Shown one piece after another: positions 1 through 38,568 of a stretch of DNA of 38,568 bases. The first letter of the stretch is position 1. Every line of letters starts with the position of its first letter. The notes below the pieces were generated by a model. It did not search any database. It was given only the letters and a program-made list of their open reading frames with translations, and was not told the origin of the DNA. The stretch spans positions 1 through 38,568 of the forward strand of contig JAIQGC010000018.1 of assembly GCA_020072805.1 (NCBI GenBank), read 5' to 3'. The translations under genes were made by a program, and so were the position numbers. The stretch comes from Terriglobia bacterium (GTDB lineage Bacteria > Acidobacteriota > Terriglobia > Acidiferrales > UBA7541).

Positions 1-420
1 GATGGTGAGATTGCGAAACGGCTGCTCGCTTAGGTTACGGGCCACGTGGGCGAAGTTCCCGCGCGCAAAACGCACTTCAGCGTCGGCGAGTTGGGCGTGC
101 GCTTCGGGTTTGCCCCAAACCGCATTGACGATGTCCGCGGGCCCCAGCGTGACATAGACGTAGTCGCGCGCATGTTCATGGAGCAGCGTGGAATCCCTGG
201 GGGCGACTTCCACGCGGAAGGCGCGCACCCAGGCGTTTTCGAGCGAAAGATGGTGGCGCGGCTCGCCGGTTATGGGCACGGCTTTGGGTTGCTCCGCCGG
301 AGGAGCCGCCTGCGGCGCGGCTTGAGGAGCAGCGGGGGGAGCCGGTACAGGCTGCTGCGCCCGCGCGCCGCTTAGGAACACCAGCAAGATCACTGCGAGA
401 AGACCGATGGATTTTTTCAT
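1..420 (-). CDS. Exported cupin-like protein, partial (C-terminus off left edge)
   Basis: The 140 visible codons start with a Sec-type signal peptide (MKKSIGLLAVILLVFLSGARA), then a low-complexity Pro/Ala/Gln linker to about residue 45, then a globular part beginning HHLSLENAWVRAF. The segment with HEHARDYVYV resembles the metal-binding strand of a small cupin, so a periplasmic cupin-like protein is the best guess; no catalytic function can be assigned. It follows the thiolase stop codon by only a few bases on the same strand, so the two are probably co-transcribed. A second in-frame ATG at 426 would add two residues. No clear Shine-Dalgarno is visible, which suggests translational coupling to the thiolase. 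The reading frame is still open at base 1. Confidence 0.72.
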   Translation of the reverse strand, partial: MKKSIGLLAVILLVFLSGARAQQPVPAPPAAPQAAPQAAPPAEQPKAVPITGEPRHHLSLENAWVRAFRVEVAPRDSTLLHEHARDYVYVTLGPADIVNAVWGKPEAHAQLADAEVRFARGNFAHVARNLSEQPFRNLTI

Positions 421-427
421 TTTCATT

Positions 428-1630
428 TCAGGAGAGCCGCTCGATCACGCCCGCGGCGCCCATTCCTCCTCCGATGCACATGGTCACCAACCCGTAGCGC
501 GCGTTGCGGCGTTGCAGTTCGCGAATGATCGAAGCGGTGAGCTTGGCGCCGGTGCAGCCGAGGGGATGGCCGAGGGCGATGGCGCCGCCGTTGGGATTCA
601 CGCTGGCGGGATCGAGCCGGGCCTCCTGAATGACCGCCAGGGACTGCGCGGCAAACGCCTCGTTCAATTCGATTACGGCGAGGTCGCTTAGCTTCAGCCC
701 GGCCAGTTTGAGCGCCTTGGGAATCGCATAGACCGGGCCGATGCCGAATTCTTCGGGGGCGCAGCCCGCGGTGGCGAAAGAGACCAGCCGCGCGAGGGGC
801 TTCAGCCCCAGGGTTTTGGCGCGCTCCTCGCTCATTAGTACGGTTGCCGCCGCGCCGTCGCTCATCTGCGAACTGTTACCCGCGGTAACCGTGCCGTGCA
901 CGTGAAAGGCGGGCTTGAGCTTGCTCAGGACTTCGAGGGAAGTATCCACGCGGGGGCCTTCGTCGGAATCGAATACAAATTTCCGCGCCGCGGCTCTTGC
1001 CGCGCCTTTGGCCGAGCCGTTGCTCTCCGGCACTTCCGTGATGGTGACCTCGACGGGAACCGTCTCGTCCTTGAATTTACCCACGGCCAGCGCGCCCACG
1101 GCCTTCTTGTGGCTTTCCAGGGAAAACTGGTCGGCCTGCTCGCGGGTGATGCGGAATTTGCGCGCGACATGCTCGGTGCCCAGGCCCATATTGATGTAGG
1201 AATCGGGATTATTTTCCGCCAGCCAGGGATTCACGGAAATTTTGTTTCCGCCCATGGGCACCATGCTCATGGATTCGGTTCCGCCGGCGAGGATGACCTG
1301 CGCCGCGCCGGTACGGATGCGGTCCACGGCAATGGCGATGGCTTGCAGTCCCGAAGAGCAGAAACGGTTGATGGTCATCGCCGAGCACTTCACGGGAAGC
1401 CCCGCGCGCAGCGAAGCGATACGCGCCACGTTCATTCCCTGCTCAGCCTCGGGCATGGCGCAGCCCAGGATGACGTCTTCGATTTCCCGCGGATCGAGGC
1501 CGGGAACGCGGGCCAGCGCCGCCTTGATCACTTCCGCGGCAAGGTCGTCCGGCCGCGCCGCGCGCAGCGAACCCTTGCCGGCCCTTCCCACCGCCGTGCG
1601 TACCGAGGAAACAATCACCGCTTCAGGCAT
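428..1630 (-). CDS. Thiolase (acetyl-CoA C-acyltransferase / acetyltransferase family)
   Basis: A 400-residue protein, the usual thiolase length. It catalyses thiolytic cleavage of 3-ketoacyl-CoA (last step of beta-oxidation) or the reverse condensation of acetyl-CoA. The complete catalytic set is visible: nucleophile Cys91 in NRFCSSG, NEAFAAQ near residue 325, His355 in GHPLGCTGA and Cys385 in CIGGGMG. The start ATG at 1630 begins MPEAVIVSSVRTAVGR, the typical family N-terminus, and has a G-rich Shine-Dalgarno just upstream; an in-frame extension further upstream is not thiolase-like. It diverges from the S9 peptidase gene, and a cupin-like gene follows it. FadA-type degradative versus biosynthetic specificity cannot be decided from sequence; no fadB-like partner is in the window. 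Confidence 0.95.
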   Translation of the reverse strand: MPEAVIVSSVRTAVGRAGKGSLRAARPDDLAAEVIKAALARVPGLDPREIEDVILGCAMPEAEQGMNVARIASLRAGLPVKCSAMTINRFCSSGLQAIAIAVDRIRTGAAQVILAGGTESMSMVPMGGNKISVNPWLAENNPDSYINMGLGTEHVARKFRITREQADQFSLESHKKAVGALAVGKFKDETVPVEVTITEVPESNGSAKGAARAAARKFVFDSDEGPRVDTSLEVLSKLKPAFHVHGTVTAGNSSQMSDGAAATVLMSEERAKTLGLKPLARLVSFATAGCAPEEFGIGPVYAIPKALKLAGLKLSDLAVIELNEAFAAQSLAVIQEARLDPASVNPNGGAIALGHPLGCTGAKLTASIIRELQRRNARYGLVTMCIGGGMGAAGVIERLS

Positions 1631-1682
1631 GATGGACCCCCAAAGATAAAGGACCGCGGCCAGCGCCAGATTCAAGATAACC

Positions 1683-1695
1683 CCAACATTGTTGG
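1683..1695. promoter_or_regulatory. Perfect 13-bp inverted repeat in the thiolase / S9 peptidase divergent region
   Basis: CCAACA-T-TGTTGG reads as a perfect 6-bp inverted repeat around one central base. It lies 53 bases upstream of the thiolase start and about 45 bases upstream of the predicted peptidase -35 box. This is a plausible operator for a dimeric regulator (thiolase genes are often controlled by TetR-type repressors), but no such regulator gene is in the window and the site is short. Confidence 0.3.
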
Positions 1696-1739
1696 TCCCC
1701 CAGCGAAAAATTGCAAATGATAGCGGCGGAGGACATTGC

Positions 1740-1767
1740 TTGCCCCGGCCGGACCCTGTGGTACACT
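1740..1767 (+). promoter_or_regulatory. Predicted promoter of the S9 peptidase gene
   Basis: TTGCCC (1740-1745), 16 bases, then TACACT (1762-1767) preceded by TGTGG gives a sigma-70-like promoter. A start site near 1774 would give a leader of about 35 bases containing the GGGGAG Shine-Dalgarno at 1796-1801. Confidence 0.45.
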
Positions 1768-1808
1768 CCCCCTCGTTTGGCAACCATTTCTCTTCGGGGA
1801 GCCTCCTC

Positions 1809-3899
1809 GTGAAACTTTCTTCCATGCTGGTCTTTGCCGTTGTCCTGTGCTTTTCCGTCTCCACGACGGCGCAGCAGCCTGTTGCCGCGCCGCGGGCTGT
1901 TGCCGTGGAAGATGCACTGGCGATCCGCGACGTTTCCGATCCGCAAGTGAGCGCCGACGGGCAGTGGGTGGCCTACACGGTGAAGAGCGCGCTAGTGAAG
2001 GAGGATAAGAACGAGACGCGCATCTGGATGATTCCGGCCGCGGGGGGCGAACCCATCGCGCTCACCGCCGAAGGAGTCTCCTCGTCGCATGCGCGCTTCA
2101 GCCCGGACGGAAAATTCATCGCGTTTCTTTCCGCGCGCGCGGGAGGCAAGCAGCAGCTTTGGCTGCTGAACCGGCTGGGGGGCGAAGCGCAGCGGGTCAC
2201 GGACACGCCGCAGGACGTGAACGATTTTGAATGGGCGCCGGACAGCCGGCGCGTGGCGCTGGTTCTGCGCGACGCCACGCCCGAGGAACTGGAAGCGGCC
2301 GCGGCCAAGGACAAGGAGACAAAGAAGGGAGAAAAACCCGGGCGGCCGTGGGTGATTGACCGACTGGAGTTCAAGCATGACACGGTGGGCTACCTGGAGC
2401 GCTTCCGCGCGCATCTCTACGTCTACGATCTCGCCGCCAAGTCTCTTGTGCAGATCACCTCCGGGGATTACGACGATGCGCACCTGGCCTGGTCGCCTGA
2501 CGGGCGCGCGGTCGCATTTGCCAGCAACCGGACAACGCCCGATCCCGACCGCAACTACAATAACGATATCTGGGTGGTTGCCGCGGACAACACCGACAAG
2601 GGCGCGCACCTGACGCGCATCACCAGCAATCCCGGGGATGATGATTTTCCGGCGTGGTCGCCCGACGGCAAGTGGATCGCCTTCGTCAGCCAGACCGACG
2701 CCCGCGCGCTGGACTACGCCACGCATCATCTGGCGGTTGCGCCCGCCTCCGGCGGGGCGGCGAGGATTTTGACCGCTTCCTTCGACCGCAACGTCTCGAA
2801 TCCGCAGTTCTCTCCGGATGGAAAATCCATTTATTTCATCGCGGATGATGACGGCACGCTCAATCTCTGCCTGATTCCCGCTTCGGGCGGCGAAGTCTCC
2901 CGGGCTTTCGGCGGCCGTCTGGCCGTTTCCGACTATGCGCTGGCCAAATCGGGGCTGGTCGCGGCGACGGTGGCCACGCTCGATCGTCCCGACGAGGTGC
3001 ACACGCTCAGCGGCGGCAAGCTTGCGCGCATCACGCACGTGAATGACGCGCTGTTCGGGCAGCTCAAGCTCTCCGCCGGGGAATACGTGCGCTTCAAGAG
3101 CAAGGACGGCACGACTGTCTCCGGCTATCTTTATAAGCCGCTCGATACCGTGGCGGGGAAGAAGTATCCGGCCATCCTGCATCCACACGGCGGCCCGGTG
3201 TGGGCTTATTACGCGGAGTTTGACCATTACGCGCAACTGCTTGCCGCCAATGGATACGTAGTGCTGCTGCCCAATCCGCGGGGCTCCTCGGGCTACGGGC
3301 AGAAATTCTGCGAAGCGATCTTCGCGGACTGGGGCAACAAGGATTTTCAGGACGACATGGCCATGGTGGACTATGCCATCGCCCAAGGCATCGCCGATCC
3401 AGAAAAGCTCGGCGTGGGCGGCTGGTCCTACGGAGGAATCTCCACCAACTTCATCATCACGCAGACCAAACGATTCAAAGCGGCGATTTCCGGGGCGAGC
3501 GAATTTCTCTACGTGACCAACTACGGACACGACCACTACCAGCGGCTATGGGAGCTGGAGCTGGGCCTGCCCTGGGAAAACCGCGCGCTGTGGGAAAAAA
3601 TGTCTCCCTTCAACAAAGTTACCTCGATCACCACGCCCACGCTGGTGATGGGCGGGAACATCGACTGGAACGTCCCCATCATCAATTCCGAGCAGCTCTA
3701 TGAGTCGCTGCGGCGCATCGGAGTGCCCACAGAATTAGTGGTCTATCCCGGCGAATACCATGGCTTCACCGCTCCATCACATATAAAGGATCGCCTGGAG
3801 CGTTATCTGGCCTGGTACGCGCACTACGTCCAGGGCAGCCCGACGCCGGCGCGGCCCGTGGGGCTCCCTGCAACGGGCGCCGCAAAGCCCGCCAATTAG
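1809..3899 (+). CDS. Exported S9 family peptidase (prolyl oligopeptidase / acylaminoacyl-peptidase type)
   Basis: A 696-residue serine peptidase that should cleave short peptides in the periplasm. The GTG start at 1809 is chosen because GGGGAG lies 7 bases upstream and because it yields a proper signal peptide (MKLSSMLVFAVVLCFSVSTTA). Residues 30-430 form a beta-propeller with repeated PD40/WD40-like blades (FSPDGKFIAF, WSPDGRAVAF, WSPDGKWIAF, FSPDGKSIYF) that gates access to the active site. The C-terminal alpha/beta-hydrolase domain carries the whole triad: Ser540 in GWSYGG, Asp619 in GGNIDWNVP and His651 in EYHGF. It appears monocistronic, divergent from the thiolase. Such exported S9 peptidases are numerous in Acidobacteriota and probably scavenge peptides. 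Confidence 0.93.
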   Translation: MKLSSMLVFAVVLCFSVSTTAQQPVAAPRAVAVEDALAIRDVSDPQVSADGQWVAYTVKSALVKEDKNETRIWMIPAAGGEPIALTAEGVSSSHARFSPDGKFIAFLSARAGGKQQLWLLNRLGGEAQRVTDTPQDVNDFEWAPDSRRVALVLRDATPEELEAAAAKDKETKKGEKPGRPWVIDRLEFKHDTVGYLERFRAHLYVYDLAAKSLVQITSGDYDDAHLAWSPDGRAVAFASNRTTPDPDRNYNNDIWVVAADNTDKGAHLTRITSNPGDDDFPAWSPDGKWIAFVSQTDARALDYATHHLAVAPASGGAARILTASFDRNVSNPQFSPDGKSIYFIADDDGTLNLCLIPASGGEVSRAFGGRLAVSDYALAKSGLVAATVATLDRPDEVHTLSGGKLARITHVNDALFGQLKLSAGEYVRFKSKDGTTVSGYLYKPLDTVAGKKYPAILHPHGGPVWAYYAEFDHYAQLLAANGYVVLLPNPRGSSGYGQKFCEAIFADWGNKDFQDDMAMVDYAIAQGIADPEKLGVGGWSYGGISTNFIITQTKRFKAAISGASEFLYVTNYGHDHYQRLWELELGLPWENRALWEKMSPFNKVTSITTPTLVMGGNIDWNVPIINSEQLYESLRRIGVPTELVVYPGEYHGFTAPSHIKDRLERYLAWYAHYVQGSPTPARPVGLPATGAAKPAN

Positions 3900-3940
3900 C
3901 GGACTGAGTCACTGCTTCGCAGCACATTAGATATTTTTAA

Positions 3941-3998
3941 TTGACATCCACCAACCGGTTACGTATCTTGACGTTGACGCGTGGGGCGTCGCTATACT
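3941..3998 (+). promoter_or_regulatory. Predicted promoter(s) upstream of the small zinc-ribbon gene
   Basis: The gap 3900-4133 is AT-rich compared with its surroundings. TTGACA (3941-3946), 17 bases, TATCTT (3964-3969) is a near-consensus promoter. A second possible pair is TTGACG (3968-3973), 19 bases, TATACT (3993-3998). Either would give an untranslated leader of more than 120 bases before the ATG at 4134; I see no obvious structured element in that leader. Confidence 0.45.
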
Positions 3999-4133
3999 TT
4001 TTAATATTTTTTTCATCTTCAGGGCATTCCGACTACCCCTCCCCTGCAGTGGCTTCATACACAGATGTTCTGTGCTGATTTCGTCCGGCTGGCGATGCAT
4101 TCGCGCCGGATAAGCCATCTAAAGGGACCTGGG

Positions 4134-4382
4134 ATGCCACCATTTGCGATTTGCCTGAATACGAAGTGTTCTTTCCTCTTTGACATGCAGGAAAGCCGAG
4201 AAAAACGGTTTCGCGTTCCCCCGCACCCCTGCCCCATCTGCTCCGCGCGCGTCATTCTTTATTGCCTGCACTGCCGTTTTCCGCTGCTGCAGAAGCCGGA
4301 TTCGGAGTCGGCGCGCTGCGAGCATTGCAGCCTGCTGCTCAAGCGCGACCCAGCGAGACCTCCTTCCGCCAATCCGGGATAA
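4134..4382 (+). CDS. Small four-CxxC-type zinc-ribbon protein
   Basis: An 82-residue protein of unknown function. It has eight cysteines in four pairs: Cys7/Cys12 (C-x4-C), Cys33/Cys36 (CPIC), Cys44/Cys47 (CLHC) and Cys62/Cys65 (CEHC). This spacing suggests two zinc knuckles of the zinc-ribbon type. The ATG at 4134 is chosen over an upstream in-frame ATG because AAAGGGA lies 7-10 bases before it and the first Cys pair follows directly. It has no signal peptide, so it is cytoplasmic. Small ribbon proteins of this kind often bind nucleic acid or act as metal-dependent adaptors, but nothing here decides the role. It lies 93 bases upstream of the amidase operon on the same strand and might be co-transcribed with it. 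Confidence 0.68.
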   Translation: MPPFAICLNTKCSFLFDMQESREKRFRVPPHPCPICSARVILYCLHCRFPLLQKPDSESARCEHCSLLLKRDPARPPSANPG

Positions 4383-4475
4383 GCGGCCGGGTTCGCGAGA
4401 TTCGCTGCTTGATCGGGCGAGGCAATTCCGCACATTGCTCTCTACCACGAGGAGGAATTATCGCGTTTTTTTGAT

Positions 4476-5291
4476 ATGCTGCACTTCGTGCGCTCCTTAT
4501 CCCTCTTACTTCTTACGGCCGGGCTGCTGCTGGCCGGCGCGATGCATCCGCAGGCGTCTCCTCCATCGCAGCAATCCGCGCAAACTCTCGTGCCGCCCGC
4601 GGCGGTCCCGCAACAGAGTTCCCCTCCCCGGCAGGAGCCATCGGGATTGAATGTTGTCGTGCTGGATCCCGCGCACGGGGGCACCGACACGGGGGCGCGG
4701 GGCGCCGGAGGAATCCGGGAGAGCAATCTGGTGCTGGCCCTTACGGGACAGGTCCGTGCGGCGCTGGAAAAGCAGGGATTTACCGTGCTGCAGACGAGGA
4801 AGGGAGACGATGGGCCATCGCTCGATGACCGCGCCTCTCTGGCCAACGCCCAGCGCAACGCTATTTTTATTTCGCTGCATGTGGGTTCCACGGGGCTGCC
4901 CGGCACCGTGCGCGTCTATACGCTGCCCGCGCCGCAGGGAACTCCCCCCCTGGCGGGCGCGCTGCTGCCCTGGGAGCGCGCGCAGGCAGCATTTCTGGTC
5001 ATGAGCCGCAAGCTGGCCGATTTGGCGCAGGTTCAGTTGAGCATGCGCTTCAAAGGCTCGCCGGCCAACGCTTCCGCGGCCGCCGTGCGCCAGCTGAATT
5101 CCGTGGCCCTTCCAGCGATTGCCATCGAGCTTTCCAACGTCTCCGTGCAGGACCCCGCGCTGCTCGAGCGCATGATGCCCGGCGTGGCCGATGGCGTCGC
5201 CGAAGCGGTGGGCTCTTTCAAGCAAGTCTATGACGCGGAATTGGCTCACGGAGCGCCCGCGATCCAGCCCGCGCAGGGGAGCGTTCGATGA
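4476..5291 (+). CDS. N-acetylmuramoyl-L-alanine amidase (Amidase_3)
   Basis: A 271-residue exported zinc amidase that splits the bond between N-acetylmuramic acid and L-alanine in peptidoglycan, used in cell-wall turnover or cell separation. A signal peptide covers residues 1-22 and a Pro/Gln-rich linker runs to about 57. The Amidase_3 domain begins VVLDPAHGGTDTGA. Expected zinc ligands are His67, Glu82 (IRESNL) and His135 (SLHVGS); the catalytic Glu is probably Glu218 (IELSN). The usual Asn two residues after the second His (SIHAN) is Gly here. AGGAGG at 4450-4455 lies 20 bases before the ATG, farther than ideal, and a 7-T run lies between; no better in-frame start is visible. It is the first gene of a four-gene overlapping operon. 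Confidence 0.88.
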   Translation: MLHFVRSLSLLLLTAGLLLAGAMHPQASPPSQQSAQTLVPPAAVPQQSSPPRQEPSGLNVVVLDPAHGGTDTGARGAGGIRESNLVLALTGQVRAALEKQGFTVLQTRKGDDGPSLDDRASLANAQRNAIFISLHVGSTGLPGTVRVYTLPAPQGTPPLAGALLPWERAQAAFLVMSRKLADLAQVQLSMRFKGSPANASAAAVRQLNSVALPAIAIELSNVSVQDPALLERMMPGVADGVAEAVGSFKQVYDAELAHGAPAIQPAQGSVR

Positions 5292-6007
5292 GCCGCCGCT
5301 GGCGCAACCGCCTTCTCGGGCTGCTGGTGGTCGCCGTGGTCGCCGGGGCCATCTATATTCCCGTATTGCGGGAACGAATCCGGCGGGCGGCGCGGCTGCA
5401 ATCTCAAAGCATCGAGCAGGCGCGGCGCGAGCTTTCCCAGCCCTTGGGCGCCGCACCGGGCGAGCCGAAGGTAAAAACGATTCTCTTCTGGGCGTCGCCG
5501 GAGGAGGATTGGGAGCTGACCAGCGTAACGGTCGAGTTGCCGCTCTCCCGCGATCCGCTGGTGCGCTCCAAACAAATCCTTAATATTCTCCTGGCCGGGC
5601 CGGTGGACGCCGAACTGCGCACCTTGCCTCCGGACGCCGCTCTGCTGGAGTTCTACCTTCTGCCCAACGGGACGGCGGTGGCCGGTTTGTCCGAATCGCT
5701 GGCCACATCGCTGCCCAGCGGAATCATGAGCGAGAAACTGGCGGTGGATTCGATTCTGCGCACGCTCGAAGCCAATGTGCCGGAGGTGCAGCAGCTGAAG
5801 ATTCTGATCAATGGGCAGGAAAGCGAAACACTGGCTGGACATCTGGATCTGACCGGCACGTTCGCGGTTCGCGCCAGCGCTGCTGTAGCGGCTCCGGCGG
5901 CGCCCCCGGCCGTTTCCGCGCCCCCGGCCAGCGCTGCCCCCGCGCCGCAAAAATTGACAGCGGAGCCGCCCGCGGTCAAACTGAGCGCGCCGGCAAAGAA
6001 ACCGTAA
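5288..6007 (+). CDS. Membrane-anchored GerMN-domain protein
   Basis: A 239-residue protein. Its start overlaps the amidase stop codon (ATGA), indicating translational coupling. Residues 8-25 form one membrane-spanning or signal-anchor helix. A basic/coiled segment follows, then a GerMN domain (about 60-165) recognisable from [18 protein letters not shown], the [13 protein letters not shown] helix and the [14 protein letters not shown] strand. The C-terminal 50 residues are Ala/Pro-rich and low in complexity. GerMN domains occur in spore-germination proteins and, in non-sporulating bacteria, beside cell-wall amidases, where they may bind peptidoglycan or regulate the amidase. The neighbour supports that role here; it is inferred. 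Confidence 0.82.
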
Positions 6008-6762
6008 TGCCGCAGGAGAGTTCCGTGCGAATCGATGGCCGCCAACCCGACCAGTTACGCCCGCTGAAGATCACGCCGGATTTCATCTCGACGGCGGAAG
6101 GAAGCGTGCTCATCGAATTGGGCAACACGCGGGTGATCTGTACGGCGACGGTGGATGACGGCGTGCCTAAATTTTTAAAGGGAACCGGAAAAGGCTGGGT
6201 AACCAGCGAATACGGAATGCTGCCGCGGGCCACCGAGGAGCGCACACCGCGCGAAGCGGCGCGGGGAAAACAGTCCGGCAGGACACTGGAAATTCAGCGG
6301 CTGATCGGGCGTTCGCTGCGGGCGGTGACCAATCAGGAAGCGCTGGGGGAGCGCACCGTGTGGATGGATTGCGACGTGATCCAGGCCGACGGCGGAACGC
6401 GCACCGCGTCCATCACCGGAGCTTTCGTCGCGCTGGCGCTGGCGTTTGAACGGCTGGTGGCCGCGGGGATACTGAAAACTATTCCACTGAACGACACGGT
6501 CGCGGCCACCAGCGTGGGTTTCGTAGATGGGCGGGCGCTGCTGGATCTGGCGTATGAAGAGGACGCCCGCGCCGAAGTGGACATGAACGTGGTGATGACC
6601 GGCGGGGGAAAATTCGTGGAAATTCAGGCCGCGGCCGAGGGGGAACCCTTCTCCGGCGGCGAAATGCAGGACATGCTGGCGCTGGCCGCCGCGGGCATTC
6701 GCCGCCTCACCGAGCAGCAGCGCATCCTTCTGCCCGTGAACTTCAGTGCGCGCGCCCGTTAA
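6007..6762 (+). CDS. rph: Ribonuclease PH
   Basis: A 251-residue phosphorolytic 3'-to-5' exoribonuclease that trims nucleotides after the CCA end of tRNA precursors. Family signatures are present: [15 protein letters not shown] at the N-terminus, [14 protein letters not shown], the phosphate-binding region around [35 protein letters not shown], and [12 protein letters not shown] near the end. The length matches the family (about 240). The ATG overlaps the preceding TAA by one base (TAATG), so translation is coupled. The rdgB start lies inside its 3' end. No active-site loss is seen. Confidence 0.96.
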
Positions 6763-7363
6763 CGCCGTTCGATTGTTCCTCGCTTCGTCGAACGCCGGGA
6801 AGCTCGCGGAATACCGCGTGCTGGCGGAGAATTTTTCCTCGTCAATTTCTATCGAACTCGCGCTGCTGCCCGGCTTCGACGGGCTTCCTGCGTATGAAGA
6901 GACCGCGCCGACGTTTGCGGAAAACGCGCTGGGCAAGGCGCTGCACTACTCCCGGCTGCGCGAAGGGCTGGTCTTTGCCGATGATTCCGGCCTGGCGGTG
7001 CCCGCTCTGGGCGGCGCGCCGGGAGTGCGCTCGGCGCGCTATGCCGGCCTCGAGGCATCGAGCGAGGAGTGCAACCGCAAACTGCTCGGCGAGCTGAGCG
7101 GGAAAAATGGCCCGCAGCGGGCCGCCTATTTTGTGTGCGCCATCGCGCTGGCCGAGCAGGGATGCGCGCGAGCGATTGTGACCGCCCGCGTGGACGGCGA
7201 AATCCTGGAATCGCCGCGGGGTAGCGGCCGATTCGGCTACGACCCGCTGTTTTTCTTCCCGCCGCTGGGCAAGGCATTTGCGGAACTTTCCCGCGAGGAA
7301 AAGAACGAGCACAGCCATCGCGGAAAAGCTTTTCGCAGGCTGCTCTCCCTGTTCACCGCGTAG
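6746..7363 (+). CDS. rdgB: Non-canonical purine NTP pyrophosphatase (RdgB/HAM1)
   Basis: A 205-residue enzyme that hydrolyses dITP, ITP and XTP to the monophosphates, keeping deaminated purines out of nucleic acid. Motifs are [13 protein letters not shown] (nucleotide-binding SNxGK), [19 protein letters not shown] (Asp80, catalytic/metal region), GRFGYDPLF and HSHRGKA. The GTG start at 6746 gives a 17-base overlap with rph, the usual rph-rdgB pairing. A start at a later codon would cut into the SNxGK strand. It is the last gene of the amidase-GerMN-rph-rdgB operon; no clear terminator is seen after 7363. Confidence 0.95.
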
Positions 7364-7404
7364 CTAGCGCCTTGCAAACGGGTTCCCGCGCGAAAAGCCT
7401 GTGC

Positions 7405-7410
7405 TATAGT
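7405..7410 (+). promoter_or_regulatory. Predicted -10 box of nth
   Basis: TATAGT, preceded by GTGC, ends only 4 bases before the ATG at 7415 and 10 bases before the second ATG at 7421. No good -35 is visible at normal spacing. If real, transcription would begin around 7417, so the ATG at 7421 would have almost no leader. Confidence 0.4.
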
Positions 7411-7414
7411 TTGC

Positions 7415-8164
7415 ATGGCCATGCCGACCCACAGAAAAACGAAGAAGAGGCAGATCCCCGCCGGCAAGCGGGGCGCAGCGCATTCGGCGAAATCGCCCGC
7501 CGCGAAAGCCGGCACACGCGCGGACGATGCAAACCCAAGGCGCGTGGCCGCGATTCTTGCCGGACTCGATGCCGCCTATCCCGCCGCGTCCTGCGAATTG
7601 CGCCACGACAACCCCTTCCAGTTACTGATCGCCACCATCCTTTCGGCGCAGTGCACCGACGTGCGCGTGAACGCAGTGACCAAAACGCTTTTTGCGAAAT
7701 ACCGGACGCCCAAAGATTTCGCCTACGCCTCTCCTGCGGAAATCGAGCAGGAAGTGCGTCCCACGGGCTTTTTCCGCAACAAGACAAAATCCATCATTGG
7801 GGCGAGCAAAGCCATCGTGGAAAAATTCGGCGGGCAGGTTCCGCGCACAATGGAGGAGATCCTGACGCTGCCGGGCGTGGCGCGCAAGACCGGAAACGTC
7901 GTGCTGGGCACGGCCTATGGAATCGCCAGCGGCGTGGTCGTGGATACCCACGTCATCCGCATCTCGCGCCGCTTGGGACTTTCGAAACACGAAGACCCCA
8001 AGAAGATCGAGCAGGATCTTATGGGCATCATCCCGCGGGAAAAATGGATTTTGCTCTCCCACCAGATCATCTGGCACGGCCGGCGCGTCTGCTACGCGCG
8101 CAAACCGAATTGCAGGGACTGCAACCTCGAATCCCTGTGCCACGCAAAAGACAAAACCGTCTGA
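7415..8164 (+). CDS. nth: Endonuclease III
   Basis: A 249-residue DNA glycosylase/AP lyase that removes oxidised pyrimidines in base-excision repair. The helix-hairpin-helix motif LPGVARKTGNVVL carries the catalytic Lys158; the catalytic Asp177 lies in VVDTHVIR. The C-terminal iron-sulfur loop is complete: Cys226-x6-Cys233-x2-Cys236-x5-Cys242. The N-terminus carries about 35 extra Lys/Arg/Ala-rich residues before the conserved core. There are two ATGs, at 7415 and 7421. A promoter-like box just upstream favours 7421 as the translated one on a near-leaderless mRNA. It stands alone between the rdgB operon and the tRNA gene. Confidence 0.95.
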   Translation: MAMPTHRKTKKRQIPAGKRGAAHSAKSPAAKAGTRADDANPRRVAAILAGLDAAYPAASCELRHDNPFQLLIATILSAQCTDVRVNAVTKTLFAKYRTPKDFAYASPAEIEQEVRPTGFFRNKTKSIIGASKAIVEKFGGQVPRTMEEILTLPGVARKTGNVVLGTAYGIASGVVVDTHVIRISRRLGLSKHEDPKKIEQDLMGIIPREKWILLSHQIIWHGRRVCYARKPNCRDCNLESLCHAKDKTV

Positions 8165-8243
8165 ACCGCCGGCGAGCGCGGTCCGGCTTGGCCGGACAGG
8201 TCCCCGTACTTCCTGCTCAAGCCCATATCCCTTTGCTACATGC

Positions 8244-8249
8244 TAGAAT
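8244..8249 (+). promoter_or_regulatory. Predicted -10 box of tRNA-Pro
   Basis: TAGAAT within ATGCTAGAATC ends 8 bases before the mature tRNA 5' end, so the precursor leader would be only a couple of bases long. No convincing -35 is visible. The same TGCTAGAAT string occurs in front of the TPR gene on the other strand (28516-28524). Confidence 0.45.
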
Positions 8250-8257
8250 CGTTCTGT

Positions 8258-8334
8258 CGGGGCGTAGCGCAGCCTGGTAGCGCGCCTGCCTTGGGCGCAG
8301 GAGGCCCCCGGTTCAAATCCGGGCGCCCCGACCA
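8258..8334 (+). tRNA. tRNA-Pro (anticodon UGG)
   Basis: A full cloverleaf can be folded: acceptor CGGGGCG pairs with CGCCCCG; the D stem is GCGC/GCGC; the anticodon stem CCTGC/GCAGG encloses loop CTTGGGC with anticodon TGG; the T stem is CCCGG/CCGGG with loop TTCAAAT. The discriminator A and an encoded CCA end are present (8331-8334). It reads codon CCA and, by wobble, other CCN codons. I see no second copy of its 3' end elsewhere in the window. Confidence 0.97.
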
Positions 8335-8349
8335 CTTACCTCTTTATTT

Positions 8350-9498
8350 TCAATTTGCTAGTTTCACTTTGAACACGGGGATCGGTTTCAGCACCCATGC
8401 CGACGGGCTATTTTCCCCGGCGTAGATGCCCCAGCCCATCACCGTGCCGTCGGCGCGGATGGCATAGCCGGTATGGCTCGCGATGTAGTGCACCAGCACG
8501 GGGCCAAGACCAACCGGCGGATGGGGATTGTGCGAGATACGGCCTTCGTGGCCGTCGCCAAGCAGACCGTGATAGCCCACGCCCCAGCCGAGCAGCGTGC
8601 CGTCGGCGAGCCGCACCATCGTTACTCCGTCCGCGATCACCACCGCGGCCGCTTTGGGGATACCAGGGATCTTAAACGGCGTGGTATACATTGCTTTTTT
8701 CGGGGATTCGGCCATTTCGCCGTCCTTGTTCGGGCCGCACATCCACAACGTTCCGTCCGCGAGCAGGACCGCGGTGTTCCCGTTCACTCCGATATCCACC
8801 GCGTTGGCGATGCCCTTCATCTGAACGGGATGTAGTTGCGGCTCCGTGGCGCCGTTGCCCAGTTCACCGTATTCGTTTTTCCCCCAGCCCCACACGGTGC
8901 CGTCTTTCTTCAGCACCAGCACATCCAGCGAGTCCGTGACGATCTGTTTCACGTCCGTCAGGCCTTCCACCTTTACAGGTTTCTTGGCGCAAGGTTCTTG
9001 ATAGCCGGACCGCCCGTTGGCCAGAAGGCCGTACTCGTTCGTGCCCCACATCCACACCGTGCCGTCTTCGAGCAGCGCTGCGGAGATTCGTACCGAGGCG
9101 GCGATCTGCTTGACGCCGTGCAATCCGGCGACAGGGACAGGGGACAATCTTTTCTTGTCGTCTCCCGTGCCGACTTCGCACCCCTCGTTGCGCCCCCAGG
9201 CGAGCACGGTGCCTTTGCTCGTAAGGAGAAGGATGTGCTGATCGCCGACGGCAACTCCCGCGATGTCATGAACACCAGCGAGTTGCGCCGGATCCTTCTT
9301 CTCTCTTTCGGTGCCGTCGCCGAGGTATGGGCCTTCTCCGGCGCCCGGGGTTCCCCAGGTTTTCACGGTACCGTCCGCTTCCACGAGAACATAGACGGCC
9401 ATTTGCCCCGCGATAATCGGAAGGTGATCCGCCGCCTGCGCCGGGAAGGCGGCGCAGGCAAGCAGAGCGAGCAACAACGAAGCAAGCGTACGGGTCAT
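8350..9498 (-). CDS. Exported RCC1-repeat beta-propeller protein
   Basis: A 382-residue protein with a signal peptide (cleavage likely after FPAQA). The rest is a seven-bladed RCC1-like propeller: each blade carries a hydrophobic strand then a DGTVxxWG element (ADGTVKTWG, SKGTVLAWG, EDGTVWMWG, KDGTVWGWG, ADGTLWMCG, ADGTLLGWG, ADGTVMGWG). Eukaryotic RCC1 is a nuclear exchange factor; bacterial exported versions are usually uncharacterised binding proteins, so no enzymatic role is claimed. Its ATG lies 23 bases after the OmpA-family stop with CGGAGA just before it, so the two form one operon. Its 3' end converges on the tRNA gene. Confidence 0.87.
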   Translation of the reverse strand: MTRTLASLLLALLACAAFPAQAADHLPIIAGQMAVYVLVEADGTVKTWGTPGAGEGPYLGDGTEREKKDPAQLAGVHDIAGVAVGDQHILLLTSKGTVLAWGRNEGCEVGTGDDKKRLSPVPVAGLHGVKQIAASVRISAALLEDGTVWMWGTNEYGLLANGRSGYQEPCAKKPVKVEGLTDVKQIVTDSLDVLVLKKDGTVWGWGKNEYGELGNGATEPQLHPVQMKGIANAVDIGVNGNTAVLLADGTLWMCGPNKDGEMAESPKKAMYTTPFKIPGIPKAAAVVIADGVTMVRLADGTLLGWGVGYHGLLGDGHEGRISHNPHPPVGLGPVLVHYIASHTGYAIRADGTVMGWGIYAGENSPSAWVLKPIPVFKVKLAN

Positions 9499-9521
9499 GA
9501 GAGTCTCCGAGTGTTATTTTG

Positions 9522-10355
9522 TTACTGCTTCACCAGTTCGACTCGTCGGTTTTTCGCCCGTCCTTCTTCGGTGTCATTGGAGGACACCGGCGCGTAAGGG
9601 CCGGAGCCATAGGCCTTGAGGCGCGGGGCTTCAATGCCCGCTTTGATGAGCGACTGCACCACCGACTGGGCGCGGCTCTGGGAGAGCTTCATATTGGCCT
9701 CGACGGCGCCGGCGTTGTCGGTGTGGCCGACGACAAAGAGCTTCAGGCTGTCATTCGCTTTCAGGAGTTTCACCACTTCGGAAATGGCCGCGGCCGATTC
9801 GGGCTTGAGTTCGGATTTGCCGGTATCGAAGAAGATTCCTTCGACGGCGATGTGGCCGGTGGTCTTGAGGCCGTCGGCGAAGGCGTCGGCGTTGGCCACC
9901 AGTTCCTGGTTCATGGCGGCCTTTTCCACGATGGTCAGGATGTATTTGCCGGTGTAGTCGGCCCAGACCTCGATCCACAATTCCTTGCCGTCCTTGGTGA
10001 GCTTGAAGGTTTTCTTGCTCTCGTCGGTGGCCAGGACCACGCCGCCAATCCGCTTGATGGCCGTTTCGACGTTGCGCAGCACTTGCAGAGTGCTGGGCTT
10101 GACCGTAAGATTCGCGGGCGGCTGATAACGGATGTTGGTGAATACGCCTTCGACCTGGACGGTCTTGCTCTTGCCGGTCATGAATTTGTAGGCGTCAAAC
10201 TGCTTCAGCGTACAGGATTCGATCCAGTAATCGGGAAGGCGGTTGATGAGCGGGTGGTCCTTGCAGTTGGCGGCATCTTTCTTCTGGGCGAAGCCCGGGG
10301 CGGAAACGGCCAGGCTGGAGAGAATCAGCAGCAATAAAATGTATGTTTTCTTCAT
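9522..10355 (-). CDS. OmpA-family peptidoglycan-associated protein
   Basis: A 277-residue exported protein. A signal peptide ends at about residue 24 (PGFAQ). The N-terminal domain (25-160) has no family I recognise; it contains two Cys and segments such as DYWIESCTLKQFDAYKF. The OmpA C-terminal domain (about 163-277) is clear: IFFDTGKSELKPES, FVVGHTDNAG, LSQSRAQSVVQSLI, and KNRRVELV at the end. This domain binds peptidoglycan non-covalently, so the protein should sit between outer membrane and cell wall. AAGGA lies 7-11 bases before the ATG. The RCC1-propeller protein follows in the same operon and may be its partner. Confidence 0.9.
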   Translation of the reverse strand: MKKTYILLLLILSSLAVSAPGFAQKKDAANCKDHPLINRLPDYWIESCTLKQFDAYKFMTGKSKTVQVEGVFTNIRYQPPANLTVKPSTLQVLRNVETAIKRIGGVVLATDESKKTFKLTKDGKELWIEVWADYTGKYILTIVEKAAMNQELVANADAFADGLKTTGHIAVEGIFFDTGKSELKPESAAAISEVVKLLKANDSLKLFVVGHTDNAGAVEANMKLSQSRAQSVVQSLIKAGIEAPRLKAYGSGPYAPVSSNDTEEGRAKNRRVELVKQ

Positions 10356-10756
10356 GGTTCAATCCTTCCGTTTTATGAGTGACTAAAAACCATTGCACGA
10401 TCCTGTCGTAAGACGATCATGGAACAGGCGATAGGAAAGAACGCCCGATAGATTCGAAGCGAGCGGTCGTAATGGACGACCGACGCTGCTGACTCTGTTT
10501 ATCTCACTTTCCCCAATACTCAACCATAGTCATTTCACGGGCTTGTCCTAGGTTATGCAACAGCCTGATTGAACTCGGCCTGGGGGCGCCCGAATTCCTG
10601 CGCCTCGCCGCTGCCGTCATTTCCGGACAGCTTCTGGGATATTATCTCTCCAGGAAAAACGGCATCGCTGAGGACCGGCCACCGCACCTGAACCGCGCGG
10701 TCAGCCGGAAGCAGAAAGCATTCCGTCGCAACGGCCTTGAATCGGGAGGAACTCTC
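10356..10756. other. 401-base divergent intergenic region with a small stem-loop
   Basis: The region lies between the OmpA-family gene (leftward) and the symporter gene (rightward), so it should hold both promoters. CGGTCGT (10464-10470) and ACGACCG (10476-10482) form a perfect 7-bp inverted repeat around AATGG. From about 10496 to 10756 the symporter reading frame is open upstream of its TTG but has no ATG or GTG, and the encoded peptide resembles nothing I know. I find no RNA gene and no convincing -35/-10 pair. Confidence 0.4.
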
Positions 10757-12604
<1,848 letters not shown>

Positions 12605-12671
12605 CTTCCCTTCCCGCGACCGGCGTTTCACGAGCAAGAATTAGCGCCTGCGCGAATACAATCCTCTTGAG

Positions 12672-15107
12672 TCAATAGATCACGCGGACCTGAGTTCCCT
12701 CGGATGGATCAGGCAGGGCCAAAGTTACGCATTGCTGCGCTTCATCGAACTTCCAATTGGAAACGGCGCGGTCTCCCACGCGAACTTCTTTCGGGGACCG
12801 CGATACCCCGTAGATTTCCAGAGAGACCTCAGACCACCAGGGCTTGTAGCCGCCCTTGCGCGAGGAAAGAGTAAAGGTTACAGAACCACTGGCCGGCTGG
12901 CAGGTGAATTCAAGACGGATAAATTCTCCCCGAGTGAAGTTGTACGATTCCCCATCGTCCCCGTAGAGCGAACCGTGGCAGGGTTCGCCCGGATAGACGC
13001 GCAACGTAAGCGGCCCATCGGGTTTTTCGCCCGTGTACTGCACGACCGGCTGCTGCGGCACGATAGACCCGCCGCGCACATAGAGCGGCACAACGTCGAG
13101 GGGCGGATCTACAAATAAGGTCTTGCCGCCGGGAGTTTGCGTACCCGTCCAGTAGTCGTACCAGATGCCGGGCGGCAGGCGGACCTCGTACCCTCCCATC
13201 ATTTCGGTGACTCTGGGGGAAACGAGCAGGCTGGGCCCGAAGAGAAATTCCTGGTCATTCCCGTAAAGCGTTTCCGCTTCGGGAAATTCGAGAAAGAGCG
13301 GGCGCATCAGGGGAATGCCCGTGTCCACCATCTCCTTCGTGGACGTGTAGATATAAGGCAGCAGCTTGTAGCGCAACTCGATATATTTCCTGCGAATGGC
13401 CTCGTGCTCGGGACCGTGCACCCAGGGCTCCTGGTCGGCCGTACCTTTTAGTGTATGGTCACGATAGATCGGATTGAACGCGCCAGCTTCAAACCAGCGG
13501 GTGAGCAGATCGGCCGGCGGAGAACCCGCGAAACCGCCGATGTCATCGCCTACGAGCGGGTAGCCGGAAATTCCCATGCTCAGCAGCATGGGAGTGCTCA
13601 TCGCGAGATGGTTCCACGTGCTGCTATTGTCGCCGGTCCACGTGGCGGCATAGCGCTGCGCTCCCGCGTACGCCGCGCGCGTCAGCACAAACGGCCGCTG
13701 CTCGGGCCGCAGCTTGCGCAGGCCTTCGTATGTCGCGCGCGCATTCTGCATGCCCATAACGTTGTGAATGGCGCGGTGATCGAGCGTCGTGCCGTCATCG
13801 AGGCGGTGCACCACGCCCGGCGGCATGGTCTTCTCCGGATACTTGAAGATGGCCGGTTCGTTCATGTCGTTCCAGAAGCCGGCTACGCCGATGCCCACAA
13901 ACTCCTTGTAGAGCCCGCCCCACCAGTCGCGCACGCGTGAAAGAGTGAAGTCGGGAAAAACGCTGTCGTCGGGCCAGACCGTGCCGACGTAGACCGAGCC
14001 GTCCGGGTTCTTGATGAAGACGTCGTCTTTTATTCCCGTGTCATAGGGCGCGTAACCATGGCCGGGATCTTTTTTGATGTGCAGGTCGGTGATGGCGATG
14101 GTATGAAAACCTTCGGCGCGGAGATCCTTGATCATTTGCTCAAAGGTTGGGAAATAGCTGCGGTTGATGGTGAACGGCGCGTACCCTTCCTGATAGTCAA
14201 TATCCAGGTAGATGGCATCCGCGGGAATCTTTTTCTCGCGCAGCATCCGGGCAACCTCGCGTACACGCGCTTCGGGATAATAGCTGTAGCGGCACTGCTG
14301 ATAACCCAGCGCCCACAGCGGCGGGAGAGGAGTGCGGCCAACGAACGCGGTGTATTCCTGGAGAACTTTTTTCGGTTCGGGACCAGCGAAAAAATAATAA
14401 TTCAGTTCGCCTCCTTCGGCCCCGAACGAAAAATGGTCTCCCGATTCCTTGCCGAAATCGAAGCTACTGCGGTAGGTATTATCGAAGAACACTCCATAGG
14501 CCCGGCCATGTCGCAGGCCCATGAAAAAGGGAATGGTCTTATATAGAGGATCGCTCGACTCCTGCCAGCCGAAGGAGTCCGTATTCCACATGGTGAAAGA
14601 ACGATTGCGGCGATTCATCGGGCCCGCTTTATCGCCCAGCCCGTAATAACTCTCCTCCAGCGGCATCTTCTTCCACACGTGAACGCTCTTTCCGTTCCAG
14701 GCCATGGGCAGGGAGGGTTCGTCTTCGAGCAGCACGTTGCCGGCGGCATCGGTGAAACGGATCAGCAGCGGGGCTTTCTTCACCAGGACGACGACGCTGC
14801 CTGCCGTCATCCGCAGTTCAATCTCGCCATTTTCTACTTTGATGGGAGGAGGTTCCGGCGTTTCGATCACCGCCCAGGAAAAGTCTTTGGCAAAGGTTCC
14901 GTCCGGGGCCACGCGCACGCGAATCACTCCGTCGCGAACAGCCGTAATCCGCACTCGGGCGGCTGACGCAGTCAGTTCCACGCCATCCTTGAGCTGATCG
15001 ACGTGCCGCACCTTGCCGATGTGCTGCCAGCCTTGCGCAGCCGTGCTGCCCGTACAGGCGAACCAGAGCGCCAGCACTAATCCGATACGCGGTCCTTGAC
15101 CCGCCAT
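12672..15107 (-). CDS. Exported GH31 glycoside hydrolase (alpha-glucosidase-like)
   Basis: An 811-residue retaining alpha-glycosidase with a signal peptide (cleavage around STAAQG). It has an N-terminal beta-sandwich (about 30-250), the catalytic (beta/alpha)8 barrel (about 255-590) and C-terminal beta domains. The nucleophile Asp414 lies in GFWNDMNEP and the acid/base Asp493 in WTGDNSS; the substrate-binding segment GDDIGGF follows. The GGGAGG Shine-Dalgarno sits 6 bases before the ATG and a TATATT box 22 bases upstream. The set resembles alpha-glucosidases of the maltase type, but alpha-xylosidase or other activities remain possible. It diverges from the GH144 pair and may share its regulatory region. 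Confidence 0.92.
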   Translation of the reverse strand: MAGQGPRIGLVLALWFACTGSTAAQGWQHIGKVRHVDQLKDGVELTASAARVRITAVRDGVIRVRVAPDGTFAKDFSWAVIETPEPPPIKVENGEIELRMTAGSVVVLVKKAPLLIRFTDAAGNVLLEDEPSLPMAWNGKSVHVWKKMPLEESYYGLGDKAGPMNRRNRSFTMWNTDSFGWQESSDPLYKTIPFFMGLRHGRAYGVFFDNTYRSSFDFGKESGDHFSFGAEGGELNYYFFAGPEPKKVLQEYTAFVGRTPLPPLWALGYQQCRYSYYPEARVREVARMLREKKIPADAIYLDIDYQEGYAPFTINRSYFPTFEQMIKDLRAEGFHTIAITDLHIKKDPGHGYAPYDTGIKDDVFIKNPDGSVYVGTVWPDDSVFPDFTLSRVRDWWGGLYKEFVGIGVAGFWNDMNEPAIFKYPEKTMPPGVVHRLDDGTTLDHRAIHNVMGMQNARATYEGLRKLRPEQRPFVLTRAAYAGAQRYAATWTGDNSSTWNHLAMSTPMLLSMGISGYPLVGDDIGGFAGSPPADLLTRWFEAGAFNPIYRDHTLKGTADQEPWVHGPEHEAIRRKYIELRYKLLPYIYTSTKEMVDTGIPLMRPLFLEFPEAETLYGNDQEFLFGPSLLVSPRVTEMMGGYEVRLPPGIWYDYWTGTQTPGGKTLFVDPPLDVVPLYVRGGSIVPQQPVVQYTGEKPDGPLTLRVYPGEPCHGSLYGDDGESYNFTRGEFIRLEFTCQPASGSVTFTLSSRKGGYKPWWSEVSLEIYGVSRSPKEVRVGDRAVSNWKFDEAQQCVTLALPDPSEGTQVRVIY

Positions 15108-15128
15108 GACATGCCTCCCTTTTGGAAC

Positions 15129-15134
15129 AATATA
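15129..15134 (-). promoter_or_regulatory. Predicted -10 box of the GH31 gene
   Basis: On the minus strand, TATATT is followed after 10-16 bases by GGGAGG and then the ATG at 15107, giving a leader of about 15 bases. No strong -35 is visible. The divergent region 15108-15370 also contains TACAAT at 15307-15312, facing the GH144 genes. Confidence 0.4.
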
Positions 15135-15356
15135 GCGAAGATTCCCGCGCCGGCCCCCATATCATTCGGTCCATCCGCACCCGCCATCCAGTTCCCATAC
15201 CAATGCTCAACAATTACGGAGTCTGCGCCTCGCGGCCCGCCAGAATCGCGCGGGACCTGGCGCGCTGCCGGAATTTTGACAGTGGCGGCCCCTGCCGCTT
15301 CTCCCGTACAATAGCCAGGACAAGGGTATCCGCAAGATTACCCGAAAGGCTTAAGA

Positions 15357-15366
15357 AAATCGATTT
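15357..15366. promoter_or_regulatory. Putative LacI-type operator before the first GH144 gene
   Basis: AAATCGATTT is a perfect 10-bp palindrome ending 4 bases before the ATG at 15371, where a bound repressor would block initiation or elongation. The same core, sharing 11 bases (AAATCGATTTA), forms the centre of the 14-bp palindrome upstream of TonB receptor 1 (23219-23232), beside the LacI-type regulator gene. This links the two transcription units to one regulator by inference. Confidence 0.5.
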
Positions 15367-15370
15367 ATCT

Positions 15371-16711
15371 ATGCATACGAAACATTCACGCCGAGAATGG
15401 CTGGCCCGCGCAGCGAGCCTCGGCATGGCTCTCCCCGCCGCCCTCCGCGTTCCCCTCTTCACCTGCCTGGCGCCGCTGCAAGCGCCTTCTCCCGCCATCT
15501 CCGCGCCACCGGGAAACGCGGCCGCACGCTTCACCGCGGATCAAGAAGCGTTTCTGGAGGAGATCGAAAAAGCCAGCTTTCTTTATTTCTGGGAAGCCGC
15601 CGACCCGGATACCGGCCAGGTGAAGGACCGCTGCGGCGCCGATGGCCCGGATGCGCGCCGCGTCTCCAGCATCGCGGCGACGGGATTTGGCCTGACGGCT
15701 CTGTGCATCGCCGATCGCCGCGGATGGGAAGATCCCGCCCGGATCCGCCAGCGCGTGCTGACCACGCTGCGCTTTCTATTCTCTCAGGCTCCCCAGGAGC
15801 ACGGCTTCTTTTATCACTTCATGGATATGCGGACCGGTGCGCGCACGCGCCGCTGCGAACTCTCCTCCATCGACACCTCCCTCCTCATCTGCGGAATGCT
15901 GGCTTGCCGCGCTTATTTTCCGGACGAGGAAATCCGCTCGCTGGCAACGCGAATCTACGAGCGCGTGGACTGGCCCTGGATGCTCAATGGAGGAAAGACG
16001 CTTTCGATGGGCTGGAAACCGGAAAGCGGCTTCCTGAAAGACCGCTGGGACAGCTACAGCGAACTGCTGATGCTCTATCTGCTGGGCCTGGGCTCTCCGA
16101 CCCATGCCCTGCCCGCGGAAACCTGGGACACCTGGGAACGCCCCGCGTATGAATACAAGGGAGTGCGCTATATCGGGTCCGAGGCCCCGCTTTTCGTGCA
16201 CCAGTTTTCCCATGCCTGGTTTGATTTCCGCGACCGGCGCGATCGCTATGCCGATTACTTCGCCAATTCGGTAGCCGCCACGAAAGCGCACAAAGCCTGG
16301 TGCCTGGATTTGGCTGGCGAGTTTCCCGGCTACAGCGAAGATTTGTGGGGGATCACGTCCTCGGATTCGCGCAGCGGCTACGTGGGCTGGGGCGGGCCGC
16401 CGCGCAGAGGGCCCATTGACGGCAGCGTGGTGCCTTGTGCCGCGGCCGGTTCTCTGCCCTTTCTGCCCCAGGAATGCTTGCGCGTCCTGCGCACCATTCG
16501 CGAGAAATACGGCCCGCACGCCTGGAAACGATATGGCTTCGTGGACGCTTTCCATCCGCAAAAGAACTGGTACAACCCGGACGTGATCGGAATTGACGAG
16601 GGCATCACGCTGCTGATGGCGGAAAACGCCCGCACCGGCTTCGTCTGGGAAATTTTCATGAAAGATGCGGATGTCCGCCGCGGGATGGAGCGCGCCGGAT
16701 TCCATCCCTGA
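15371..16711 (+). CDS. Tat-exported Glycoamylase/GH144-family protein, copy 1
   Basis: A 446-residue protein of the Pfam Glycoamylase family, which contains the GH144 endo-beta-1,2-glucanases. The N-terminus has a twin-arginine motif (SRREWLARA) and a hydrophobic stretch, so Tat export after folding is likely. The (alpha/alpha)6-type core starts at about residue 56 (FLEEIEKASFLYFWE). Conserved blocks are VSSIAATGFGLTALCI, HGFFYHFMDM, ELSSIDTSLLICG, WDSYSELLMLYLL, SHAWFDFRDR, EDLWGITSSDS and WYNPDVIGIDEGI. Acidic candidates for catalysis lie in FMDM, ELSSID and YSEL; I cannot assign them. The start ATG follows an operator-like palindrome, and the Shine-Dalgarno is weak. Copy 2 follows after 10 bases. 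Beta-1,2-glucan specificity is a family expectation, not proven. Confidence 0.87.
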   Translation: MHTKHSRREWLARAASLGMALPAALRVPLFTCLAPLQAPSPAISAPPGNAAARFTADQEAFLEEIEKASFLYFWEAADPDTGQVKDRCGADGPDARRVSSIAATGFGLTALCIADRRGWEDPARIRQRVLTTLRFLFSQAPQEHGFFYHFMDMRTGARTRRCELSSIDTSLLICGMLACRAYFPDEEIRSLATRIYERVDWPWMLNGGKTLSMGWKPESGFLKDRWDSYSELLMLYLLGLGSPTHALPAETWDTWERPAYEYKGVRYIGSEAPLFVHQFSHAWFDFRDRRDRYADYFANSVAATKAHKAWCLDLAGEFPGYSEDLWGITSSDSRSGYVGWGGPPRRGPIDGSVVPCAAAGSLPFLPQECLRVLRTIREKYGPHAWKRYGFVDAFHPQKNWYNPDVIGIDEGITLLMAENARTGFVWEIFMKDADVRRGMERAGFHP

Positions 16712-16721
16712 GGCTGCGGGA

Positions 16722-18059
16722 ATGACGCACCGTTTGGACCGCCGTCAACTGCTCTCCGCGTTGGGGAAGGCCGCCGCCGGCCCCTTGCTAGGGAGCGCTC
16801 TTTTGGGCGGCGCGCTCTGGGAAGCGGGCTGCGGAGGGGGAAACTCCACCGCGCCGGCGCCCGTGGGCGATCTCTATCCCGACACGGACGATCAGCTTTT
16901 GGAGGAAATCGAGAAGGCCGCTTTCCTCTTTTTCTGGGAGCAGGCCGACGCGCTCACCGGCCAGGTGAAAGACCGCGCACTAGCGGGCGGGAACGACATC
17001 CGCACGGTATCCAGCATCGCCGCAACGGGATTCGGCCTGACCGCGCTGTGCATCGGAGACAATCGCGGCTACCAGACCACCGCCAACATCACCAGCCGCG
17101 TGCAGACCACGCTCAACTTCCTGCTCACCACCATGCAACCGCTCGGCCAGAACGGCTTCTTCTACCATTTCGTGGACATGAGCAGCGGCGCGCGGGTGTG
17201 GAACTGCGAAGTCTCCTCCATCGACACCGCCATTTTGCTCTGCGGCGTGCTGGCCTGCCGCCAGCATTTTTCCACGGACCCGCTGATACCCGGCCTGGCC
17301 ACGCAGATTTACAACAACGTGAATTTCGCCTGGATGCTCAACGGCGGTTCGACGCTCTCGATGGGCTGGACGCCGGAAAACGGATTTCTCACCTCGCGCT
17401 GGGACACTTATTCCGAACTGATGATGCTCTACCTGCTGGCCCTGGCTTCGCCCACTTTTCCCATTCCGGCGGCCTGCTGGAGCGCCTGGGCGCGCCCCAG
17501 CTACACCTACCAGGGGCTGACGTATGTCTCTTCGGGCGCTCCGCTATTCACCCACCAGTATGCGCACGCCTGGTTCGATTTCCGGAACAAATCCGACGCC
17601 AACACCAACTATTTTCAAAATTCCGTGAGCGCCACGATGGCCCACCGTCTTTTCTGCCTTTCGCTGGCCACGCAATTCAGCGATTACAGCGACGACCTGT
17701 GGGGCATCACCTCTTCGGACTCGAAGAACGGTTATGTCGCCTGGGGCGGCCCTCCCGCCATGGGACCGATCGACGGAACGATCGTGCCTTGCGCCACCGT
17801 GGGCTCGGTTCCGTTTCTTGCTCCGCAGACTATCCATGTCCTGCGCTGGATTCGCGGCCACTATCCGGCGGCCTGGCAGCGCTACGGCTACGTGGACGCC
17901 TTCAATCCGCTTAACTCCTGGTACAACCCCGACGTGATCGGCATCGACGCGGGCATTTCCATGCTCATGGCGGAAAACTACCGCACGCAGTTTGTCTGGA
18001 ATACTTTTATGAAGGACCTCGCCGCAACGGGCGGGATGGCGCTGGCCGGCTTCCACTAG
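16722..18059 (+). CDS. Exported Glycoamylase/GH144-family protein, copy 2 (possible lipoprotein)
   Basis: A 445-residue paralogue of the preceding gene, with most conserved blocks shared (SSIAATGFGLTALCI, NGFFYHFVDM, EVSSIDTAILLCG, WDTYSELMMLYLL, AHAWFDFRN, DDLWGITSSDS, WYNPDVIGID). The N-terminus has DRRQLLSALGKAAAG (Tat-like) and a hydrophobic stretch ending in EAGCGGGNS. The Cys followed by a Gly/Ser/Pro linker suggests a lipoprotein, though the residue at -3 is not the usual Leu. Copy 1 has no such Cys-Gly linker. The gene starts 10 bases after the copy-1 stop, with GAGG nearby, so the two are one operon from a tandem duplication. Substrate expectation is as for copy 1 (beta-1,2-glucan or related). 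Confidence 0.86.
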   Translation: MTHRLDRRQLLSALGKAAAGPLLGSALLGGALWEAGCGGGNSTAPAPVGDLYPDTDDQLLEEIEKAAFLFFWEQADALTGQVKDRALAGGNDIRTVSSIAATGFGLTALCIGDNRGYQTTANITSRVQTTLNFLLTTMQPLGQNGFFYHFVDMSSGARVWNCEVSSIDTAILLCGVLACRQHFSTDPLIPGLATQIYNNVNFAWMLNGGSTLSMGWTPENGFLTSRWDTYSELMMLYLLALASPTFPIPAACWSAWARPSYTYQGLTYVSSGAPLFTHQYAHAWFDFRNKSDANTNYFQNSVSATMAHRLFCLSLATQFSDYSDDLWGITSSDSKNGYVAWGGPPAMGPIDGTIVPCATVGSVPFLAPQTIHVLRWIRGHYPAAWQRYGYVDAFNPLNSWYNPDVIGIDAGISMLMAENYRTQFVWNTFMKDLAATGGMALAGFH

Positions 18060-18085
18060 AACAACTGCAAGAGCCTGAGGCTTCG

Positions 18086-19630
18086 TTATTTTGCGATTTC
18101 CACCAGCGCCAGCGCGTGCGGCTGCAGCGTGAGCGTGAGCACCCCGCCATGGAGAGGCATGACCCTGGCCGCGGGCATCGCAGCAGCCTTGAGCAATTCC
18201 TTGAGCTGGGCCTGCGTGGGATATTTCGGCCGCCCCATTTTTTCGTAGGCGGGCAGCGGCGAACCGTGCTCGCGGTCCACGATAGTTACGCGCGCAGATG
18301 TTGCGCCAGCCCCGGCGAGATGGGCCAGGCGCAGCGTCACGGTCTTGGCCGCTCCGGTCTGCTCCGGCAGAAAAAGATTCCACACCGCGATGGCCAGCGA
18401 GCCGTCCTTCCGCCGCGTTACCAGCACCGATTCCGATTGCGCCTCGATGCGCGTTTCGCCCAGGCGGTGCAGCAGCGCAAACGCGTTGAACGCCGGTTTG
18501 GGAATGCCGCCCGCGGCCAGCAGACCGAATCCGCCGTAGAAGGGCTCCTTCACCACTCCCTGCTCCTCGAAGACATCCGAAAATGTCCAGTAGGCGAGAT
18601 TGTCCACCAACCCGTCGCATTGCCGAATGGTGTCCGCCAGCCACGGCCCCATGAACGCCGCGTCGGTCACTTCCGGCTCGTTCTTATAGCTGGCGTTGAA
18701 TTCGCTCCAGATGAGCGGGAGGTTGGGCCGCGCCGAGGCCTTGATCTGCTCGTGCACTTTCTGCACCGCGCGGCAGACCATCTTCGTCCGGGGAATCACT
18801 TCGTGCGTTCCGAAGACGTCTTCGGCAAGATCATTGCCATAGACGTGCGTGGAGACGTAGTCCAGCGGTACATTTTTCTCGGCGCTGTGCGCGATCATGC
18901 GGTCCACCCAGGCGGCCTGTGCCGTGGCCGGGCCGCCCACGCGGATGCGCGGGCTGACCCGCTTCAGAGCCACCGCCGCATGATCATAGAGGTCGAAATA
19001 CGTGGCGTCCTTCGGATTGCCCGCCCAGAAGTCGATGTTGGGCTCGTTCCACACCTCGAAATACCACTGAGCCACTTCGTCTTCGCCGTAGCGCGCCACG
19101 AGGTGCCGCGCGAACTGCTCGATCATCTGTTCCCACTTGTTCAGGTCCTTGGGCGGGGCCACGTTCTGCTTGTACCAGAAGGCGTGCAGCGCACCGGGAT
19201 CGCTGGTGAGTTTCTTGGGCATGAAGCTGAGTTCGACGAAAGGTTTTACGCCGTTCTCGAGCAGGCCGTCGTAAATCTGGTCCACGTAGGAAAAGTTGTA
19301 GACCGGCTTGCCGTCCTTGTCCTCGTCATAGAAGCCCGCCTCGTCCTGGAAGATGGCGTGGAAGCGCACGTATTCGAAACCGGTGATGCGTTTGGTTTCG
19401 CGCAGGTCGTGGCGGTAGCTTTCGCGCAGGGAGAGGATGGCGCGGCCCGAGCCGAACATTTTTTCCCAGAAGTGCGGGAAGGGATGCGCCGCGGCGCGCG
19501 CGTCAATGGCGATGCTTTCGGCCTTCGCGGCGGAGGCCGGCTCCTGGTTCGGCGCGGCCCCGGCAGGGCCGCAAAACAGCGCCAGCGCGGATGCCAACAC
19601 AGCGAAAACACAAACCGAACGACGACGCAT
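18086..19630 (-). CDS. Exported GH39 glycoside hydrolase (beta-xylosidase-like)
   Basis: A 514-residue retaining beta-glycosidase with a signal peptide (MRRRSVCVFAVLASALALF, cleavage near AGAA). The (beta/alpha)8 domain has the acid/base Glu196 in EVWNEPN and the nucleophile Glu310 in IWSEFN, matching clan GH-A family 39, whose best-known members are beta-xylosidases. A C-terminal beta-sandwich follows (about 390-514). GGAG lies just before the ATG at 19630, which is preferred over an in-frame extension upstream. It lies 69 bases behind TonB receptor 1 on the same strand, with a strong hairpin between, so it should be expressed from the same transcript at a different level. It converges on GH144 copy 2 with a 26-base gap. 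Confidence 0.9.
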   Translation of the reverse strand: MRRRSVCVFAVLASALALFCGPAGAAPNQEPASAAKAESIAIDARAAAHPFPHFWEKMFGSGRAILSLRESYRHDLRETKRITGFEYVRFHAIFQDEAGFYDEDKDGKPVYNFSYVDQIYDGLLENGVKPFVELSFMPKKLTSDPGALHAFWYKQNVAPPKDLNKWEQMIEQFARHLVARYGEDEVAQWYFEVWNEPNIDFWAGNPKDATYFDLYDHAAVALKRVSPRIRVGGPATAQAAWVDRMIAHSAEKNVPLDYVSTHVYGNDLAEDVFGTHEVIPRTKMVCRAVQKVHEQIKASARPNLPLIWSEFNASYKNEPEVTDAAFMGPWLADTIRQCDGLVDNLAYWTFSDVFEEQGVVKEPFYGGFGLLAAGGIPKPAFNAFALLHRLGETRIEAQSESVLVTRRKDGSLAIAVWNLFLPEQTGAAKTVTLRLAHLAGAGATSARVTIVDREHGSPLPAYEKMGRPKYPTQAQLKELLKAAAMPAARVMPLHGGVLTLTLQPHALALVEIAK

Positions 19631-19657
19631 TGACTGGCTCCTGAAATGAACTGTGAA

Positions 19658-19689
19658 AGAGCGCCGGAGCCGCAAGGCCCCGGCGCTCT
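19658..19689 (-). promoter_or_regulatory. Strong intercistronic hairpin between TonB receptor 1 and GH39
   Basis: AGAGCGCCGG (19658-19667) pairs perfectly with CCGGCGCTCT (19680-19689). After one mismatch the stem continues with GCC/GGC, closed by a 4-base loop (TTGC on the transcribed strand). Only three T follow on the minus strand, so it is at best a partial terminator. It could attenuate GH39 expression or stabilise the receptor mRNA after processing. The other receptor gene has a comparable hairpin at 33255-33279. Confidence 0.7.
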
Positions 19690-19699
19690 GCATTCGCTG

Positions 19700-22600
19700 C
19701 TAGAAGGACAGCTTAGCCTGAAACTCGATCACGCGCCCGGCGAGCGAACCGCTGGCTTGGCCGAAGTGCGAGTCGTTGATGGACACGTTGTTCGCGCCGC
19801 GCGCAAAGGGTTTCAGGTTCAGTTTGTTGAAGAGGTTGAAGAAATTGACGCGGAAGTCCAGCTTGGCCCCTTCTTTGCCGATGAATGGCACGGGAGTGGA
19901 CTTGGCCAGGCTCATGTCAATCATCTGGTAGCGCGGGCCGCGGAACGAATTGCGATTGATAAATGGCGGACCCTGGGTGCAGACGTCAAAATAGGGTGCG
20001 CCGGCGCCCGGGCAACCCCATCCGGTGCTGATGCCGGTGAAGTTCCCGTTGGGACTCATGAGCGTGTCATTGCTATAGCTTGTCCCCGCGCCGCCGAGAT
20101 ACGCGGTCGCCAGGGCCGGGCACAGCGAACCCTGCGGGCTGGGCGGACAATTATTATTGGCAACGGGCGACCACGGGAAACCGCCGTGGTATTGGAACGT
20201 GGCATCCACGCGCCAGCCGCCGAAGGCTTTCCCCAGCAGGTCTTCGCGGTGCTTGAGAATCGGCAGATCATAGAGCGCCGTGAGCAGCATGTTGTGGGTC
20301 ACGTCGAAATCCGACGGCCCCCAATCCCAAGTCTTGTTCCCGGGATAGAAGGGGTCTCGTTCGCCGCCCGCGCCTTCCCACGAGCCGCCGTCCATGCTGC
20401 GGCCGAGCTGGTACTTGCCGAAGAACTGCACGCCGTGCGAGAAGCTGCGCTTGGCGCTGATGTTCAGGGCGTTGTAGTGGCCGGTGACGTCGGTGGTCGG
20501 GAAGTAGACGGGCGACAAGACCGGGTTCACCTGCGGGTAGACGCGGTTCAGCCCGATAATGCGCAGCATCTTGCGGCTTTGGCTGCCCTGATAGCCGACG
20601 GTCAGGAAGAAATCTCCGGGCAGTTTATGCTCCACTTCCGCCGAGTAGAGATACACATACGGCGTGCGCACGGTCTGCGGAGCGCCCCAGATTTCCACGT
20701 TGCCGGCCAATGGCAGGCCGGTCGCCGGGTTGAAGGTGGCCGCCAGCAGCGGGTTCGCGGGCCAGCTCAGCGGACTGTTGCTCTGGCCTTCGTTGACAAC
20801 GATCAACCCGTTGTCGAAGGGAGCAGCGGCCCAGCCGCCGATGCTGATATTGTCATTCACGCTCATCGCACAGCACAGCCCCTCGCGGAATAGGAACGGG
20901 GGATTCACGCGGCTGATGGCCGTCATGGTGTCGGTGATGCGGTTATAGGCCACGCCGGCGCCCGCGCGGATAACGGTCTTGTTCGAGAACTTCCCAGGCG
21001 CCCAGGTGAAGCCCAGGCGCGGCGCGAAGTTGTTCTTATCCGCGGGATAGAGGGAGCCGCCCACTTGCAGCGTGGCGGTCTGCAACGGGTTGGGGCCGGA
21101 ACCCAGGATGAGGTTGCTCTGGTTGCCGAATTTTTCGTTGAGCGGAGCAAAATATTCGTAGCGCAAGCCCACGTTGATCGTCAGGTTGGGACGCAGTTTG
21201 ATGTCGTCCTGGCCGAAAAAGGCAAAATCATGCTGCCGGTAATATTTGTGGCTGTCGGTCGGAGCACCCGTCCGCGGGTCAATTCCGATGCCCTCGTAGA
21301 TGGGGGCGCCGTTGACGAATTCCCAGATGCCGTGGGCCACATACACGGGCCGCGCCGCTCCGAATTCGTAGTCGTTATTATCCTGGTTGGCCACAAACAC
21401 GAACCCGGTCTTGAGCGCATGCCGTCCGAAGACCTTGCTGAGCGTATCCCGGAATTCGAACTGGTTTTGCGCGAACATGCCCGGTGAATTGGTGCCCTGG
21501 TTCGCTCCGTACTTGATGCGAGCGCCCGGAACTGCCTCGATTTCAAAACGCGGCAGATTCCACTGCACACCTGGATTGCTGGCCAGCTGGTTGGCGAAGA
21601 AGCGCGTCCAGTTGAACCGCGCCTCGTTGTTCATGGTCGGCGAAAGCGTGCGGCTCCACAGGACCGAAGCGTATTTGTTGCGGGGCTGGAATGCGAGGTC
21701 CGCCATCGGCCGGCCGTTGGCGCCCAAATCCCCGCTCACTCCGTTAAAAGGCGTTATATAGAAACTGAATGCAAAGCGATCCTTGGTCCGCTCGTAGTCC
21801 ACACGGGCATTGTATTGATTCCCGCTGGCGTGGCTGGGCGCGTAGGTGATGACTTTCTGCAGGTCCGGGATGCCGTCCAGACCGCCCCCGGTGGTGTTCC
21901 CGCCGAATATGTCCACATACTGCCCGTAACTCCCCGTGGGTGAGCCCAGGTCCACACCGCCGTTAACCACCGTACAGGCGGAGGCGGACGGCCACACGGA
22001 ATTGAAATCCGCGCAACTGGGCGTGAGCACCTGCGCGATGCGCGGCTGCCAGCCGGTGGCGGTGACCAGATCGCCCACCACCGTGCCGGCGCGATTCGCG
22101 GCCATCCACTGCTGCAGCGCCGCGGTCTCCACATACTGCGCATCTGAAAACTGCGCATCGTTGGTGCGGTTTCCCTCATAAGAAAAGAAGAAAAACATTT
22201 TCTCCTTCAGGATGGGCCCGCCGATGCTGCCGCCGAACTGCTTCAGATTGGTCTGCACTTTTTGCGGCGCCTGGCCGTCCGGACCACCCCATTTGTTTTC
22301 GCTGTTCAACCCCGGCCCGTCGTATTTGAAGAAAGCGCTGCCATGCAGGTCGTTGGTGCCATTCTTGGTGACGATCTTGACCTGCGCGCCGGAATTGCGC
22401 CCATCCTCTGCCGAATAGGAATTGGCCACCACGGTCATTTCCTGCACCGACTCCTGGTTGGGCGTGAGAATGGCCGCGCCGCCCCAAGTCAGGCTGTTCA
22501 CGCTGGTGCCGTCAATGGTGAAGTTGTTGCCGCTGTTGCGCTGACCGTTGGCCGTCACCTGTACCTGGTTCTCCACCTGGAAGATGGAAGTGTTCGAGCC

Positions 22601-23158
22601 GCCGGGGCCGCCCGAGTTGGGCAGGTTGGCCGCGCTGCCATTCGAGGCGCGCGCGCCGTCGCCGAATACACCGGGAGCCAGCTTCAGCAACTCATAAGGG
22701 TCGCGGCCGATCTGCGGCAGCCGGCTGATCTCTTCGGCGGAGACGGTCGTGCCGATATTAGCGGTCTCCGTCTGGAGGGCGAGCGCCCCGGCGCTGACCA
22801 CCACCTTCTCGGCCACGGCGCCCACCTCAAGGCTGGCATCAAATCCCCGCACCGTTTCCGCGGCCACATCCACCTCGGCGCTGAGCGTCTTGAAGCCGTC
22901 CTTCGAGAAGCTGACCGTGTACTTGCCCGGCGCCAGTCCGGCAATGCGGTAGAAACCCTCGGCCGAACTGACCGTCTCATGGCTCGCACCCGTACCCTGG
23001 TGTGTGGCCACGATCTTGGCCCCGGGCACCACTCCACCCTTGGCGTCGATGACCGTGCCCTGCAGCGCGGCGTTGAACTGCGCCGCCGCCGGAAACGCCA
23101 GCACGAACAGACTCAGCACACAAACTGTCGCAACGAGAAATCGCAGGCGCATACTCAT
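19700..23158 (-). CDS. TonB-dependent outer-membrane receptor 1 (Oar-like)
   Basis: A 1,152-residue outer-membrane receptor for TonB-driven import, here probably of an oligosaccharide. A signal peptide precedes FNAALQGTVIDAKGGVVPGA, the start of a carboxypeptidase-regulatory-like domain (about 28-110). The plug follows (about 120-250, with GNNFTIDGTSVNSLTWGG), then a long beta-barrel ending in FQAKLSF with the terminal Phe typical of outer-membrane proteins. ATG at 23158 is chosen because GGGGGAG lies 4 bases upstream; an ATG at 23152 is also possible. Acidobacteria use such receptors without a SusD lipoprotein, and none is present. It heads the receptor-GH39 unit and diverges from the LacI-type gene with palindromic operators in between. 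Confidence 0.93.
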   Translation of the reverse strand: MSMRLRFLVATVCVLSLFVLAFPAAAQFNAALQGTVIDAKGGVVPGAKIVATHQGTGASHETVSSAEGFYRIAGLAPGKYTVSFSKDGFKTLSAEVDVAAETVRGFDASLEVGAVAEKVVVSAGALALQTETANIGTTVSAEEISRLPQIGRDPYELLKLAPGVFGDGARASNGSAANLPNSGGPGGSNTSIFQVENQVQVTANGQRNSGNNFTIDGTSVNSLTWGGAAILTPNQESVQEMTVVANSYSAEDGRNSGAQVKIVTKNGTNDLHGSAFFKYDGPGLNSENKWGGPDGQAPQKVQTNLKQFGGSIGGPILKEKMFFFFSYEGNRTNDAQFSDAQYVETAALQQWMAANRAGTVVGDLVTATGWQPRIAQVLTPSCADFNSVWPSASACTVVNGGVDLGSPTGSYGQYVDIFGGNTTGGGLDGIPDLQKVITYAPSHASGNQYNARVDYERTKDRFAFSFYITPFNGVSGDLGANGRPMADLAFQPRNKYASVLWSRTLSPTMNNEARFNWTRFFANQLASNPGVQWNLPRFEIEAVPGARIKYGANQGTNSPGMFAQNQFEFRDTLSKVFGRHALKTGFVFVANQDNNDYEFGAARPVYVAHGIWEFVNGAPIYEGIGIDPRTGAPTDSHKYYRQHDFAFFGQDDIKLRPNLTINVGLRYEYFAPLNEKFGNQSNLILGSGPNPLQTATLQVGGSLYPADKNNFAPRLGFTWAPGKFSNKTVIRAGAGVAYNRITDTMTAISRVNPPFLFREGLCCAMSVNDNISIGGWAAAPFDNGLIVVNEGQSNSPLSWPANPLLAATFNPATGLPLAGNVEIWGAPQTVRTPYVYLYSAEVEHKLPGDFFLTVGYQGSQSRKMLRIIGLNRVYPQVNPVLSPVYFPTTDVTGHYNALNISAKRSFSHGVQFFGKYQLGRSMDGGSWEGAGGERDPFYPGNKTWDWGPSDFDVTHNMLLTALYDLPILKHREDLLGKAFGGWRVDATFQYHGGFPWSPVANNNCPPSPQGSLCPALATAYLGGAGTSYSNDTLMSPNGNFTGISTGWGCPGAGAPYFDVCTQGPPFINRNSFRGPRYQMIDMSLAKSTPVPFIGKEGAKLDFRVNFFNLFNKLNLKPFARGANNVSINDSHFGQASGSLAGRVIEFQAKLSF

Positions 23159-23203
23159 CTCTCTCCCCCTCACATTTGAAACATTCGCAACCGTAAACCG
23201 ACC

Positions 23204-23219
23204 GTAAGAACGTTCTTAC
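23204..23219. promoter_or_regulatory. Perfect 16-bp palindrome (operator A)
   Basis: GTAAGAACGTTCTTAC equals its own reverse complement and has the central CG common to LacI-family operators. It sits between the predicted TonB receptor 1 promoter and its Shine-Dalgarno, a repressing position. It shares base 23219 with the next palindrome. Confidence 0.62.
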
Positions 23220-23232
23220 TAAATCGATTTAG
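23219..23232. promoter_or_regulatory. Perfect 14-bp palindrome (operator B)
   Basis: CTAAATCGATTTAG is a perfect palindrome with central CG, abutting operator A. Their centres are about 14 bases apart. The core AAATCGATTT is repeated at 15357-15366 before the GH144 genes. The divergent LacI-family regulator gene (23428-24495) is the obvious candidate to bind it. Confidence 0.65.
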
Positions 23233-23249
23233 CATACTAAGTTCCTCCC

Positions 23250-23277
23250 TTTTATTGCTCTTTCCCGGAACTGTCAA
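23250..23277 (-). promoter_or_regulatory. Predicted promoter of TonB receptor 1
   Basis: On the minus strand, consensus TTGACA (23277-23272) is followed after 16 bases by ATAAAA (23255-23250). Transcription would start near 23243, placing operators A and B just downstream of the start. The remaining part of 23159-23427 must also hold the promoter of the lacI-type gene, which I cannot pinpoint. Confidence 0.5.
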
Positions 23278-23427
23278 GCAAAATGTTGGCTTCCCGGCTG
23301 GATTTCCCGCCGCCTCCTTGCCCCCTCCCCCTCCCTCTCCGCAACCTCCTTTCTTTCCATGACATTAACATCCGCGGCCTATTCCCCTCTTGCCCCCACC
23401 CCGGCTCCTATGCCAGACTGCGCTTCG

Positions 23428-24495
23428 ATGCCTCGCAAAAAAGAGCCGCGCGCCGCAGCCTCCGGCTCAGCCGCGCAATCCATCAGCCAGAAAGCCCTGG
23501 CCGAACATTTGGGACTCTCCCCGGCCACCATTTCTCTGGTCATCAACCGCTCTCCGGCGGCCCATTCCATTCCCCAGGAAACCAAGGAACGCATCTTCGC
23601 CGCGGCCAAGCGCCTCAACTACCGCCCGAATTTCGCGGCCCGCTCGCTGCGCAAGCAGCGCAGCTTCACCATCGGCGTGGTCGTTCCGGAAATCAGCGAA
23701 GGCTACGCCGCACTGGTACTGAGCGGCATCGAAGACCAGTTGCTCCAGGAAGGCTATTTTTATTTCATGGTCAGCCACCGGCACCGCGAGGATCTGCTGG
23801 AGAATTATCCGCGGCTGCTGATGAACCGCGCCGTCGAAGGCCTGATCGCCGTGGACACTCCCTGCCGCCACTCCATTCCCCTCCCCGTCGTCTCCATCTC
23901 CGGATACAGCGAAGCGCCCGGAGTCACCAACATCGTGCTGAACCACGAGCGCGCGGCCATGCTCGCGCTCGATCACCTCTTTCACCTGGGCCACCGGCAG
24001 ATCGCCTTTATCAAGGGACAGGAATTCAGTTCGGACACCGAAGCGCGCTGGAACGCCATCCTCCTGGCGGCCAAGACACTGGGACTTAAGGTACGTCCGA
24101 ACCTGGTGGCGCAATTGGAAGGCGACGCGCCTTCTCCTGAACTCGGTTATCACGTCGCGCAAAAACTCCTGGGCGGAGGGCAGCGCTTCACCGCCCTGTT
24201 TGCCTTCAACGATATCTCCGCGATTGGCGCCATTCGCGCTTTGCGGGAAGCCGGGCTGCGTGTTCCCGAGGACGTTTCCGTCGTGGGCTTTGACGATATC
24301 CAGAGCGCGGCCTATCAGAACCCCGGACTCACCACTGTCCGCCAGCCGCTCCGCCAGATGGGCGTCCTTGCGGCGGAGAACGTCCTGCAGCGCATTACCG
24401 CGCCCGCTCGCTCGGCCTCCAAGAAACTCATCACCGTCGAACCGGAGCTCATCGTGCGCGGCAGCACCGGCCCCGTGAACGCCGGACGGGAGTAA
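23428..24495 (+). CDS. LacI-family transcriptional regulator
   Basis: A 355-residue sugar-responsive DNA-binding protein, presumably a repressor. The helix-turn-helix spans about residues 18-42 (SISQKALAEHLGLSPATISL), followed by the hinge helix region (NYRPNFAARSLR) and a periplasmic-binding-protein-like effector domain with IGVVVPEISEGYAA, HLGHRQIAFIKG, FAFNDISAIGAIRAL and VSVVGFDDIQSAAYQNPGLTTVRQP. ATG at 23428 (MPRKKEP) fits family length; in-frame ATGs at 23410 and 23359 add Pro-rich sequence, and none has a good Shine-Dalgarno. It is transcribed divergently from TonB receptor 1, and palindromic operators lie in between, so local control of the receptor-GH39 unit is likely. Confidence 0.93.
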   Translation: MPRKKEPRAAASGSAAQSISQKALAEHLGLSPATISLVINRSPAAHSIPQETKERIFAAAKRLNYRPNFAARSLRKQRSFTIGVVVPEISEGYAALVLSGIEDQLLQEGYFYFMVSHRHREDLLENYPRLLMNRAVEGLIAVDTPCRHSIPLPVVSISGYSEAPGVTNIVLNHERAAMLALDHLFHLGHRQIAFIKGQEFSSDTEARWNAILLAAKTLGLKVRPNLVAQLEGDAPSPELGYHVAQKLLGGGQRFTALFAFNDISAIGAIRALREAGLRVPEDVSVVGFDDIQSAAYQNPGLTTVRQPLRQMGVLAAENVLQRITAPARSASKKLITVEPELIVRGSTGPVNAGRE

Positions 24496-24511
24496 ACCGC
24501 GGTTACAAGTT

Positions 24512-24539
24512 TTCAGCAATCAGTTATCAGTATTCAGTT
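24512..24539. repeat. Four tandem degenerate 7-bp repeats
   Basis: TTCAGCA, ATCAGTT, ATCAGTA and TTCAGTT follow each other without gaps (consensus NTCAGNN). They sit in the 79-base convergent gap after the lacI-type gene. Short TCAG-rich heptamers of this kind are scattered in several bacterial genomes as neutral repeats; no function is evident here. Confidence 0.5.
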
Positions 24540-24545
24540 TTTTCG

Positions 24546-24566
24546 CCCGCCGTTCTTCTTGGCGGG
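24546..24566. other. Small hairpin between convergent genes
   Basis: CCCGCC (24546-24551) pairs with GGCGGG (24561-24566) around a 9-base loop. A six-T run (24538-24543) lies before it on the plus strand, not after it, so it does not match an intrinsic terminator in either direction. It may still block readthrough or protect 3' ends of the converging lacI-type and CRTAC1 transcripts. Confidence 0.35.
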
Positions 24567-24574
24567 ATAAGCAA

Positions 24575-26404
24575 CTATTGCACAGGCGCAGGGGCGGAGG
24601 GTTTTGAGGCGCTGGCAGGACGGATTTTTTCAAAAGGAACCACTCCCTGCCCCTCCAGAATAGCGTGGTAGTGATCCGCGGGAAGATTCGTCAGGGTCTC
24701 CACTTTTCCCGAGGGCCAGCGGATTTCCACCAGGTCCGCCTTCAGCGCATCGCCCAGACCAAAATGCAGCCGCAGGTCGTTCTGCGAGAGGTAGCTTCCG
24801 CCGCTGCGCACTTCCTCGGTCTGCGTCATTCCGCGCGACACAATCTTCACCCGCGCGCCAATCGCCAGGCGATTGCTCTTCGTTCCGGCCAGTTCCAGGC
24901 TGATCCAGTGCCGCCCGGGGACTCCCTGATTCTTCAGAATCATGGGCGCACCTTCCAGATCCTCCACTACGATATCCATATTCCCGCTGTTAAAAAGATC
25001 GCCCACCGCGAGGCCTCGCGATACGCGCCTCTGCCGCAGCGCCGGCCCGGCCAGTTCGCTCGCGTCGCAGAAGGTTCCGTTGCGCTCATTCAGGTGGAAG
25101 AGCTTGGGCTGGCGATAATCGCCGGTATTGGGAACGCCTTCCATCTGCGGGTAAACGTGCCCGCTGACCGCCACGATGTCCAGCCAGCCGTCGTTGTCCG
25201 CGTCCAGAAACGCGGCGCCCCACTTCACCCAGGGCAGCGAGGGAACTCCTACGCCGCTGCGGTAAGAGACATCGGTGAAACTGAAATTGCCGTCGTTGCG
25301 GTAGAGCGTATCGTATTCCGCGGTGAAGTTGGTCACGTAGAGCGACGGCCGCCCGTTGTGCAGATAGTCTCCCACGGCAATTCCCATGCTGGCCTGTTCC
25401 GCGCCGTCCTCATTCACCGCCGTGCCGGATTCCAGCCCGTACTCCGTGAATTTCCCGCCGCCGTCGTTGCGGTAAAGGAAATTCGGCCCGGAATCGTTGG
25501 CCACGAAAATATCCGGGCGGCCGCGATTGGCAAAATCGGCCCACACCACGCCCATCCCATACATGCCATGGGCATCGTCCACACCGGCCTTCTTCGCAAC
25601 TTCCGTGAACGTTCCGTCGCCATTATTGTGAAACAGGGAATCTCCGGCCCCGCGCAGCCCGCGCGGCCCGCACTGCACGTCCACGCCATGAAATTTGCAG
25701 TAACTGGCGCTGCCGAAGACCGGAAGATCATCGAGGTGGTAATCCACGTAGTTGGCCACCATCAGGTCGAGAAACCCGTCGCCGTCGTAATCCCCGAACG
25801 CCGCGCCGGTGGACCACCGCCCGTCGGCCACGCCCGCCTGCGCGGTCACATCCGTGAAGGTTCCGTCGCCATTGTTGCGGTAGAGCACGTTTCCGCCCAG
25901 GCAGGTGATGTAGAGATCCGGCCAGCCGTCATTATTGTAGTCGCCCACGGCTCCGCCCATGGCGAAGCAGGGGTGCGCCAGCCCGGACTTCGCCGTCACG
26001 TCCGTAAACGTTCCGTCGTGATTGTTGTGATAGAGCGCGCCGGAAACCTTTTCGCCGCGGTTGGCCATCTCCACGGTGGGCGCATTGGTGAAATAGATGT
26101 CCGGCCAGCCATCGCGGTCATAATCCACCAGCAGCACCCCGCCGCTCATGGATTCCACCAGATATTTGTTCTCCGGCGAAAAAGTATGCGCGAAGTGTAT
26201 GCCGCTTTTCTCCGTCACATCTTCCAGTTGCGGGATGGGGCGCGCGGCGCATTTCTTAGCGCTGGCTCCCGGCCGCGGCGGCGGCGGTTCCGGATGTCCG
26301 CCCTGCGCCCCCGCAGAACCAGTCCGTAACAGCAGGCAGGCGATCAGGCACCCCTGCGCCAGCAACCGCCGGCGGGTCTCTCTTCCTGCAAGCACGTGAA
26401 TCAT
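24575..26404 (-). CDS. CRTAC1-family exported FG-GAP/VCBS-repeat protein with ASPIC/UnbV domain
   Basis: A 609-residue exported protein. The N-terminus (RETRRRLLAQGCLIACLLL) is a signal peptide, possibly Tat. About seven FG-GAP/VCBS-like repeats follow, each with a calcium-loop signature: DYDRDGWPDIYF, DYNNDGWPDLYI, DYDGDGFLDLMV, DFANRGRPDIFV, DYLHNGRPSLYV, DADNDGWLDIVA, DLFNSGNMDIVV. Together they should form an integrin-like propeller. The C-terminal ASPIC/UnbV domain (about 500-580) has NRLAIGARVKIVSRG, GGSYLSQNDLRLHFGLG and EIRWPSGKVE. The function of the family is unknown; carbohydrate or protein binding at the surface is plausible. Its ATG overlaps the TPR gene stop (ATGA), so the pair is translated together. 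Confidence 0.92.
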   Translation of the reverse strand: MIHVLAGRETRRRLLAQGCLIACLLLRTGSAGAQGGHPEPPPPRPGASAKKCAARPIPQLEDVTEKSGIHFAHTFSPENKYLVESMSGGVLLVDYDRDGWPDIYFTNAPTVEMANRGEKVSGALYHNNHDGTFTDVTAKSGLAHPCFAMGGAVGDYNNDGWPDLYITCLGGNVLYRNNGDGTFTDVTAQAGVADGRWSTGAAFGDYDGDGFLDLMVANYVDYHLDDLPVFGSASYCKFHGVDVQCGPRGLRGAGDSLFHNNGDGTFTEVAKKAGVDDAHGMYGMGVVWADFANRGRPDIFVANDSGPNFLYRNDGGGKFTEYGLESGTAVNEDGAEQASMGIAVGDYLHNGRPSLYVTNFTAEYDTLYRNDGNFSFTDVSYRSGVGVPSLPWVKWGAAFLDADNDGWLDIVAVSGHVYPQMEGVPNTGDYRQPKLFHLNERNGTFCDASELAGPALRQRRVSRGLAVGDLFNSGNMDIVVEDLEGAPMILKNQGVPGRHWISLELAGTKSNRLAIGARVKIVSRGMTQTEEVRSGGSYLSQNDLRLHFGLGDALKADLVEIRWPSGKVETLTNLPADHYHAILEGQGVVPFEKIRPASASKPSAPAPVQ

Positions 26405-28503
26405 CTCGGCGGCGCATCCTTCCGTAATTTTCTCTCTTCCGGCAACCGCTTGCGCAGCGCTTCGGCCAGGGCATGCTGGCGATCGGCTTCTTCGACTCTC
26501 CCGGCTTTGCGCAGGGCCTCCTCCAGCGCGAGATGCAGCGCGAGGCTGCCGGGATTTTCCTTCGCGGCAGCTTCCAACTGGGCCGGTCCATTTTCCGGAT
26601 CGGCAAGCAGCGCCTGGCGGAAGGAGTTGAGCGCTCTCTCCGTCGCGCCGAGTTCCTCCCACAGCTTTCCCGCGCGCAGCCGGTCCTCCGTCCGCAGATT
26701 CGTTGCGCTCTTCTCGTAACGCTCCAGCGCGCCTGCCGCTTCTTTCCCGTTCCCGGCCTGGGCGAGAGAACTGGCCCAGGCATATCCGAGCTGGGCATCC
26801 TGCAGGGCGTGCGCGGGCATGGGCCGCAGGGTCTTCACGGCGCTGGCGAAATCGCCGGTCTCCCAATACTCCAGCCCCAGCAGACCTCGCGCCTGTTCAT
26901 CGCCGGGCGTCTGCTGAAGAACGATCGAAAGCAAACGAATCGCTTGCGCATGCTCCCCGGAAAAATACGCCGCCAGACCCAGATTGCGTCGCAGTCCGGG
27001 CATCCGCGGCACCCAGCGCTCCGCCTCGCGATAGTGGCGGTACGCCAGGCCGTATTTCTCCTCCAGAGCCTCCGCGGTCGCCAGGTCGTTGAAGGACGCG
27101 CCCAGAATTTCCCGCAGGTTCTTCTCCGCGTCTCCCGCCGGTTTTCGCAAGGACCGCGCCGCGGGCGGCGCCGCTGAAAACACATTCTTCTCCTCCGCCT
27201 CCGGAAGACAGGGCACCACCGCTCCTCCCACGCCCGCGCCGCTGCGCGCATTCATCGCCGCCACTTTTCTCTGCGTGGCCGCCTGCTCGATCAGTTGCAG
27301 CTCGCGCGCCTTCTGCAGCAACTCCTCTCCCTCTTTCCGTTTCCCCGCGGCGAGCATCATTCGTCCCAGTCCAAAATAGGCTTTGCGCACCGCCAGGTGT
27401 TCCTCGGCGCCGCCGCTGCGCGCCGCCAGCGCGATAGCCTTGCGAAAATCGGCCTGCGCGGACGCTCCGTCCCCGCGCCCCTGCGCACTTAATCCCAAAT
27501 AGAGCCAAACATCGGGCAGCGACGGGTTCAGTTCCGCGGCCAGATGCAGGTACTTCTCCGCTTCGGCGAAATTCTTTTCATTCGTCGCGAAAAATCCAAG
27601 CAGATAAGTGGCCAGAAAGTGCCGCGGATTCAGCCGCAATTCCTCCCGCAGGTGCGCCTTCCCTTCTTCGGTCGGATTCCACTCGTTGGCCTGCAGCAGC
27701 GTGATTGCCCAGAAATAATTGGCATTGGGCGTGCCCGGATCCAGCCGCAGCGCGGTGCGAAATTCCCGCTCGGCCTCTTCATTCAGTTGCCGCTCCTGAT
27801 ACGCCCGCCCCAACAGCACCCGCGACCATCCATGCTCCCCGGTCAGCTCCAGCATCTGCCGGAAGCTCTCCGCCGCCTTCTGCTGCTCTCCGAGCCCGGC
27901 ATAGGCGATTCCCAGCGCATAGTGCGATTCCGCGTCCCGGTGCAGTTCCAGCGAGCGCTCCAGCGCCTCCGCCCCGCCCCCGTAATCCTTGTTCTGCAGC
28001 AGGGCTTCGCCTTTGATGTTCCAGGCCAGCGCATTGCGCGGGTCCTTCTCGATGGCCGCGGCGGCTTGCTTCAATGCCTCTTTCGTTTTTTTTGTCTTAA
28101 AACCGATGATCGCCAGTTCCACGCGTGTTTCTGCCGTGTCCTCGTACTCCATCGATTCGCGGCACAATTGCGCGGCCTCTTCGTACGCCTTTTCATTCAG
28201 GCGGATGCTGGCAATCCCCGCCAGCCCCGCGGCAATCACCCGTTCGCTGGCCCGGCCGATGGCCGCCGGATCGCCCGTCTTGCGCGCCTCCATCGCCTCC
28301 TTCAGCCGCCGCTGAAATTCATCGGCGGATTCCGATGGCGCGGCGGCAGCCTGCTGCGCGCCCGCCGGACGCGCCGCTCCCGAGCAGAAAAGCAACAGGA
28401 CCAGCCCGAAGATTATCGCCCGCGAATAAGAAAGAACCGCCGGCGCCTCCGTTGGGGCATGCGCATCGGGGAGAAAAGACGTCCGTGTGGCCGGGAAACT
28501 CAT
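26401..28503 (-). CDS. Exported TPR-repeat protein partnered with CRTAC1
   Basis: A 700-residue protein. A signal or membrane segment lies at about 28-48 (AIIFGLVLLLFCSGAARP). Roughly a dozen tetratricopeptide repeats follow, in two blocks (about 55-400 and 460-700), for example NALAWNIKGEALLQNKDYGG and PDVWLYLGLSAQGRGDGASA. A non-repeat linker with two basic/acidic patches and VVPCLPEAEEKNVF separates them. TPR arrays are scaffolds for protein contacts, so this is probably the periplasmic partner of the CRTAC1 protein, whose start overlaps its stop codon. The start is ATG at 28503; an in-frame TTG two codons earlier is possible. No Shine-Dalgarno is evident, and a TGCTAGAAT box lies 12 bases upstream. 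Confidence 0.9.
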   Translation of the reverse strand: MSFPATRTSFLPDAHAPTEAPAVLSYSRAIIFGLVLLLFCSGAARPAGAQQAAAAPSESADEFQRRLKEAMEARKTGDPAAIGRASERVIAAGLAGIASIRLNEKAYEEAAQLCRESMEYEDTAETRVELAIIGFKTKKTKEALKQAAAAIEKDPRNALAWNIKGEALLQNKDYGGGAEALERSLELHRDAESHYALGIAYAGLGEQQKAAESFRQMLELTGEHGWSRVLLGRAYQERQLNEEAEREFRTALRLDPGTPNANYFWAITLLQANEWNPTEEGKAHLREELRLNPRHFLATYLLGFFATNEKNFAEAEKYLHLAAELNPSLPDVWLYLGLSAQGRGDGASAQADFRKAIALAARSGGAEEHLAVRKAYFGLGRMMLAAGKRKEGEELLQKARELQLIEQAATQRKVAAMNARSGAGVGGAVVPCLPEAEEKNVFSAAPPAARSLRKPAGDAEKNLREILGASFNDLATAEALEEKYGLAYRHYREAERWVPRMPGLRRNLGLAAYFSGEHAQAIRLLSIVLQQTPGDEQARGLLGLEYWETGDFASAVKTLRPMPAHALQDAQLGYAWASSLAQAGNGKEAAGALERYEKSATNLRTEDRLRAGKLWEELGATERALNSFRQALLADPENGPAQLEAAAKENPGSLALHLALEEALRKAGRVEEADRQHALAEALRKRLPEERKLRKDAPPR

Positions 28504-28515
28504 GGGCAAGCGCCG

Positions 28516-28524
28516 ATTCTAGCA
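28516..28524 (-). promoter_or_regulatory. Extended -10 box of the TPR-CRTAC1 operon
   Basis: On the minus strand, TGCTAGAAT matches an extended -10 (TGn plus TAGAAT). The mRNA would start around 28509, only a few bases before the ATG at 28503. The identical nonamer precedes tRNA-Pro at 8241-8249. Confidence 0.5.
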
Positions 28525-28588
28525 CACGCGAGTTTTCCCCAGCCCCCGTGTTCGTTCGCTTCGCCGAGGCGCGCGGCGCAACCGGGTA

Positions 28589-28594
28589 TATACT
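28589..28594 (+). promoter_or_regulatory. Predicted -10 box of the MFS gene
   Basis: TATACT lies 9 bases before the ATG at 28604. A start site 6-7 bases after the box would leave a leader of about 3 bases. No Shine-Dalgarno is present, which fits a leaderless transcript. The divergent TPR promoter lies 65 bases away. Confidence 0.4.
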
Positions 28595-28603
28595 TGCGCC
28601 GCG

Positions 28604-29815
28604 ATGAATTCCGTCCTCGCCCCCAACCCCTCCGCGCACGCCCCGGGGAAGCCATCCCCCGCGATGCTTTTGCTGCACGCGGGCTTCGTGTTCACCGGCA
28701 TCGCAACCGTTCTGCTCGGCCCCCTGCTTCCCTTTCTCGCCGCACGCTGGAGCCTTTCCGACTCCCAGGCTGGGCTTTTCTTCACCGCTCAGTTTACCGG
28801 CTCTCTCTGCGGCACCGCCCTCACCAGCCTGCTTCTCCCGCGTCGCGGCTTTCGTTTCGTTTTCCGCGCCGGATATGCCTTGATGGCCTGCGGAATTGCC
28901 CTGCTCTGGCATTCCTCATGGCTCGGGGCGCTTCTCTCCGTTATTGTCTGCGGCGTTGGTCTGGGCCTGGTAATTCCCGCCACAAATTTGTGGGCCGGAG
29001 AAACCGCCGGAAAATCGCGCGCCGCGACCATCGCTCTCCTGAATCTCTCCTGGAGCGCCGGCGCGATTGCCTGCGCACCGCTCCTCGTCGCCTCCGCGCA
29101 ACGCGGCGGGCCCGGCATTTTTCTGACCGGGCTGGCCGTATCGCTTTCAACCGTGGCCCTGCTGGCGGCATTCCTTGCGGGAGAAGCAGCGGAATCGGCC
29201 TCATCCGTCGCGGAGATTCCCCGGCAGGGCCATTCGCCCGCACCCGGCCCCGCATCTTTTATTTTCCTGGGCCTGCTCTTCTTCCTTTACGTCGGCAGTG
29301 AAAACGCTCTCGGCGGATGGGTGGCCAGCCATGCCCAGCGCATCGGAGGCGGCTCGCTTTGGTTGCTGACTCCATCTCTCTTCTGGGGAGGCCTCCTGCT
29401 CGGTAGAGCTCTTTTGCCCGCAGCGTTAAGGGTGGCTCGCGACAGCGAAATTCTCCTGGCCAGCCTGCTGCTATCGGCCACAGGAACTCTTCTGCTGCTC
29501 ACCGCGCAATCCGGAGCAATGTTGGTCGCCGCAACGGCCGCCTCCGGACTGGGCCTCGGGACAGTCTACCCCCTGTTTATCGCCCACATGACGGCAGCCT
29601 TCGCCACCAAAGCCCGCCGTGTCGGCGCGGTTTTCTTCAGTCTGAGTTCCTGTGGAGGCGCGTTGCTTCCCTGGATGGTCGGGGCCATTTCCGCGCACCG
29701 CTCCTCGCTGCGCGCCGGTCTGATCGTTCCTTTTGCAGGCATCCTTCTCATGCTGGGAATCTGGATGCTGCGGCCCTATTCAACAAGAGCAATTTCGCTC
29801 TTGCGCATGCGCTAG
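28604..29815 (+). CDS. MFS permease (sugar-transporter-like)
   Basis: A 403-residue inner-membrane carrier with 12 predicted helices in two halves separated by a hydrophilic loop (about 195-215, ESASSVAEIPRQGHSP). The N-terminal half starts after a 20-residue polar tail with the helix FVFTGIATVLLGPLLPFLAA and has the loop RWSLSDSQAGLFFTAQF. The second half begins FIFLGLLFFLYVGSENALGG, where an acidic residue in helix 7 resembles fucose/glucose permeases of the FHS type. A proton-coupled sugar uptake role fits the neighbours but is inferred. It is divergent from the TPR gene. Its stop codon shares CTAG with the stop codon of the convergent GH16 gene. Confidence 0.87.
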   Translation: MNSVLAPNPSAHAPGKPSPAMLLLHAGFVFTGIATVLLGPLLPFLAARWSLSDSQAGLFFTAQFTGSLCGTALTSLLLPRRGFRFVFRAGYALMACGIALLWHSSWLGALLSVIVCGVGLGLVIPATNLWAGETAGKSRAATIALLNLSWSAGAIACAPLLVASAQRGGPGIFLTGLAVSLSTVALLAAFLAGEAAESASSVAEIPRQGHSPAPGPASFIFLGLLFFLYVGSENALGGWVASHAQRIGGGSLWLLTPSLFWGGLLLGRALLPAALRVARDSEILLASLLLSATGTLLLLTAQSGAMLVAATAASGLGLGTVYPLFIAHMTAAFATKARRVGAVFFSLSSCGGALLPWMVGAISAHRSSLRAGLIVPFAGILLMLGIWMLRPYSTRAISLLRMR

Positions 29816-30669
29816 CGGGCTGCCTGCTGATAGACGCGCACGTAATCCACAATCATGGATTGCGGAAAGACAGTGGAGGCGTCCGGATCCCCCGGCCAGC
29901 CGCCGCCCACGGCCACATTCAGGAGCAGGAAAAAGGGATGATCGAAGACCCATTTTTGACCCGGGTGGAGGTCTTCGCGGCGGCGCGTGGCATAGAGAGC
30001 GTCATCGACATAGAAGCGGACGACGCCGGGCTCCCACTCGACGGCAAAGAGATGGAAATCATCGGCGAAGCGCTGATTGCCGGGAAGTGCGTAGGGGGCT
30101 TCGAGGCCGCCCGCCCCGGAATATCCGGGTCCGTGGAGGGTTCCATGAACCTTGGATTGCTCCTTGCCGATATTTTCCATGATGTCAATTTCGCCGCAAT
30201 CGGGCCAGCCGGCTTTATCCATATCCTCGCCCAGCATCCAGAAGGCCGGCCACAGTCCCTGGCCAAACGGAATTTTGATGCGCGCTTCGATGCGGCCGTA
30301 GGTTTGGGAGAATTTACCGATGGTCTTCAGCCGGGCGGAGGTGTAGTTCCAGACGGCGCCATCGGGCGCGGCGAGAGTTTCCTTGTGGGCCTGAATGACG
30401 AGGTGGCCGTCTTCCTGGCGCGCGTTTTTCAAGCGGTCCGTATAGTACTCGAGTTCCTGATTTCCCCAGCCTCCTCCACCGAGATCGAAAACCCACTTGG
30501 AGGAATCCACCGGCGAGCCATTGGCGCCGTTGAACTCATCGCTCCAGGCCAGGAGCCACTTGCCATCGTGAGAAGGCCCACTGGCCTGCTTCGCGCCAGA
30601 AACAATGACCATCGACACGGACAACAGAACGAGGCTGATGACGACGGCAGGGGCAAATAAACGTTTCAT
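29812..30669 (-). CDS. Exported GH16 endo-beta-1,3-glucanase-like enzyme (laminarinase type)
   Basis: A 285-residue retaining endo-glycosidase with a signal peptide (MKRLFAPAVVISLVLLSVSM) and a single jelly-roll domain starting WLLAWSDEFNG. The family active-site motif GEIDIMENIG is intact: nucleophile Glu160, Asp162, acid/base Glu165, with the extra Met characteristic of the beta-bulge type found in laminarinases. Upstream are YGRIEARIKIPFGQGLWPAFWML and downstream WEPGVVRFYVDD, FFLLLNVAVGGGWPG and DYVRVYQ. It lies 35 bases after the GH3 gene with GAGG before the ATG, so receptor 2, GH3 and GH16 form one operon. The expected substrate is beta-1,3-glucan or mixed-linkage beta-glucan. Confidence 0.93.
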   Translation of the reverse strand: MKRLFAPAVVISLVLLSVSMVIVSGAKQASGPSHDGKWLLAWSDEFNGANGSPVDSSKWVFDLGGGGWGNQELEYYTDRLKNARQEDGHLVIQAHKETLAAPDGAVWNYTSARLKTIGKFSQTYGRIEARIKIPFGQGLWPAFWMLGEDMDKAGWPDCGEIDIMENIGKEQSKVHGTLHGPGYSGAGGLEAPYALPGNQRFADDFHLFAVEWEPGVVRFYVDDALYATRRREDLHPGQKWVFDHPFFLLLNVAVGGGWPGDPDASTVFPQSMIVDYVRVYQQAAR

Positions 30670-30704
30670 ACGACCTCAAAGACGTCCTGGGCCGCCGCAG
30701 AACC

Positions 30705-33212
30705 TCAGTGTGCCCGCAGCGTGAACTTGCCGGTGAGTTCGATTTGGGCGGCGGAGCTGCCGATATAGAGGTCGAAGTCGCCGGGGGCGGCCGTCCAGCG
30801 GTGCGCCTGTACATCGTAATAGGAGAAGGCGCGGCGATCGAGAAGAATCGAGACGCGGCGGGTTTCGCCGGGCTGAAGAGTAACTTTGGCGAAGCCCTTG
30901 AGTTCCTTTACAGGCCGGGGGACGGTGGCATGGCGGTCGCCCACGTAGAGCTGGGCCACTTCCGCGGCGGCGCGTTTGCCGGTGTTGGTGAGATCGAAGC
31001 TGACGGTGACGGGCTGGTCATCGGCGGAAGATTGAGGAGTCACGGAAAGATTTTTGTAGGAGAAGGTGGTGTAGGTAAGCCCGAAGCCGAAGGGAAACAG
31101 GGGCTTGGTGGCTGATTTGTCGAAATGGCGGTAGCCAAGGAAAACACCTTCGCTGTAGGAAACTTTTCTTTCGCTGCCGGCGGGGTAATAGGTGTCATGA
31201 ACGGCGTTGTCCTCCCAGCGGCGTTCGAACGAGATAGGCAGCTTTCCCGAGGGGCTGTAGTCACCGAAGAGCAGTTGCGCCAGCGCAGTGCCGCCTTCCT
31301 GCCCGGGATACCAGGCGTGCAGGAGAGCCGGAACATGGTCGAGCCAGGCGGAGGCATCCACGGCTCCGCCTGCGGTGACGACGACAACGGTATTTTTATT
31401 GGCCGCGGCGATGGCGTTGATGAGCTCCGCTTGTCCGGGGGGAAGCTGGAAGGTGCGGTCGCCGCCTTCGCTTTCGCTTTCTGGATCAAAGCCGACGGCG
31501 AGGACCACGGCGTCGGAACGCGCGGCCAGTTCCCTGGCCTCGGGACTGACGAGCAGTTCGGGACGAGCGATGCCGAGGCGCACGGTGGGACCGCCCCAGC
31601 TCCAATGCACGGAGAATTCGAATTTGATTTTGTGCGGACCGGCGGACAAGGGGAGGCGGAACTGACTGACCACCGCATTGGCGCGATCCCAATTGTCGAT
31701 GAGCAGCTTATCGTCCACGTAGAGGCGAGTGGCGCCGCCTTCGCCGGGTCCGAGGACGAAGATGAGGTGCTCGCCAGGAGCGGCGGGGGTGAAATAGCCG
31801 GACCAGCGGGCGGAGACGTCGTTCTGGTTGACGCCGTCGCCGAAGCTGCGCTCGGCGTTGATGTGAGCGTCGGTACGGCGAACGGCGGGCGCGCCGGAGA
31901 GAGTGGGATTGTTGAAGTATTCCGCGGCGAGGCCGGGCTGATGAGCTTCCGGATCGACGGAGAAGGAAGTGCTGTTGGCCATTTCAGAGGGAGTGGGCAG
32001 GCCGCGATGGTAGGTGACTTTGGCGCTGCCGTCGAGATGCGTGGCCAACCCTTCAAGAAAACTGACCGCGGCGAAGGGCTGTACGCTGGCGCTGCCGCCG
32101 GCGACGACCTGGGCGGGATAAGCGTCCGGGCCAATCACCGCGAGCGATTTTATTTTTTGTTTGCTGAGCGGGAGAAGATTGCCGTCGTTCTTCAGGAGGA
32201 CCATGGAGGAACGGGCGGCTTCAAGAGCCACGTGGCGCCCTTCCATATTGAGGAGCGGAATGGAGAGGTCGGTCTGCTCGTGGTCGAGCCATCCGAAGCG
32301 CGCGGCGGTGCGCAGGATGCGGCGGACTTTGTCGTCAAGAGTGGCGAGGGAGAGCTTGCCGGAACGGAGCGCGGGGAGAAGAGTCTCGCGGTTCATGAAT
32401 TTGCCGGCGGGCATTTCCAGGTCGAGACCGCCGTTGGCACAGGCCACTCCGTCGTAGGTGGAGTCCCAATCGGACATCATGATGCCGTCGAAGCCCCATT
32501 CGTTTTTGGCGATAGTGGTGTTGAAGTAGTCGTTCTGGGACATGTGCACGCCGTTGGTGAAGTTGTAGGAGTCCATGATGGCGCCGACGTGGGCTTCCTT
32601 GACGGCGGCTTCGAAGGCGGGGAGATAGATTTCGCGGAGGGTGCGCTCGTCGATCAGCGAATCGGAGTTATGGCGGTCGTATTCCTGGTTGTTGGCGAGG
32701 AAATGCTTGATGGTGGCGCTGACGCGCTGGCTTTGCACGCCGCGGATGTAGGCGACGGCGGTGCGCGCGGCGAGGAAGGGATCTTCGCCGAAATATTCGA
32801 AATTTCTGCCGTTCATGGGCGCCCGGTAGATATTGACGCCGGGGCCGAGCAGGAAGTGCACGCCGCGTGCGCGGGCGTCCTGTCCGATGACGGCGCCGAG
32901 ACGCTGGGCGAGATCAGTGTCCCAGGAGGCGGCGAGGCCGATGCCGCCGAAGGTGGTGGAGGGGCCGTAATTGCGCACGCCGAAGGGACCGTCGGCCATT
33001 TTCAAGCGCGGCAGGCCGATGTGCTTGATTTCGCGAATGTAGAAATCGTCGGAGCCGCCGATCAGGTCCACTTTTTCTTCGAGGGACATTTGCTGGAGCA
33101 TGGAGTTGACGCGGGCTTCGATGGCGGCCGAAGAGGGCGGCGGGGTCTGGGAGCGGGCGGGGAGAACGGCGAAAAACAGAAGAATAAGAGCGGAACGAAA
33201 GAACTTTTTCAT
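30705..33212 (-). CDS. Exported GH3 beta-glucosidase with inserted PA14 domain
   Basis: An 835-residue exo-acting beta-glycosidase with a signal peptide (cleavage near ARSQ). The N-terminal TIM-barrel (about 30-310) carries KHFLANNQE and the nucleophile Asp248 in GIMMSDWDSTYDG. The alpha/beta sandwich domain begins at about 330 and is interrupted by a PA14 domain (about 425-550: GLAAEYFNNPTLSG, GATRLYVDDKLLIDNW), which in GH3 enzymes shapes the substrate pocket. A candidate acid/base lies in DPESESEGGDRTF. A fibronectin-III-like domain (about 755-830) ends the protein. GAGG sits 7 bases before the ATG. It follows TonB receptor 2 behind a hairpin. It probably releases glucose from beta-gluco-oligosaccharides; linkage preference is unknown. 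Confidence 0.94.
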   Translation of the reverse strand: MKKFFRSALILLFFAVLPARSQTPPPSSAAIEARVNSMLQQMSLEEKVDLIGGSDDFYIREIKHIGLPRLKMADGPFGVRNYGPSTTFGGIGLAASWDTDLAQRLGAVIGQDARARGVHFLLGPGVNIYRAPMNGRNFEYFGEDPFLAARTAVAYIRGVQSQRVSATIKHFLANNQEYDRHNSDSLIDERTLREIYLPAFEAAVKEAHVGAIMDSYNFTNGVHMSQNDYFNTTIAKNEWGFDGIMMSDWDSTYDGVACANGGLDLEMPAGKFMNRETLLPALRSGKLSLATLDDKVRRILRTAARFGWLDHEQTDLSIPLLNMEGRHVALEAARSSMVLLKNDGNLLPLSKQKIKSLAVIGPDAYPAQVVAGGSASVQPFAAVSFLEGLATHLDGSAKVTYHRGLPTPSEMANSTSFSVDPEAHQPGLAAEYFNNPTLSGAPAVRRTDAHINAERSFGDGVNQNDVSARWSGYFTPAAPGEHLIFVLGPGEGGATRLYVDDKLLIDNWDRANAVVSQFRLPLSAGPHKIKFEFSVHWSWGGPTVRLGIARPELLVSPEARELAARSDAVVLAVGFDPESESEGGDRTFQLPPGQAELINAIAAANKNTVVVVTAGGAVDASAWLDHVPALLHAWYPGQEGGTALAQLLFGDYSPSGKLPISFERRWEDNAVHDTYYPAGSERKVSYSEGVFLGYRHFDKSATKPLFPFGFGLTYTTFSYKNLSVTPQSSADDQPVTVSFDLTNTGKRAAAEVAQLYVGDRHATVPRPVKELKGFAKVTLQPGETRRVSILLDRRAFSYYDVQAHRWTAAPGDFDLYIGSSAAQIELTGKFTLRAH

Positions 33213-33254
33213 CGCGGGCCTCGATCATAATGTCGCAAGAGCGCAGGAAAAGCA

Positions 33255-33279
33255 GGCCCGCAGGGGGTGACTGCGGGCC
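33255..33279 (-). promoter_or_regulatory. Strong intercistronic hairpin between TonB receptor 2 and GH3
   Basis: GGCCCGCAG (33255-33263) pairs perfectly with CTGCGGGCC (33271-33279) around a 7-base loop. On the transcribed strand it is followed by TGCTTTTCC, so it might cause partial termination. It lies between the receptor stop and the GH3 start in a 91-base gap, the same arrangement as in the receptor 1-GH39 unit. Confidence 0.68.
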
Positions 33280-33303
33280 CGTGCTGCTAACGGCTACAGC
33301 AAA

Positions 33304-36300
33304 TTAGAAATACAGCTTGGCGCCAAGTTGCAGGACGCGGGGGCCGCCGACGCCGCCATAGGTGTCCGTGTTGGTCCCCCAGTTGGAGCCCTTCGAGACG
33401 GAGAAAGCGCTTGGCGACCATCCGGCCGGCCCGCTCCCTGCCTGCCCACCGTAGGCCCACTGCCACGGCCCGTCGACATTAAAGTTGTAGTTCTTGTTGT
33501 TGAAATTGGGATGATTGAACGCGTTGAACGCTTCCAGACGAATCTGGAGGTAGCGCCGTTCATTGGAACCCAGCGGAATGTTCTTGAACAAGGACAAGTC
33601 CCAGTCCTGCATTCCGCCGGTCCGCAGCCGGTCGCGTGTCCCCCGTACGACAGTGCCCATTGCAGGCAGGATAGCGTTCCCGCTGCTGTCCAGCGAATAG
33701 TAAGCCTGGATAGCTCCCCACATGTTCGAGCCGTCCATAGCTCCGGACTCCCACGACCAATGATTGGTCAAATCGATGGGCGTTCCAGTCATGAACTGGG
33801 TCACGCCGCTCAACTGGTAGTTATCCGTGATATAACCCAGCCATTTCGATCCGCCAAAATGCTTCGCCAATTTCGGCAGTTCGTAAACATAGTTGGCGGC
33901 AAAGACGTGTGTGCGATCCCATCCCGCGGCCCGGTAATCGACCGAGCGAGGGAGAAAAGGATCCTGGAAGTCCTCGTCGGAATTGGCCGTGGTGAGCGAT
34001 TTCGACCAGGTGTAGACCGCCCCGAGAGTCAGACCTTTGACGAAGCGGCGCTGCAAGGAAACTTGCAGCGAATTGTAATTGGAAGTGCCGTCGAACTGAA
34101 GATATTCAATCTGGCCATACCCTTTATAGGGAACCAGCGGCGCATTGGAGTACGACTGTCTTCCGTAGGCGTAAGCACCGGAGAAATTGTACCCCGCCGT
34201 CGCGTAGACCGCCGGGAGCCCCGGTTCCACCGCCGGAATCCCGCCCGTGCAGGGATTGCCCGGCAGTGGGCTCGCACAGTAGGTCGTGAAGTTGGCCGGG
34301 TCCTGAGCGGCAGTGGTGAATGCATAGCCATAGGGAATGGCATTAATGTCGCGAGCGGTGACCAGGTGGCGCGAGAGCGTGCCGACATAGGCCATATCGA
34401 GAGTGGTGCCGCGGGCGATTTCGCGCTGCAGGCCGAGGCTGAAACTGTACACCGTGGGAACCTTGCCGTCCCGTGCGGCGCCGTAGACGTTGCTGAGGGG
34501 CTGCGTGGCCAGGCCCGCAGCCGCAGCGGCGGCCAAGGAGGGCAGGTTGGAGATGTTATTCCCCCACACGACGGGAGTTTGCACCAGCGCCGCGTTTTCG
34601 AAAACGGTGTTATAGATCAGGTTGCCTTGGGTGCGGTCGTGCATCATGCCAATGCCGCCGCGCAGAACAGTCTTGTGATTGCCGAATAGGTCATAGGCAA
34701 ATCCCAGGCGCGGCTCGGGCATGATGCCGTGACTGTTCCATCCACCCACGGGAGCGGTGCCGTTATTGGTGAAAGTCATGCCGTTGAGCGGATTGCCGCC
34801 AGCCGCTACGTTGATCGAACCGTCGGTATTGATCGTGACCGCATTGGCCGGATTATAGGAGGCCGGGTCAAAGAGGGCGATCTGGTTCCTGGCATCGGTT
34901 TGCGGAGGGATCCAGGCAAACCGCATCCCGTAGTCCAGTGTAAAGCGCGGGGTGACTTTCCATGTGTCCTGAACGTAGAACTCCAGCTGGTTGTAGCGGA
35001 AATAGCCTACTGGACGCGTGTTGGTCTGAATGAATTTGTCGAAACTGCCCAGCAACATGCTGGCAAACGCATCGCCGCAGGAGGTATTTGCCGGGCAGGA
35101 TGCCAAATTGGTGGGACCATTTCCAAATTGGAACTCGCCGTTGTTGTTGCCCCAGGCGACCTGATCCTTACGGTTACGCTGATAGAAAACGCCGAACTTG
35201 AGGGTGTGCGACTTCTTCACCCAGGTCAGGTTGTCGTTTACGTTGATGGTGGTATTGGCCTGGTACCAGGGAGTGGCGCCGAGGTAGTTCCAATTCCATT
35301 GGTTGTTCTTTTCATCCCACCATTGCACGTCGGGAATGTTATCGGCAGCCGTGAGCGGATAGAACAGGGACATGTTGTTGAGGTTGTTCACGCCGCGGGA
35401 GAGGAAGTCGCTGTTGGCGCCGGCGCGGGTCTTGGTCACGCTCGGTCCGACGGAAAATTCATTCAGCAAGTTCGACCGAAGAGTGCTCACCAGATTCAGC
35501 GAAAGATTCCAGCCGGGGTGCTTCGAAGAGCAAGTGCCGGTCATGGAGTAGCCGCTGGCGCAACCCAGTACACCAAGCCCCCCGGGGAGAAGGCCGGAGG
35601 TCGCCGTGTCCGAGTTGTGGATCCAGCGGCCGAAGAGGCGATGGCTGGAGTTGATCTGATAGTCCACGCGAAGGATGTCTTCGCGGCGCGGGTCGCTGTA
35701 GGACGGGTTGACCGAATAATTGTAGTTATTTCCATTGCTGCCGTAGCCGGGGACGTTGGGGAGGGGGAAAAGGTTGAGCAACGTCAGCATCTGGTCAAAT
35801 ACCACCTGTTGCGCGGGGCTGAGCAGATTGCGGTCAATCTTGTTCGTGCCGGGAACGATTCCCGCGCCCGCGATGGCTACGGGATTCCCGTTTTGAGCCA
35901 CCGACTGCGAGAAGTCACCGGTACGCTCGAGCGCCGTCGGCGTGTAAAAGGTGGAAAGTCCCACGGGAATGAGCTGGCGGTAGAACTCCTGGTTCCAGAA
36001 GAAGAACAGTTTGTCCTTGCTCTTATTGAAATCCGTTCCGGGGATGAGCACCGGGCCGCCCAATTGATATCCGATGTAGTTGTAGCGGTATTTGGCGATG
36101 GGGGTTCCGTTTTTATTGGCGAACCAGTCGTTGGCGTTCATGCCTTCGTTGCGGTGAAAAAGGCGGACGTTGCCGTGGAAATCGTTGGTGCCGCCCTTGG
36201 TGACGATGGCGATCTGTCCGCCGGCGGCCTTGCCGAATTCGGCCTGGTAGTTGGAGGTGAGGATTTTGACTTCCTCGATGGCGTCGGGGTTGATCGTGAC

Positions 36301-36960
36301 GTGCGTGCCGCCGTTGTTGCCGGTGTCCACGTTGGAGGCGCCGTCGATGGTGAACTCGTGCTGATTGGCTCGCGTGCCGTTGATGTTCATCGCGTCCAGG
36401 CCGCCGGTGCCGGAGGCGTGGCCGTCAAAGCTGCTGACGACGCCGGGAATCAGCTTCATGTAATCCAGAACGTTGCGGCCGTTCATGGCCACGTCGTTCA
36501 ATTGCTTGCTGGAAATCAGGTCGGAGCGTTCGCCGGAATTGGACTGCAACTGCATCTGCGCCGCTTCGGCGGTCACGGTGACCTGTTCGGCGGCGGCGCC
36601 CACGGTGAGGGAGAATTCGCCGGCGTTCAGGCGATCGGCGGCGGAGAGGACCAGTCCGGTCTTTTCCAGTTTCTTGAAGCCCGCGGCTTCCACGGTGATG
36701 GCGTAGGCGCCCGGAGGGAGATTGGGGAGCACGAAGCCGCCTTCATCGTTGGTGGATACGGTGCGCGTGATGCCTTCGGAGGCATTCGTGGCGGTGACCT
36801 TGGCATGCGGAACCGTGGCTCCGCTGGGATCCTTGACGGTCCCGAAAATCGTGCCGGAAGTGACCTGCGCGGACGAAACCGCGGCGCAGACGCTCAGGAG
36901 CAATGCGAGCACCAGGCTCTGCCAAACGATTCGTACAATTGTATTCTGCTTGCTGACCAT
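33304..36960 (-). CDS. TonB-dependent outer-membrane receptor 2 (Oar-like)
   Basis: A 1,218-residue outer-membrane receptor. A signal peptide (about 1-31, LVLALLLSVCAAVSSAQ) precedes the carboxypeptidase-regulatory-like domain (SGTIFGTVKDPSGATVPHAK, to about 115). The plug has LMEMN-free features such as VAMNGRNVLDYMKLIPGVV and HEFTIDGASNVDTGNNGG. The barrel ends in LQLGAKLYF with terminal Phe. ATG at 36960 is chosen because GGAGGG lies 5-6 bases upstream and the signal peptide follows. It is the first gene of the receptor-GH3-GH16 unit and lies 175 bases behind the response regulator gene, with two inverted repeats between. It is only distantly similar to receptor 1 in the barrel, so a different ligand is likely. 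Confidence 0.93.
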   Translation of the reverse strand: MVSKQNTIVRIVWQSLVLALLLSVCAAVSSAQVTSGTIFGTVKDPSGATVPHAKVTATNASEGITRTVSTNDEGGFVLPNLPPGAYAITVEAAGFKKLEKTGLVLSAADRLNAGEFSLTVGAAAEQVTVTAEAAQMQLQSNSGERSDLISSKQLNDVAMNGRNVLDYMKLIPGVVSSFDGHASGTGGLDAMNINGTRANQHEFTIDGASNVDTGNNGGTHVTINPDAIEEVKILTSNYQAEFGKAAGGQIAIVTKGGTNDFHGNVRLFHRNEGMNANDWFANKNGTPIAKYRYNYIGYQLGGPVLIPGTDFNKSKDKLFFFWNQEFYRQLIPVGLSTFYTPTALERTGDFSQSVAQNGNPVAIAGAGIVPGTNKIDRNLLSPAQQVVFDQMLTLLNLFPLPNVPGYGSNGNNYNYSVNPSYSDPRREDILRVDYQINSSHRLFGRWIHNSDTATSGLLPGGLGVLGCASGYSMTGTCSSKHPGWNLSLNLVSTLRSNLLNEFSVGPSVTKTRAGANSDFLSRGVNNLNNMSLFYPLTAADNIPDVQWWDEKNNQWNWNYLGATPWYQANTTINVNDNLTWVKKSHTLKFGVFYQRNRKDQVAWGNNNGEFQFGNGPTNLASCPANTSCGDAFASMLLGSFDKFIQTNTRPVGYFRYNQLEFYVQDTWKVTPRFTLDYGMRFAWIPPQTDARNQIALFDPASYNPANAVTINTDGSINVAAGGNPLNGMTFTNNGTAPVGGWNSHGIMPEPRLGFAYDLFGNHKTVLRGGIGMMHDRTQGNLIYNTVFENAALVQTPVVWGNNISNLPSLAAAAAAGLATQPLSNVYGAARDGKVPTVYSFSLGLQREIARGTTLDMAYVGTLSRHLVTARDINAIPYGYAFTTAAQDPANFTTYCASPLPGNPCTGGIPAVEPGLPAVYATAGYNFSGAYAYGRQSYSNAPLVPYKGYGQIEYLQFDGTSNYNSLQVSLQRRFVKGLTLGAVYTWSKSLTTANSDEDFQDPFLPRSVDYRAAGWDRTHVFAANYVYELPKLAKHFGGSKWLGYITDNYQLSGVTQFMTGTPIDLTNHWSWESGAMDGSNMWGAIQAYYSLDSSGNAILPAMGTVVRGTRDRLRTGGMQDWDLSLFKNIPLGSNERRYLQIRLEAFNAFNHPNFNNKNYNFNVDGPWQWAYGGQAGSGPAGWSPSAFSVSKGSNWGTNTDTYGGVGGPRVLQLGAKLYF

Positions 36961-37063
36961 TCCACCCTCCAATGACATTTTTGCGGCGAAGCGCGCGGAA
37001 ACTTCAGGAAGCGCTCGCCCGTCCCCATCGGGCAATTGATGGGCGCATGGTATTGCGGGGAAA

Positions 37064-37076
37064 GTGGAAAGTCCAC
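37064..37076. promoter_or_regulatory. Inverted repeat upstream of TonB receptor 2 (proximal)
   Basis: GTGGA-AAG-TCCAC is a 5-bp inverted repeat with a 3-base centre, about 105 bases upstream of the receptor ATG. It has the same arm/spacer geometry as the repeat at 37099-37113, and the two centres are 36 bases apart. It may be a regulator binding site. Confidence 0.3.
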
Positions 37077-37098
37077 AAAGCAGTGGTAGTGGATGGAC

Positions 37099-37113
37099 AT
37101 ACGACTTTCGTAT
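37099..37113. promoter_or_regulatory. Inverted repeat upstream of TonB receptor 2 (distal)
   Basis: ATACGA-CTT-TCGTAT is a perfect 6-bp inverted repeat with a 3-base centre, located 22 bases after the response-regulator stop and 139 bases before the receptor start. A NarL-type dimer from the adjacent gene is a candidate to bind it. No clear -35/-10 pair is seen between this site and the receptor gene. Confidence 0.42.
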
Positions 37114-37135
37114 AGGTGGGTACAGAGGGTGAAAA

Positions 37136-37768
37136 TTAGCCGAGGGAGATGATTCCGCGCTGCAGAGCGGCGGTGGCGGCCTCGGTGCGGTCTTTGACGT
37201 TCAATTTCTCGAGGACGTGGCTGACGTGGAGCTTGACGGTGGCTTCGGCGATATCCAAAGCGGCAGCGATCTCCTTGTTGCCCATGCCCTTGGCAACCAT
37301 GTGGAGGACTTCGATCTCGCGGGTGGTGAGGGAGCGATGGCCGACGCGGGAGGCCAGGACGGAGGCGACGCTGGGGTCCACATAGCGGCGTCCGGCAAAG
37401 ACCTCGCGGATGGCGTGGAGCAGTTCTTCGCGGAGGACGCTTTTGAGGACGTAGCCGCGGGCCCCGGCCTGCAAGGCGCGGTAAACCTCCTCCTCGCCGG
37501 CGTGGGTGGAGAGCATGAGGATGGCGGCGTCGGGAAACTCGCGCAGAATCCCCGCTGCGGAATCGCCGCCGCTCATCGCCGGCAAGCGCACATCCATGAG
37601 AACCAGAGTGGGCCGGAATTTGCGATAGGCGCCGAGGGCGGCTTCGCCGCTGCTGACTTCGCCGACCACCTCCATATCGGATTCGACGTTGAGTGAAGCG
37701 GCGAGACCCATGCGGACCATGAAGTGATCGTCCACCACCAGAATGCGGATTGGCTTGGCGTTTTTCAT
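37136..37768 (-). CDS. NarL/FixJ-family response regulator
   Basis: A 210-residue two-component output regulator. The receiver domain (1-120) has the acidic pair Asp13/Asp14 in VVDDH, the phosphoacceptor Asp59 in LVLMDVRLP and the conserved Lys109 in GYVLKS. A LuxR-type helix-turn-helix follows (about 148-205: LTTREIEVLHMVAKGMGNKEIA, ATVKLHVSHVLEKLNVKDRTEA). It starts 7 bases after the kinase stop codon on the same strand, so the two form a cognate pair. TonB receptor 2 follows downstream in the same direction, which makes the receptor-GH3-GH16 operon its probable target. Confidence 0.95.
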   Translation of the reverse strand: MKNAKPIRILVVDDHFMVRMGLAASLNVESDMEVVGEVSSGEAALGAYRKFRPTLVLMDVRLPAMSGGDSAAGILREFPDAAILMLSTHAGEEEVYRALQAGARGYVLKSVLREELLHAIREVFAGRRYVDPSVASVLASRVGHRSLTTREIEVLHMVAKGMGNKEIAAALDIAEATVKLHVSHVLEKLNVKDRTEAATAALQRGIISLG

Positions 37769-37775
37769 CGCAGGA

Positions 37776-38568
37776 CTACTGCCCTTTCACGAAAACTTCC
37801 ACGGCGATCTTCGCACCCTGCCCGGGCTGGCTCTCCACGCGCAGAGAAGAGCCCATCGAGTGGGCCCGCTCGCGCATGTCCAAAAGCCCGAAGTGGCCCG
37901 TGGAAGCAGACTGATCGGCTCTGAAGCCGCACCCATCATCGCTGACGGAGAGGCGCACCGCATATCCAGCGTAGTCGAGCGAGATCTCGATCTTGCGGGC
38001 GTGGCCGTGCTGGACGGCGTTGGCCACGGCTTCCTGGCCGATGCGCAGAAGATTCATTTCCATGGAGCCGGGAAGGCGAACGCGGCGGCCGGTGATGCGC
38101 ATTTCGATTTTCGAGCCGTTGCGCGCAAGCAGGGGTTGAACGATTTCGGCGAGGGCGGATCCCAGGTCGCCTTTTTCCAGCAAATGGCAGCGCAGGTCCC
38201 ACACCGAGCGACGCGCTTCGATCATGCTGTGGCGGCTCATATTGCGGGCGGTCTGCACGGCCTGATGGGCAATCTGCGGGGCCTGCTGAAAGCAGTCGGC
38301 GGCCAGGTCCAGCTGCATGCTGATGCCCGCCAGCTCCTGTTCGAGGCTGTCGTGGAGTTCGCGCGCGATGCGGTTGCGCTCCTCAAGCACGGCGCCATGC
38401 TGCAATTTCTGGCGAAGCATGGACATCTGTTCGCGCAGGCGCCCTCCTAGCACCACCACCCAAGCCATCACCAGCAGCAGCCCGGACATGGTGATCCCCA
38501 GCAGCCAGAGGGTGTGCCGCAAATTCCACCACGAAGGAGCACGCAGAACGATCGCATCTTGCGGCGAG
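37776..38568 (-). CDS. Sensor histidine kinase, partial (N-terminus off right edge)
   Basis: The 263 visible codons are the C-terminal part of a NarX/DesK-type kinase. Order of parts: a tail of the sensor region (APSWWN), one membrane helix (LWLLGITMSGLLLVMAWVVV), the HisKA_3 dimerisation domain with the phosphoacceptor His in ERNRIARELHDSLEQ, then the HATPase domain with N box GQEAVANAVQHGHA, G1 box SVSDDGCGF and G2-like GHFGLLDMRERA. The frame remains open to base 38568 and contains coding-like sequence upstream of the TTG at 38522, so the true start is outside the window and a larger, probably periplasmic, sensor domain is missing. It is co-transcribed with the response regulator. Confidence 0.92.
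   Translation of the reverse strand, partial: SPQDAIVLRAPSWWNLRHTLWLLGITMSGLLLVMAWVVVLGGRLREQMSMLRQKLQHGAVLEERNRIARELHDSLEQELAGISMQLDLAADCFQQAPQIAHQAVQTARNMSRHSMIEARRSVWDLRCHLLEKGDLGSALAEIVQPLLARNGSKIEMRITGRRVRLPGSMEMNLLRIGQEAVANAVQHGHARKIEISLDYAGYAVRLSVSDDGCGFRADQSASTGHFGLLDMRERAHSMGSSLRVESQPGQGAKIAVEVFVKGQ

Follow-up and report, generated by a model that had tools for sequence, protein, structure and literature searches.

The stretch of DNA analyzed here (the window, 38,568 nucleotides) is the whole of contig C91 of a draft genome of 3.98 Mb (G000); another contig of this draft, C101 (L048), has a low G+C content and a codon composition unlike the rest of the genome, and is perhaps foreign or contaminant DNA. 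The window encodes a LacI-family regulator (23359..24495, + strand), which has both the N-terminal LacI helix-turn-helix (PF00356, 33.7 bits, cut-off 27) and the periplasmic-binding-protein-like sensor domain (PF13377, 115.6; PF00532, 80.1) expected of this family. Divergent from it is the gene of receptor 1 (19700..23158, - strand), a protein with CarboxypepD_reg and a TonB-dependent-type outer-membrane beta-barrel (PF13620, PF25183 and PF00593), whose start was picked by eye inside an open reading frame (ORF) ending at 23173. A GH39-type glycoside hydrolase gene (18086..19693, - strand; PF01229, E-value 6.4e-111) lies 3' of receptor 1. A second cluster in the window, with GH16, GH3 and receptor 2 genes (29812-37035), is without a LacI gene; three homologous clusters (L223, L228 and L231) have a LacI relative (58–60% identity) between receptor 2 and GH16, and the LacI gene of this second cluster seems to have been lost in the window.

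Two GH144 genes are found on the + strand: copy 1, a predicted endo-beta-1,2-glucanase (15371..16711; PF10091, E-value 2.8e-69) with a Tat-like signal (read by eye), and copy 2 (16722..18059; PF10091, E-value 6.7e-66; its ORF is extendable to 16665). The two copies are 62% identical and are presumed to be co-transcribed. They share PF10091 with the characterised GH144 enzymes CpSGL (PDB 5gzk) and XcSGL (XCC2207, PDB 8xul) (PMC12102758); the latter is the best solved relative of copy 1, and alignment to it is significant across the full domain. By PF10091 and this homology we place the pair in GH144 and predict that it hydrolyzes beta-1,2-glucan. That XCC2207 came out as this relative had raised the suspicion of a GH194 label, which was dropped, since the same paper, on new beta-1,2-glucanase families, names the protein XcSGL and assigns it to GH144. 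By eye, a -10-like TACAAT (15307..15312, + strand), conserved in the alignment with the genome G007, is a candidate promoter element of the GH144 pair.

Exact search found the 10-mer AAATCGATTT exactly twice in the window (15357-15366 and 23221-23230), in agreement with the earlier note, which had reported that it recurs 4 bases before the GH144 ATG, about 8 kb away, with no further copy noticed in the intergenic stretches read. The first copy ends 4 nt 5' of ATG 15371 of GH144 copy 1, within the putative operator GAAAATCGATTTAT (15355..15368, unstranded), an imperfect palindrome (AAAATCGATTTA). The other, 7.9 kb from it, is the core of operator B, CTAAATCGATTTAG (23219..23232, unstranded), a 14-bp perfect palindrome in the region that separates lacI from the divergently oriented receptor 1; an even palindrome with a central CG near the gene of its own regulator is the form expected of a LacI-family operator. 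Operator B is abutted by what looks by eye like a -10 element, TATGCT (23231..23236, - strand, i.e., the strand of receptor 1). It is also adjoined by 'operator A' (GTAAGAACGTTCTTAC, 23204..23219, unstranded), a 16-bp perfect palindrome at a centre-to-centre distance of 14 bp. The exact 12-mer core of 'operator A' is unique in the genome; with up to two mismatches it is not enriched (98 places versus 105 for the control) and it does not recur at the regulator's other sites in G000, so we rejected it as a second shared operator.

In dinucleotide shuffles the expected number of copies of AAATCGATTT had a mean of 0.04, and two or more copies were reached in none of 100. The 10-mer alone is nevertheless weak evidence, weaker than the shuffles suggest, because the whole genome (3.98 Mb) contains 13 exact copies, and 10 of them are coding and mostly read K/E-I-D-F (coding status was called from open frames and codon-position composition). 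The three non-coding copies are the two window sites and C47:81662, which sits 37 bp 5' of a 6-phosphofructokinase gene. Counting degenerate copies gave no support either: the 12-mer TAAATCGATTTA with up to two mismatches is not enriched in G000 (54 places versus 56 for the reversed control), and degenerate forms of the motif are fewer than their controls (38 versus 93 in G000, 26 versus 46 in G007). We therefore dropped motif counting as evidence; what supports a putative operator at GH144 is its conservation, its rank with a matrix and the way the operator covaries with the recognition helix. As a side observation, TAAATCGATTTA is found in the coding start (KSIY) of a small secreted-protein gene in G012, G027 and G015 (L059, L077 and L080); this gene family has no visible tie to glucan use, the match is probably a coding chance, and it calls for caution with motif counts.

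We searched for the LacI protein in 61 genomes (its own and 60 relatives), of which 39 gave a match at 1e-60, and fetched 30 loci; almost all named relatives retrieved with the regulator are assemblies of Acidobacteriota, including one labelled Candidatus Acidiferrum typicum. The palindrome TAAA(T/C)CGATTTA (TAAATCGATTTA or TAAACCGATTTA), with at most one mismatch, occurs within 600 bp upstream of 24 of 27 lacI orthologues in other genomes (LacI identity at least 63%), or 25 of 28 when the window's own locus is included. The same search found no operator at the lacI loci of G033, G003 and G045, nor at two LacI homologues of 54% identity. About 200 bp upstream of lacI in G045 (L038), two direct repeats of TTACTAAATCG, 13 bp apart, are found in the place of the palindrome; they are perhaps a diverged operator. 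Summed over the table for 36 genomes of the genus, strand matches number 64 for TAAAYCGATTTA and 12 for the control. All 16 loci whose LacI protein has a QAA/KTA recognition helix have TAAACCGATTTA, and 9 of 10 with a PAT, VAT or TAT helix have TAAATCGATTTA or T/A-type variants (the remaining one has no site); two more loci without a site have a TAS helix and an unread helix, respectively. Across these loci the predicted operator covaries with the recognition helix of the LacI protein; each helix group is possibly one clade, and therefore the covariation may amount to one or two events.

A matrix was built from 24 operator sites of other genomes, with the window's genome left out of training. 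Its best places in the window are 23219 (26.4), 15355 (18.0) and, in third rank, 2821 (11.4); under a Markov model built on the window's non-coding pieces, chance would give 1.5 places per Mb of non-coding DNA at a score of 17.9, and 5.6 places per Mb at a score of 15. We then took the best matrix score between -400 and +30 of the estimated GH144 start in 30 loci. Four loci score at least 15, i.e., G033 (26.0, at -187), G007 (18.3, at -9), G000 (18.0, at -9) and G001 (15.4, at -51), followed by G004 (13.8) and a next score of 3.1. The G007 cluster has the same gene order as the window (lacI, receptor, GH39, two GH144), and its GH144 site has the same core (AAGAAAATCGATTTA) at the same position with diverged flanks; given the close relationship of G007 and G000, their sites do not count as fully independent. 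Three other genomes with the lacI-receptor-GH39-GH144 layout of the window (G013, G022 and G037) have no GH144 site, the best places in 700 bp having 4–5 mismatches. Among 80 named loci, 17 have a GH3-GH144 operon that is transcribed divergently from lacI, and the operator lies in the gap between the two; in these loci the receptor, where present, is convergent, with a site of its own in some (L189, L194 and L197). GH144 thus appears to come under the operator by two routes, an own site (the window type) and inclusion with GH3 in an operon that follows the operator of lacI. Of the predicted LacI-family sites surveyed, more than 75% are located between 140 and 30 bp upstream and less than 1% in coding regions (PMC4052901); the position at GH144 copy 1, 4 nt before the start codon, is unusual for a LacI-family site. 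Joint control by the LacI protein of the GH144 pair and of the unit made up of lacI and receptor 1-GH39, in line with the central proposal of the earlier note, is well supported by the operator at the lacI orthologues and by the related GH144 sites in G007, G033 and G001.

The most serious competing explanation is that 15357 is a KID(L/F)-type 10-mer without a regulatory role, and that the site between lacI and receptor 1 is alone real. The coding location of most genomic copies fits this explanation, as does the absence of a GH144 site in G013, G022 and G037. Furthermore, the window's frame is open through the site and would read LKKIDLS, and the GH144 genes of G007 and G001 begin 5' of the site, which there encodes PKKIDL and PKKTDL, respectively; because the site lies within an open frame in these two genomes, coding constraint could contribute. 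On the other side, 15355 ranks second in the window with an independently trained matrix, and G033 has a full palindrome 187 bp 5' of its estimated GH144 start. The site in the window is also probably untranslated, since no canonical start codon is found between an ATG 168 nt upstream and ATG 15371. Finally, the motif retains TTA, a rare codon for leucine, in the window, G007 and G001, although among the leucine codons of the genes sampled TTA accounts for only 1.0%, 0.8% and 4.3%, respectively; we read this as a double constraint, coding plus operator. Taken with this evidence, a chance or coding match is unlikely, with a modest probability left to it.

Two further explanations accept the site as regulatory. 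One holds that a different regulator reads the palindrome, and 'operator A' does show that other palindromes exist beside the lacI site. However, no second LacI-type protein exceeds the Pfam cut-off in this genome (the scan gave one in G000, three in G007 and none in G009), and the operator covaries with the recognition helix of this very protein. In the 80 named loci, sites scoring at least 14 are found beside LacI proteins of at least 62% identity and none beside those below 60%, except for two places in L246, a distant locus (52%); another reader of the palindrome is thus very improbable. The other holds that the site serves mainly the divergent GH31 gene, which shares one intergenic stretch with GH144, and GH144 only incidentally. 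The site lies 4 nt from GH144 but about 250 bp away from where GH31 starts, no second site is present, and G007 retains the GH144 site although the gene upstream of its pair is a symporter gene with its own operator and not GH31. These findings make a main role at GH31 highly unlikely, and the possible GH31 control raised in the earlier note is not supported. We consider it likely, with good confidence, that the LacI-family protein encoded at 23359-24495 uses the 15357 site as an operator.

Sites elsewhere in G000 point to two more targets. TAAAACGATTTA at C103:2270 (score 21.3) lies between a hydrolase gene, assigned to GH30 by eye, and a gene for a sodium:solute (sodium:sugar) symporter (PF00474); the G007 orthologue of the symporter is 92% identical and neighbours the GH144 pair, and TAAAACGATTTA is found at -62 from it. 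Of 30 symporter matches, 29 upstream regions were examined, and scores above 15 were found in G000 and G007 only (the other 27 are at most 14.4). The phosphofructokinase site scores 24.9 in G000, 19.8 in G007 and 12.7 in G009; among 20 upstream regions examined, from 34 genomes with a match, the other 17 score at most 4.7, so phosphofructokinase was rejected as a genus-wide target. In G007, TAAAACGATTTA is also found 165 bp 5' of a GAPDH gene (C104; L253 1501-1512; score 22.4), which is the only score above 15 among 29 GAPDH upstream regions (of 31 matches); G000 has no such site. In the close relative G009, no LacI protein exceeds the Pfam cut-off and the GH144 search gave no match at 1e-60; the symporter (-7.5) and GAPDH (-10.2) sites are absent there as well. 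Sites maintained by the regulator should show such a pattern, being absent or weak where it is absent; if the regulon was enlarged in the G000/G007 lineage, the G009 phosphofructokinase site would be a weak remnant. The predicted regulon is wider than the earlier note had proposed, taking in phosphofructokinase and the sodium:sugar symporter, both unlinked to the cluster.

A large genome-wide regulon was rejected. TAAANCGNTTTA occurs at four exact places in G000; three are promoter sites, whereas the fourth (C51:861, 17.8), on a small contig, has no convincing gene adjoining. One-mismatch places are mostly intragenic or low-scoring. Besides C51:861, three genomic sites that score about as high as the GH144 site fall within coding sequence, which counts against the GH144 site. 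The supported target units in G000 are four (lacI/receptor 1-GH39, the GH144 pair, the symporter and phosphofructokinase), as opposed to the many genes in several pathways controlled by a global LacI-type regulator.

From the observed sites, their conservation, the helix covariation and the uniqueness of the regulator in its genome, we propose the following mechanism, in which binding, its sign, the inducer and the exact promoters are predicted. Without inducer, a LacI dimer would bind the 12-bp palindrome TAAATCGATTTA, whose central CG is typical of the family. By eye, several sites lie directly 3' of -10-like elements in the direction of the target: at receptor 1 (TATGCT), at phosphofructokinase in G000 (TATAAT), at the symporter (TATAAG) and at GAPDH in G007 (TATAGC). 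Repression is the likeliest sign, because a dimer placed after a -10-like element would cover the transcription start; at the lacI/receptor 1 site the dimer would abut TATGCT. At the start of GH144 copy 1 it would sit 3' of the conserved TACAAT and probably block initiation or early elongation. Since TACAAT is about 45 bp 5' of this operator, we propose an early-elongation block; alternatively, transcription may start inside the operator. The inducer would be a beta-1,2-glucan oligosaccharide or its glucose product, and upon release the receptor, GH39, the GH144 pair, the symporter and 6-phosphofructokinase would be induced together. With confidence only slightly above even, we favor the fuller reading that this protein is a beta-1,2-glucan repressor, the sole LacI-type protein of its genome, whose regulon was enlarged in the G000/G007 lineage such that polymer degradation and uptake are tied to glycolysis, and whose GH144 operator is double-coded, extending over the beginning of the reading frame.

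Parts of this arrangement have counterparts elsewhere. In Listeria innocua, the LacI-type lin1838 has been proposed as the regulator of a beta-1,2-glucan cluster (lin1838-lin1843), which shares with the present locus a LacI-type gene within a beta-1,2-glucan cluster; its accessible description includes a GH3 beta-glucosidase and a transporter for beta-1,2-glucan oligosaccharides but no operator, and it has an ABC transporter and a phosphorylase, whereas the locus described here has an outer-membrane receptor and GH144 (PMC3960220). The even palindrome with a central CG, the location near the regulator gene and the sugar catabolic targets are as in the local LacI-family sugar regulons of Ravcheev et al. 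2014, but the targets here include a GH144 pair and an outer-membrane receptor; that survey covers seven phyla, and its main text does not include Acidobacteria (PMC4052901). A glycolytic target (phosphofructokinase here, plus GAPDH in G007) is a feature in common with FruR/Cra, CcpA, GapR, PckR and GluR as described there, although here one or two glycolytic genes and few sites per genome are involved (PMC4052901). None of the tests made here indicated orthology of the regulator to any of these five. Our literature search, which covered few subscription journals, found no described LacI regulon of this type in Acidobacteria. A LacI-type sugar regulon is an ordinary type of control, newly mapped in Acidobacteriota.

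Beta-1,2-glucan is a polymer made by other bacteria, and the phylum is abundant in soil; to our knowledge, the regulators of Acidobacteriota have been little studied. The predictions name an operator, a regulator and a set of targets through which the use of beta-1,2-glucan in Acidobacteriota can be tested. They may also offer a clean case of a local sugar regulon gaining members, a glycolytic gene included, because there is one LacI-type protein here and none in a close relative, and the operator changes with the recognition helix.

Follow-up and report, generated by a model that had tools for sequence, protein, structure and literature searches.

A conserved candidate LacI-family operator and an abutting second palindrome between a TonB-dependent receptor gene and its divergent repressor gene

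The locus and its two palindromes

The window analyzed here, i.e., the whole stretch of 38,568 nucleotides, is one entire contig of a 3.98-Mb genome. Within it, a region of 269 bp divides the gene of an Oar-like TonB-dependent receptor from a LacI-family gene (Table 1). The receptor gene probably forms one operon with a gene of glycoside hydrolase family 39 (GH39), and among named records, those with the most similar receptor (75% identity) are metagenome assemblies of Acidobacteria group 2. The product of the divergent gene has the composition of a LacI-family transcription factor, with an N-terminal LacI helix-turn-helix (HTH) domain (PF00356, 33.8 bits at a cut-off of 27) and a periplasmic-binding-protein-like sensor domain (PF13377, 115.9 bits). 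Elsewhere on the contig (29812-37768), a second Oar-like receptor gene (33304-37035) precedes GH3 and GH16 genes of the same orientation, and a gene for a LuxR-type response regulator lies upstream of it; the candidate operator described below has no counterpart at this receptor.

Table 1. Features of the locus and placement of the operator motif in the genome.
Feature	Position	Strand	Basis or remark
GH39 gene	18086-19693	-	Pfam; start 6 bp past receptor end
Oar-like TonB-dependent receptor gene	19700-23158	-	Pfam OMP_b-brl_4 and CarboxypepD_reg
16-bp perfect palindrome GTAAGAACGTTCTTAC	23204-23219		Function unproven
14-bp perfect palindrome CTAAATCGATTTAG	23219-23232		Candidate operator of the adjacent LacI-family repressor
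Operator core TAAATCGATTTA	23220-23231		Within CTAAATCGATTTAG
Probable -10, weak (ATAAAA / TAAAAG)	23249-23255	-	Sequence
-35 of the TonB-receptor promoter (TTGACA)	23277-23272	-	Sequence
LacI-family repressor gene	23428-24495	+	Divergent from receptor; Pfam PF00356 and PF13377
TNAANCGATTTA site 1	This intergenic region		TonB receptor/lacI
TNAANCGATTTA site 2	C47:81661		Directly after TATAAT (-10) of a phosphofructokinase (PFK) gene
TNAANCGATTTA site 3	C103:2270		Before a sodium:solute symporter (SSF) gene beside a GH30 gene

A sequence-only reading of this DNA had pointed out two perfect palindromes of 16 bp and 14 bp in the intergenic region, and they are present exactly as claimed, with base 23219 common to both (a 1-bp overlap) and their centers 14 bp apart. 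LacI-family operators are even palindromes with a central CG (PMC4052901), and the central CG that had been ascribed to both sequences is indeed found in CTAAATCGATTTAG and in GTAAGAACGTTCTTAC, each of even length. The two also lie just downstream of a TTGACA/ATAAAA promoter, as described, on the minus strand, though its -10 element is weak and goes unreported in a strict sigma-70 scan; the spacer measures 16 nt with ATAAAA or 17 nt with TAAAAG.

Taken alone, each palindrome is unremarkable in the window because the counts are near those of dinucleotide shuffles, with six perfect palindromes of at least 14 bp (4.6 expected) and two of at least 16 bp (1.2 expected). Unlike either palindrome by itself, their juxtaposition is unusual, and none of 200 shuffles of the window contained an abutting pair (one of at least 14 bp and one of at least 16 bp, no more than 5 bp apart). 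For the 269-bp intergenic region alone, the probability of a palindrome is ca. 0.0015 at a length of at least 16 bp and ca. 0.007 at a length of at least 14 bp. A further perfect 16-bp palindrome, CCGAAGACGTCTTCGG, lies inside the GH39 gene (18810-18825), in line with chance expectation, and a direct repeat of ACCGTAA at 23190 and 23201 (11-bp step, spanning 23190-23207) is found beside the 16-bp palindrome of the intergenic region.

Conservation and promoter position of the 14-bp palindrome

Relatives of the LacI-family protein were found in 52 of the 89 genomes of the family, and we scanned 420 bp upstream of the best 29 orthologue loci besides the window. The core TAAATCGATTTA recurs with no more than one mismatch upstream of 24 of these 29 orthologues, compared to a maximum of one in 200 shuffled sets, while five of the 30 loci (window counted) have no detectable operator site. 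The 14-bp palindrome is thus kept in orthologous regions, and judging from this phylogenetic footprint, the neighboring LacI-family repressor very probably uses CTAAATCGATTTAG as its operator. The sequence-only reading had proposed that LacI-type operators directly follow the promoter of the receptor gene, and this part of it holds for the 14-bp palindrome but not for its 16-bp neighbor.

Variation among the conserved sites follows the regulator: all 15 classified loci with recognition helices of the type S[QK][AT]AVS (QAAVS/KTAVS) carry TAAACCGATTTA, while PAT, VAT, or TAT helices go along with TAAATCGATTTA or its single-base variants TAAAACGATTTA and TAAATCGTTTTA. The operator variant therefore appears to track the recognition helix, but this covariation is confounded with phylogeny. 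In the TonB-receptor leaders of five loci (L036, L037, L041, L045, and L049), a stretch 3' of the operator is kept as well (GCTGAGGGTG / CTTAAGGGTG).

The position of the site within promoters is similarly regular. An exact TTGACA precedes the operator by 38-48 nt in all 13 TonB-receptor (TBDT) loci with a site, window included; counted from the first base of this hexamer, the core begins at 44-48 nt in 11 of them, just past the -10 element, and at 42 and 38 nt in the other two. A different layout is found at the GH3-linked loci (L010-L030), where the divergent gene encodes a relative of beta-glucosidases (GH3, identified by Pfam in L011) and the operator lies between the -35-like TTGTAA/TTGATA and the -10-like TAGTAT/TAGCAT of the GH3 promoter, which are separated by a 17-nt spacer. 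The operator thus occupies two different promoter positions even though the regulator is still orthologous, and its placement suggests that bound repressor and polymerase would hinder each other in both layouts.

Since both palindromes lie in the predicted leader of the receptor transcript and could form one extended hairpin, they might instead act in the 5' untranslated RNA, e.g., as a riboswitch, rather than in DNA. However, the leader folds no better than shuffled sequences (z = -0.56) and has no Rfam match, and we rejected a riboswitch or RNA hairpin on these two grounds. The operator of the GH3 loci lies between -35 and -10 and hence outside the transcript, which also speaks against a role in RNA, and we consider such a role highly improbable.

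Readings of the 16-bp palindrome

The evidence for the 16-bp palindrome is different. In its own genome, no other copy of GTAAGAACGTTCTTAC exists within two mismatches, and at three mismatches the counts are below those of the control (five per strand, itself included, versus seven). Copies with two mismatches are scattered over the 88 relatives, none of them at orthologous promoters, so that phylogenetic footprinting fails for this palindrome; the nearest relatives compared are ca. 72-76% identical in their receptor and LacI proteins. Its 14-bp core is found in two of 399 genomes of the class, i.e., in one besides its own, and the reversed control in three; the other exact match (locus L144 of genome G366) has no LacI or TonB-receptor context among the listed open frames. 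We therefore rejected a regulon for the 16-bp palindrome in its own genome, the family, or the class. Its arms differ from those of the operator as had been noted, with agreement at 6 of 12 core positions, while most orthologous sites differ from the core by only 0-2. In sum, GTAAGAACGTTCTTAC is neither a conserved or recurrent motif nor similar to the other sites of the regulator.

The same regulator had been proposed to bind both palindromes as a double site, and there is precedent for such arrangements. Distances between sites of LacI-family regulators peak at 13 bp, and such overlaps are reported for 110 operons; GntR at gntKU is among the examples, and the arrangement is noted to be structurally puzzling (Ravcheev et al. 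2014, PMC4052901). The locus studied here likewise has two overlapping CG-centered palindromes at nearly the same distance, and GTAAGAACGTTCTTAC could thus be a weak site overlapping a strong one. A distant orthologue locus (L145 of genome G091) indeed displays the half-operators TGAACCG, TAAATCG, and TAAATCG upstream of its LacI orthologue with an exact 13-bp period, which makes it a clean example of such overlapping sites, and the window contains a TAAACCG half-site at 23194 that is 26 bp (two times 13) from the TAAATCG at 23220. However, both sites at gntKU serve one regulator, whereas the arms of the two palindromes differ at half of the core positions here, the second site is not conserved, and the spacing is 14 bp with a different motif rather than ca. 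13 bp with a single one. Extra half-sites are also no more common than expected in 35 promoters (five seen versus ca. 6.5 from a rough base-frequency estimate), and a regular 13-bp array in relatives was rejected because it is seen at L145 only. Simultaneous occupancy as a double site would be unlikely in any case because dimers 14 bp apart would collide in their usual binding mode. We thus find the proposed double site unsupported and regard it as unlikely that both palindromes are LacI sites.

As a variant of this idea, the operator could be the end of an overlapping array composed of the TAAACCG half-site, GTAAGAACGTTCTTAC, and TAAATCGATTTA in steps of 12 and 14 bp, on which a dimer would bind in alternative registers with different affinity. 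We consider this unlikely; if true, the alternative registers would tune the sugar response, and L145 would represent a cleaner version with a 13-bp period.

Competition between two different regulators had been suggested as the other option. For two regulators of LacI type this does not hold, because a search of the genome detected a single LacI-family HTH above the cut-off, that of the gene at 23428-24495; a second LacI regulator in the assembly was rejected since the only other match is RpoN and falls below the threshold. Several regulators often share one promoter, and a protein of another family might bind the 16-bp palindrome in competition with, or in addition to, the LacI repressor. 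Perfect 16-bp symmetry abutting a genuine operator is improbable by chance in view of the shuffles, which argues for such a protein, but the palindrome neither recurs in the genome nor in the class beyond the counts given above and comes without a candidate regulator. We therefore view a non-LacI regulator as possible but rather doubtful.

This leaves the reading that GTAAGAACGTTCTTAC is a chance or non-functional sequence adjoining the true operator. While 1.2 palindromes of at least 16 bp are expected per window and this one is neither conserved nor recurrent, it is improbable, at ca. 1 in 1000 or less by a rough estimate, that it would adjoin the operator so exactly, and we see this reading as evenly balanced between true and false. 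The 16-bp palindrome is real, but a function is not supported; it is no part of the conserved operator, and the simplest view is that it is lineage-specific or due to chance.

A predicted regulon for polysaccharide uptake

The motif TNAANCGATTTA occurs at only three places in the 3.98-Mb genome, all of them before carbohydrate genes (Table 1), and it is therefore probable from the placement of these sites that the same repressor also controls the phosphofructokinase and sodium:solute symporter genes. The count of this motif exceeds its control only slightly, and the broader pattern TAAANCGNTTTA shows no excess (four in the genome versus six for the reversed control). The argument for a regulon rests on where the sites are placed. 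A sister genome, G029, encodes a LacI orthologue of 72% identity and has near-perfect sites at lacI/TBDT, pfk (TAAAGCGATTTA), and the symporter gene (TAAAACGATTTA), though the pfk site may not be homologous in the strict sense given its location at -25 rather than -43. In another sister genome, G028, no LacI orthologue was found at the threshold used, the symporter site is absent, and the pfk site has two mismatches. The case for a three-target regulon is limited to this species and G029 because most other relatives lack the pfk and symporter sites, and the extension to these genes is probably recent.

The explanation that we favor with considerable confidence is that the repressor has its operator in the 14-bp palindrome, while the 16-bp palindrome does not belong to this conserved element and is, most simply, a lineage-specific or chance sequence. 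It builds on the conservation, position, and rarity of the site, on the genes that it reaches, and on the single LacI-family protein of the genome. With the -10 element ca. 17 nt after the -35, we infer a transcription start that would place a LacI-family dimer on CTAAATCGATTTAG at ca. +10 to +22 of the receptor/GH39 transcript. The bound dimer would stop transcription from the TTGACA promoter until an imported sugar or a metabolite thereof frees the repressor from its operator. By acting at pfk and the symporter gene as well, the same repressor may tie oligosaccharide uptake to glycolysis.

Such a system would closely resemble the local carbohydrate regulons of the RegPrecise set (PMC4052901), in which an even palindrome with central CG and a divergent, adjoining lacI gene are likewise found before genes of sugar uptake and hydrolases. 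It differs in that Acidobacteria and TonB receptors are absent from the text of that paper, and in its targets, which are an Oar-like receptor, GH39 or GH3, PFK, and an SSF symporter. The predicted glycolytic target, phosphofructokinase, is shared in kind with the LacI-family regulons of central carbon metabolism in Proteobacteria (GluR, PckR, GapR, and FruR); the regulon proposed here has only three predicted targets, and its regulator is encoded beside a polysaccharide locus. Searches of the literature on this operator sequence, or on LacI in Acidobacteria, found nothing relevant. Judged by its sequence and conservation, the site is a predicted operator of a familiar type, and these searches found none described for its lineage. 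For the group 2 Acidobacteria of soil, where we found no LacI regulon on record, our analysis thus provides a predicted operator, a promoter architecture, and a three-gene regulon for polysaccharide uptake.
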